From positions 806,001 to 870,000 of the forward strand of contig JAGTXK010000027.1 of assembly GCA_019096195.1 (NCBI GenBank): a DNA stretch of 64,000 nt. Direction: 5' to 3'. The DNA comes from Boletus sp. NGJ. Taxonomy: Eukaryota; Basidiomycota; Agaricomycetes; Boletales; Boletaceae. The notes under the pieces were generated by a model. It made no database searches. It was not told the origin of the DNA and worked only from the letters and a program-made list of their open reading frames with translations. This document shows, one piece after another, positions 1 through 64,000 of this stretch; the first letter of the stretch is position 1, and each line of letters opens with the position of its first letter. The position numbers were made by a program, and so were the translations under genes.

Positions 1-2366
1 TCGTTCGACCTTGTCCCTGGCACGCCGGGAGGTACCGGATCTTCCTCAGTTCCTGTATGGCCATTCTCACCGGGTGGAGCTGCACGGGAATCCTTGTACC
101 CCTCTATTCCAACCTTCCAAGGGTTTGCTGACTTGCATACTCAGCAGTCTTCTCGATCCGTTCACTACGACAATTCGGATATGGACATAGACCTAGATAT
201 GCCTGGCGGGCTAGTGGTTCCATCCATCCGCGAACCCGCCCCGGAGAAGGCCAATGTCAGTGCACGGTTTAACACGGGTGCAACTCCCAAGTCCACCGAG
301 AAACCTTCTGCAAAGCCCGTTGACATCTTCTCACCTGCTCCGAAGCCACAAAATGCCTCAACTCGCTCGAAGCTAGGCATTCCCAGATCCGAGCCGTTCG
401 TGTTTGGTTCACCGCTTCCCCAGAATAACATGTCGAACCTCCAATTCCGCTCTGCCGCTCAGTCCGTGCTGGATGACATGAACAAGAGGCTTGCGGAAAC
501 GGGCGTAGAGGCTGTCGATGCTAATGTCTTGAACAACCGCCGACCTACGACCGAAGAGTCGATAGAGAAACAAGAAAGTAACCGTTCCCTTCGTGCCGGC
601 GACATGTTCGAGAAGATTCATCAGAAACAGTTCAATAAGATGGATTCAATAGCTTCACATTATGCGGCGAAGCGGGGTGCTCAGAGTACCGCTCCCCAGT
701 CTGTTCTGTCAACGAAGAGGAAGTCAAGCCTGGTCGTGAAGGAGAGGAAACCGGGGGTACCGGCTGCTCGGCACCGTCCCAACGGATCCAGGGTTGCCAG
801 TGGTACTTCTGTGACGATGCTCCCTGGCGACTTTGGCGAGGAGGTTGACGAAGATGATGAGGTTGCAGACAGGCGTTTGTCGAAGCGGCCTCGTGTCGAA
901 CGAGAGGAATCAGATGCTCCGGTACAGCCTGACAGACCCTCATTAGCTCCGATGCCTGATCCCGAAGGGGAAGCTCAGAAACAGAAGGAAAGGGAAGCAA
1001 TTCGTCGCAGGCTTGAGCACAACAGAGCCAAGCGCCGGAGCAGCATGGGACGACCAAGTCTCGGACGTGCCCCTCCCCGTGAGTATCCCTTTGAACGTCA
1101 ATGCCTCGCTAATGATCCAATTCGACAGCAAAAGCCAAACCTGCACGGTTCGGTTTCTTTGCCTCCGCTAAATCACTTGTTCAGAATGTATGGAACCGAG
1201 GTGCTGGATCCAAAGCTCCATCAAAGATGCCAGTTTCAAAGCCAGCTCAACCCAAAGAGGAGACGAAAGGACTTTTCAAGACCACGGAAGCGAAGAAATC
1301 AGCCGTGATCCCTGGTTCTTCCGGTGCGCCGCCTCTTGGCTCTCAAACGAGACGCATACCGTCTGGCAGTAGTAATACATCGGTACATCCCAATGCCCCC
1401 GGGCGCTCTACCCTTGCCGTACCCATGATCCCCGGTGAAGCTGGGGGAACCGTCGCATCGACTCGTATTTGGAAGTCGCCCACCCCTTCGTCTAATCCAC
1501 CCAGCTCGGCTGCCGCGAATCAAACGTCATCGACAATAGCTGGCTATGGTCAGTTCGGCAACAGAAACGCTTCTCTCGTTGGTTTTTCGTCCTTGGGAAC
1601 GAAAACTGGTCTCGCAGCAAACAGTAGTCGCGTTTCGTCGATGGGGGGGAAGTCTAACATCAGTACTTCAACAGCCAACCTTGAGAAGCAAGCGAGTAGT
1701 ATCCCAAGGTTGAGGACCACGTCGACGCTGATGGCGCCCACCGCTAGTTCACTTGCCAAGACAAATAGCCAGTCTCGCATTCCAGTTTCTGCCGCGTCGC
1801 ATAACGAGAATCCGACCTTTACGAAAGCGAGTACGAGTTTCAAGCAACGGTTTGCGATGTCGCCTCAGCCGAGCATTACCTTGGATCAGATCACAAATAG
1901 TCCACGAAGTCCAGCTCACTCCCCTCGTCCCGCGAAGGTATTCAGTCAACCCCTCAGTCCACCTGCAGCACGTCCTCCTATGTCATTCACCACTGCAGCA
2001 AGAAGCATCGTTGGCCAGGCTGCCAAAGCAAAACCGTCCTCACCGTCGAAGACGCCTGTTGCTACAAAAGGAAAAGTTCTGCCTGGCCGCAGACCACGAA
2101 TTTCGCGTTCCAAGGTTATTGCGAAGCTGGCTTCGCAGAGAGCAGCAGGTGCGGGCTCGAGCGCGAATGCCCGGACTGAGAGGGCAGGCGGCAAGGTGCG
2201 TTCTAGCATGGGCGCTGAAGTGGTGGGCAGGGCAGGGCAGTCGTACGGTAGCGCGAGAGGTGGAGATATGATGATGAGTGCCAAGAAACGGGTTCGTCAG
2301 AGTGAGCATGCACGGCGGAAAAGCCGCACGATTGCTGGTGAGGGACGACGGATGGACGTCGATTAA
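1..2366 (+). CDS. Partial basic, Ser/Pro-rich nuclear-type protein, function unknown
   Basis: Two exons, 1..1078 and 1129..2366. The reading frame is open from base 1, so the true start lies upstream of the window. The 50-bp intron has a GTGAGT donor, a CTAAT branch-type motif at about 1109 and a CAG acceptor, and it joins the frames exactly; the visible part encodes 771 residues. The protein is low-complexity and rich in Ser, Pro, Arg and Lys, with an acidic patch (EEVDEDDEVADRR), basic clusters that could act as nuclear localisation signals (SKRPRVER, HNRAKRRSS), and a more ordered stretch around the splice junction (ARFGFFASAKSLVQNVWNRG). The C-terminus is strongly basic (KKRVRQSEHARRKSR). 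No catalytic domain is visible. I do not recognise the family; a chromatin, spindle or nucleolar protein would fit the composition, but that is a guess. The exon structure is certain, the function is not. Confidence 0.75.
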
Positions 2367-3583
2367 CCCGATCAAATTTCTTTATTTTCTTGTCGTCTTG
2401 CGATACCTTGACTCACTCCGTTAGTTCTACCGTGTACGATCAGATAATTTTTCCTGCCAGTGGTTACATCTCATTGGGTCTCGACCCTTGTATCTAGCAC
2501 TTTGTCTGACTTGTTGTAACTTACGATATCGTGCCTTGTCATTTAGTGTCGAGTACATTACACATGGCCACGTTTTTTGGTCCTTGGCTAAGTCAGCACG
2601 AGTCAAACCTATATGACTCGAAATCGAACCTGTTAGCCCGTCGATAAATTGCGTTTTTTGTAGCCACATAGTATTCCTTGGCAGTTTACTGGCACCGCGC
2701 CTCGTTGTGTGTGAATGGCCATGACTCCCGGATCGCCGGGAACGTTTTTCCTGCGACCGAACAAGAGCCCTATCGATCAAACGAAGGATCTGCCCCAGGA
2801 TGTCAATGTCCCTGAGGGAAAAACCGAGCTCACGGAGGCAGGGGGCAAAAAAAAAGGTTCGTCATCCGACCTTTTTTTTTTTTTTTACGACAGATATGAT
2901 TCACCTGGTTCGTTGTTGGGAAATCTACGGAAATGAAACCATGAACGGGTTTACCGAGTGACTCGGCCGCAGCCAATTTAGACCGCGGCGGTGGGTTGTC
3001 GAACCGAGTTGGGAGCCGAGCAAACTCCCGCCGTGTACGTCATTGATGGCTCGGACGATGGGTATGAGAGTATCTACCAGGTATAATGCATTACTGGCGG
3101 GAGCTGCCTAATCCCAATTAATACGTTTCCCCCTCTCTCGTCGACCAACTGCTTGCTGCGATGATGATTTGCAGGCAGCATCGTCCTCAAAAGATCTCGG
3201 TTTCGGTATCGAGGTCGAGATTCGAGAACGAGACTCGACAAGTGGGAGTTTAGCTCCCGCCTACACATTTCACTGTATATTGTCATTTCTCCCGCATCGC
3301 GTGACGGGAGCTGCCCAAAGTCCATACAATACGAGAATTATACGTGACTACGCATCTACGTTACGAAAAAACGCCAACTGTACCAATAGCCTAGAGTATG
3401 CAGTAAGTAATGAGAAAGAAAGCAATCGAAAAAGCGAGCGTCGGATTAGGAGAACAGAGTTCGATCAGTAGGGTACGATGTATCGGTCAGAGTAAGTTCG
3501 AGTCATGATTCTCATCTGGGACGGTGGTTGTCGTATGAGTGCCATTTTAAGGGGAATGAAAAGAGCGTGAGGTGCCGGTAACG
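2367..3583. other. Intergenic, no gene recognised
   Basis: No ORF here has protein-like composition or convincing splice sites. The one clear structure is an A9/T15 inverted repeat at 2847..2886. The stretch lies between the 3' ends of the gene at 1..2366 (+) and the Clp1-like gene (-), so it is a convergent interval that probably holds only 3' untranslated and spacer DNA. Confidence 0.5.
2847..2886. repeat. Poly-A/poly-T hairpin-forming inverted repeat
   Basis: A run of nine A followed by GGT, a 10-nt loop, then ACC and fifteen T. The stem can pair over 12 bp. It lies about 480 bp past the stop codon of the upstream gene. It could be a decayed small inverted repeat or a replication-slippage product; nothing shows that it works as a terminator in this eukaryote. 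Confidence 0.6.
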
Positions 3584-4246
3584 TCATGTACTCGGGACGG
3601 GACTTGAGAGTGCGCTTCCGACTTCAGTCGCCATTCCTACTGCGGCGGCACGTTGTCGATTGCGCCGAGCCTCCACAGTGACATTCCACGCTGTCCGTAC
3701 GATGGCCACGAACCCTGCATCTCGTGGACCGAGAAACAGGATGTTTTTCCACAAGCCCTGATTGAACACGATATAATCGGTGAGCTGCCTATCGCTGCAC
3801 AGTTTTCCCATTAATTGAGCCATGGCAGGAAGAGCAGGAAATTCACTAATCACTTCCGATGGAAGCAAGCGGCAATAGAGCAGATGCGAGCGTGATTCGA
3901 GGCCGAGGGCAAAGAGGAACAATAATGGTATCGAGGGGGCATGATGGACCTGGAGCGGGACGACAGGAAGGGTGATGAATTGATCGCCAGAGTGCGGAGA
4001 GAGGTGCGGAATAGGGTGTGGAGTTTTGGGTGGGCTTTGTGGTATGATATTCGTGCGAAAGTCTCGTGCGTGTACGTCGGCGCGAATTGGGATCAAGATT
4101 GGAGAATAGGAGGATTCCCATTCACTCGGTGGAATATCAAAGACAGCCAGGATGTGCGACGGTGTGTGGGCGTCCTTAAGGACACGGAGATCGACCGTGG
4201 AGGGTATGGAAGCGCCAGGCTGAAGCGTCGTCTTCTCGACGTTCAT
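3584..4246 (-). CDS. Clp1 (clampless)-like basidiomycete protein
   Basis: A single coding exon of 220 residues starting with ATG at 4246. The start sits exactly at the 3' side of a clear 65-bp intron (4247..4311, GTAAGT...CAG), so that intron lies in the 5' UTR; in-frame sequence just upstream is closed by TGA. The C-terminal half has a pattern I associate from memory with the Clp1 family: a hydrophobic stretch (PLLFLFALGLESRSHLLYC), then LPSEVISEFP, FNQGLWKNILFLGP and AWNVTVEARRNRQR. Clp1 proteins regulate clamp-cell formation and dikaryon proliferation in Coprinopsis and Ustilago. This protein is shorter than those, so it may be a divergent paralogue with another role. A short upstream ATG in the 5' exon reads out of frame across the junction and could act as a uORF. 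The family call is moderately sure, the role is inference. Confidence 0.6.
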   Translation of the reverse strand: MNVEKTTLQPGASIPSTVDLRVLKDAHTPSHILAVFDIPPSEWESSYSPILIPIRADVHARDFRTNIIPQSPPKTPHPIPHLSPHSGDQFITLPVVPLQVHHAPSIPLLFLFALGLESRSHLLYCRLLPSEVISEFPALPAMAQLMGKLCSDRQLTDYIVFNQGLWKNILFLGPRDAGFVAIVRTAWNVTVEARRNRQRAAAVGMATEVGSALSSPVPST

Positions 4247-5038
4247 CTGACGACAGAGCAGGCTTTTTCCGTGTCAACGAAAGAAGATACAAGGCTAGGT
4301 AAAGTACTTACTCGAGATGATCATCTTGTGCCAGTTCCAAGCGCCGTATGGGAAGTAGGCGAGACTGTTTCATCCCCAAGGTTGAAGAGATTGTGGCGAG
4401 GGAGGTGTTTAGAAGGGAGGGACGTTGAGTGCCGAAATTACAACACTAGCTGAAGCTGGGAACACGGTTGTCAATCAGACACTTCATTTCCGAGACCAAC
4501 CACGGGATCGCAGTGTGTATTTGTCGCGAGGTGGAAGGACGGATAATGGCGGGACTAGTCTTGAAACAGGGATACACTTACCGATCGTGAAAAATGAGCG
4601 TGCGTAGGCGCAATGGGAGCGCGAATGGTTGAATGTGCTAATCTGTCTAAACAGCGAGCGATGCGACCGTGACCATGAACGAGCGGGGGAAGAATGTGAG
4701 AGGAAGAATTCGTAGGGGCCCTTTTTAGGGCTGCCAACGATGGTGAATGGACAGTCACGAGGCGGATAGAACGTTAATGTTGCCCTGGAAAGAAGAACGC
4801 GACGTGAATTAAGCAACGCAGGTTTCTATAGGGAACCGCTGGACGACCGAGAAGAGGAAGAAAGAAAGAAACGCTTTACGAGGGGTAACTTACGACTTAC
4901 GAGCCCAATCTGGCCATGGGATCCAGGAACAAGTCTCGCTGCTCTTAGCTTCAAATTTGGTGGCGTTCATACATAACCGCTTCCGAGTCGGACCCGCCCA
5001 GTAGTAAATCGCTATACAATTACACTGATCTAACTAGC

Positions 5039-6249
5039 TTATCCATCCATGATCAGCTCAGCGATCTCCTTCGCCGTTCCCGGTGCATTGCAGATACCCT
5101 AGCGTTGTGTCAGAACGACTTTACAGACCACGGCTAGTGACCGACCCAGCAAGTGTGCCCAGTTGCAACATACAACCCCTTTGCGATCTTCCGTGCCTCC
5201 CCAATAATTGGCCTGCCACTGCTGTTAACCACCGGCAGAAAACAAGCCTGGCGCTTCTCCAATGTCCCCTCCCTAAATTCCGCGGAGATACTCGCAACAT
5301 GTTCCCAGATGCTTTGGCATGCAGCTTGGTCAACGTCAACATCGTCCACACTCACAGGCAGGGGTGAGTCGTCTCCCGGTCCACATGCATAAATTTCATT
5401 GTCAGGGCGGGCGTAAATTTCAGGGGCTGCCATCTGTCCACGCGGAAGGGCTATCTCAGTAAACAGAACGTAAGGTGCGATCATCACGTCAGGGTTCGGG
5501 CGAACAGTGACACTGTGGGCACGCGTCGCAGAAATGGGCAACGAGGGTACGAGCGATGGCGACCACGCCCCAGCAGACAGAATAACGTGGGTGGCCGGAA
5601 TGACCCTTGACGAGTCATCACCCCGGTCTTTGTAGCGAACTCCAGTGACACAGCCGTCTTCTCGTTCGATCGTCGTTGCACTCCCTTTGAGTAGACGTGC
5701 CCCCTTTTCCACAGCGAGGTCCATCATACTGGTGGTAAAGAGATACGGGTGCACCTGTGCGGTACCGTCAGAAGCAGACAATGGACTGTAAGACTCGGTG
5801 AGGTGTTCCTTCACCCAGTTCAGGTCGTCCGGATGACCTGATTGCAACGCTATCTCGGGTGAGGCTTCGAGTCCAGCTTTCTTTTCCAAGCTCTTCCGCC
5901 CCCCACCTATTCCGACCCCGGTGCCGACGTGGCGAGTTAGATCTTCGCCCCGTCCCTCCCAATTCCCGCAGTCGACGAACCGCCAGCCCCATCTTTCCTT
6001 CCCGTTGTGTTCATTTGCCAGCCTGACGTGCTCGGGGAAAGAAACGTCGACTATTTCGCGCGGATACGCCCACTTGGCTACCAGTCCGCCCGCCTTTCCG
6101 GAAGCCCCCTGGGCAACACCGTGGGCCGATGCTTCCAATACAGTGATATTGGTAGTTGATGGAGAATACGAGGGATGTCTGGATAGATAATAAGCAGTGG
6201 TACAACCTATTATTCCACCACCGATGATGACAATATTGCGGTGTGCCAT
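5039..6249 (-). CDS. FAD-dependent oxidoreductase (DAO superfamily, Tda3/FOXRED1-like)
   Basis: Two exons: 6249..5146 and 5098..5039, separated by a 47-bp intron with donor GTCGGT and acceptor CTAG. The second exon adds the conserved tail GICNAPGTAKEIAELIMDG, which the unspliced frame lacks. The product is 387 residues. Residues 5-17 form an N-terminal Rossmann motif (IVIIGGGIIGCTTA) for FAD; LPVVNSSGRPIIG and GLYVATGHTCWGICNAPGT near the C-terminus are the second FAD-contact region typical of DAO-fold enzymes. The likely reaction is flavin-dependent oxidation of a small amine or amino acid; the fungal relative Tda3 is also implicated in endosome-Golgi traffic. The gene diverges from the unknown gene at 6422, only 172 bp between the two ATGs, suggesting a shared promoter. 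Family call is firm, substrate unknown. Confidence 0.88.
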
Positions 6250-6421
6250 GTCTGATGCGACAAAGGAGTGGTGAGACCAAATCCAAAATTTACATGCATC
6301 CAGTTCTTGTCATCTGACAGAGAGACGGTTGCTGACCTAATCTTGATACAATGGACTACCACCGCGGCTCAATTGTGTCATTCTCATTCAAGTGCCCAAT
6401 GATTTGGGCTGTCACCGCGGA

Positions 6422-7761
6422 ATGTTTCCAAGTTCAAAAGACCACAGCGTTTCAGCGGATACGAGCTGGAAGATGACAGTTCACGACTTTGTCGCAGTTG
6501 GCCGCGCGTCGTGCTCATGGACTTCCCTACTACAGTTGGAACAAGGACGTGACCTCGCATTTGCTTGCTCAAGTGGTGATGGGTGGGTCGCACCACAATC
6601 GACCATAGAATCCTCCACGTTCAGTACGTATCGTCTCAGGTGTCACCCGTTCTACACACTGAAAGAGAGGTAGCATTGCGTCCCGATAGACTCTACCAGT
6701 ATCGCTTCAGTCCACCGCCCTCGACGATTGGGATACGGTCTATAAGTATTCCAGACTGGGGCCAGCCATCTCATCCGGATGACCCTGACCATTCCCGGCT
6801 CCAAGATCTCCAAGAGTTCGAAAGTACCGACTTCCAAACCCCTCTGATGCGTTCGAGACTTGGCCAAGTTGGGCCATCTCGCCGCGGAAAACGTATGCAG
6901 GATAACGTTTTGAGCATGAACGAACGGGCAAAGCGACCTCGACTTGAAACTTCTAGTATTCTGGATTTGATACCACAGGTCTGTAGCGTACCATCCCGGT
7001 CGAGTCAACATGACTCATCATTTTTTTAGCCGCATTTCATACCAGCTCCCGCGGGGAATTTCAGGCCCGTAGATACCAGCAAAATTCCGTGTTATCAGAA
7101 AACACTGCCTTCACCCATCGCTCCATATTATGACGCGGCCGCAGTGAACCAACTGTTGAGTTGCAAGTTTAGGAGGGCTGCATGGGTTATTCCGGTGCGC
7201 GGCAGCTTGCCATGGGATGGTGCCTCCACGGCGGTGGTTTTGGAGGGGACACAGGTAGCCTCGCGCTCCCCAAGTCCATTCCTGCCGGCGCCTGCGGCTC
7301 AGCCCTGCGCGATAATGTGGACTCCTGACTCTTTGCACCACCTTTGGACCTTTCTCGGATCAATCCAACAAGCCAAACGTTTAGGGCCGCTGTCGTTATC
7401 TTTCCATGCTGCTCCCGCGGATGCGTTCCCGACAAGGGACACCATGTCTGAGCCAGTTTGGGAAAGTAATCACCCCTATTACTTCCAGCAGTCGTCGAAG
7501 CATACCACAGGGTCCCCGGATGATTTCGCGACGGACAATAACGATTGCAGGGCCCACCTAGAAGGTATAGATTACATCAAGGTTTATCACGACATACCAT
7601 ATTCCTTATCTCTGCGCAACATCCTGGATGCATATCGATACGAGCCAGTTGATGGGCAAGTTCCCGGCCAATCAGGTGCCAACGATCGCAAGATTCGCAT
7701 ACTCAAGGGTGCCCATTTGGTCTGTATGGACGAACGTTCTAAGGCCGCTTTTTTGATGTAA
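6422..7761 (+). CDS. Unknown protein, three-exon model
   Basis: Proposed exons are 6422..6623, 6668..6978 and 7030..7761 (about 414 residues). The second intron (GTCTGT...TTTTTTTAG, 51 bp) keeps frame exactly and removes a closed stretch; the first (44 bp, GTACGT...GAG) is less certain because its acceptor is weak. Exon 3 reads without a stop through segments with good protein character: PHFIPAPAGNFRPVD, WVIPVRGSLPWDG, IMWTPDSLHHLWTFLGSI, KVYHDIPYSLSLRNILDAY and ILKGAHLVCMDERSKAAFL. The middle is Ser/Pro-rich with a basic patch (GPSRRGKRM). I do not recognise a family or active site. No signal peptide or membrane segment is seen. It is divergent from the FAD oxidoreductase and may share its promoter. 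The last two exons are likely real; the 5' end needs transcript evidence. Confidence 0.5.
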
Positions 7762-9258
7762 TGTCACTGCATCACGGTAGAAGCATTCTCTGGTTCCTTG
7801 GTCGCTGACTGGGATTCTCCACTGCGCTGGAAGTGGCGTCGGTTCTACCCCTGTGGATAATGCATGGGCGGTCCGTCTTCTTCACCTGAGGTGGCGCAGC
7901 GGGAAGAAACCGCGGACAGCTATGGCGCTGGCGACTTCGCGGGTACCTTGACCCCAGATATCGTCTTTAGGAATGCCGTTGGCCAATTTTAGTACCCTAC
8001 AGGCACCATTTCAACGCCTTCACTTGCGGTGATTGAGAGCGGATCGTTCTGGATCAATAGCAAGCACAAACACAAAGATAGTGTGGAACGCCTCGCAGGA
8101 AACAGCCAGGTTTGTAGCCGAATCGCTCTCGCACACGTCACTAAAGTCCGAGTGAATCTCTTCTAGTTCTTTTAATGTGAGCACAAGTGTCACGGGCTTT
8201 CGATCGCTGCGTCCCTTGGATTTAACAGTGTATCTTATCGTTCATGTGGATCAGGTCGTTCTCCAGGTACCTAGCAGGTGTGAAATGATGTTGAGTGAAC
8301 GTCCGCGACCTATCCAGACTGCCCAGGCCGGATTTTCACCTGCATTCCGACTTGAGTGACTCGGACGAGTAGCCTGTGTCACCTCCTGGAATTGGCGGAC
8401 AGGTTTTATTGACCATGCATGACGGCGATTAAGGCCAGACATCGGGGATTCGCATGGCCGACCACCTGTTTGCCGCGGTAATATTGGCCTCGGTGCGAGC
8501 ATCGCCTCAGAATCCTGACTCGGGCATACGCCTTTGGAGGTACGTTCTTTGTCGTCACTGGCAACAAAACGAGTTCTGAACTGGATCCCCAATCAAAGTC
8601 TTACGCCGTGCTCAGCTGTCCCTGGGATTTTGGGGCGGCGAAATGAAGCCAGAATCGGGTTGAGCGGGCGACAGAACGAACTAGGATGAGTCTGGTATTG
8701 TAGCGGCCGCTGTCCATAGGCTCACAAACACCATTGCCCGAATGAAGTTCACTTCCGGAGGTGCACGTGTTGGAGAAGGTTTACGTGTGGGGACTTGAAC
8801 ACGCTGCGAGAAGTGCCCCCGTTTCTGGGCTCGGACACTCGATCCTAGGCGCGCCTTACCTTGCGACATCATTCCGACGTGGCAACCATCGGTCGGCCAT
8901 CCCATACTATGCAACTATCACCCCAATCCGGGGTCAGTTTATGTCAAAATCCTCACCACCGCCTTCATTATCCAAAGATCCATCTGGCATTCTTGGGCCG
9001 AATTCTGCGGGCTGTGGAGATGGCGAATAGATGCCTTCGGCCCTCCAGCTGAGGCTTTCCTGTGAAGTCGACAGGGGGGCGGGTCACGCTACGACCACGA
9101 AATAGTAAGCAGCTGCGCATGCCCTTACCCATACTGGCCCACCAGTCCATTTCGGGGCAGACGCGCGCCACAGTCCAAGATGATACCATGAGGTCTCCAC
9201 GATGCCGCTTTCTTCCACCCACATACGCTCACAGGACACCCATCCGCAAATCAGTCAG
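7762..9258. other. Intergenic, no gene recognised
   Basis: About 1.5 kb without a convincing gene. Short open stretches occur on both strands (for example 8251..8592 minus and 8761..9030 plus), but they lack protein-like composition, start context or matched splice sites. The last 100 bp belong to the promoter of the WH1-domain gene. Confidence 0.45.
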
Positions 9259-9265
9259 TATATAA
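9259..9265 (+). promoter_or_regulatory. TATA box plus pyrimidine-rich leader of the WH1 gene
   Basis: TATATAA lies 85 bp before the ATG at 9350. The interval between them is strongly CT-rich (repeated CTCTC/TCGTC stretches up to the ATG), a common arrangement around transcription starts of well-expressed fungal genes. Confidence 0.6.
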
Positions 9266-9349
9266 CCTCGCTCGTCATTCGTCTCCTACGATCTCTCACT
9301 CTGGCCATATATCCATCACTCTCGTTCGTCGTCCATCTTTCTCTCTCTT

Positions 9350-10432
9350 ATGCATAACCCCGCAACCGCGTTCTTCACTGCACAAGATAAGCAGCGCCAC
9401 CCTTACCTCTCATCCGTTCTCGAGCCCAGCACGCAGAAGGTGATCGCCACAGCTGCGGTCCGAGTATATTATGCTCCATTCATCAACGCCCACCTGAACT
9501 GGTCCTACTCGAACCTCAGAGGCATCCTCGTCTTCGGACGCGATCGCCAAGGACAGCCTCCGGGCATTCCGCCCCCAGACCGTGGTATCGGCGCTCACGG
9601 CCTCCGGTTGAAGGAAAAGTACTGGTTCCGCCTCGTCGATATCAAGTCCGACAGAGTCGTCTGGATGTTCTCCGTCCCGGAGGTGTTCGAGTACAACAAG
9701 GACAAGCCCTTTTTCCACTACTTTTCAGGATCGGTGCGTGTCTTTCCCTACAACGTGAGATCACTGACGTGACCCGGTCCGCGTTCGTCGTGCAACCATC
9801 GTCGGCGTCGTGTTGCCCTCCAGACTCGAATGTTTGGCTTCTGTTTCGACGACGACTGCGAAGCGGCCGTCTTTTTCAAAAAAGTCGTCGACCGAACGCG
9901 ACGTCATTGTACGCCTTTCCTCTCTTCACGCCAACGTGTTTCCAATGACGTATATCGCTACCCCACCCTCGTTTTAGCCGTCTTCCGGCCGTTCCGTTCC
10001 AACTCGGCGAGCAAGGAAAAGACCAAGACGCCGTTGTCGCCCGTCCAAAGCTCGTCAAGACGAATATCATCTCCAGCCCGGCACCACACTCGTTCGTGCA
10101 CGTCTCCCACGTCGGCGTCAACACGAAGGGCATCATCGAGTCATCCAAGAACATCGAACCCGCGTGGGGTGCCCTGATTTCTGATCTACAAGGCTATGGG
10201 ATCTCGCCCGAAGTCATGGGTAACAACATGGGGTTCATAAAGGAGTTGGTCACGGGTGTTCCCGAGGAATCGCCATCATCATGTGCGCTGCTCTCTCTCT
10301 CCCCCCCTCCCTCTCATTCCCATTTGACCAGCGCTTGACGTTTTGCGTACAGCGCCTCCTAAACCATCATCTACCCCAGCCAATCCTCCGGAAAAGAAGC
10401 ACAAGATCCGTCGCAAGGTTCTAATTCTCTGA
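9350..10432 (+). CDS. WASP-like protein with WH1 and CRIB/PBD domains, lacking a VCA tail
   Basis: Exon 1 (9350..9733) and exon 2 (9824..9908) encode a WH1/EVH1 domain: YLSSVLEPSTQKVIATAAVR, KYWFRLVDIKSDRVVW, FEYNKDKPFFHYFSG, then FGFCFDDDCEAAVFFKKV after the first intron. The last coding part carries a CRIB motif (ISSPAPHSFVHVSHVG) and a following p21-binding segment, then exon 4 (10353..10432, intron 10283..10352) with a short Pro-rich, basic end (HKIRRKVLIL) and TGA. WH1 binds verprolin/WIP-type prolines and CRIB binds GTP-loaded Cdc42/Rac, so the protein should act in actin regulation at the cortex. The protein ends at about 250-260 residues with no WH2/central/acidic region, so it should not activate Arp2/3 by itself. 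The junction of exons 2 and 3 is unsure: the best-looking acceptor (TTTTAG ending 9977) gives the wrong frame for CRIB, while AAG ending at 10027 keeps it. Confidence 0.82.
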
Positions 10433-10766
10433 AAATGTTCCGATTCATCCTCCATCCACAAGTCGTGTCGAGCATTTGATCTCTGTTGAAGCCTTTTTTT
10501 TGATTGAATTGAAAAGATACCCCATCCCTATATTGCGATAGTATGATACGGATAGCATTACTTGTACACTCGAATGGTTCCTTCGGACATTATATCACAC
10601 TAAAGTCATCATTAAAATCAAAGGATCCTATGTTAACATCTATGTTCGTGAGTGGTGGCATGACATGAGTCAGGTGGACTGCTGTCTCGGTTGCACAATC
10701 TCAGGTCATCGGGGTCCAACGCTCAGCGAGCAAGCGGACCCTTCACGTTTCATTGGTCAAGAGACA
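10433..10766. other. Convergent 3' interval
   Basis: This 334-bp interval lies between the stop of the WH1/CRIB gene (+) and the stop of the NADH dehydrogenase gene (-). It is AT-rich, with a poly-T run near 10495, and shows no gene. It presumably contains both 3' UTRs. Confidence 0.5.
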
Positions 10767-13163
10767 TTAGAAACGGGTCAGGTCTCGGCCAAAGATCCCT
10801 ATCGGTAACGAGATCATTATCGGGCACCGAGAACGACGGAAATGCAGACACGTACAGTTCAAGAACCTGTATGGGGCAAGCAGGACTGAGATCCGGATGG
10901 AACGGTCAAAGGGCAAACACCGAGACGGACTCACCAATACATCGGCACCAGAATCCTGAAAAGGGGGTGTTAATGAGTAGCCGTTCGGAGATGTCCATCG
11001 GACACGTACTTGTTCCGAACGCTGAGCGTCATGGTGAAATATGCGGACCGCCATAGGAGCCACGCTAGTCGACCTGACTCCTTGGTTTTGATACCCGTTT
11101 CAGCGGTGGAGCGATCATAAATGGCTTTCCTGTAGGGTCATCGGTAGGGGTAGTTAAGTTTAGGAAAGGGCTCGGTAGGACCCGGTAACGAACGTACCAA
11201 TCGCCCAAATATGCCAGGCTTCCCTGGTTATGAAATTCAAACGGTTTCGTATGCGGCTGATCTTTGACGATCTTGTTCAGCTTTTTCACCACGTACTTGG
11301 CCTTTTGATTGGCAACTGGTCATGTGGGAATCAGTATGACCGTAACCCGTAACCCATGGGCGGTTGATAGGGCAAGGGTGCCGACCTTGCGCTGTCGCGG
11401 GGAGCACTGCCGTCTTGATTATCGCAGCGTCCCCAATGGCCCATACATCCGGATCGATCTGACCGTCTTTCGTAATGACGTTCAAGTTGTCGTCAGTCAG
11501 GAGACTTTTTCACACACGAGGTGAGTCTGGAACACATCGTAGACGTAACCTGACACTCGTACCTCTGCGATCTCTCATGCTTCTCAATGTCATGGATCGA
11601 CTGAATCAGCGGGTTGGGTGCTAACCCCGTGCTCCATACAAGGAGACCAAATGGAACTGCGGAGCCTCGTGAGTTGTACAGGATTATCAATAGGGGCTGT
11701 TACGGAACCTTCTCCTTGTTCCTTCACAAACAGCTTATCCTGTAGCGAGTGCATGAGCGGAAGATCCCATATATGTCGAGGCACACTTTCACCTTTTCAA
11801 CACGTTCGACGTGGTGTCTGGTTTTGATGTTAATCCCATCTCTGCGGAATTTCTCTTCGGCCCAGCTATTGTACCAAACTCAGAACCAATCCATTTCACG
11901 ACAATTTTGCACAGCTCACGCGGCAAGTGATCTGTCAAAGTTTCCAAGGATGTTTGGTGCCACATCGTACAGTGTAATCCTGGCCAGCCGGGCAAGTGAA
12001 GGGGTAGTATCGTGCCACTTCAGCATGAAGGAGATCGTGTAGCTCGGCCGAAAATTCGACGCCGGTGGGACCGCCACCTGAAAACCACCGTCGCGCGTTC
12101 AGAAGACTGTCAAGCTGAAGCGATAAAATTAAATACTCGCCCACGATGCAAAAGTTGAGCAGATTTCGCCGTTGGATATCGGAGAGAACCGGTTGGTTTG
12201 CTTGCTCGAAACCTACGTGAAATGATTGAGGAGTGCTGTATCGAGGAACTCCACATGCGCCTACATTCGAGGATACGTGTCCTAATCGCTCGGGCGTCCC
12301 GAACGTCTTTCAGAAAGTGGGCGTACTCCTTGACTCCCGGAACACCGAAAGCTGCGGTGACAGTGAATCACGCCCACAAATTTGACCTGCCTCACTCACT
12401 TTGGGAATATGCCCCAACAGCAATGACAAGTTTGTCATACCGTAATGTGAAAAGCGTGCCAGTCCTGGGAAACTGTGTCTCGGTTGTGGAACCTTCCACT
12501 AATGGTACAGAAGACTCTTCAGATGGCAGAGGAGGTGTTGCTGGCATCTGAAAATCAATTTGGTGAATACTATCTGCTTGTGAGTCACACGTGGACTGTG
12601 TGCGCACACATGTCAAGACTTTCTGCTTAAAGTCTAGATAGGGGTTAATTCACTGGACTGAAGAGCGTAGAGTGTGACTCGCCAATGGCATCACACCAAG
12701 CCTGGTAGGCAGCCTATGCGATCGCAGAAGGTTAATTAGACAAGCAGGAAATGGTGAAACGTGACACATACCACTTGTGGAGAGTATCTTCTGACCTATC
12801 AAGATGATCGGTGTTCGGATCGACACCGAGGACCGGAACACTCACCGGTTCGATGGCGCAACGAAACTCGAGTGTTCCGACGGCACAACTTGCCAACAAC
12901 GGTGTGAAATTGAAGGTGTTGGTGGGAGAAATGATTGTAACGTCTTCACCAGACTGAGTGTGAGCTCGAATATAAGTCAAGTGATGCAAAACGAACACAC
13001 CCCACCGTTTCTTATCGATACCTCGAAGAACCTCGTATCCGCCCCATCCTGAACCAATAATCACGAGACGCTGTTTACTCCTCGAGGCCGAGGAACTGAA
13101 CATGCGCACACTCGATACGACATGGGTAGACGTGAATCGAACACCAGACCGCAGCAGGCTCAT
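10767..13163 (-). CDS. NDE1-like: Type-II (alternative, rotenone-insensitive) mitochondrial NADH dehydrogenase, with one frame break
   Basis: I resolve 18 exons from ATG 13163 to TAA 10767, about 474 residues. The N-terminus is Ser/Arg-rich and fits a mitochondrial presequence. Two dinucleotide-binding motifs are present: [16 protein letters not shown] near residue 34 and [18 protein letters not shown] near 215. Also diagnostic are [46 protein letters not shown] and the end FGRDLTRF. The enzyme passes electrons from NADH to ubiquinone without proton pumping. Exons 3, 16 and 17 are only 24, 21 and 11 nt. Introns 4 (12682..12634) and 8 (12140..12078) are GC-AG, both with donor GCGAGT; no GT donor nearby keeps frame. 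In exon 9 (12077..11920) the frame slips at a four-base C run (12004..12001 on this strand): one base too many before the conserved [13 protein letters not shown]. All other junctions fit. The gene is either recently inactivated or has a consensus error here. Confidence 0.9.
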
Positions 13164-13678
13164 GGTGAAGGAGAAAAGGAAAGGTCACTTTGAATGCAAT
13201 ACAAAGTAGCGGGTTGATATATGGTGCGACCAGCGCCTCTGGTAGTAATGATCGGGTTATTTCGGAAGGCGTGGCCCTACCTGAGGGAAAAGTCGGCCGG
13301 CAACACATCGCCAAGCGGTATGTACATTCCAAAATTCAACTTCACCTCCATCCAAAACTAACCCCCTCGTCTACCAAGCCTGCTTCACTGCTTTCGCGAT
13401 TGATTTACATCTTTAGGCACTCGGTGTCTTAATTGGCATGTACCCATTTCACAAGACCGCGCATGAGGTGTTGGTGGGGAGCCATCAAAGGGAAGGCGGT
13501 AAAGACAAGATCCGAGCAGGATAAGGACTTGGGATGGTTCACCAAAGGTCCTACATGTACAGTGACACTACTAGTAAGAGCAACAATTGGCTGACTACCA
13601 AAGACGGTACATGATTACGTAATAATCCACGAACCAAGACATTGACGCGAATTCCTACACACAACCTGCATCAAAGCC
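13164..13678. promoter_or_regulatory. Bidirectional promoter between NADH dehydrogenase and SYF2
   Basis: A 515-bp interval between the ATG of the minus-strand dehydrogenase and the ATG of plus-strand SYF2. It must hold both promoters and 5' UTRs. I see no strong TATA box on either side and no coding potential. Confidence 0.55.
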
Positions 13679-14848
13679 ATGTCTCCCCGGGAGCTAGCCT
13701 CGACCTCGACATCACACACTGAAGATGTCCAACAAGTCAACCCGCAGACAAATGTTGGGGACTCGGATCAGCCACCGGAAAACGGAGACGTCAATTTAAC
13801 GGAAGCTGTGACGATGGACGAACGGAAGGCAAAGATGGAGCAGCTCCGGGCTAGGATGGTGAGTTTCTTATCCTTTCTGCACTCACTACAGCATTCATTA
13901 TTTGTTCCTTCGGCAGCGGACGTCCGCGAGAGCAAACAGACAATCACTCGTTGAGGAGTCGGCAAGAGCCAAAGTCACAGCTCGGGATGCCGCACGGCTT
14001 GAACGTCAAATGAAATTGGCGGAGATGTTGCGGACACAAGCAGAGGCTGAGGCGAATGGGGAGGACGTCGAACGTTCAAAGAACTGGGAGTGGACGATAG
14101 AAGACAACGAGAATTGGGAGAAGAAGTTGGCGCGGAAAGCTCGGAGAGCAGACTTCGAGTTTCATGGTGCGGCTTTAACCCTTTTCTATCTATGCGGACT
14201 GACTTGGGACCAAAGATGACGCACACGCTGCACGGAGACGGTACAAGAAAGATCTTGACCTGCTCAAGCCTGACCTGGAAGCTTATAATCGGCAAAAGGA
14301 GCAGGTTTTGGGTTTGGTTGCTGGGACGCTTTCAAAATCTGGGAGTTCAACGCCATCAAGCGGATCATCTGCTCTGATTTCCTTGGACGTCACAGGGAGC
14401 CAGGTTTGTCGCAATTCAACATTTGACTTGCGAGGTGAACTGACGGTTCGAAGATGGCTCTAACAACCGAGCAACGGATGGCTGCGGACAACTTCTATAG
14501 AGATGCCAACACGCTACTCTACGCGGACAACAAGCCTACTGAGGACGCCATTGACCGAGTTGTTGGAAAAATTAACCGAGAGCAAGTGGATTTTTGACGA
14601 TGTTTGATGTCGACTCACCCTGCTCCCTGCAGCATCGACAAGAAGGCGAAATTCTCGCGCAAGAGACTGAACGAGGAGGAAGGTGACATCACATACATCA
14701 ACGAACGAAATCGGGTGTTCAACAAAAAGGTGTGGTCACTCTTTTCCAGTTTACCAGACCTGGTTAAAAATCGTTTTAGATTGCGAGATATTACGACAAA
14801 TATACTGCTGAGATTCGGGCGAGCTTTGAACGCGGGACTGCCTTGTAG
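13679..14848 (+). CDS. SYF2: Pre-mRNA-splicing factor SYF2
   Basis: Six exons: 13679..13858, 13917..14166, 14216..14403, 14454..14585, 14643..14729, 14780..14848; about 301 residues. The product matches SYF2/p29: a charged coiled-coil-like centre (ARDAARLERQMKLAEMLR, WEWTIEDNENWEKKLARKAR) and the diagnostic C-terminus NFYRDANTLLYADNKP, DAIDRVVGKINRE, FSRKRLNEEEGDITYINERN and YYDKYTAEIRASFERGTA. SYF2 belongs to the Prp19/NTC complex and acts in the catalytic spliceosome. The acceptor of intron 4 was chosen at GACAAG (ending 14642) because the nearby CTGCAG at 14632 breaks the frame. The gene is intact and diverges from the NADH dehydrogenase gene. Confidence 0.93.
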
Positions 14849-15046
14849 CTTCTTGTTTTTATGTATACCTTGGTATCATACTGGACTTTTACTTGAATTG
14901 TACCACAGGTTTCGAAAATAGAGTGGACACTACATGCGACGCACAGATTCTACCAGCCAGGCACGCCAATTGACATCCATACCTTGTAGTGCATCCATCT
15001 TCCCGGATGAGATGTACAAACTGCGGATGGGCCTGTGATGCTGGAG

Positions 15047-15360
15047 TCAGTAGAGGCTCGGCGATGAGTGGGGATAAAATATATCAGAATTGCAGAAGTA
15101 AAAGTCAGCAGCTGAGCCGGCTTCCGGTTCATAAGACTGTTGAGCTTGAATGTGATATTTTGTTCATCAAATACATGAAACATGAAAAATGCTCCAATGA
15201 GGGACCGCAGTCCAGGTTCGTTTGACTCACCTTTATGAAAATTTGGAGTAGGGTGATAAGTGGAAGTTGGAAAGGAATCGAACTTGCGGGCTTCAGCAAA
15301 TTCAAACTGCGAGATGCACTGCCACTGCCCATTCACTGAGCGCTTGAGCGTTGCCACCAC
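15047..15360 (-). CDS. Possible small protein, 5' end unresolved
   Basis: Two pieces can be joined: an exon running down from about 15360 to 15231 (QFEFAEARKFDSFPTSTYHP) and 15144..15047 (QQSYEPEAGSAADFYFCNSD, ending in TGA). The 86-bp intron has a GTGAGT donor and an AAG acceptor, and the frame is kept. No ATG is seen in frame in the first exon, and the frame closes just upstream, so at least one more 5' exon would be required; an ATG at 15418 lies in another frame. I do not recognise the product. It lies convergent to SYF2. The call rests on splice geometry and composition only. Confidence 0.3.
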
Positions 15361-15733
15361 GTACTATCCTCTACGTACGAGACACAACTTGTGCACGACT
15401 CAGGTGAGGTACAGCCATAGAATATACTAATACTGACAGGGAAGTTCGATACTGACATGACAGGTCCCCGCACTAGACCCATGACCATTTGTATCCGTTC
15501 GTCCCGAAGCACACCTCAGTGAGTTTGGGTTATGCTTCGGCGACAATTTTGACCCAGACTAATCGTCAAGGCTGTGATGCATTAATGCGTAAAATATTTG
15601 CAACGCACTGGTGAGAGTCGGGGTGGAAGCTTTTCCCTACGGCGTTCCCCATCAAGCGCATATAAAACCCATCGGTGCGGCCTACTGGTAGGAGACTACC
15701 CTGATCCCCCTGTTTATCTATTGCCTCGCGGTT

Positions 15734-18700
15734 ATGATGGTCAATCCTGGCGACTCATCGCCCAGTCCCGAAAAACTGATTGACCCGTCAGTGCCTGGTG
15801 ATTTTGTGTACAATAAGAGTCTGGACAATGTCAAACGCCAGCTCGGGAGACAGCATATCCAGATGTAATAAGTTGTTTGCATCGTCTCGAGTTGCTGTGC
15901 TAAAAGTATTCTGAACAGGATTGCAGTAGGTTGTTCTCGTGCTAGTGTGGCGATGTAGGCTGAGCGGATCACAAGCTTGCTGGGACTATTGGCACGGGTC
16001 TCTTCATCGGCCTCGGACAGATCCTCGCGCTCTCTGGTCCTCTGGGTTCACTATTGGTTTATATGCATGTCTCTACTGTCATCTATGCGTGCGCTCTCCC
16101 CACTTCTCATTTACTTCTTTTGCATAACTTGAGCTAGGACGATATTATCTGTCGGGGAGATGACAGCTTTTGCACCCATATCTGGATCGTTATTGCTTTA
16201 CGGTAAGTTGAATCTCGGAGGTGGTCAAATGCAGCACGTTGACTCAGCACATGCAGCTGCGAGATGGCTAGATCCCGCAATCGGTTTTGCGGTGAGTATA
16301 ACATCATGTACGTAATGGCCTTACTGATATTTACTCGATGCCAGCTCGGATGGGTTCGTATGTGAGATCGCTCGGTCTTTCTATCCTACTCACTTTGTAT
16401 GCTGTATAGAACTATTTCTATGTGTGTCTCACAACCGTTTAATTGCTTCCCCGCTAAGTTTCTAGTCCAGTTTGCTGGAATTGCCATACCCTTGGAGATC
16501 ACTGCGTTCTCTGCGCTGGTCGCATTCTGGGATAACAACGTGAGTCGCACCATCCACAAATCAGTGCACTGGCCGCGTGTCTCATGGATGAATCAGCCGA
16601 ACCACACTGGAATCTACATTGCAGTAATCATCGTGCTGCTCCTTCTGCTCAACCTATTTGGTGTCCGGTTAGTTTCGAGTCTCATTGTCGATGTGACGCT
16701 GTGCTCACTTTATCCACTAGATGGTTTGGAAATTGTGGGTTAGATTCAAATGTTCGTTCGATCCTGCTCACTATCCATAGCCGAAATATTCTTCACATCA
16801 CTGAAAAGTGAGTGTGCCGTGTGACTTTCAGGATACTGTTAATTGTAACTTCATTCTAGTTATGCTTGTGGTTGGTCTGGCAAGTCGCCTATTTAGTTTT
16901 CATCCTCTTTTATTCACTTAAGTGAAAGATAATCGGGGGGCTTGCGATCAGCCTTGGAGGAGGACCTGATCATCAAGTGTAAGCCTTCATATCTGTTATC
17001 TGAATACTATTCATCTCGCACCTTCAGGATTGGCTTCGAGGCGAGTCACTCGGAGCTTCTACAAATGACTTTTCTAAGAAGATGAACAGTATTGGAATAA
17101 TCCGGGGCCTATGGTTTCTGGTAAGTTACTTCCACCATTCATGGTGCAATGTTAATGAAATTGTGCCATTCCGAATAGCATTGGAACCAGGTGCTACGGG
17201 TCGATTCCTCAGTTTGCTTGTTGTCATTACTCCTGCCGCATTCTCCGTCAGCGGTATCGAATTAATAGCAATGTGGGTTGCTCAGTTGCACCTGGTTTGA
17301 CTAGATCTTACATCCCTTGCACAGCTCTGCCGCCGAGACGCAACAGCCCAGAACAAACATTATCAAGGCAATGAAGACGGTGATCTTCAGACTGGTATTC
17401 TTCTTCGTGAGCAACATCCTTGCCCATTTTTACCTTGACTGATCTTTTTCATTTCCAGATTATCTCGGTAATAGTGGTTGGAATGCTCGTTCCATCCAAT
17501 GATCCATCCTTATTCCAGTAAGCAGTTGCTTACTATGTCTGACTTTCGTTTGACAATCCTTCTAGAACCGGGGGGGGGGGGGGGGGTCTGCTGGGCAATC
17601 TCCCTTTGTGATTGCATTCTAAAGGGCAGGGGTCAAAGGTTTGAAACTATCTGGGCATCAGCCATTATTTGATCCCTCATGTGTTCCTTTTCCACTCAGT
17701 TCTCCCTTCCATTGTCAATGCTGTATTGATTACATCTGCTTTCTCTGCTGCAAACACGTTCATCTTCTCTGCATCCCGCATCCTATTCGGACTGGCGGTA
17801 CAGAGAAAGGCCCCAAAGATCTTTACAAGCTGCACCAAGGATGGTCTACCATGGATTGCAGTTTTTGTTTCGGTATGTATTATCTGGTCAGGTTTTTGTT
17901 GCTTGCCACATTGACGGATCACGTCAAATAGTGGCTCTTTTTATTTTTGGCATTCATGAGCGTGTCTGCGGCATCAGGGACAGTCTTTGAGTATGACCTA
18001 ACCTCTGCATAGAAGTGTTGTGACTGACCTCGGTGTCCAGCTGGTTTCTTAGTTTATGTGAGCATTGAACAAACTATGCTCGAAGGATACGTCGATATCT
18101 GACCTTTCATGCAGCTGCCATGTGTGGATTCATTGGGTAAGATATAGATATATTCGGATGCTTGGTCCTAATGAATGTTGATGTTTTCATTTCACAGTTG
18201 GATAACCATCAATACGACGTACCTGCGTTACTGTAAGTCACCAAGGCTTTGCAGCGAAGTATTATCACAACCCGCACGCAGATTACGGCCTGAAATGGCA
18301 AGGGATCGTCCCTCGTGGAATTTACAGGTCACCTTTACAGCCCTATTCTGCCATGTGGGCGATTTTCTGGTACGCTCCATGTTATCCATCCGATCGCGGT
18401 TCTTTTAAGCAACACTCGCAGGATTTCCGTCTACATCCTTTTAAACGGTATATCTGTATTCTGAGATTGGAACAGTTCCGACTTTATTGCTTCGTGTGAG
18501 TCTGGCTTTCCGGTCGGATTGAAACCGTGCTCAGATGTGCCGTTTCACAGACATCAGCTTGCCCGTCTTCCTCTCGCTCTCCATCAGCTACATGCTATGG
18601 TACAAAACGAAGGTGGTAAGTGATACCATCACCGGGCCCCGGTTGTCCATCCCTTGGATGCCCGTTGATTCTTTCATTTCTGACAGGTTCCCCTCGCCGA

Positions 18701-18858
18701 CCTCGACTTTGTTTCGGTACGCGACCGCTGTTGATCCAACTTGTTGTTCTAGTACTGAAGCTGACATGTAGAACATACCGACTCTCGAGGAAACCGGGGA
18801 TGAAGGAGTACTGGAGGAGAAATTGTCCTTCGCAAAAAGGCTGGGAGAATTGATCTGA
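15734..18858 (+). pseudogene. Amino-acid permease (AAT/YAT type), probably disrupted
   Basis: Many small exons encode a 12-TM amino-acid permease. The N-terminus (SVPGDFVYNKSLDNVKRQLG) runs into the first helix signature HIQMIALAGTIGTGLFIG, which forms only if a 7-nt micro-exon (15919..15925) is spliced in. Then follow SVGEMTAFAPISGSLLLY, a 9-nt exon 16345..16353 (LGW), FAGIAIPLEITAFSALVAF, GRFLSLLVVITPAAFSVSG, AAETQQPRTNIIKAM, NAVLITSAFSAANTFIFSAS and GLKWQGIVPRGIYRSP; TGA at 18856. Two introns are GC-AG (donors at 16880, GCAAGT, and about 17040, GCGAGT). Three things argue against function: a run of 17 G (17570..17586) that throws the frame off, a TAA at 17620 inside the conserved segment that follows, and an implausible 22-nt gap with splice-like ends at 18233..18254. 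The substrate cannot be told. The 3' end is convergent with monooxygenase copy A, 131 bp away. Confidence 0.8.
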
Positions 18859-18989
18859 TGGAATGTATTTTTATTCGTTATTCCGCTTTGACTTTTCACG
18901 TTTTCTGACCTCAACGCGTCGATTGCTCATCACGATATCTAATGTTAATACATGTCACGAATAGCACTCGTAAACCAAGAATTAATGTC

Positions 18990-20510
18990 CTAGTTGGCCA
19001 TCTGGTCGGCCACAGCATTGAATTTCAATTCCGCCTCGTCCCACGACTGCAGCATTCCGTTGAGCGCATCCATGGAATTCCATCGTCTGAGAATCTCCTG
19101 TTTGTGGGTCTCTATACCCTTCCTCTCATACGCACTCACGCCCCTCTCATCTAGATCGTCCTCCTTTCTCGTCCCATCATAATACCCCGGTTCCAAGAAC
19201 ATGTACAGCCATCCAGTTGACAACGAAAGGCTCGCGACAGAACGAGCGCACGGGAGACGAATCTCGTCATAAATCCGGAGGGCCTCTGGGACGGGAGAGA
19301 GGGTTGTAAGAAGATGTGCGATGAGCCGGCCGAGTACAAATGCATCCTAGATGTGTATTGAGTGACAACAGGTGAGCAAAAGGAACTATGAATGGGACAC
19401 ACGTCAATCGCTTGGCCCGCGCCGGCGCCAAAATGAGGCGTCATGGCATGACACTGGGTGATCATGAAATCAACGTGCCTGTGACACCCGATCTGAGAAA
19501 GACGCACCGCATCTCCGATAAGTGCGACCCTCTTTCGTACGCAAAATGGGAGTGGTTTCACGGCGTGCAGTGCCCACTTGGATGGCTTATCACACAGCTG
19601 TAGTGGGTGCTATTTAGACTGACAAGATTTGATCAATGTGGAGAGAACCCACCTCCACCAATGTCCTCGCGGCAGGTTCGAAGTCGCGGAAGCATTCAAC
19701 CAGCTCATCATGACTCCCGTCGGATACCCAATGTCCTTCGTAGTGCGTGCCCGCTGAACTCGGATCGGTTACGAATACCACGACATTGATGAGTGCCGTT
19801 GGCAATCGGATAGGAAAGACAGTACTGCGAAGGCGTGAAGTAGGTGAATCTGAATAAATGTGACATGAAACATATTTACCCTTGCCTTTCCGTGATACTG
19901 TATCCCAGACGAATGAGGTGTGGGGTTTGTGCACATGCGTAATTGCCTACTCACAAACATCATGTCCTTCAAAGAGGGATTCTCAGGATTTTCCTTCTTC
20001 AACGTCTCCACAGGGATGAGCCAACGATATACTGTTATCCCAGTGAAGGTCGCATCTATGTATTGCTCAAGATCTATCTCGTCGTCACCGTTCTTGTCAT
20101 CTGATGCTGCTTCAAACAACGCCTTGCGAACTGCTGAGCGAACTCCATCAGCTCCAACGAGTACATCTGTGGTTGCAGTAGTGCCATCCGCAAAGTTAAG
20201 TGTGACAGGTGGCGCGAGTGTGCATCTTGTTGTTCTGGTTCAATATAGCTGACGAGCCGCTTCTTTGGATCAAAATTTCGTATGTGCGCTTCCATACACT
20301 AATTCCTACACCAGCAGAGTCGACGGAGTCGTGTGCTTCGTATAAATCAATGGGTATGGAAGGATCATGTTTTCCGATCGTAATGGCGAAGCGATGCCAG
20401 CGCCGCTGGAAAGGGACTTGAATGACATGGCCGAACATGAGGGTAGCTACGCACCAGCTGGCAACACGGAACTTGGGTCCCGACTCAGATGATGAGAGCG
20501 AAGCTGACAT
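18990..20510 (-). pseudogene. FAD monooxygenase copy A (salicylate hydroxylase-like), deleted
   Basis: This copy is the closest of five to the permease gene. It keeps the ATG (20510), exon 1, the first part of exon 2 and the last exons (end of protein ...DALNGMLQSWDEAELKFNAV). Compared with copies B-E, the stretch running from the middle of exon 2 into exon 4 is missing, so the sequence jumps from the TYEILI region to KKRLVSYIEPEQQD; the gene is about 330 bp shorter. Small indels relative to the paralogues also shift the frame in exon 4 (lost base in the TSP/HLS region near 20215) and exon 6 (two bases lost near 19793). It is therefore a pseudogene. Its position next to the intact permease tail suggests it occupies the founding locus of the array. 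Confidence 0.85.
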
Positions 20511-22118
20511 TGTATTGTAGTACAGCGAGGAGAATCAGAAGAGGATGTCTGATCTGCGGAATGATACAGTCTCTTTTATGTCGTTCGTGAGTCCGATCTA
20601 CGGATTCATTTGTCAACTTGGCCGTTCGATGCGCAAGGAATTTACGTGAGTCTGATTACATGGTTTGGAGTGGGATTGCGAAGGGAGCAGCACGAGCCAC
20701 TACTGACTTGCGCCGGCAACCATCATAATCACAGTGATGTCACGCATTGGGGAAGAAAATACGGAGATGATCGGGGACGGTGGGCTCCAGTGGCGTTCTG
20801 GTGGGAAGTCAAGTCCGTTGAGTCAATGGTAGTTATCCGATAAGCTGCCTAGTATGGCCCTCTGTCATGAGTAGATCAAGTTCTGCACAGTATGATTGAA
20901 ACCAATTGCGTTTGCCACGCACTATGCGGAGATGATCAGGGACGTCGGGTTTCAGTGGGGTGGGAAGCCAAGTCCGTTAAGTCAAAGGCGGCTACCCGAT
21001 AAGTTGCATAGCATGCCAGTGGCCTCTCATAAATAAATCAAGTTCCGTGCAGTATGATCGAAAACCGATTACCTTCTCGCCGTTCACGCTCCCAGCTTTG
21101 ACTCGTGCCTGGAGATGTTTTACGGTACCTGTTGTTGTCTATGGTAGTAGCCATGGTCCATTATTCCATGAGATAGTCACAGTGTTCGCTGAGAAACCTG
21201 CACATGGAGCACTGCGCTGGTCGACGGGATCTCCTCCTTGACGACAGACCGAGGGACACGATGCTGTGTTTTAGTTAACTGACACTTCTACCTGAGATCG
21301 CCAACCTCTCCACAATGTTCAACACTTCAATCAAGAACTCAGAAGTTATAGGTCTTACCTCAGACATGGTCGAAGCTGTAATGTGATGGTCCCCAGGATG
21401 ACCGGGGCGTTAACCTGAACGCCTACTGGGCCTCGAAGACCTGACGAGCGATGCCCAAGCATTTGCCACTCACGGCCCCACCAGTGATGTATTGATGTTG
21501 TAGTTGGTGACTGTATCGGAACGATAGTGCATGAAAGACTTCACTCGCCGGTTAGAGTTCAACGACTCGCGTGACTCGGACCCGGTTGCGCACCGCATTG
21601 TACACCCACGTGCCCAGATCTCACCTACAACCGGAGTCCAAGTGCTTTCGCCCTGATCCATTTCCTCATTTTCCTTATAAACAGATTGATTTATAGTACT
21701 TATCTCTGCAAGGCGGGATCCACGGAATGACCCACGACGCCATGGATGGTCATATCAAAAGGGATCTGGGCTCTGGCAGTCCAACTTGAACATGTCCCAA
21801 ATGCTACGGCAGAAAGTACATCCTTGTTTCATCGGTGATAATGTTGGCATTCCTCGCGGTTGTAGTTCAGGACTCTCGTTGATCCAGTTTCTCGTTCTAA
21901 TGCCGACCTGACATACCGACTCTGGAACCGGGGATGAAGGAATGCCGTAGGAGAAACCGTCTCAAGTTGATAATCGGAGGTTGAGAAAGTTGATCTGTGG
22001 AAATGGATTTTTTTTCTGATGATGATCGATCACGTTTCCTTTCAATTTTTTGTCTAGCTCCACAGGCATCATACACTCCTTCTTCATGGTACATGGAAAT
22101 GGGACTAGCAGTAATGTC
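20511..22118. repeat. Spacer A-B of the monooxygenase array
   Basis: The part nearest copy A (20511..20905) matches the sequence upstream of copies B-E. A block of about 150 bp (20755..20905) is followed by a diverged second copy (about 20915..21060). Relics of the small ORF described at 60231..60825 are not readable here. Near copy B, about 21875..21995 resembles the intron and last exon of the permease (shared ACATACCGACTCT, ACCGGGGATGAAGGA and GTTGATCTG), now without coding frame. Confidence 0.6.
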
Positions 22119-23965
22119 CTAGTTGGCCATCGGGTCGGCCACATAATGGAGTTTCGATTCTGCCTCTTCCCATGCCTGCAGCCCTCCGCTCATCGCATCC
22201 ATAACATTCCATCGTCTGAGAATCTCCTGTTGGATTGTCTCCATGCCCTCCCTCTCGTACGCACTCACGCCCTTCTCATCCAGATTGTCCTCTCTTCTCG
22301 TCCCATCATAATACCCCGGTTCCAAGAACATGTACAGCCCTCCATTCGACAACGAAAGGCTCGCGATAGAATGAGCGATCGGGAGACGAATCTCGTCATA
22401 AATCCGGAGGGCCTCTGGGACGCGAGAGAGCGTTGTAAGAGGATGCGCGATGAGCCGGCCGAGTACAAATGCATCCTAGACGAGTATTGAGTGACAATAG
22501 GTGAGCAAAAGGAACTATGAATGGGACGCACGTCGATCGATTGGCCCGCGCCGGCGCCAAAATGAGGCGTCATAGCATGACACTAGGTGATCATGAAATC
22601 AACGTGCCTGTGACACCCGATCTGAGAAAGACGCACCGCATCTCCGATAAGTGCGACCCTCTTTCGTACGCAAAATGGAAGTGGTTTCACGACGTGCAGT
22701 GCCCACTTGGACGGCTTCTCGGAGACCTGTAGCGGGCTGCTTAGACTGACAAGATTTGACCAAAGTGGAGAAAACACACCTTCACCAATGTCCTAACGGC
22801 AGGTTCGAAGTCGATGAAGGATTCAGCTAGCTCATCACGACTCCCGTCGGATACCCAGTGTCCTTCGTAGTGCGTGCCCGTCAAAGTCAGATCGGTTACG
22901 AATACCACGACATTGATGAGAGTGCCGTTGGAAATCGGATAGGAAAGGCAGTACTGCGAAGGCGTGAAGTAGGTGAATCTGAATAAATGTGACATGAAAC
23001 ATATTTACCCTTGCCTTTCCGTGATACTGTATCCCAGACGAATGAGGTGTGGGGTTTGTGCGCATGCGTAATTGCCTACTCACAAACATCATGTCCTTCA
23101 AAGCGGGATGCTCTGGGTTTTCCTTCTTCAACGTCTCCACAGGGATGAGCCAACGATATACTGTTATCCCAGTGAAGGTCGCATCTATGTATTGCTTAAG
23201 ATCTGTCTCGTCGCCACTGTTCTTGTCCTCTGACGCCACTTCAAACAATGTCTTGCGAACTGCCGAGCGAATTCCATCAGCTCCAACGAGTACATCCGTG
23301 GTCGCAGTAGTTCCGTCCGCAAAGTTAAGTGTGACAGGTGACGTCGAATGTGCATCTTGTTTTTCTGGTTCCATATAACTGACGAGCCGCTTCTTTGGAT
23401 GCACTGCGCACGAGGATGGCAGGTGCCTTTCGAGGATACCTACCATGTGTTGACGATGCATGGAAGAGGGACCATCTTTATCCACTTTCATGAGAGCAGG
23501 TCTCTAAATGGTGGAATACATAAACACTTACCGGGAAAGACATGGTTGTGCCAGAAGTATCCGCCCTCGCGTATGTCTGATCGCCTTGCACAGGGACCTG
23601 AGGCAATGGTCAGAACCGAGACCACACATGATAAAGAATCGAATCACTTACCACCGCTACTGCCGGGAACATGCGTAAAGATTTGTTTGAAATCGTCGAA
23701 CAGCCCAAGGTCGATCAAAATTTCGTGTGTACGCCTCCATACACCAATTCCGACACCAGCAGAGTCGATAGAGTCGTGCGCTTCATATAGATCAATGGGT
23801 ATGGAAGGGTCATATTTTCCGATCGTAATGGCGAGGATAAGACCCCCGATACCAGCGCCGCTGGAAAGGGACTTGAATGGCATCACCGAATGTGAGGGTA
23901 GCTACGCACCAGATGGCAACACGGAACTTGGGTCCCGACTCAGATGATGAGAGCAAAGCTGACAT
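22119..23965 (-). CDS. FAD monooxygenase copy B (salicylate hydroxylase-like)
   Basis: The ATG at 23965 and stop at 22119 enclose the same nine-exon pattern worked out for copy E. Exon 1 ends in FRVAI and splices to CGAGIGGLILAITIGKYDPS, forming the GxGxxG FAD motif. Exon 4 (upper end about 23470) carries MHRQHMVGILERHLPSS and the DG motif region VLVGADGIRSAVRK. The 18-nt exon 5 (YHGKAR) is kept. Exon 7 holds VRKRVALIGDA (GD motif) and exon 8 CHAMTPHFGAGAGQSID. Predicted length is about 470 residues, as expected for class-A flavoprotein aromatic hydroxylases, which use NAD(P)H and O2 to hydroxylate aromatic rings. The true substrate is unknown. I found no frame break in this copy. Confidence 0.85.
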
Positions 23966-25271
23966 TGTATTATAATACAGTGAGAATCAGGAGAGGATGT
24001 CTGACCTGCGGAAAGATACGGTCTCTTTTATGTCGTTCCAGGGTCCGATCTACGGATTCATTCATCAGCTTGGCCGTTCGATGCGCAAGGAATTTACGTG
24101 AGTCTGATTACATGGTTTGGAGTGCGATCGTGAAGGAGGCAGCACGAGCCACTACTGACTTGCGCCGGCAACCATCATAATCACAGTGATGTCACGCATT
24201 GGGGAAGAAAATACGGAGATGATCGGGGACTGTGCGTTTCAGTGGTCTTGTGCTGCGAGTTCGAGCTAAGTCTGGTAAGTCGAAAGGGCTATCTCACTGA
24301 TAAGCTGCCTAGTATAACCCTCTGTCATGAGTAAATCAAGTTCCGCACAGTATGATTGAAACCAATTCCAATTGCATTCTCGGTCCGAGCCTTGATCCAT
24401 GCCTCTCGGCGAGCCTAGAAGTGTTTGATAGTAGTAACCATGGTTCACGACTCCATGAGATAGTAGTGCTCGCTGAGAGACTTGCACACGGAGCGCTGCG
24501 CTGGTCGACGGGATCTCCTCCTTGACGGCAGACCGAGGGACATGATGGTGTGTTTTAGTTGACTGGCACTTCTGCCTGAGATTGTCAATTTCTCCATGGT
24601 GGGGCCTGGGCCCGTGACGAGTAACGTTGTGTCAGTTGGTTGTAGCGCAAGACTTCACTCGAGTAGAGTTTCGGACGTGCCCTCGATCGAACTGGGTTGA
24701 TATTCTAACTGTTAACTTACTGTAGGACTACAGTTGACTTTTACCAGTTTTTAGTACACACTGGCAAAACAGGCCCGCGAAAAGGCTCTGCATGCAGCTG
24801 GAAACATTGCAATGTGGTTGAAACATCCTTTGGCTATCATGTATGTAAATCCAAGTCTCAACGCTGCTCTGACTCGGAACACGACGAGCACGAGCTTGCC
24901 AGTGGAAGAATCGGTGGGTACTAATACTCATCTAAATCGTTGGCATGTGGGAAAAGGCTGTTAATACGAATTGTCGTAGTACTTGTGCTCATGACGAGTA
25001 CAATAGCGACCTTGACGTTCGCCAGAAGACCAACTTCATGATATTCGACGGGTGCATCCGCTAAATATGGCTATTACATCAGCTCAGGTCAATGCAAAGT
25101 AAATAAGTACTGGGGGAAACCGTCTCGTGAAAAATTGGAGGTTCAGAGCGTTGATCTGTGGGATTTGGTGACTGCTCACGTTTCCTTTCGATTTTTGGTC
25201 TAGCTCCACACTGGCAGGCAGCATACGCTCAGGCTCGTTCTCCACGATACTGGTGTAGTAATAGTACTGTC
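23966..25271. repeat. Spacer B-C of the monooxygenase array with ORF relics
   Basis: The block next to copy B (23966..24400) matches the upstream blocks of the other copies. A minus-strand stretch at 24266..24931 resembles the small ORF at 60231..60825 (shared FQSYCAELDLLM) but is interrupted. About 25100..25165 is a short relic of the permease last exon, just before copy C. No complete gene is present. Confidence 0.55.
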
Positions 25272-27129
25272 CTAGTTGGCCACCAGTGGGTCGGCCACAT
25301 CATGGAGTTTCGATTCCGCCTCTTCCCATGCCTGCAGCCCTCCGCTCATCGCATTCATAACACTCCATCGTCTGAGAATCTCCTGTTCGATTGTCTCCAT
25401 GCCCTCCCTCTCATGCGCACTCACGCCCCTCTCATCCAGATTGTCCTCCCTTCTCGTCCCATCATAGTAGCCCGGTTCCAAGAACATGTACAGCCATCCA
25501 TTCGACAACGAAAGGCTTGCTAGAGAACGAGCGATCGGGAGACGAATCTCGTCATAAATCCGGAGGGCCTCTGGGACGCGAGAGAGCGATGTAAGAGGAT
25601 GTGCGATGAGCCGGCCAAGTACAAATGCATCCTAGACGTGTATTGAGTGACAACAGGTGAGCAAAAGGAACTATGAATGGGACGCACGTCGATCGCTTGG
25701 CCCGCGCCGGCACCACAATAAGGTGCCATGGCATGACACTGGGAGATCATCGGTCATGGAATGAACGCGCCTGTAACGCCCGATCTGAGAAAGACACACC
25801 GCATCTCCGATAAGTGCAACCCTATTTCGTACGCAAAATGGAAGTGGTTTCACGACGTGCAGCGCCCACTTGGACGGCTTCTCGCAGAGCTGTAGCGGGT
25901 GTTATTTAGACTGACAAGATTTGATCAGGGTGGAGAAAACACGCCTTCAACAATGTCCTAACGGCAGGTTCGAAGTCGTTGAAGGAATCAGCTAGCTCAT
26001 CACGACTCCCGTCGGATACCCAGTGTCCTTCGTAGTGCGTGCCCGTCAAACTCGGGTCGGTTATGTATGCCCCAACGTTGACGAGAGTGCCTTTGGCAAT
26101 TGGATAGGTAATACAGTACTGCAAATGGGTGAAGTGAGTGAGTCTGAGTGAATGTGACATGAAACGTGTTTACCCTGCCCTTTCCGTGATACTGAATCCC
26201 CAGAAGAATGAGGTGTGGGTTTGTGCACACGTGAAATTGCCTACTCACTAATGTCATGTCCCTCAAAGAGGGATTCTCTGGATTTTCCTTCTTCAACGTC
26301 TCCACAGGGACGAGCCAACGATATACTGTTATCCCAGTGAAAGTCGCATCTATGTATTGCTTAAGACCTGTCTCGTCGCCACTATTCTTGTCCTCTGACG
26401 CCGCTTCAAACAATGTCTTGCGAACTGCCGAGCGAATTCCATCAGCTCCAACGAGTACATCCGTGGTCGCAGTAGTTCCGTCCGCAAAGTTAAGTGTGAC
26501 CGGTGACGTCGAATGTGCATCTTGTATTTCTGGTTCCATATAACTGACGAGCCGCTTCTTTGGATGCACTGTGCACGAGGATGGCAGGTGCCTTTCGAGG
26601 ATACCTACCATATGCTGACGATGCATGGAAGAGGGACCATCTTTATTCACCTCCATGAGAGCATGTCTCTAAATGATGGAATACTAAACACTTACTACCG
26701 CGATAGACACTGTGGCGCCAGATGTATCCGCCCTCGCGTATGTCTGATCGCCTCGCACAGAGACCTGAGGCAATGGTCAGAACCGAGACCACACATGATA
26801 AAGAATCGAATCACTCACCACCGCTGCTGGGATCAGGCGTAAAGATTTGTTTGAAATCGTCGAACAGCCCAAGCTCGATAATAACTTCTTGTGTACGCCT
26901 CCATACACTAATCCCTACGCCAGCAGAGTCGATGGAGTCGTGCGCTTCATATAGATCAATGGGTATGGAAGGGTCATATTTTCCGATCGTAATGGCGAGG
27001 ATAAGACCCCCGATACCAGCGCCGCTGGAAAGGGACTTGAATGGCATCACCGAATGTGAGGGTAGCTACGCACCAGATGGCAACACGGAACTTGGGTCCC
27101 GACTCAGATGATGAGAGCAAAGCTGACAT
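25272..27129 (-). CDS. FAD monooxygenase copy C (salicylate hydroxylase-like)
   Basis: It has the same architecture as copies B, D and E: ATG 27129, GAGIGGLILAITIGKYDPS after intron 1, exon 4 with VLVGADGIRSAVRKTLFEA, exon 7 with VRNRVALIGDA, exon 8 with CHAMAPYCGAGAGQAID, and the C-terminal DVADPLVAN before the stop. All exon frames appear open. One oddity: the intron after exon 6 begins with GCGTGT where the paralogues have GTGTGT or GTGGGT, so this copy would need a GC-AG splice there. The 3' side of the array is cut shortly after this gene, at 27236, by the mobile-DNA island. Function as for copy B. Confidence 0.83.
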
Positions 27130-27258
27130 TGTATTATAATACAGTGAGAATCAGGAGAGAGGATGTCTGACCTGCGGAAAGATACGGTCTCTTTTATGTC
27201 GTTCATGGGTCCGATCTACGGACTCATTCATCAACTTTTTTTTTTTCCGTGTTTATTG

Positions 27259-30200
27259 TAGGGTCTAGCATGGGTGTATCCGGATAAAACCCGGGTCATA
27301 CCCGTGGGTTTGGCACTTTGGGGGCTGCTATCCGAACCCGACCCAGGTGAGCAGAGGTGGGTATGGGTCAACCCACGGATAATCAGTGGGTAACGCTGGG
27401 TGTCCGGGTATGACCCATGGGTGATGTTCATTCGTGGGTTAAGGCTGGGTGACCCGGATTAACCTGCGGATAATAGGATGCTAGGTAGTACAGCGACGTA
27501 ATTACTAGTCTATCTCAATAAGTTCAGTGTTGGCACTCTTGGAAGCCGACTCCTTCCCACTTCTTGACATCTTATTCTTCATTATGGTTGTAGGGATTTT
27601 CATGTCAGGGAGTAGGGGTGTGCCATACCATGACCCTACAGCCACTTCGGCTTTGAAACTTTGTGAGCTGATGCAATGTTGGAGATGGTTGACCTGCAGT
27701 CGCCCGCCAGAAAAAGCACGCTCGGCATCAACAGAGGATGCTATGAAAAGAATTAAAACATTGCATAAGCACGAGCGAGTCGGAGCAAGTCAGTACACGA
27801 ACCAGGTGCAGAAAATCCAGGGCCATTTGGGCTAATCGAGGGCGGGTGTCCCGGCAGTTTTCCCAGTACTTGAGTGGACCTCCAGCTGCTTTGACTTCGG
27901 CCTTTGGAACCGGAGGAGATTCCAGGTAAGCATTGATTGAGTCTGGGTCTTGCGTCATGCTACCATCTTCATCATCAGAGTTGGCAGCATCCCATTTGGA
28001 GTGCTGTCGCTGCCGAAAACTGTCAGTACTACGTAGCAATGTCCGTATCATGACAACAATATATTACCTTTCGAGGTGGTCCATTCTCAGTGCGTGTATC
28101 AGTGTTCCTTGAGGTACGGAGTATTTCATATGTTTTGGCCCAACGCTGTCGGATTATGTGCTGTGCTTCCACTCGGTCTTCTAAATGCCAGTCTGGATTC
28201 TTCTCAAACCAATCCACTTTCTTGTCAGGCCACATAGCTGTCGTGGTATAAATTGTGAGACTGTCGTCGTGGTTGACAAGCAAGATAGTAGTATCCACAA
28301 CTCACCAATGGCAATTCGGTACACCTCATTGTCATCTGTTAATGACAGAATCTAGAAAAGGGCAGGAATGCCCAAGACTCAGCCACTGCCTAAGAGGGCG
28401 GAAACAACTGAGGTGTGTGTCAGCAAGTGAAGACTATATATACTATGGGTGAAGGTATACTCGTATTATGTTATGTGTAACATTGTGTGAACGGGTCCAA
28501 AAGAAGCATGTAATATATGTAAGTATCGGCTAAGAAATGGTGAAAGTCTAACTGTAATAAAAGCTCATTCCGAGTTTGGAATGAGTGTAGGAAAGTTCCA
28601 GAAGCAGTTCTGGAACTGCTTCGGGATGATAGTCTCGGAACCTGTGGAAGGGTGTGGGAAAATGTTGGAAGCACCTTCGGAACCAGTGGTTCTGGGATGT
28701 GGTTCCAGGATGGCACTTCCAGGTTCAGAACTTGATCATGGATGAATATTGTCAGTTAATGCATAGTATTTACCAATCATTGTGAGAGAAGCCTCTGCTG
28801 CGATACGAATGGCTGCTGGTTCGGAGTGAGCATCACGAACCATTCCCATGGAATGTTCCAGTCGTTCCAGCATAGGTATGACTTCGTAGACCAAGGGAAC
28901 CTCGGCTTGTGAAAATTGGTGCGTGATAGTGTCGAAAACCTCAAGAACTTCTAGGAGCTTTTCCATGAGTTTCCATTGTGATGGTGTGAGAGCATAAGCC
29001 TCGAGTGCCAGATCCTGTTTTCCAGTGAGGATGCATATTGCCTCCCTGAACTGGAAATGTGCTCTCAGACACACAAAACCTGAATTCCACCGAGTAGGAA
29101 CACGACGGTCAAGGTGAACCTTGGCGCCAGGTGTCGTACTGAGCGATGTAACTATCTGTTCAAACTCTGCTTGCAACCTTGCATTGTCATGCAGCTTGCA
29201 AGCAAGGCCAGCAACCTAATGATGATCATGTCACAGTCGGGTATGTCAGATTCCACAGAAGCTACAGTTGGGTAGAATAGGTACTATACCTTTGGAAATA
29301 GCCCTAACGCATCCTTCTCTTCTTTATCACTCATCAAAACACCGTCAGCCCTCATTGCTTCAATGGCTGTTGTGCGTACTGAGATGACAGCTTGTTTGTC
29401 ATGTGCATCCTTCCCTTCATCAATCTTGTTAGCACCATCTGCTAACACTGAGCCGTCGTCAAGTCCACTTCCTCTGACTTCATCATCGATCATCTCTTGT
29501 TCGAGTTCCTCAACTGCAGTACTACCATCCTCAACAACAACCTCTTCAACCGTTGTAGTAGTAGTATTAGTAGGGCCCCGGGTTTTTCTGGTACGCTTCG
29601 AGACTTTTACAGTTTTTTGTTGTTTGGATTGGCGATAGAAAAATGAGATAAAGACCTGCAACACATCAGAAGTCAGCTAGTACCCTGGTATTACAAGCTA
29701 TTCAGTGATTTTATAAAGCCGAACCTTGGCAATGAGATTGACAGTATGTGGCACACAACGCGTCCATGACATCTTTCCACAAAATCCAGGAATAAGCAAA
29801 GCAAGCTCATCTGCAAGTACATCACAATTGCTGGCGTTGTCCATCGTAATTGTATAAAACTGTAGACATGTTATTGCAGACTATCAATCACGAGGTCAAA
29901 GGCAAGCAATAGTATAGTAAGTGTGCACCTTTTCCTCCATCTCAAATCGTCGCAGACAGTCAGCAGTCATTTCGGCAAGGTAATGACCAGTGTGCTTGTG
30001 TGTTAGCCTATTGCATAGTTAGCAACACAATCAAAATGTCTTGAACATGCCTGAAACAACTAACCGGATGAATTCAAGTGTCGCCTGCCATATTCGACCT
30101 GAAGAAAACCAAACTACTACAATACCAAGATATGAGTATGTAAATGGTGATGTCCAACCATCAACAACCAGATGAATAGGTCCATTGTGTTTCTAGTCGC

Positions 30201-31345
30201 ATACATGAACTTCGACACAATAGATAGTACCAACAAAATGGGACACACCGAAAAGTAGTCCTTCACATGATTAGAGCTATTAAGATAAATCTGGTTCACA
30301 TCACAAGAAATAGTGGATGGCGATGGCAACACTGTCCCAGGCCGAAGGAGTGCTACTTCTTGAAGATATAAAGAGTCGTTTACCATATTAAATGGCTATT
30401 TCGAAACGGCACAGTGCATGGCAATGAGAGCCTGATGTTTTGCAGGCGTATATTCAGAGATCAATTTCTTGATTGACTGCTGAGCCTGTCCACCAGTCAC
30501 AGTCTTGATGTTAACCTCATGATGAGAGTTACAGTTTTCAATGCCTCTTGCAAGGTTTGAAGCCCCATGGCCAGTCTGCATCTGTTTGCGAACATGAGCA
30601 TTGTGGCCTCGAGGATCCACTTTGCATATAAAGTGGAACTCAATAAAGTTATGATCGCCATTGGGGTGAGTATGACGCTTGACAATAATGTTGTAATGGT
30701 CATAGACTGTTGACTTCCATTGCCACCTTGATTCTGCTGTCAAAATTGTCAAATTTTGAAGTTAGCCCGAGCACATGCTAGTAATGAAGCATACCTATGA
30801 GTTCATCGTCATCCTTATTCCATGCTTCAGCATCCATAGTGTTCTCAGTTCATTTCCCTCGTTTTTTCACAGGTGACATAAGTACAGCTGGTGGAGACCG
30901 ATGAGCTCTTTTGTCAGAGTGGCTGTGAAGATTTTTTGATGGAGAGTCGGGCGGTGTGGAATTCTGGGACAATGCTGGAGGTGAATGAGCACAAACCATG
31001 ATGATGACACTCCCATGTGCTTGGAGGTATGGAAAACCTCAATATATATTATGCGAGGTTTTAAAAAGAATTGTGCCATGAGGAAAGGTACAATAATGAA
31101 GAAAAAAATAAGCATAGAATAATAGAGTCAAGATCGAGCTAGACATGCATGGCCTCACTGGCAGAATGTACATGTGGATCCACCTGTGGATATCCATGGA
31201 TCCTACGGGTAAGCTGACTCCTTACCCATACCCATCTGGGTCTAAGCACCCACCCCACCCATACCCATACGACCCAGCCCACCACATTACCCATGGGTGT
31301 GACCTGGATGGGTACCCGGACATGCCCGACCCATGCCATACCCTA
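27259..31345 (-). mobile_element. hAT-superfamily DNA transposon with TIRs and 8-bp target duplication
   Basis: The element is 4087 bp. Left end TAGGGTCTAGCATGGGT and the inverted right end TAGGGTATGGCATGGGT match at 15 of 17 positions. It is flanked by perfect 8-bp direct repeats GTTTATTG (27251..27258 and 31346..31353), the target-site length of hAT elements. Next to each end lies a cluster of short GGGTATGGGT/ACCCATGG-type subterminal repeats, likely transposase-binding sites. It carries one transposase gene on the minus strand and is inserted inside the LINE 3' region. Confidence 0.92.
27505..30837 (-). CDS. hAT transposase, multi-exon
   Basis: ATG at 30837 (acidic start MDAEAWNKDDDELI) and TAG at 27505. 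In order on the minus strand: a BED-type zinc-finger region (FICKVDPRGHNAHVRKQM and TGHGASNLARGIENC, about 30530-30740); the RNase-H-like catalytic region with FYTITMDNASNCD, GKMSWTRCVPHTVNLIAK (about 29740-29870), RVPTRWNSGFVCLRAHF and LTMIGKYYALTD (28736-29130); and the C-terminal dimerisation domain SSVDAERAFSGGRLQVNHLQ with AEVAVGSWYGTPLLPD (27590-27745). An acidic, Asp/Glu/Ser-rich linker lies at 29284..29664. The last intron (downstream of LAQMALDFL) has no clean in-frame donor by eye. The gene looks largely whole; whether every exon is open needs transcript or homologue comparison. Confidence 0.8.
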
Positions 31346-33095
31346 GTTTATTGTCTAGCAGGGTGGTGGCCCTATGTCAGACGGTACATTTAGTGTAGCT
31401 ACTTTGTGTAATTCTATCATGTGGGGTGTTGGATAACAATGGCTCTATAATCAGAGCAAAGCCTGTGTGGGGCTAAGGGAGTGACCTCGTATTGGGTCCT
31501 GAACACTGAGTGAGAAGTCGTTGGGCTGTGTGGTTCTGGCTAACAGGGTTTGAGTAGGATGAAATTGTTAAATTGTTTGGTGAAATGGCCTGTTTTGTGT
31601 AGGAACTGTAGGGTGTGGGTGATGCATTTTGGGTCGGCAAGGAGCTTTGGGATGAGGCATGCTTTTCTGTGGAGAACAGATTGAAGGCAGAATCTCTGGT
31701 GTTCGTAGTGTGCACAGTGTAGGAGGAGGTGGGCTACTGTCATGTCACAGTCAGGACAATGAGGGCACAAGGGGTTGTCTGATTTGGCTATGTGGTGTAG
31801 GTGTTTGTTTAGGGATATGTGACCGGTGTGTAGTTGGAATAAGACTGCTGTGTGGCATTTGTGGAGGTCTGAGGTCAGCTTGAGGAATTTGTCGGATGGG
31901 AGCGAGTCGTCAATAGCTAGAGCTGCAGTGGCATGGGGGGATTTCTGGAAGATGGTGGTTCTGAGAGTCTTAAGAAGTGAGTTGATATCACAATGCAAAA
32001 ACCAATATTTAGATTTAGAATAGGTTTAAATGTTGTGCAAAATGTGAAGACAGTAGTTGAAGTTTAGTTTAACAATTGTGCCATGGTAAAACTTAGAATT
32101 TACGTGGCATTTTGCATGCTGGTTAAAACTTCAAGTGCAGGCTGACATCCTTTCTCGTATTAAATATTGGATTAAATAACAAGTTTGAATACAAACTATA
32201 CTAAATCAATAACTTTAAGTATATGATTCACACCCTTTCCTTGACAATACTTCAAATTTTATTGTGTGTAGCACGGTAGCCAGAACTTGAAATATAGACA
32301 AACAAAAAAACTAGGGGTATTTTTGAAGTTTAAACTGGAAACAAATGTGTTGGCAATATTTAAAATTGTGGTAATGACAAAAACCCCTGCCTGATCATTG
32401 TCCAATGAGGACCCTCTCATGACCTATTTATCTCCCATGTGGAGTGTGACCATCCCCTGCTTATCGTTTCCAATATCCCAATTGTGCCCCCGACCTATGC
32501 AAATATACCTGAGTCAGGCATAAAAGCATCCTGGGTAAGTGTCAGCATCCCAACTATTGCTGGCATCAAATATGTACTCTCCAGGTTTCAGTACCCAACA
32601 CCTATATTCACCTTCGTGGGGGAGTGGAGGCAAGGGGGTAGAGCACATTCTCGCTGGCTGTTCATTCTGATCTTTACCCACAGTAAGTTACATGGTTTCC
32701 ATTGGTAGTCCGACGAGGTGGACATTATCAACAAATCTTACATATGGTTCTGCCACATCAAATGTACACATTATGAGACAATCCAATGAAGTGGACATTA
32801 TCAATGGGTCCTACATATGTTCCGCCACATCGCAAGACAAGCATAGTAAAGTGTACATGGGTATATAATATGACCAAGGCAGACGTTATCAACGAATCTT
32901 ACAAAATTCAGTATAAATATCTATTTTATGACCTTAAAACTTTAATGCACTCAGGACCTAACTTGGAGAAAGGGATGAAAATACGTTGCAGCTCTTCATC
33001 AGAAAGAGGGCTATTTCACTTTGAATGGAGCCAAAGCTTGGCAACATGTGGGAAGGATCGCAACCAGGGTGCACAGTGTGTCTTAAGGGCAACTT

Positions 33096-34253
33096 TCAGT
33101 GGTAATGACTAATTATAAAGCAATGTAGACTTACAATAACATCAGGATTGTCCAAGGGGGGAGAAACTGCAAAGAAAACTTCCCTGGCAGAACATGTACG
33201 AAAGTCATCATTTTTTGTGAACACCAATGGATCATCAATGTCACCAGGAATAGTTACTTGAAGTTCACTAAGGTCTGCAAAGTGCTCTGTACAAGCCAAG
33301 AGAATAGACAAAAGGCTGCATTTATTAGACACCTGATTCAGTTGTACAGTCAGGCATTTAAAGATGGGTGTGATATTCACAAGACCCGACAGAGCTATGA
33401 TAATCGCTGGCAAAGCATCGAGGGTCATCAGAGATAGGAGGCAGGTTGGGGATCTGCATTGCTTAATGAGGTCAAGCAAGCAGGGTGCACGGCAGCTGAG
33501 CCAGAGATGTTCTACTTTGTGCCTCTGTAGAAACCTGACAAGGCTAGATATAGGACAAGTGTTGTCAATCTTTAATGTGGAGAGATGGGGTAGTGTAAGG
33601 GATCGTAGCAGAGTGGACCATTGATCAGGCGCTAAGGAAGTGTTGGTGAGTGCAAGATCCTGCAATGGAGCATTGCGTAGAGCTGTAAGGGTGAAGGAAG
33701 CACAAGTGGATGTAAAGAGGTGTGGAGATTTGATATGGAGAACTTGGATGTTGCTGGGGCAGGTCAAGGTAGAGCGATGGTCATTGATGCATGCCTTGGC
33801 GATCATGTGTTGGGTGCCATGACAGAATAGTGCTTTGCACCCTAATGCCTGGACGCTTTCCAATAGGGATTGGAGCACTGGGGAGTCTTCAAATGGAGCT
33901 GAATAAAGAGAGAGAGATACATGTTGAATTGGCTCAAGATCTCGTAGGGATTCAAAGAATGTCCCAAGGGTATACAATTTCCAGTCGGTCATCTCTCCTG
34001 ACATAGAAAACCAGATGACTTTTGGGACTACAAATGTGTTAGTATGTCATCAAAGAAAAAGTGCTTTGAGGCCTCTTTCTGTCACTTCTAGCCATCCATT
34101 TATATCAGGGCTTCGAAAGTTCACTTTAGTGAAATAGTGTGGTGCTGCGATCTCCTGCAGCTGCTTGCAAACCTGGGATAGCTTGTGTGATGATTCCTCA
34201 CTGAGTTCTTCTGAGATCTGAAGGAGCAGCTCATTGGGAAGACACCAAAGCAT
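33096..34253 (-). CDS. F-box protein with LRR-like region, carried by the long-TIR element
   Basis: An N-terminal F-box is clear from 34253: CLPNELLLQISEELSEESSH then LSQVCKQLQEIAAPHYF, followed by TKVNFRSPDINGWLE. A long second coding stretch (34004..33096, 302 residues, open) has repeated leucine-rich segments: TLTALRNAPLQDLALTNTSL, LTLPHLSTLKIDNTCPI and EHFADLSELQVTIPG. This is the arrangement of Agaricomycete F-box/LRR proteins, which recruit substrates to SCF ubiquitin ligases. The intron between the parts has a good branch (TACTAAC) and acceptor (TTTGTAG, near 34029), but no GT donor keeps frame, so the join is uncertain. The gene may continue upstream through 34347..34619. Whether it is expressed is unknown. 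Confidence 0.7.
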
Positions 34254-34479
34254 GCACTCCTATGAGTTGTTAAGGTGCAAAGGCGGTATATATAATAGAT
34301 GAAGTGCTCACTGTCCGCAGATGTAGCCCATTGCACACATTTCTGCTCACTGAGTGACTACCATCTTTGGGAAGCAGCTGTATCTTATGTTAGCATCTAC
34401 AGTAAAGATGGTGTGCAGCACATATACATGTAACTGACATAATTTATTTGCTGAAAGACTAGGTGATAGTAAATCCTTC

Positions 34480-35060
34480 TTACTTCTGAAGTTAGCCTTC
34501 CTCTTGTGCATGCTAGTCAGAGTCGGAGAATCTATTGGCTCGATCAAGCGATATAGTTTCTTTGCCAAAGGTGTGGGTGAATTGTTGCCACTTTTGGTGT
34601 CAGTCTTGCTCTTGCACATGCTCTTTGGAGAAAGCAGGAGATCTCTGAATGCATCAGGTCTACATGGCTGTGACTGGAGTAAGCATATTTAGGAGGAAGG
34701 ATAGCGTGCACATATGTGTGAAGGGGAGCATGGAAATGGTAAAGTAATTCTTTTGGCTTAGAGATGCAGCCTTTCTTTTGTGCATGCTCTTTGAGAAAGG
34801 GGGATCTGTTTTGATCACTTCAGGTCTACACAGCTGGGATCATACTGAGCATATTCAGGCGAAAGCATGGTGTGCACGCACACATAAAGGGAATAATGGA
34901 AATGGAAATCTTTTGGCTGGAGGTGCAACCAACAATAGATCTTCCTCTTCAGCTCTCAAATGAGCTTTCCTTTTGCATATGCTCTGCGGAGAAGGGAGGA
35001 GATCCAATATGAGAGCCTCCCATCTACGCAGCTGAGGCCTAATGAGTACTTGGAAGAAGA
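34480..35060. repeat. Four diverged ~150-bp tandem units inside the long-TIR element
   Basis: Four copies share a core that on the minus strand reads as CTGCGTAGA...CTCC...AGCATATGCAAAAGGAAAGC. Translated on that strand they give variants of a short basic motif: SMCKSK, SMHKRKA and SICKRKAH. They lie just upstream of the F-box exon and may be duplicated small exons or simple tandem decay. Confidence 0.55.
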
Positions 35061-36263
35061 CATACAGTATATGAGACAGCAGGGGTGTTGATGTTTGCTA
35101 TTCAAAGGCAGTGCACTCTGCCTGCTGATGGAAACAGTGCAGACGTATTTGCTGCATATCCTTATTTTCCAGCCAAACTATACTCCTCCACCCTTTGTGA
35201 TGTGTTGGAAAGTGTCCAAATTGGATTGGTCACAGGCCATTATGCACAGTGGGTGCTTGAGGAAGACTTTGTGGTAGTTCTTTTGTTAAGTTGGGTATGA
35301 AACTTGTCTTTCATGTTGTGATTGCACTGATTTTTTACTTCACTTAGAATTAGACTATTTCATGCAGATGGCAAAACCATATGTAGGATTCATTGATAGA
35401 TATCCATGTACACTTTGCTTGTCTTGCAATGCAGCGGAACATATGTAGGACCCATTGATAATGTCCACTTCATTGGATTGTCTCATAATGTGTACATTTG
35501 ATGTGGCAGAACCATATGTAAGATTTGTTGATAATGTCCACCTCGTCGGACTACCAATGGAAACCATGTAACTTACTGTGGGTAAAGATCAGAATGAACA
35601 GCCAGCGAGAATGTGCTCTACCCCCTTGCCTCCACTCTCCCACGAAGGTGAATATAGGTGTTGGGTACTGAAACCTGGAGAGTACATATTTGATGCCAGC
35701 AATAGTTGGGATGCTGACACTTACCCAGGATGCTTTTATGCCTGACTCAGGTATATTTGCATAGGTCGGGGGCACAATTGGGATATTGGAAACATAAGCA
35801 GGGGATGGTCACACTCCACATGGGAGATAAATAGGTCATGAGAGGGTCCTCATTGGACAATGATCAGGCAGGGGTTTTTGTCATTACCACAATTTTAAAT
35901 ATTGCCAACACATTTGTTTCCAGTTTAAACTTCAAAAATACCCCTAGTTTTTTTGTTTGTCTATATTTCAAGTTCTGGCTACCGTGCTACACACAATAAA
36001 ATTTGAAGTATTGTCAAGGAAAGGGTGTGAATCATATACTTAAAGTTATTGATTTAGTATAGTTTGTATTCAAACTTGTTATTTAATCCAATATTTAATA
36101 CGAGAAAGGATGTCAGCCTGCACTTGAAGTTTTAACCAGCATGCAAAATGCCACGTAAATTCTAAGTTTTACTATGGCACAATTGTTAAACTAAACTTCA
36201 ACTACTGTCTTCACATTTTGCACAACATTTAAACCTATTCTAAATATTGGTTTTTGCGTTGTG

Positions 36264-36509
36264 TATGTTGTTTCATCAGCAAATTAACACATTGCTTACT
36301 TCATGCCATTGCCCTTCAGGCACCCCTGGCCCCGAGAATGGACAGAATTAGACTCGTTATGAAGCAAATAATTTTTATATTGTATGTACTGTGTTTGTAA
36401 TATCTAGCTTGAAAATCATGGCCATGATTGACAGGATGGATAGAGCCCTCCATGCGGTGTGGATGAAAGTGAAGTACATGGCAAGTTGTGTGTTGCCTCA
36501 TCTTCTCTA
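36264..36509 (-). mobile_element. Probable continuation of the interrupted LINE
   Basis: A 246-bp piece between the long-TI element and the foldback element. Removing the long-TIR element with one TAT copy joins it to the LINE coding end at 31985 in an open frame for about a dozen codons (QHINSLLKTL across the joint), which supports the view that both pieces were once one LINE. Further upstream the frame is closed, so this part is decayed or non-coding. Confidence 0.4.
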
Positions 36510-39500
36510 CATCAGTAAATACAGGATTTCATCATAGTGCTCATAGTGCCATAGTAGTTTCATAGATAACTCATAGTATTCATAGTATCCATAGTATATT
36601 CATAGTGTGCATAGTATCATAGTATCATAGTACCATAACATTTCATAGTGTTAATAGTGTTCATAGTGTCATAGTATTGAAAGTGTATTCATAGTATTCA
36701 TAGTATATTCATAGTGTGCATAGTATCATAGTGTCATAATACCATAGCATTTCATAGCATTCATAGTACATCCATAGTAGTCATAGTCCTAGTAGTAATT
36801 TTAAGCTAATCCTAAACCTAAACCTAAATCAAAAGTATACAAATAGTGTAGTCAAAGGTGTAGTCAAATGTTGTACAAAAAGTGTAGGAAAGAGTGTAAT
36901 ATAGTGTAGCAAAAATGCGCACCAAATGTAGCAAAAGTGTAGCAAATAAAGTGTAGTAAAAAAAAGCAAACAAAAGTGTAGCAGAGTGTAGTACAGTGTA
37001 GTCACAAAGTGTACCAAAAGTGTAGACCTACATTCCAAAAATATTCAAGTCCATTTTCCCACACTCAGTGTTAAAAAAGCGGACATATTTTTTCCAATGT
37101 TTGTGCCACCATTCTTAATAAACAAGTCAGACTTCAAAAACTTTTCCACACTCTCTTGTTTTTTAATTTTATCCTTCTCTACTCATTACATGAAGTCAAC
37201 ACTTTATTTTGTAAATCATTAGGATTGGGATTTGGATTTGGATTGGAACTGGGACTGGGATTAGAATTAGAATTAGAATTAGAATTAGAATTAGAATTAG
37301 TAGAATTAATATTTGATTGAATTTGAAATTAGAATTGGCTTGAAATTGAATTAGAATTAGAATGAGAATTAGAATTGCTAAGCCACTATGGAAGCACTGT
37401 GTATACTGTGGCATCCACTATGACCACACCATGAGACACTATGAGAATACTATGGGAATACTATGACCACTATGAAAGTACTATGAGAATACTATGAGAT
37501 ACTGAGAATACTATGACAGACTATGGCCACACTATAAACAGACTATGAGACACTGTCATAGTACTATCAAACCACTATCCAGTTGGACCCTCACTATGAG
37601 CACTATGTTACTGTCCAGTACTGGACAGCACTGGACAGTTTGTTCTGTTTTTACTAATGTTATCTCACCATTGGAGCATTGTTGGGAGTTGCCATGAGTC
37701 ATCATGTCTCATGTCATTGATGGTGGCCTAAAGATTCATTTCTGGCGGAAGTGAGTGTGCATGTTTGTACTGATCATTATAATCATAACCTTGTGTTTGT
37801 TCTTCAGTAATGGCATAAGTCTCACATACTTTGCAAAGTGACACTTCCCACTAAGAATGAGGCTATTCTTATCCACTGTTTGGTCAAATTGGAAGATATA
37901 AGAATGTGGTTGTGCAATGGAGTACACTATATCACAATGGCTCTGCTCTGAACACAGTACAAATTTCATATAATATAAAGCTGTCCATCCTTGTCGATGT
38001 ACTATTGTATTGCTTGCTGGTAATGTACAATCATTTGAGTTCGGATATCATTGATAATCTTATGGGTGGACATTCAGTTGCATGCCACAGTAGTGCCACA
38101 GATGAGGTGAAGATGCTGTTACTTCATGAGCATGTTTGTTTGCCATCTACAGGTTGTTCTAGCCTTGTCCAGTTTACTTGTGTGTGTTCTGACCCATCTT
38201 CATTTGCAAAATCAATCGCCTTGCCAGTAAGGGTTGAAAATTATCATCTTTTCCCTCAGTTGGCCTCTGATTCATTGCAAATGGTGATCATACATGAATG
38301 GCAAGATCACATGAGTGCTGATGCCCAGCATTGGAAGCCTTGTGCAGTTTGTGCTCAACAGTTTAAAGGAAGTGACATCCAGACAATTTCTTCTATCTCT
38401 CTCAACCTCATGTTACTCAGAAATTCTTTATTGCATTCTAACATTCTACTGCAGACATATAGTTTATAAGCCTATGATGGAGCTATCTTGTATGGCAAAG
38501 CTCTGCATGTACCACAGATGCATGGAGATATTGACATTTGTGCTTCTTGTTTCCATTCATTGCATTTTCACCACAAAATTCCTCTAGATGCTATCACTAA
38601 CTTCTAGTATTATACTCATGTGAGCAAGGCATTTCATAAAGCATCAACTTTTGATTTACTGTTAGTGGCAAGAGCGAGGGCAATGCATGTCACATATCTC
38701 TTGTCAGACAAGCTACAAATACCTACTGGTTCATCAGTGTTGCAAGGTTATGTGAAGGGGAACATAGTGATACTTCCTCAAGACTTGCTGCACTTGCATG
38801 ACATTATTCCTTCATCCACAGATCAACAAAAGTGTGCAATGTGTGCTCTGTTTGTATCCTCTCAAACGAATATCTTAAAGGATATTCTGAAGAGTTATCC
38901 ACCCATGCTTGTGAACAAGTTGATAGTTCACACTCTTGCCCAATTTTTGGTGTTGGATAATGAGTGGTATTAAGAAGGTGTGACTGTTGACAAGCGAGTG
39001 ATTAATAACTTACATGATGGCCTGAGTGATGTTGGCTTTCCAAGGGTAGTACATTAGTAAAAACAGGACAAACTGTCCAGTGCTGTCCAGTACTGGACAG
39101 TAACATAGTGCTCATAGTGAGGGTCCAACTGGATAGTGGTTTGATAGTACTATGACAGTGTCTCATAGTCTGTTTATAGTGTGGCCATAGTCTGTCATAG
39201 TATTCTCAGTATCTCATAGTATTCTCATAGTACTTTCATAGTGGTCATAGTATTCCCATAGTATTCTCATAGTGTCTCATGGTGTGGTCATAGTGGATGC
39301 CACAGTATACACAGTGCTTCCATAGTGGCTTAGCAATTCTAATTCTCATTCTAATTCTAATTCAATTTCAAGCCAATTCTAATTTCAAATTCAATCAAAT
39401 ATTAATTCTACTAATTCTAATTCTAATTCTAATTCTAATTCTAATTCTAATCCCAGTCCCAGTTCCAATCCAAATCCAAATCCCAATCCTAATGATTTAC

Positions 39501-40237
39501 AAAATAAAGTGTTGACTTCATGTAATGAGTAGAGAAGGATAAAATTAAAAAACAAGAGAGTGTGGAAAAGTTTTTGAAGTCTGACTTGTTTATTAAGAAT
39601 GGTGGCACAAACATTGGAAAAAATATGTCCGCTTTTTTAACACTGAGTGTGGGAAAATGGACTTGAATATTTTTGGAATGTAGGTCTACACTTTTGGTAC
39701 ACTTTGTGACTACACTTTTATTACACTTTTGGTACACTTTGTTTGCTACACTGTACTACACTCTGCTACACTTTTGTTTGCTTTTTTTTACTACACTTTA
39801 TTTGCTACACTTTTGCTACATTTGGTGCGCATTTTTGCTACACTATATTACACTCTTTCCTACACTTTTTGTACAACATTTGACTACACCTTTGACTACA
39901 CTATTTGTATACTTTTGATTTAGGTTTAGGTTTAGGATTAGCTTAAAATTACTACTAGGACTATGACTACTATGGATGTACTATGAATGCTATGAAATGC
40001 TATGGTATTATGACACTATGATACTATGCACACTATGAATATACTATGAATACTATGAATACACTTTCAATACTATGACACTATGAACACTATTAACACT
40101 ATGAAATGTTATGGTACTATGATACTATGATACTATGCACACTATGAATATACTATGGATACTATGAATACTATGAGTTATCTATGAAACTACTATGGCA
40201 CTATGAGCACTATGATGAAATCCTGTATTTACTGATG
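36510..40237. mobile_element. Foldback element with ~1.15-kb CATAGT-repeat arms enclosing a Helitron fragment
   Basis: Two inverted arms, 36510..37660 and 39051..40237, begin with CATCAGTAAATACAGGATTT and are almost identical apart from one insertion of about 30 bp. Each arm consists outside-in of CATAGT/CATAGTATT repeats, TAGCAAAAGTGTAG-type repeats, an AATTAG microsatellite and a segment with repeated CCAGT(A/G)CTGGACAG. The 1.4-kb centre is unrelated to the arms. No transposase and no clear target duplication are visible. Such foldback structures are usually non-autonomous; the near identity of the arms suggests recent formation or gene conversion. Confidence 0.75.
37880..39040 (+). pseudogene. 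Helitron helicase N-terminal (DUF6570-type) fragment
   Basis: Between the foldback arms the plus strand encodes pieces of the conserved N-terminal region of basidiomycete Helitron proteins: HWKPCAVCAQQFKGSDIQTI, then (about 38480-38600) a Cys/His stretch with ICASCFHSLHFHHKIPLDAI in a shifted frame, and DLLLVARARAMHVTYLLSDK with LQGYVKGNIVILPQDLLHLH (38620..38973). The family pattern is CxxC, a second CxxC, then (F)xLxLVxRARxxxxxY and GxVxGNVxxxPQD. The Rep and helicase domains are absent. The frame changes between the pieces, so the fragment is inactive. Confidence 0.65.
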
Positions 40238-40984
40238 AAGGGAAAGTATCAAGCAAATGTGACAATGATGAAAAGTGCATAAGCACATTACCACCCACTG
40301 GCCATAAACGAACACTGGCAAGAGGCATACAGTACTGTAAATGCCCATGAAATTGAAAGATTTACAAAGTTGGTGATAACCAATAACATGTTTGTTGACA
40401 ATGTCCACATCAGTATGAACGTCCACAGAAATGTCCAACATGACCTCAATGACCAACTGGTTTGCAAACATCATTAACATTGAAAGGGAAAATGGCAGTG
40501 AAAGCAATTTAGAAAGAACCCTCAACCCTATTATGTGTAACAACCCTATAATGAGATTAAGGTTAGGTTCCCATTAAGCCAAGCCAAGCATTTCCACAGT
40601 TGCCAAATTTTCTGCATTCCCATGCATTTATGGGTTGGAAACCTGTCCCCTCTGGGTCCAGGAATACTTACTACTTATTATCTACTTATCTGAGGAATTG
40701 CTGTTTGCCAAGCCACAAGTCAATCTAAGTGCTATTTCAAGTATGCTTAAGTTGCCGATGCACACTGCCAAGAGAGTATTTATCAAGTACATAGCAAGGC
40801 CAATACAAGGAGCTACAAGTATAAATATTAGTTAAAAGGTCTGGTGAGGATGAAGAGCATTACAACACAGTTTGAGTGCCAGCACTCAAGATGAGAAACT
40901 TTGGTTGGTGGTGGGGCTCATCTCAGTGGGAATCAGAGGAGAAGACCAGTTGTCCACAAAAAAGCATCACAAAATATCTACCTA
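40238..40984. other. Unassigned mobile-DNA stretch
   Basis: AT-rich sequence between the foldback element and the Plavaka-like fragment. A minus-strand open stretch at 40229..40543 overlaps the foldback end and has no motif I recognise. Probably the remainder of an older element. Confidence 0.4.
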
Positions 40985-41330
40985 TGAAAGAATCTCAAAG
41001 GCATGGTGATCAGTGAATTTATTAATATAGAAGAGTTAGAAAGTATTATAGAATTGGTGTGGGTGAAGTTGGGTTAGAATGAAGTGTTTACCATCAATAG
41101 GAATAAGGTGGGCAGCCTGATAGATGGAATCAATGTGGATTGTGGTGTAAGTGTGCTTGTGCCACTGAGCAAACTGTGGACACACCAACCACATTCCAGT
41201 GTCTTTATCAGAATGGTCACTGACATGGTCAAACCAGTTTACCATAGCACATGGATAATAGTTGCCCTCAAAGTGGAATGAGAAGAATGTGAGGAGTGTG
41301 TGATCTCCAGACCATTCATTGGATCTGTTT
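40985..41330 (-). pseudogene. Plavaka/CACTA-like transposase C-terminal fragment
   Basis: The minus strand carries MVNWFDHVSDHSDKDTGMWL, then IHIDSIYQAAHLIPIDGKH, and, after an in-frame stop near 41036, YINKFTDHHAFEI. This order (aromatic-rich strand, SDxDTGMW, xxIxxDSIxxxxHLIPxxG, N-(K/R)-(F/Y)-xDHHxFE) is the end of the transposases of Plavaka-type CACTA elements of basidiomycetes, by memory of the family. Sequence up to about 42100 may be more of the same element but is too decayed to assign. Confidence 0.5.
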
Positions 41331-42282
41331 CTGGGTTGGCATTTACAAACACACAGTCTTTCTGTGGTCCTTCATTTCTCCAGTTTGAACTGGAGCAAAT
41401 AACTTTGCAATGCATACTATGGATGCCACTAACATCGCTGGGTGCATAGAATAATGTGTTGGCAGAGTTGAATACTCAGACCTTGATGTTGCCATCATAC
41501 TGAGGGTGGATGTCCTCAGAGTCAGGAGTATCAAGCAAGACATTGTCAGTGTCATGTTGCTTTTGTTCAAATAGGAACCATGAAAGGATAGAGGCAATGT
41601 TAGAAATACAAAGCTCCTTGCCTAGCTAAGCCATATTGCATGCTCTCTTGCACTCTATATGACAAGTTGAAACATGATGGATGCATCACAAAGAAAGCAC
41701 TTATGATATGTCTGTGCAAGGCTAACATGTGCCTGTATGGCAGTTGGATTGGTATTGACAGGCTCTTCACTACTTTCATCATCTTTATAGGACATGCTCT
41801 TTTCAGATACAGGCTGGGGTGGGATATCGAATTGTGTCTGACCATTTTCTGAGTGTTCGTGTGTCATTTGTTAGATACTATTACTACAAAAAGGCCACTT
41901 ACCTTTATTAGTTGTTGCTCGAATAATGTCAATCAGAATATGGGTGTCAAGCATACCACGTGCTGCAAAGTTACTGCATGTGGGAGAGAGTTTGTCCACC
42001 TGTTGATTGGCAAGTAGCATTTGTCCAAGTGGTTGGTTTGGGTTGGATCATTGGTAGAGCTCTTTGATGGCCTTGATATGTTTGGATTCTGTTATCAATG
42101 AACATAGACTGTTCACATACATACTTCAGTCAAAAAGAGTCGCACAACTGGTTCCCCTGACATATACAAATAGTTGTAGATCTGGGACCATCCAATGTGC
42201 GGCCAAGGAAATATATATATGGGTCTGGCCAACTTGATCCAAGTAGTACCCCCTTATGAGCAATTAGTAGCAGTTTGGGTAG
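41331..42282. other. Unassigned, probably decayed transposon remainder
   Basis: Several short open stretches on the minus strand (41343..41597, 41655..41867) show no recognisable motif. Position suggests that they are the upstream part of the Plavaka-like element. Confidence 0.35.
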
Positions 42283-42978
42283 ATCATATACTACATGTGG
42301 GTGGTACCAGCTGACCATATGAATCATATTGCCACATATGGGATGAGTTGAACTAAGGCTGGTACCATCTATGTGGGGTGATACATACTACATGGAGGTG
42401 GTACTGGCTGACCAGGGTGAATATGGTGCAGTCAGCCAGTACCACTTGTGTGACCATATGTACTATGTATACATGGTACCAGCCGATCAAGATGTATATG
42501 GTGAGCTCAGCTGGTACCATCTATGTGAGGTGATATATACTATGTGTGAGTAATACTGGCCGACCAGGGTGAATAATGGTGTAGTTGGCCAGTACCATAT
42601 ATACATAGTACATATGGCCACATAGGTGGTACTGGCTGACCACATCATATTGGCACCTAGGCTGGCTGGTACCATGTATACATAGCATATATGGCCACAT
42701 ATGTGATACTGGCCAACCAGGATGAATAATGGTACAGTTAGCTGGTACCATGTATACATAGTACATACATACATATGGCCACACATGTGGTACTGGCCAC
42801 CCAGGATGAGTTCTATGTGGGGTAATACATACTATGTGAGGGTGGTACCAGCTGACCAGGGTGAATATGGTGTAGTTGGCTGGTACCACCCCCATATAGT
42901 ATATATAGCCACATATGTGGTACTGGCCAACCAGGGTGAATATGGTGTGATTGGCCAGTACTGCATGTGTGGTCATAT
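42283..42978. repeat. Minisatellite of ~60-80-bp units, left part
   Basis: About nine diverged units built around TGGTACTGGC(C/T)GACCAGGGTG...AATATGGTG and CATATGTACTATGTATACA. Units contain both GGTACCAGCTGACC and its near reverse complement, so adjacent units can pair. The array is cut at 42978 by the LTR retrotransposon and continues at 49756. Confidence 0.75.
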
Positions 42979-43279
42979 TGAAAGAAAAAAGACCCACAAC
43001 ACTTGGTGTTACCTGAGGGTAAAATTCCGAGGGTAAAAGGGCAATTCCAAGAATGTGTATCTACTATAGAATATGCTACTATATATAGTGTGTGGATATT
43101 GGGCACGGACCAGCTTTAGGGCCAGTATAGAATGTGCTGGAATGGTGATGTAATGTCTTAGGGGGTTCTATGACATACATATAATGTCATAGGCCTAGGC
43201 ATAGTCCTTTAGCTATTGTGTAAGCGTTCATTGGCTAAGTATCATAAATATCTATGAGGTGAGAGGTGAAAACATTTCA
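42979..43279 (-). repeat. 3' LTR of the Ty3/gypsy element
   Basis: 301-bp LTR, pair of 49450..49750, with inverted TGAAA/TTTCA ends. Confidence 0.9.
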
Positions 43280-46200
43280 TTACCCCCTTTTCAGTGGTTG
43301 AACTCCTGGTCAACCGTGATGCTGGAAAGCATTGGTTCCAAACCAGGCTGTGGAATCTCGAAGAGGTGGTCAGATAGGTGGTTGAGAGAGGTGGCATAGG
43401 CATGAAAGGAGCTGTTGGCGAAGAGGGTGGTTTGGCGTGTACACATTGGGCAGTCACATGTTTTGGTGAAGGAGTGGATGGCTGAGGGGTTGAAGGTGTG
43501 GAACTTCTTGATGAGCTTCGAGGTGTTTCCAATATTCACCTTGGGTTCCCAGGTGCGTTCCTCCCGTGGATAGCCCTTTTAGTGTACAAGGTATTCTGTC
43601 TTCCCTCTGCGTTTCCTCGAGTCAACCACTTCTTGTACCTCATGCTCCTCCTCTTGTTGGACGATCACCAGGGGCGGCAGCTTTGGCTTAGCTTGGGGCT
43701 TCATGGTTCTGGTATGGTACAGTGTGAGGAGGGATTCATGGAAGACGGGGTGGATGCCTTGCCACGTCTTCGGGATTTCCAACTTGTATGATGCCTCACC
43801 CACCTTCCATTTCCCTTTGAAGGGGCCATACCATTTGTCATTGAATTTCTTCGTTGGTCAGTCAGTGCGGATGTGAGTTCCTTCGAGAAGGACTTGTTGG
43901 CTGACTGTGAAGTCCAGTGATGGGGCAGCTTGCTTGTCGTGACTCTTTTTCATGGCCATGGCTGCTTTTTCTAGCGCACTTTTGGCTGCCTCATGGTGAC
44001 TCTTCATCTTTCCCATGAATTCCACAGCCAACTCGTTCTGGACCTTGACCCACTTGTTGGGGATCAGGGGCTGCTGTCCATAGTTGAGTAAGAATGGTGA
44101 CATGCCAGTGGCACTTGTCGTCTGTGAGTTGTGGGTGAACTCTGTAAGTGGGAGCCATTCCGCCCAGTCAGTTTGCCTGTGATTCACATACACCCGCAGG
44201 TACTTTTCAACCTCTTGGTTGACTTACTCTGTTTGCCCGTTGGTTTGCAGGTGGTATGCTGTGGATGGGTTGGCTTTTATGTCTAGGAGGGTGTACAGGT
44301 CTCTCATGAACGAGGACACGAACTGTGCACCTTGATCCAATATGACCTTCCGGGGGGTTCCGTGGAGCTTGAATACCTGGTTGCAGGAGACAGTGGTGAC
44401 CCCTTGTGACATGATGGTGTCCATTACTGGGGTGAGGTGGATCATCTTTGAGAAGTGATTGACTATGATGAGGATCACATTCTTCCCTTGTGACTGTGGA
44501 AGGGGGCTGATGAGGTCTACAGAGATGATCTCCCATGGCAAGGATGGGATCTCGTTTAGGTGGAGGGGTGTGTAGATGGCAGTGGTTTTGGCCTTCACCT
44601 TTTGGCACACATCGCAGCCTTTGATGTACCCCTTGTCTTTTCGGAGTGATGGCCAGTAGTACTCACTCATGATGAGGTCGCGTGTCCACTTCATGCCTGG
44701 GTGCCCTGCAATTGGGTGGTTGTGGTTGGCTACAATGATGTCTTCTTGCAGCTTCTTGTCATTTGGGACATATGTGAGGCCTTTCCACATTACGAGCCTG
44801 TTTTTCCTTGTCCAATGGGTATCGTCCCATGTGAGCCCTTCTTTTGTGAACCTTTTGAGTTTGTACTGCAGCTTTGTTATTTTTGAGAGGGTGCTAGGTG
44901 GGGTGACTGCACTGATGGAAATTGGTGACAAGGGTGGTGAAAAAAGGGTGTTGGGGAGGAGGGTTTGGGTGGTGTTGTCATGTTCCACCCCCTTTTCAAA
45001 GTCTGGCCTCTGGGACAGAGGGTTGGTGGAGTTTGTCTTGCCCGAGTGGTGAGTGATGGTCAAGGAGTACTCCTGAACAATCTGCTGCCACCAGGCCTGA
45101 TGGTAGGAGAGGTCTTGGGGGTAGTGGAAGAACTTGAGGTTTTTGTGGTTGGTGAGGATTTTGACTGGGTGTGCTGCGTCAAGGAGGTATTGGTGCCACT
45201 TGTTGAGGGTGTAGATGATTGTGAGCATCTCGAGATCCACCATGTGATAGTTCCTCTCAGCGTCATTGAGGGAGTGGGAGATGAAGGTGATGGGGTGCCA
45301 GGTCCCATCGTGCTTCTGGAAGAGCACCATGCTGATGCCAATGCTGGAACTGTTGATTTCAACCTGATAGGGATCATTGTCGGTGGGCATGGTGAGAGCG
45401 GGGGCGCTGGTGATGGTGGTTTTGAGGGCTTCAAAAGCCTTCTGGCAAGCCACCGTCCAGATGAAATCCTTCTTTACTGATGTGAGCGCGTTGAGCAGGT
45501 GCACTATTATTGCGAAGTTTTTGACGAATCGTTGGTAGAAGTTGAGGAACCCGAGAAAGCCTCAGAGTGTCTTCTTGAACATCGGGACGGGCCAGTTGGC
45601 AATGGTGGAGACCTTCTTTTCGTCCATCCTAACCTTGTCTTGTGCAACAATGAGCCCTAGGAACTCGGTTTCCTGGACTTCGAAGTCACACTTATTGTGT
45701 CTCAGGTATAGGTGGGTGTCTTGTAGTATTTGTAGTACTTCTCATACTACCTTTCGATGCTCCTCTATCATCCTCGTGAATATCATGATATCGTCAATGT
45801 AGATGACCACTACACCTCAGTCTACCAACTCCTTGGACAACATGTTCATCATCATCTGGAATGTTGTGGGGGAGTTGGTAAGCCCGAAGAACATCATGAG
45901 GGGCTCAAAAAGTCCATGGTTTGTCTGGAAGGTGGCCTTCCATTTGTCTCCTTCTGCCATCCATACATTGTTGTACCCCCACCTCACATCGAACTTTGTG
46001 TAGTATCTCACCACTTTCAGTTTGTCAACGAGTTTGACAATCAGGGGGAGGGGGTATCAATTATGACAGATTACCGCATTGAGCTTGCAGTAGTCTTGTA
46101 TGGGGCGGAGGTGTCCATCCTTCTTTTTGATGAAGAAGAAGGCTGATGCGAAGGGGGACTTAGAAGGGCATATGTGCCTGGATTTGAGGTTTTCCTCAAG

Positions 46201-49200
46201 GAAGGCATCAAGCTCCTTCTGCTCTCCTGGATTGAGAGGGTACACTTTGCAGTCCACCTCATGGTTTCCGGGGAGCAACTCAATCATGTGATCCCATGGG
46301 TGTCTCAGGGGGAGTGTGTCGAAGCTCTCTTTTGCAAACACATCCTTGAATTTGTGGATGTATTTGGGTGCCACCTCCTCAAAGGTTTTCTTTTTCTTCT
46401 GGGCATAGTCCTTAATGGCTACTTCCGTGGTGACGTTACGTATATACTTGTCGTTATCCAGTCGGAATAGCCAGTCCCCTTGCGAGGGGGTGAAGTCCTT
46501 GTCCAGTTCATCATCTTCATCATCGACCAATGCGGTGGTGTGGTCGTTTCTGCATTGGAACGAAATCTGTCCAGTCTTCCAGTCAATGGCTGGGTTGTGC
46601 ATCTTTGACCAGTCGTGTCCAAGGAAGATGGTGTTCAGCCCCAGGTTGGTTACTGCCAGGGTGATCTGCTCCTTGTGGTCCTGGACCTGGAGTTCAATGA
46701 TGACAAATTTTTCGATTTTGCCTCCGGCATTGGCAGTGCCATCAGCATTGTACATGGTCAGGGTGTGGGGTAGCACGTGCATCTGCACCCCCTTTTCTGC
46801 GATGAAGTCCTCATGGATCAACGACCCTGTGCACCCAAAATCAATGAGTGCCTTGACTTCTGTTTGTTCTCCGCTTGAGGTACTTAGTTTTACAGAGATC
46901 TCGAGGGAGTTTCTTCTTATTGTGCATGGGGATGCTTTTCGGAACCAAGGGGGGTTCTGCAGGTCTCTCAGTGCCCAGTATGCATTATCCATCATCATTT
47001 CTCAAAGTTCCCGAACAAGGTCCCAAGACACTTTGATTGTCCTGGTGTCGTGAATGAAGGACTTCAGGTGTCTGATGCTATGCTCCACATCAGAGTGCTC
47101 CACCTGAGCCTTCATCCATCACATGGACCAGGGGTCCAGCATGTTTAGCCAGGAACAAGAGGACGTCTTCTCCTTTCGTTCAGGTTCCTTGGGGTTTCTT
47201 CATGGTATCATCCGCGAATCATTTGGCCTGTTGTCTTTCTTTACTGACGGATGGAACACTACCTTCCATTCAGCTTTGGGGTGTTCCAGGATAGCAACTT
47301 TCTTTACTTTTGGGAGGTTCACCTGGGCCTCCGTCGACTCAGCCTCATCAGTGCATAGGATGGCAAAGTGGTTTCCTTGCAATGACTTATTGTAATGTAC
47401 AGCAGAGTGGCTGGTATCTACTGTATGAGGAGAAAAGACAAGTCCTCATTTACATCAGAGGCATACTCTACTGCGGGGTTTGTTTGTTTGGCATCCATCA
47501 TCATTGCCCTTATTCTTTTAAACATCTCTAGGGCTACTTCCTGCCTGTTGATTACGATATCCCTTGCTTGACGAGGGCGAGGGCACAGAGGGTGGTCAGC
47601 GCAAGGCCAGGGTTTCAAGCATTTGTGGCAGACGCCAGCTGTGTGCACTTTGTTGAGCTCCATGGGAGCGCATTGACCAGTGAAGGTGCTGGTCGCATTT
47701 GGGTGAGGTTTGGCTACAGGAGCGGCCATAGCGGTGGGGGGAGGACTGGCAGAAGGTGTGTAGCAGGGCCAGGGGACGAACTGGGGGGAGTATACAGGCC
47801 CAGTCGCATAGACCGACCTCTTTCTGTCAGTGATTTCAGTGAGGATGTCCGCTGCTTTGACTAGAGTGGTCTTCCATTGGTGTACATCTGTTGACTCAAT
47901 GAGGATGGGCTGGTTGCATTCCACAAACTCCACCACATCTGAGTGGACTGCCCTCCTCATGAGGTCGACCATGACACAGTCGTTGTACTCAATGTTGAAC
48001 TCAGCCTCCTCAGTGTAGTGGTAAAGTTTGGTGAAGTAGTCCTCCACCGTGTCTTTCCCCTGCTTGAGGGCCATGAGTTTCTGTTGTGCAACCCACTTCA
48101 GGTTGGCTAGTTGGAAGTTCTTTTTGAGCTTCTCCTCAAAGCTCGCAAAGGTCAGGATGTGGACAGCCCCCTGTGCCATCAATCATAAGGTCCCCGAAGT
48201 GTCTGGCTGGGTTGCTACTGTGGAGGTGGGAGAGGACAATTAATATTTTTTGGTAGTTGCAGGGGGTCGTCTTGAATCTGGAGAGGTAGAGCTTCATCGT
48301 TTGCCACCACAACATGAACTTTTCTTTGTTGCTGTCATAGTACTCTGGCTTGGCAGCAAGGGACTTTCCCAGCTTGGGAGAGGGTCCGGGGAAGCCCCGT
48401 GCTGGTGTTCGGGGGGCTCCAGGGGATGGCAGGGAGCTGGGGATGGACGGGAGTGGGTGTTGTGGCAGGGATGGCTGAGGTGGTAGCATTTGTTGAGTAA
48501 GGTTCGGTGGGGGAGGAGGCGGTGAGCCACGTCCCGACCAGGTCCATCAGTGGGATGGGGTGTTGTCAGTGGAGTATAGGGTTCATGGGCATGATGGGGG
48601 TGAGGTGAGGGGGCACCAGGGGTTGAAGGATGCCTCAAGCCAAGGCAGTCATCGGGTTGTGTGGAACTGGCACTTCCACTGATGATTGGGTGGGGGTGGC
48701 CAATGTGTCAACTCTAATTTCCCCAAGTGCCATGGCCATTTCCCCGAAGGTACTCTGATGGGACGGGCTGGGGGTTGGCACAGGCGAGTTGAAGTAACTC
48801 ATTGGTTGTCAAGGAAGAAGAGGAGGTTTGTGAGCACCTCAACAAGTATGTCGTTGGGTTGGATGGGTCATTGACAAGGTCACTGAAACAGGCGATGTAG
48901 GAGACAAAGGCATGTACCACGCTGACGGGGCGTGGTGGATAGAGACCAGTGAAACTTGTGCCAGGAGCAGCCAGCAATGAGTGGAAGTGGGGGATGGGTG
49001 CGACCTGGCAGCGCTCAGCAGCATGCCTGGAATCACACGGAATGATGGGGGAGGGGGATCTAGGGAGAGACCCTTGATGAGCGAGTGTAACTTGGGCGTG
49101 TATCACAAATGCCAATGGATCTTTTCTAGACTGTTGGAGCAATGGAGGGGGGACAAGGCAGATGCAAAGAGTTGGAGTCAATGGTCCTCTGATCTCCTTA

Positions 49201-49449
49201 TCTTCTTGCTGAGTTGTAGCCTATGTTCACCACTTACAACCATCTAGTAGGCTGGAATTACATATAGTGCTAAGCGAACTCTCAAGGATGGTGCCCCAAG
49301 TGTCTATGATTGTCCTCAATGATGGATGCAGGGAGAGGGGAGTAGAGAAGGTACAAGCATGTCATTAAAGACAACGGCGAGGCTGTGGCGATGGAGGGAG
49401 GGCGGTCGGGGGGTGAAGTGCCCAGTGACCAAGGGGTATTCTTGGAATT

Positions 49450-49750
49450 TGAAAGGAAAAAGACCCACAACACTTGATGTTACCCAAGGGTAAAATTCTG
49501 AGCATAAAAGGGCAATTCCAAGAATGTGTATCTACTATAGAATACACTACTATATATAGTGTGTGGATATTGGGCACAGACCAGCTTTAGGGCCAGTATA
49601 GAATGTGCTGGAATGGTGACATAATGTCTTAGGGGGTTCTATGATATACGTATGATGTCATAGGCCTAGGTGTAGTCCTTTAGCTATTGTGTAAGCATTC
49701 GTTGGCTAAGTATTGTAAATATCTATGAGATGAGAGGTGAAAACATTTCA
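49450..49750 (-). repeat. 5' LTR of the Ty3/gypsy element
   Basis: 301-bp LTR, pair of 42979..43279, about 93% identical by eye. Confidence 0.9.
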
Positions 49751-50130
49751 CATATATACTATGTGGGGGTGGTACCGGCTGACCAGGATGAACATGGTGA
49801 GCTTGGCCAGTATCACTTGTATGGTTATACATACTAAATAGGGATGAAATGTAATGTCAGAAGGTTCCCCCTGGCCTGCCTTACCCTGAGTACCATATGA
49901 GTAAAGGTATGAAAGATGTTATTTCCTATCTGTTGTCCCATGGTATCTATGTATATATGATACCAGCTGACCAAGGCAGATGCTCTTCTGGTCAGCTGGT
50001 ATCACATATGTGGACATAAGTGGTATGCATCCTTGGTATTGGCTGACCAGAATGAATATAGTGTGGTCGGCTGGTACTGCATGTGTGATCATACATACTA
50101 CATGGGGGTGGTACTGGCCGACCATCATAC
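49751..50130. repeat. Minisatellite, right part
   Basis: Continuation of the array at 42283..42978 with the same GGTACCGGCTGACC and GTGGGGGTGGTAC motifs, four to five units. The shared CATAT at the LTR borders shows that the two parts were one array before the retrotransposon inserted. Confidence 0.75.
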
Positions 50131-50308
50131 ATAGGACACATATATCTAAACTATATTGCCAGGTATGTCTCTCAAGTAGTCTCATCAGAGTTGAAACAAA
50201 GTATCGAATTCTTTGTGATACAACAATACAAAATGATGATAAGTAAAGATGGTCTTAGGCATAGTCTGAACCTTGACTTTTCTTGCTAGGCTTATGCTGG
50301 CACTGATT

Positions 50309-53300
50309 TCAGGTGTTTCTGGCAGGGCTATTGGGTTCCTTTTGGGCACGAGATGGCTTGCTAGTTGATTGTGCTGGAGAAGGGGAATGAACAGAACATT
50401 TCCTTGCTGCAGGCTTCTTCTGGCCCACCTCTATCTTGCCTTTTTTCTTTCTGCCATCGACAATCTTCTCTCCTTCATTCACAATCTTCTCCCCCTCAGC
50501 TGTGGCCTTCTCCATCTCAGCACTACTGCCCAGCTCAAACTCCTCTGGTGTCTCCTCATCAGCAACCTGGGATGGGAACTTACCAATCATTTCCTTGATG
50601 ATCTTGATGACTTCTTCAGCCCTTTCCCTTCTAAGGAGAGACTCTTGAAGGAACATTGGAGAGTTTTCATCATCATCATCCACCTCCACCGCCCTCCAAC
50701 ACTCCCACAAAAGCAAATCAAAAGCAAGGACCATAGGAGTATCTTTGTTGCGATCCGCAAACACATACTTGCGAAGTAAAACCAAAGCCATGTGAAACTC
50801 ATCCCTCTTGGCATGAATATCCTAGGGAAGATACTTATGGCCCCAATGCCAAGATGCCCAAGCAGTTAAACTGAGCTTTGACTTTGGGGCCAAGAAGGAA
50901 GATTAAGGGGCAGCCTTATGTATTAAGGATAATCAGATTAGTACATATGCATGAAGACAAACAAAGACTTACAAAAATCGGCAATGTCAACATACCATCC
51001 AACAAAGTCTTGTAAGAGGGGTCAAGAGACAGGCTGTGTAGGAACTTTGGCCTGTCACTGTCATTTGCTACAGAACTCTGGTCCTTAGGGACAGCTGGCT
51101 GCTGTCCAGAGAGACAAGGACACTTGAATGGTGGAGGTCTGACAGGGGATGCTGACATCCCCTTATTCTTATCAACTCCATCCTTACCTTTCCCAGCACG
51201 CCCATCCAGGTCATCATCACCTTGATTGTCACCTAACTCAATCTCAATATATGGCTTCCTTTTGTTGACAACCTGAAGCGCCTCCAATCTAGCAAATAAC
51301 CCCAAGTCTTGCCTTCACACCTTGATGAATATCAGGATGGGCACCTTGACCTTTGCCCATGCTGCCCAGTGGGACCAGAGGTGGCTGATCATCACCTTGG
51401 TCAACTTCAAGGGGTCCAACACCTCAAAACCTTTGGAAATGGTATCAGCATCCAGATACTTGGTTGGCATCCTGGCCAGCTCCAGCCAAGGCACATGGAT
51501 CTTGTCATGCTTGGTGATCCTCACTAGTCGTAATTAGAATATAATAGTTAGCAAGAAAAAAATGTACTGACTGTATACTTTGGTAAAAATATCATATACA
51601 ACATCTTGCCATGACTTCAGCTGGACAGCATGGCATGTTGGGAGGATTGAATGGCTCAAGGCATCCACTGCAACCTTTGGGACCTCTTCCTCCTTGTCAG
51701 ATGAACTCTCTTTCTCTTTCTCTTTCCCCTTCTCCTTTTCAGAAGTCTCATCTGAAGCATTTTAGTAGTGTAAGATAGACAAAATTCTTATCAGTCAGTT
51801 ATTGTAGTACTCACCTTCATTGGCCATAAAACCAGCCAGGAGTTCAGCTCCCTGCTTGGCCCAAGCCTTGCAGTCATTGAATGAGACTGTGAAGTGGTGG
51901 TCTCATTTGCCACCATGGATATTTGTCTTGATACTACAGGGGAAATTTTGAATAAGAGCCAATATACTTCAAATCACTTACTATAGTGCTTTGACACTGG
52001 CACCAGAAGCCTCATAGCCCTGTAGGACTATACAGTGAACCCCCATAGTATGGTGTAAAGCATCAATAAGTTCAACTGTTTTATTTTGAAGGTCCTTCTT
52101 GTGATAACTAAGCAGAAATCAGTTGAAAGCCCCTTCCAAAACAATAAATAACACTTACACAAGCATTTTGTCCTTGTTTGGAGCACCCTCAAAGTTCCAC
52201 TTTGCAATGGCCTTCTCTGCTTCCTCCATTTTACTCTTGGGAAGTTTGTTGAACCATTTGTGGATAGTGACAGTGCGATTCCCAAAAGTCTTCTTATTTG
52301 TCTTGTTTTGAGACCCACCATCAATCTGGGCTACTTCATCTGCAAAAATTTGTTGAGCAATGCAAAAGGTATCCCATGGGGTCCAGTAATCCCCAGCATC
52401 ATTTGGTCTTGCAGCAGCCTCACACTCCTCAGGGGTCATATCTTCACCACTTTCCTCAAGCAGCACTAACCTCAGTTCTTCTCTCTACCTGTCAGCAGTG
52501 TCCAACCAAGGAAGGAATTTCCTGCAGATTGCCTGCAAAATTAATCATCAATAAATCAGTAGTAGGTACACAAACATGTAACTCCATGAATAGAAAGACT
52601 TACCCAACAGAGAAGTTGGGAAAGCTCAATGGCTTGGTTTTCAAGCAAGGGAGACTTTGTAATGACATCCTGGCAATCCTTGAGAATTTGTGCATGAGCA
52701 GCAGGGTCCCCACAAGCCTCAATGTACAGCTGGGCATATTTAGCAAGGGTTTCAAAGAAAATCACACACCAATCAGCAGACATGATGAGGGAATTGGTGA
52801 GTTGGAGCAGTATGGGACGAGGGCAAAAATGTGTGAGAATTGGCAAATTGCAGTACTATACCTGCAACACATCACTTGCATACCAGAACCATGATGTCAT
52901 TGGCTCCCTTTTATCTATGCAGTACTATACCTGCAACACGTCACTCGTGTATCAGAACCATGACATCATTGGCTCCCTTTTATCTACTGTATCAATCTAC
53001 CAATTCCATCCATTATGAGATCAGATACAATCCAAGACTACATACACTCTTGCAAATTAAGTTTCCAACCGATAATAAACTTCAACCATCCACTAGTACA
53101 TCCCCCATGTTCCCTCCTGGCACTCAAAATAACTGAATCCAAAGGGTGCATGACCTGAAAAGAGTAAGGCTCTTTGAGGGCCTTACCATCTGCCTTACCA
53201 CAGTTCTGATTCTTGCATTCCAGCCTATAACCCTGGATCTGTTTCACAAAAACCAAGGCCCATAGATCAAGTATCCCATATTGTGGGCACTGCAGTGGCA

Positions 53301-54615
53301 AGGTCTGGCCCCATGGTTGATAGTCCCGATGGGCCCAGGAATACTTGATGATGCACTCTGCAAAGTGGATGATGGAGGTATGCCTTCTCAATGTCATACA
53401 TTGCTTGAGGGAGTGTTCAAGGGCTTGACTAAACTCAAAGCCATGAATAACAACAGACTTGATGACTTTCATCAACAAATTCACCATATTCACAGTAGAA
53501 AGATACTTCACATCAAATGCGAGAGCATCTCCTACCCCCAAGCTAATGGAAAACATACTTAGTAATATATTGGACCGAAACATGAAACTTACCTAACCAA
53601 GCCTTGTCTCAGCCCAGCAAGGGACTTGAAGTTGTTGACCACAGCACCACAAGCCAACATAAACAGGATACAGCCATTGAGTATAGCCTTGAAGGGTCTG
53701 AGAATATCCTCAAGCCACTGTTGGATTCAAGGTGAATGTCAGTATGAAAAGATAAAATAGATGAGTACTCACATTACTGACCACAGCTGCACAAGTATTG
53801 CCATGCTCATCTTGTCTGAGCCACAGATTGCCAGTATTGGGGTCAGAATGCATGGTGATGAAGACAATGACATGCCTATATCTAGAAAGACTGGCCATGA
53901 GCTTGGCTACTTCGCTGTGCCAGTCATCGAGCACTCCATCATGGCCAATGTTGAATGGGATGTCAATCACCCGAAGTTGGTCATCTTGGTAATATTCAGC
54001 CAGAAGCTGATCCACCATCATGAAATGGGCAATGCGGTGGATCATATGGAAGTGGAAATGGAGGAGGAGAGTGGGGGGGGGAAAGCACAGTGGTATTTGT
54101 CATCGTTTTAAAGGTTCCTCGCACCTTAAGGAAGTTGTTAAGGATCTGTTTGTCATTGATAGTGAATCCCTTTAAAAGATATTTACATGTTAGCATGAAC
54201 ACGAGAAGCAATAAAAAAACTTACAACATACAAGAGGCCCTTTCCTCAATCCAATTTCCAGTGGCATGAGATGCAGTGGAACTTGACATTGGGGGCCTCC
54301 AGCTTGCTGAGTTCCTCAGGTGGAATTTCGATGCAATGAGCACAAATGGTGCACTCACAGCCTGGCTCATCACATTCTCAGAGATTTCCCCCATCTTGAC
54401 AGAGGGAACAATGCTATACAAAATCAAGCCATCATTGTGATTATAAATATACCACAACAAGTACTCACCTGAATATCTGAAGACAATCTAGCTTGATGTG
54501 TTTGAGTGGCAAGACCAGGTTTGGGCCAAGAACACATGACCTCAGGCCATACAAGCAGCATGCGTTTGGCTGTGCCACCGGTGGTCTTCTTTGCTATTTG
54601 CTTGGTATGAGTCAT
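50309..54615 (-). pseudogene. Decayed gene with histone-H3-tail-like N-terminus and PHD-like finger
   Basis: Exon 1 (54615..54469, 49 codons) begins MTHTKQIAKKTTGGTAKR, closely following histone H3 (ARTKQTARKSTGGKAPR after Met): T3, K4, Q5, A7, K9, T11, G12, G13, A15 and R17 are kept. A GTGAGT...TATAG intron leads in phase to exon 2 (54413..54225) with CSLCQDGG, ECDEPGCECTICAHCIEIPP and FHCISCH, a C4HC3-like PHD pattern. Further exons follow: VIVFITMHSDPNTGNLW (about 53870), FKAILNGCILFMLACGAVV (about 53670), WGQTLPLQCPQ and CKNQNCGKADG (53150-53330), a second conserved region (DYWTPWDTFCIAQQIFADEV at 52380; VPWLELARMPTKYLD at 51440) and an acidic/basic low-complexity end. Two TGA codons in exon 2 stand where Trp would fit. 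From memory, related proteins of unknown function are common in Agaricomycetes. It may be one gene or two adjacent ones. Confidence 0.65.
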
Positions 54616-54859
54616 GTTGGAAGGGCTGCATCTCACAGTCATAGTACTGTAAATATGTTGACTTGTCCCAAAAAAAGAACCAGTCATGTGCAAGCCAAAT
54701 GCAACATGGCACTGTGTGGGAACTGATCACAACACATCACACACAATCAACATTATCACATGCTCAGGCAACGCCAGACACATATAAATGTTTGGCAACC
54801 ATAAGCAATGCTTTCCTGGCAATTTTAATTCTCACACTCTTTTCTTTTTACCTCCTGTC
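54616..54859. other. Upstream region of the H3-like gene
   Basis: Probable former promoter/5' UTR of the minus-strand gene; AT-rich, no ORF of note. It ends at the first solo LTR. Confidence 0.4.
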
Positions 54860-55864
54860 TGAAAGGAACTTGCAATGAACAGAAGAAAGAAACCTAGACC
54901 TAATATCTCAAGCATTGCCAATTAAGACAATATGCAAGAGAGAGAAAGGCAATTTCAAGACTAGGTGAAACATGGTACTCTACCGGCTACTTATATACTA
55001 CCAATAGTGGCGCACGGACTGTGCTGTACTATGACATCATGAGTACTGGGTATGACATCACAGGAACAAGAAAGTGTTAGTGTCCAATAGCGAGAGTATC
55101 TAGGGGAGGAATGAGATGCGTGTAGTATGCACATGTAAGTGGGATGTAGTCCGGAGCGTTCTAGACGCAGCTACATGTGATATACTAGAAGGAGCTAATA
55201 AATAGTGACAGAAAAGGAAACAAAAGGGGAAATCCAAGTGCAAGGCTTCCAGAGGGTTCCGGGAGTGGTTCTGGTCGGAATGCTCGGAATGGTTCCAGTC
55301 GGAAATGTGGGATGGTTAGAGCATTCAGAGTGTGTACCCTGATAAATAACTTGTTGATCTAGTGTTGCTTGATCAGTACTTGAGGTGGTGTATAATGGGT
55401 GATCTATGGCATGAGCTGAGGATCAAGGATCAAGCAGGGGAGTCAAGGATCTGGAGGTAAACTCCTGATTAGTACTTGTGTAGCATACCAAGCACTGCTT
55501 CAGGTACAGTCTACGGGCCTTGTATGAATACCAAGCACTGCTTCAGGTATATCCATGGAGTGTTGCAGTTTAGAGGCATGCGGGCCTATGCTTGTGGCAA
55601 TGAGCACCAGGGTTAGCCGTGAGGCTCCTTGGTGTCGTATGTGTAATGGGTACGACAAGGGTACTACCAGTGAAGGTGTATGTAGGTGTAGTCGGTGGTG
55701 TGGTGTATCATATGAGGGAGAATACGATAAGTGACTACTCTAGGTGTATGCGAGGTAAAGCTAGGATGGAGTTTGGTGGATGGTAGGCGAGTGCATCATC
55801 TATAGGTAGTGTGAAGGTGTAGAGGGGTGTTAATAGATAATGGGTATCAATGGTGATTGTTTCA
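54860..55864. mobile_element. Solo LTR 1
   Basis: 1005 bp starting TGAAAGGAACTTGC and ending TTGTTTCA, flanked by 5-bp direct repeats CTGTC (54855..54859 and 55865..55869). No internal retroelement sequence adjoins it, so it is a solo LTR left by recombination. It is of the same family as 56140..57220. Confidence 0.82.
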
Positions 55865-55869
55865 CTGTC

Positions 55870-56139
55870 GCAGTATACAACAAAGTGTCTGTTACCTTTC
55901 AAAGTGTGTTTTTCCCTCATGTATTCACTAGCTAATCTTACCGGGTTAGGTGTGGGCTTAGAACCAGGCAAGGGTTGGTGTGTTAGGACACTAGTTCCAC
56001 TCCCACCCTTGCTTCTTCTTGTTGGTCAAGGGCTATGCAGGGTCAGTGTGTTGGGACACTAGTTCTGCTCCCACCCTTGCTTGCTTCTACTTTGTTGGTC
56101 CAGGACTTTGTGGGGTTGGTGTGTTGGGACACTAGTCCC
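55870..56139. repeat. ~75-bp tandem repeats between the solo LTRs
   Basis: From about 55970, two to three units share GGTGTGTTGGGACACTAGTT and CTCCCACCCTTGCTT plus TTGTTGGTC. The array is interrupted by solo LTR 2 and resumes at 57226 with CTCCCACCCTTGCA and TGTTGGTCGAGGG. Confidence 0.65.
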
Positions 56140-57220
56140 TGAAAGGAACTTGCAATGAACAAGAGAAAGAAACCTAAACCCAATATCTGAAGCATTGCTA
56201 ACTAAAGCAATATGCAACAGAGAGAAAGGCAATTTCAAGGCTAAGCGAAACATGGTACTCTACCGGCTACTTATATACTACTGATAGCAGCGCACGGACC
56301 GTGCTATGCTATGACGTCGTAGGGTACTGGGTATGACATCACAGAAACGGGGAAATGTTAGTGTCCAATGGCAAAAGGGAGAAATGGTGGAATGAGATGC
56401 GTGTGGTGTACGCATGTAAGTGAAAGGTAGTCCGGAGCGCTCTAGGCGTGGCTACGTGTGATATATCTAAGGGGGAACTAATAAATAGGAATGGAAGCGA
56501 GAGGCGAAAGAAGAAATGAAAGGATGATGCGTAAGGCATCGCATAGGGTGATCGTTGGATCTGGTATCGAGACGGGATCGTATCGGGTGATAGATCGGGT
56601 CTTGTCTATGGGTTGTGATCTGATGTTTGCCTGATCAGTACTTGGGTTAATCTAGCGTGGGCTTGATTAGTACTTGGCAGCATGAGGGGTGATCTACGGT
56701 GTGAGCCAGGGATTGGGGATCGAGCAGGGGATTCGAGGATCTGGAGGCGAGCTCCTGATTAGTACTTGTGTAGTGTACCGAGCTCTGCGTCAGGTACTGT
56801 CTACAGGGGGACGTGCATGTAAGGAGCGTATACGTGACAGAGGGGTTTCTGTCATCGTACAGCGTTACGTCACGTGTTGTGGCTACCGAGTGCTGCATCA
56901 GGTAGATCCACGAGGGGTGGCATAGTTTATAGGCGTGCGGGCCTTGCTTGTGGCTGTGAGGCCAGGGTTTAGCCGTGAGGCTACTTGGTGTCGTAGTGTA
57001 GTGGGTGCAACTAGGGTACGGCTAGTGAAAGCGTACGTAGGTGTGTGCGGTTGTGTGGTGTATCGTATGGGGGAGGATACGGTGAGTGACTACTCTAGGT
57101 GTATGCGAGGTAAGGCTAGGATGGAGGTTGAGTGCGGTAGGCGAGTGTATCGTCTGTGGGTAATGCAAAAGTGTAGATAGGGGTGCTAATAAATAGGTGA
57201 TATCATTTGTGATCATTTCA
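56140..57220. mobile_element. Solo LTR 2
   Basis: 1081 bp starting TGAAAGGAACTTGC and ending GATCATTTCA, flanked by 5-bp direct repeats GTCCC (56135..56139 and 57221..57225). It is clearly homologous to solo LTR 1 over its length but diverged, so the two inserted independently and are not a pair. Confidence 0.82.
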
Positions 57221-58047
57221 GTCCCACTCCCACCCTTGCATCTTCTTTGTTGGTCGAGGGCTGTGTGAGGTCAGCGTGTTGGAATGCTAGTCTCACTCTG
57301 ACCCAACCCTTGGCTTTATCCTTGTTCAGTGAGATTTGGGTAAGCTTAATTGTCTATTTCGCTATTTAACACTACTAGCACTTCTGATGTGATCTACCCC
57401 AAGGATTTGGTTTCCGCTTCCAAAAAAGTGGTTACTTTGTTTGAATTTGGTATTGGCAGCACTTGTAAGGTCAGTACAATTATTCTATTTCATTACTAAA
57501 GTCTCAGACTTCTTATAGCCCTTGTGTTGGATGGATTTTTGGTGAAGGTTGGATTTCAGTGTTGAGGAGTTTCATTTTACAGTTTTGGTTGGGATCTCAG
57601 TGCCATGTACTTTCGCTTGCTTGGACAGCTTGTCAAGGGGTGGGCCCCCCCTTGCCAAGCTGCCCTTGCTTTTTTTTTTTTTCACTGTGCAGTCAAACTT
57701 CCATTTAACACATGTACCAGCTACTTGTTTTGGTTTAAATTTTGGGATGACTCATCATGGCCCCTGTCCACATCACTGCAATGTGGTCACGTGACCTCAT
57801 GTCTGTCTGATTTTTAACTTAAAGTGCCTGTAACCTAGTGTGATGACTAAACTTTAAAAATTTTCAAGTTGGCAGATTGGCAATGTTCTCGAATACTTGA
57901 TATGGATGCAGGTCCCCCCCTGGCTGCCTATGTTGGTAAGGTTCTGCAAGAGGTTGTAATGAGCCCCATCATCACTCAGGATGAAATTTTAGTCAGCAAA
58001 CTTCACAAGCCTAAGTACACTCGTTCTCCACAGTACTGTCAATGGTT
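57221..58047. other. End of tandem repeats and unassigned sequence up to the array
   Basis: 57221..57310 is the last unit of the ~75-bp repeat. The rest has no recognised gene; a poly-T run lies at about 57669..57682 and an open stretch at 57869 (DMDAGPPLAAYVGKVLQEVV) has no family I know. Homology to the monooxygenase array resumes at about 58047, which is the right edge of the mobile island. Confidence 0.45.
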
Positions 58048-58081
58048 TGGTAATGGAAATGGGACTATAAGCAGTGATGTC

Positions 58082-59934
58082 CTAGTTGGCCAGTGGGTCG
58101 GCCACAGCATTGAGTTTCGATTCCGCCTCTTCCCATGCCTGCAGCCCTCCGCTCATCGCACCCATGGCATTCCATCGTCTGAGAATCTCCTGTTGGATTG
58201 TCTCCATGCCCTCCCTCTCATACGCACTCACGTCCTTCTCATCTTTCTCGTCCTCCTTTCTCGTCCCATCATAGTACCCCGGTTCTAAGAACATGTACAG
58301 CCATCCATTCGACAACGAAAGGCTCGCGAGAGAACGAGCGAACGGGAGACAAATCTCGTCATAAACCCGGAGGGCCTCTGGGACGCGAGAGAGCGTTGTA
58401 AGAGGATGTGCGATGAGCCGGCCAAGTACAAATGCATCCTAGACGTGTATTGAGTGACAACAGGTGAACAAAAGGAACTATGAATGGGACACACGTCGAT
58501 CGCTTGGCCCGCGCCGGCACCACAATGAGGTGCCATGGCATGACACTGGGAGATCATCGGTCATGGAATGAACGCGCCTGTAACGCCCGATCTGAGAAAG
58601 ACACACCGCATCTCCGATAAGTGCAACCCTATTTCGTACGCAAAATGGAAGTGGTTTCACGACGTGCAGCGCCCACTTGGATGGCTTCTCGCAGAGCTGT
58701 AGCGGGTGTTATTTAGACTGACAAGATTTGATCAGGGTGGAGAAAACCCACCTTCAACAATGTCCTCACGCCAGGTTCAAAGTCGTTGAAGGATTCAACT
58801 AGCTCATCACGACTCCCGTCAGATACCCAGTGTCCTTTGTAGTGCGTGCCCGTCAAACTCGGATCGGTTATGTATGCCCCAACGTTGATGAGAGTGCCTT
58901 TGGCAATCGGATAGGTAATACAGTACTGCAAATGGGTGAAGTGTGAGTCTGAATGAATGTGACATGAAACATGTTTACCCTGCCCTTTCCGTGATACTGT
59001 GAAGAATGAGGTGTGGGTTTGTGCACATGCGTAATTGCCTGCTCACAAATGTCATGTCCTTCAAAGCTGGATTCTCTGGGTTTTCCTTCTTCAACATCTC
59101 CACAGGGATGAGCCAACGATTTACTGTTATCCCAGTGAAAGTCGCGTCTATGTATTGCTTAAGATCTGTCTCGTCGCCACTGTTCTTGTCCTCTGATGCT
59201 GCTTCAAACATTGTCTTGCGAACTGCTGAGCGAATTCCATCAGCTCCAATTAGTACATCCGTGGTCGCAGTAGTTCCATCCGCAAAGTTAAGTATGACAG
59301 GTGACGTCGAATGTGCATCTTGTTGTTCTGGTTCCATATAACTGACGAGCCGCTTCTTTGGATGCACTGTGCACGAGGATGGCAGGTGCCTTTCGAGGAT
59401 ACCTACCATATGCTGACGATGCATGGAAGAGGGACCATCTTTATTCATCTCCATGAAGCATGTCTCTAAATGGTGGAATACATAAACACTTACTACTGCG
59501 ATAGACATTGTGGCGCCAGATGTATCCGCCCTCGCGTATGTCTGATCGCCTCACACAGGGGCCTGTGGCAATGGTCAGAACCAAGACACCACATGGATCA
59601 AGAATCGAATCACTCACTACGGCTACTGTTGGGATCATGCGTGAAGATTTGTTTGAACTCGTCGAACAGCCCAAGCTCGATAATAACTTCCTGTGTACGC
59701 CTCCATACACTAATTCCTACACCAGCAGAGTCGATGGAGTCGTGCGCTTCATATAGATTAATGGGTATGGAAGGATCATATTTTCCGATCGTAATAGCGA
59801 GGACAAGACCGCCGATGCCAGCGCCGCTAGAAAAGGACTTGAATGGCATGACCGAACGTGACCGGGGTGGCTACGCACCAGATGGCAACACGGAACTTGG
59901 GTCCCGACTCAGATGATGAGAGCGAAGCTGACAT
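58082..59934 (-). CDS. FAD monooxygenase copy D (salicylate hydroxylase-like)
   Basis: ATG 59934 to stop 58082, same nine-exon plan. GAGIGGLVLAITIGKYDPS gives the FAD-binding GxGxxG; exon 4 has MHRQHMVGILERHLPSS and VLIGADGIRSAVRKTMFEA; exon 5 is the 18-nt YHGKGR exon; exon 7 carries VRNRVALIGDA; exon 8 CHAMAPHCGAGAGQAID; the end is KLNAVADPLAN. The donor of intron 2 is shifted slightly compared with the paralogues (GTGAGT after SSR), still in phase. No frame break was found. It is the first copy on the right of the mobile island and its downstream flank is truncated there. Function as for copy E. Confidence 0.85.
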
Positions 59935-61060
59935 TGTATTGTAATAGAGTGATGAGAATCAGGAGAGGACATCTGACCTGCGGAAAGACCCAGTCCCTTT
60001 TATGTCGTTCATGAATTCTATATAACGAATCATTCATGAACTTGGCTGTTCGACGCGCAAATAATTGACGTGATTCTGATTACACGGTTTGGAGCGATTC
60101 CAGTACGACGATGCGATTGGGACGTAAGCGGCATGAGTCAATACAGGCTTATGCCGGCAATCGTCAGGATTAGTGTGACGACACACAACTTAGAGAAGAA
60201 AATGCGGTGGTGGTCCTGGACGTAGGCCCATCAGTGGCATTGCGTCGCGAAGTCAAGTTTGGTAAGTAAGTCGAGAGGCGGCCATCCCATAAGCTGCCTA
60301 GTATGGCCCACTATCATGAGTAAATCAAGTTCCGCACAGTATGATTGGAAAGCAATTGCATTCCTGGTCCGCGCTTTGATCCATGCCTCTCTCGGCGAGA
60401 CTGGAAATGTCTGATAGTACCTGTTGTAGGCTATGGTAGCAACCATGGTCAATGACTCCATGCCAAGAGTGGTGCTCGCTGAGAAATCCCGTGGACTGGT
60501 CCACGGGATCTCCACCTTGACGACAGACCGAGGGACATAATAGTTAACCGGCACTTCTGGCTGAAATTGCCAACCGTAGCTCAGCAGCACCATGTGACTT
60601 GAGGGAGGGAAGGCTATCTTGTATGTAGCTCCCAGTATGAACGCTTCTCTGAAAGCCGTGACGAATCCGGGCTTGGAAGAGTCGGTGGGTAGTAATGCTC
60701 GTCTGAATCGTTGGCAAGTAAGCACAGGCTGTCAGTGTCACGGTGGCAAACAAAGACCCTATGGTGGTCACGTGCAGATAGGGATTTCTTTGGCGAAATA
60801 CGTGCATAGAAGCTCGGGTAGTCATGACTTCAGCGAAACAACTAGTACTGAGGAAGAAGAGCTAAATAAGTACTCTTGTAAGTACTGGATGAGAAACTGT
60901 CTCTTGAAAATCGGAGGTTCAGAGATTTGATCTAAGGGACTGGATTTTTCTTCTTCTAATAGCTGTTCATTCTGACAATTATAGTCTAACTCCACAGGCA
61001 GTATATGGGAGTACCTAACGGTACTTGTGTAGCAATCGAAAAGGGACTAGCAGTAATGTC
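59935..61060. repeat. Spacer D-E of the monooxygenase array
   Basis: It contains the conserved block upstream of copy D, the small ORF at 60231..60825 and, at about 60880..60935, a short relic of the permease last exon (TAAGTACTGGATGAGAAACT) just before copy E. Confidence 0.55.
60231..60825 (-). CDS. Small unknown ORF repeated with the array
   Basis: The minus strand reads MTTRASMHVFRQRNPYLHV from 60825. After a possible 23-nt gap (GTGCTTACTT...CAG, too short for a normal intron) comes an open run of more than 150 codons: PGFVTAFREAFILGATYKIA, SSHMVLLSYGWQFQPEVPVN, TSPRDFSASTTLGMESL and AIAFQSYCAELDLLMIVGHT, stop at 60231. A decayed counterpart is seen in spacer B-C (24266..24931). I do not recognise the family. 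It may be a real small gene, or a remnant of a gene captured in the duplicated unit. Confidence 0.35.
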
Positions 61061-62910
61061 CTAGTTGGCCATTGCGCCAACCACAGCGTGGAGCTTTGAT
61101 TCTGCATCCTCCCATGCCTGCAGCGCTCCACTCGTCATATCCACAGAATCCACTCGTCTAAGAATCTCCTGCTTGATGGTCTCCATGCCCTCCCTTTCAT
61201 ACGCACTGATGCCCCTCTCATCCAGGTCGTCTTCCCTTCTCGTCCCATCATAGTACCCCGGTGCCGCGAACAGGTACATCCATCCGGTCGACAACGAAAG
61301 GCTCGCGAGAGAACGAGCGAACGGGAGACGAATCTCTTCATAAATTTGGAGGGCCTCTGGGACGCGAGAGAGCGTTGTAAGAGGGTGTGCGATGAGCCGG
61401 CCAAGCACAAATGCATCCTAGACATGTCTTGAGTGAGAATGGATAGGCAAAGGAGCTAGAGATGGGACGTACTTCGACCGCTTGGCCCGCCCCGGCACCA
61501 AAGTGAGGCGTCATGGCGTGACACTGTGGAATCATCGATCATTAACTGGACATGCCCACATACCCGATCTGAGGAAGACGCACCGCATCTCCAATAAGTG
61601 CGACCCCCTTTCGTACGCAAAACGGAAGCGGCTTCACGACGTGCAACGCCCACTTGGACGGCTTCTCGCAGAGCTGTAGCAGGTATAACTTAGACTAGTA
61701 AGTGTAACTGGTGTGGGGAAAAGTCACCTTCACCAATGTCCTCGCGTCAGGTTCGAAGTTGTCAAAGCATTCAACTAGCTCATCACGACTCCCGTCGGAT
61801 ACCCAGTGTCCTTCGTAGTGCGTGCCCGCCAAGCTTGGATCGCTTATCATTGCCGCAACGTTGATGATAGTCCCATTGGCAATCGGATAGGTCAGACAGA
61901 ACTGCGAATAGGTAAAATGTGTGAATCTGAATAAATGTGACATGAAGCATGTTTACCCTGCCCTTTCCGTGATACTGTTTCACAGCAGATGAGGTGCGGA
62001 ATTGCGCACACGTGTAATTGCCTACTCACTGCTATCATATTCCCTAAAGAGACATTCTCTGGGTTTTCCTTCTTCAACGTCTCCGCAGGGATGAGCCAAC
62101 GGTTTACTGTTATCCCCGTGAAGGTCGCTTCTTTGTATTGTTTAAGATCTGTCTCATCACCACCGTTCTTGTCCTGTGATGCTGCTTCAAACAACGTCTT
62201 GCGAACTGCTGAACGGATTCCATCAGCTCCAATGAGTACATCCGTGGTCGCAGTGGTGCCATCCGCGAAGTTAAGTACAATAGGTGACATTGAGTGTATA
62301 TCCTGTTGTTCTGGTTCTATGTAATTGACGAGCCGCTTCCTGGAATGAACTGTGCACGAGGCTGGTAGGTACCTTTCCAAGATAGCTACCATGTGCTGAC
62401 GATGCATGTAAGAGGGATTATCTTCACCCACCTCCGTGAGAATAGGTCTCCAGATTGTGGAATACATAAGGACTTACAGCGATGGACATTGTGGTACCAG
62501 ATGTATCCACCCTCGCGTATGTCTGATCGCCTCATACAAGGGCCTGATGCCGCGGTCAGAACTGAAACCGACATAATCGAGGATCGAGTCACTTACCATG
62601 GCTGCTGTCGGGATTATGCGTAAAAATTTGTTTGAACTCGTCGAACAGCCCAAGCTCGATCATTATTTCGTGGGTCCGTCTCCATAGAGTAATTCCTACA
62701 CCAGCAGTGTCGATGGAGTCGTGCGCTTCGTATAGGTCAATGGGTATGGAAGGGTCATATTTTCCGATCGTAATAGCGAGGACAAGACCCCCGATACCAG
62801 CGCCGCTGGAAAGGGACTTAAATGGCATGACCGAACGTGAGGGTGGCTACACACCAGATGGCAACACGGAATTTGGGTCCCGACTTAGATGATGAGAGCG
62901 AAGCTGACAT
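61061..62910 (-). CDS. FAD monooxygenase copy E (salicylate hydroxylase-like), best-resolved copy
   Basis: Nine exons, all in phase: 62910..62855, 62805..62597, 62543..62478, 62421..62030, 61974..61957, 61901..61728, 61673..61584, 61523..61473, 61417..61061; 470 residues. Motifs: FRVAICGAGIGGLVLAI (GxGxxG, residues 14-30), VLIGADGIRSAVRK (DG motif, about 175), RKGVALIGDA (GD motif, about 333) and CHAMTPHFGAGAGQAVE just after, a glycine-rich loop over the flavin. This is a class-A flavoprotein monooxygenase close to salicylate 1-hydroxylases: NAD(P)H reduces FAD, O2 forms the C4a-hydroperoxide, and an aromatic ring is hydroxylated, often with decarboxylation. No signal peptide is seen, so it should be cytosolic. 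Exon 5 is only 18 nt. Substrate is inferred from family only; a role in breakdown of plant or lignin-derived phenolics would fit. Confidence 0.9.
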
Positions 62911-64000
62911 TGTATTGTAGTACAGCGAGAATCAGCAGGTGATGTCTGACCTGTGGGAGGATACAGTCTCTTTTATGTCCTTCATGAATTAGATACACTG
63001 AGTCATATACCGAGTCATTGTAACTTGGCCGTTCGACGCGCAAGGCATTTACGTGATTCTGATGACCAGCGACTTGAGCATGATGCACTGCAACGCAAGC
63101 GGCACGCCGAGTCAATAATAATACTGACCGACGGTTACCATCATATTATCAAAGTAACGCCACACAAGTTGGGCAAGGAATTATGGTGATGGCTCCACGT
63201 TCATGGGCTTCCAGCTGTGTTAGTGGTGCGAAACCATGTCTGATAAAATTATGGCTTGTAGCCCATAAACTGTTATGTATCCGGTGAGTAAATGAAGTCC
63301 GTAAATGACTGAGAACAAATTCTCTTCTCACCATTCTCGCTCCGAGCCTTTAATGCATGCCTTTCGGCGAGCCTAGAAATGACATGTTGTTGGCTATGTC
63401 AACGACCATGGTTCATGCACACGACTCCATAGGATAGTGACGATCGCTGAGAAATCCGCACACGGACTCCACCGCGCTGGTCGATGGGAATGACAGTGTT
63501 ATTTTTGTCAACTGCACTCGTAAATGCCGACGCAAGTCGGCAAAAACCTTGCTTGACCTTTGCGGAAACGGCAAATGCCGGTGAGTTGACACGAAAGGGA
63601 AATTACAAAATGGTCCTCAGTCTGACTCTGACGTTAGATTATAGCCTGAACGCCTACGCACTGACACCCTCGATGGTCAAACATGTTGCCCGCGAGTGAT
63701 GTTGTGAGTGACTTATGTCATGTCAATTGAAGCAAAACGTTAGGAGTGCGGTTGATGTGTGTCGCGTTTTAAGTAAGTATCAGCTTTTAAAACAGGTCAT
63801 GGATTCGGGTGTTGACCAAGGCGACGAGGGGGTTTATCACCACACATTATAGCCAGGGATAGTGTGTCACAAAAACCCCCCAGCTGAGGAACGTGCCTTG
63901 ATGCAGAATCGCTTGGTACATAGTTCCATATGACTTGAGGGAGCGAATGTTCCTAGTCTCAATACTTCCTTGATTCTGAAAGCGATGGCCCGCACCGGCT
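62911..64000. other. Upstream flank of copy E, no gene recognised
   Basis: The first ~300 bp match the upstream blocks of the other monooxygenase copies and should contain the promoter. Pieces of the repeated spacer recur up to about 63480. Beyond that I see no gene; the open stretch at 63484..63699 lacks protein-like character. Confidence 0.45.

Follow-up and report, generated by a model that had tools for sequence, protein, structure and literature searches.

We identified, in the 64-kb stretch of DNA analysed here (hereafter the window), a decayed gene whose predicted protein opens with an imitation of the histone H3 tail and continues, in the next exon, into what appears to be a PHD-type zinc finger, a pairing supported by unguided searches and by controls. 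The combination is unusual, and it rests on one dead copy. As far as we know, most described histone mimics are viral, and the few in cellular proteins act in trans. If a cellular protein combined a mimic with the reader that matches it, one could ask directly whether the enzymes that mark histones also modify a switch outside histones, and what keeps reader fingers closed when they are off chromatin. With an H3-like start and a finger of the H3-reader type in the same protein, an interaction between the two would be the simplest explanation. Our working interpretation, which we hold tentatively and with somewhat less than even confidence, is that the protein reads its H3-tail mimic with its own finger, in cis, and that this gates the C-terminal domain; the gene would belong to a fungal family, probably of mushrooms, in which this copy has decayed.

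Sequence and script analysis of the window places the H3-like start in a minus-strand gene of at least five exons, of which exons 1 and 2 only make up the range (54225-54615) covered by an earlier sequence-only reading. Exon 1 (54469-54615; 147 bases, 49 codons; sequence MTHTKQIAKKTTGGTAKRMLLVWPEVMCSWPKPGLATQTHQARLSSDIQ) is followed by a 55-base intron (54414-54468, phase 0) with GT-AG ends (GTGAGT...GTATAG), and its join to exon 2 (54225-54413; 189 bases, 63 codons) is in phase, which bears out the earlier claim that the next exon is joined in phase by a clear intron. On the same strand, intron 2 (54170-54224, 55 bases, phase 0) leads to exon 3 (53773-54169), intron 3 (53718-53772, 55 bases) to exon 4 (53593-53717), and intron 4 (53543-53592, 50 bases, phase 2) to exon 5, which runs to its stop (53038-53542) and encodes a second Cys cluster, QCPQYG...ECKNQNCG. 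The frames are compatible at every modelled exon junction, and all four introns (55, 55, 55 and 50 bases) are GT-AG. Introns of such short length are compatible with a basidiomycete.

The copy had also been described as decayed, and the exon model agrees. Exon 2 contains two in-frame TGA codons, the first inside the finger (54378-54380) and the second after it (54246-54248), and the open reading frame of exon 3 switches near a run of nine C (54073-54081), after which it is open through to the exon 5 stop. The frame shift at the C-run could alternatively be a sequencing slip, an explanation that does not extend to the two stops of exon 2. Given these two stops and the change of frame in exon 3, the copy is non-functional as read.

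Upstream of the gene lies a repeat of about 1 kb (54859-55864 and 56139-57220), whose two copies share one orientation and whose pieces are 76% and 81% identical, while pieces of an apparent next gene, with an in-frame stop and no Pfam match, are found downstream on the same strand (52302-52783, minus). Elsewhere in the window, pieces of a Gypsy-type retrotransposon (44227-48182, minus strand) include gag, aspartyl protease, RNase H and integrase domains, of which the aspartyl protease and the integrase core fall below the Pfam cut-offs. Two pairs of inverted copies are also present, 31985-32847 with 35412-36266 (98% identical) and 36503-37675 with 39039-40244 (96% identical). A stretch with FAD-monooxygenase-like frames is present in five copies (18983-20270, 22112-23400, 25265-26565, 58077-59363 and 61054-62339), the last four having 82-91% identity with the first along roughly 1.3 kb; in the one frame tested the Pfam family FAD_binding_3 was below cut-off (E 0.0067).

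The protein of exon 1 opens with MTHTKQIAKKTTGGTAKR, which aligns from the Met, in register and with no gap, to histone H3 (54562-54615, minus strand; Met plus H3 residues 1-17). The ten identities to the H3 tail that had been listed from the sequence (T3, K4, Q5, A7, K9, T11, G12, G13, A15 and R17) are all present, giving 10 of 17 positions, and K8 and T10 are conservative changes relative to H3. The first two positions differ, with Thr in place of A1 and His in place of R2. Among the 2928 ATG starts on both strands of the window, this start has the best H3-match score, 50 against 19 for the next best. At the composition of the window, the chance of such a score is 1.5e-10 per ATG, or about 4e-7 over all 2928 starts; at the composition of exon 1 itself it is 7.4e-9 per ATG, and in 500,000 shuffles of these residues the score was never reached. 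Moreover, with exon 1 as query, phmmer gave 119 matches among 177,635 PDB sequences at E up to 10 (best E 0.0066), and the 60 of these that were listed are H3 or H3 chimaeras.

The H3-like sequence at this putative very N-terminus is beyond chance. The coincidence of its Met with the Met of H3 argues for the translation start inferred at 54615, yet several upstream ATGs exist, and two of them (54687 and 54642) are in frame and open into exon 1. Pfam searches of exon 1, exon 2 and exons 3-5 gave no match to a histone family, and this result, together with a zinc finger as the next exon, indicates that the protein is not a histone.

We make no claim that exon 1 represents an H3 tail up to residue 43, as a first reading had it. 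Against their own shuffles in the H3 register, residues 19-43 gave a permutation p of 0.0015 and a composition p of 0.01, for a length picked after the alignment was seen; p was 0.036 with a free end point and 0.47 when the register was free too, and an equally good match to H3 was seen for 76 of the 1963 open-frame 31-mers that the window contains. In light of these three controls, the H3 likeness of exon 1 past residue 21 appears weak and is only suggestive.

Exon 2 encodes, in order, HCSLCQDGGNL, the first premature TGA, ECDEPGCECTICAHC and, later, FHCISCH. The predicted PHD/ADD-type zinc finger (54261-54413, minus strand) comprises nine Cys, at codons 2, 5, 14, 19, 21, 24, 27, 47 and 50, and a GGNL loop, and its assignment draws on PDB matches and shuffle controls. 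Eight of the nine (all except codon 21) fit the PHD/ADD spacing of CxxC, C, C, CxxC and CxxC, and we read these eight as the likely ligands. In describing the cluster as C4HC3-like, the sequence-only reading was right about the Cys/His cluster, which has PHD/ADD spacing, but not about the fifth ligand, which we read as Cys and not His (C-A-H-C). In the printed alignment with ATRX, CAHC of the query lies over CKKC, with Cys as the fifth ligand in both, and by our reading the cluster is probably ADD-like rather than strict C4HC3.

When exon 2 alone was searched against the PDB with X in place of the stop, eight matches were obtained at E up to 10 (best 0.065), to an NSD protein, ATRX (three times), SIZ1, AIRE (twice) and SP140. 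Prefixing the last six residues of exon 1 raised the count to 14 matches, with CHD4, CHD5 and NSD2 chains added, and improved E for seven of the original eight (for example, ATRX from 0.25 to 0.068 and SP140 from 2.2 to 0.13), while SIZ1 worsened from 0.86 to 1.3. Going by the molecule names that the search gives, we take the matched chains to be PHD/ADD proteins in every case, 8 of 8 and then 14 of 14. No PDB match to the finger is significant alone (best E 0.051, none below 0.001), and it is the uniformity of the match list, not any single E-value, that suggests similarity to PHD/ADD fingers. Three shuffles in which Cys, His and X were held fixed returned 2, 6 and 0 PDB matches, with no PHD protein among them. 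The cluster did not yield the PHD-profile match that its earlier description would lead one to expect, as 0 Pfam or NCBIfam families matched at E up to 10, a result weakened by the HMMER filters and by the premature stop inside the finger. Given that no curated profile matched, we refer to the finger as PHD/ADD-type, by resemblance, and not as a certified member.

Between its first Cys and codon 27 (with the stop at codon 12), the finger has no aromatic residue, five acidic residues and no Lys or Arg. An aromatic cage for K4me3 is missing, and the finger is similar to proteins that read H3 with unmodified K4. ATRX, AIRE and CHD4 are such readers of unmodified H3K4. By sequence, the finger groups with fingers that read the H3 N-terminus. 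The available text of PMC10124903 names AIRE as an unmodified-H3K4 reader, gives a description of unmodified-H3 readers that matches the no-aromatic, acidic make-up of this finger, and places H3 R2 in a negatively charged groove of PHD fingers. The changes of R2 to His and of A1 to Thr in the mimic should weaken its predicted binding to a canonical PHD groove; in this copy, the His and the Thr may themselves be decay.

In the cis mechanism that we tentatively favour, removal of the start Met would leave a free H3-like N-terminus, which would occupy the finger of its own molecule or that of a sister molecule, and the tail in the finger would hold the protein in a closed state. The mimic would be competed off by nucleosomal H3 whose K4 is unmodified, or alternatively released once H3 enzymes had modified Lys 4 of the mimic itself. 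In either case the C-terminal domain would be opened on chromatin. We infer, in this scheme, that intact members exist and are conserved, that binding takes place in cis and has a gating effect, and that the C-terminal domain is of the kind proposed below.

Exons 3-5, which would supply the C-terminal domain, were examined for likeness to caspase and CHAT proteins. Judged by eye, the succession of candidate strands and helices is reminiscent of the caspase/CHAT fold, as are a His that follows VIVFITM and a Cys that follows ILFMLA, the candidate catalytic His (53848-53850, minus strand) lying in VIVFITMHSD of exon 3 and the candidate catalytic Cys (53649-53651, minus strand) in ILFMLACGAV of exon 4. 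From this strand-helix order, the C-terminal domain is perhaps caspase/CHAT-like, and the tests were not supportive. The candidate His and Cys lie at a distance of 48, compared with 40 for the pair in the consensus of the bacterial CHAT sequences. In an hmmsearch with a profile built from the CHAT domains of 30 out of 32 bacterial loci, the query scored 0.8 bits and ranked 23 of the 689 sequences scored, out of a test set of 1002 (the query, its reverse and 1000 shuffles); the alignment sets the exon 4 candidate Cys on the CHAT Cys, at chance level. When hhalign was run against the same profile, 3 of 101 controls scored as high, and the best alignment fell elsewhere. No CHAT or caspase family was matched by exons 3-5 in Pfam, NCBIfam or PADLOC. 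Pfam gave one chance-level match, to RPN5_C (E 0.15, below cut-off), and a PDB sequence search gave one match, to succinylglutamate desuccinylase, an unrelated enzyme (E 0.67). With the family searches empty and the profile score not separable from shuffles, we keep a CHAT/caspase-like protease in exons 3-5 as no more than a conjecture drawn from the order of strands and helices. Single-sequence AlphaFold models of exon 2 (mean pLDDT 58.5) and of part of exon 3 (mean pLDDT 57.5) were too poor, and Foldseek searches with these low-confidence models found no match at E of 0.001 or better.

A more ambitious form of the hypothesis, which we regard as improbable, is that mushrooms possess a family of chromatin-gated enzymes in which a copy of the H3 tail is held by the enzyme's own finger, and in which the H3 code, on the nucleosome or on that tail, would switch a protease-like domain that may clip H3.

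Uncharacterised agaricomycete proteins with the same order of parts may exist, a lead rather than evidence. Within the window, tblastn found no paralogue of the gene pieces. Among viral contigs, protein-pattern scans with exons 1-2 matched two stretches, none of them confirmed as a relative, and scans with exons 3-5 matched one stretch, likewise not confirmed; a degenerate pattern for the Trp/Cys stretch of exon 5 had 0 matches there, as did an ATG-anchored H3-tail pattern, which would also catch ordinary H3 tails. In prokaryote genome contigs, the exon 5 Trp/Cys pattern had one match, on a Geodermatophilus contig (L001), which we take as chance. The lack of a relative in these viral and prokaryote collections is as expected of a fungal gene. 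In titles and abstracts of open-licence papers, a fungal architecture of H3 mimic plus PHD finger did not occur among the matches listed, and in the available text of a paper on fungal transposons (PMC12730594), the terms PHD, zinc finger, protease and caspase have 0 occurrences each.

Three other explanations may account for the same arrangement. The strongest, which we consider rather unlikely but a serious contender, is that the mimic acts in trans, as a decoy or substrate for the writers, erasers and readers of H3, while the protein's own finger separately reads nucleosomal H3 and the two do not bind each other. The retention of K4, K9 and the TGG stretch is more than a PHD finger would need, and would fit modification by H3 enzymes; SNAG-type H3 mimics, which act on LSD1, offer a parallel. 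Likewise, PAF15 carries an N-terminal H3 mimic that works in trans, according to the accessible part of PMC7060239. Against action in trans, the position of both parts side by side would be explained most simply by mutual interaction.

It is less likely still, and in our view unlikely outright, that the start derives from part of a genuine histone H3 gene, placed by exon shuffling or transposon capture onto a PHD-containing gene in this lineage only, with no functional design, and since decayed. The window does contain Gypsy-type pieces and other repeats, and residues 19-43 are weakly H3-like in register, a point itself weakened by the free-register control. There is also a precedent in several Dothideomycetes, in which a hAT transposon has captured H3 and multiplied it, but the available text of the same source reports that 94% of the copies in a banana pathogen match the third H3 exon only, and not the tail (PMC6710886). 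Moreover, under capture, an in-phase H3-like exon immediately upstream of a finger resembling H3-tail readers would be a coincidence. Finally, the likeness of a short basic stretch to H3 by chance, beside an ordinary zinc finger, is strongly disfavoured and very improbable: proteins of all sorts commonly have short basic stretches and a single copy was seen, but the chance value over the ATG starts of the window (about 4e-7), the failure of all 500,000 shuffles and the H3-reader-type finger in the next exon speak against it.

The cis interpretation, in which tail and finger belong to one switch, can be set beside several known systems. The finger's matches by sequence include ATRX, AIRE, CHD4 and SP140, and the ATRX alignment shares Cys as the fifth ligand. 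We know of no H3-tail copy at the N-terminus of ATRX, DNMT3A, AIRE, CHD4 or SP140 themselves. Compared with ATRX and SP140, the finger described here has two more residues between ligands 3 and 4, whereas its length in this segment is the same as in the NSD-type match. CHAT and caspase-like proteases are similar by eye in the order of candidate strands, His and Cys; family searches found nothing, and the profile tests stand at chance level. The transposon-amplified H3 fragments of fungi likewise represent pieces of H3 in unexpected genomic contexts; these are mostly third-exon fragments within hAT elements, as far as the excerpted text of PMC6710886 describes them, whereas here only the tail is present, in the first exon of at least five. 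PAF15 is, like the protein described here, a non-histone whose N-terminus imitates the H3 tail. In the available text of PMC7060239, that N-terminus is bound by a PHD finger, that of UHRF1, with a Kd of 2.2 uM, compared with 1.5 uM for H3. In PAF15 the reader is a separate protein, whereas here tail and finger lie in one polypeptide. The ADD domain of DNMT3A, in turn, occludes its own methyltransferase and is moved away by H3K4me0, as described in the accessible portion of PMC13109025. The order of parts in the present gene suggests that both ideas, mimicry of the kind seen in PAF15 and gating of the kind seen in the DNMT3A ADD, may be combined in a single chain.
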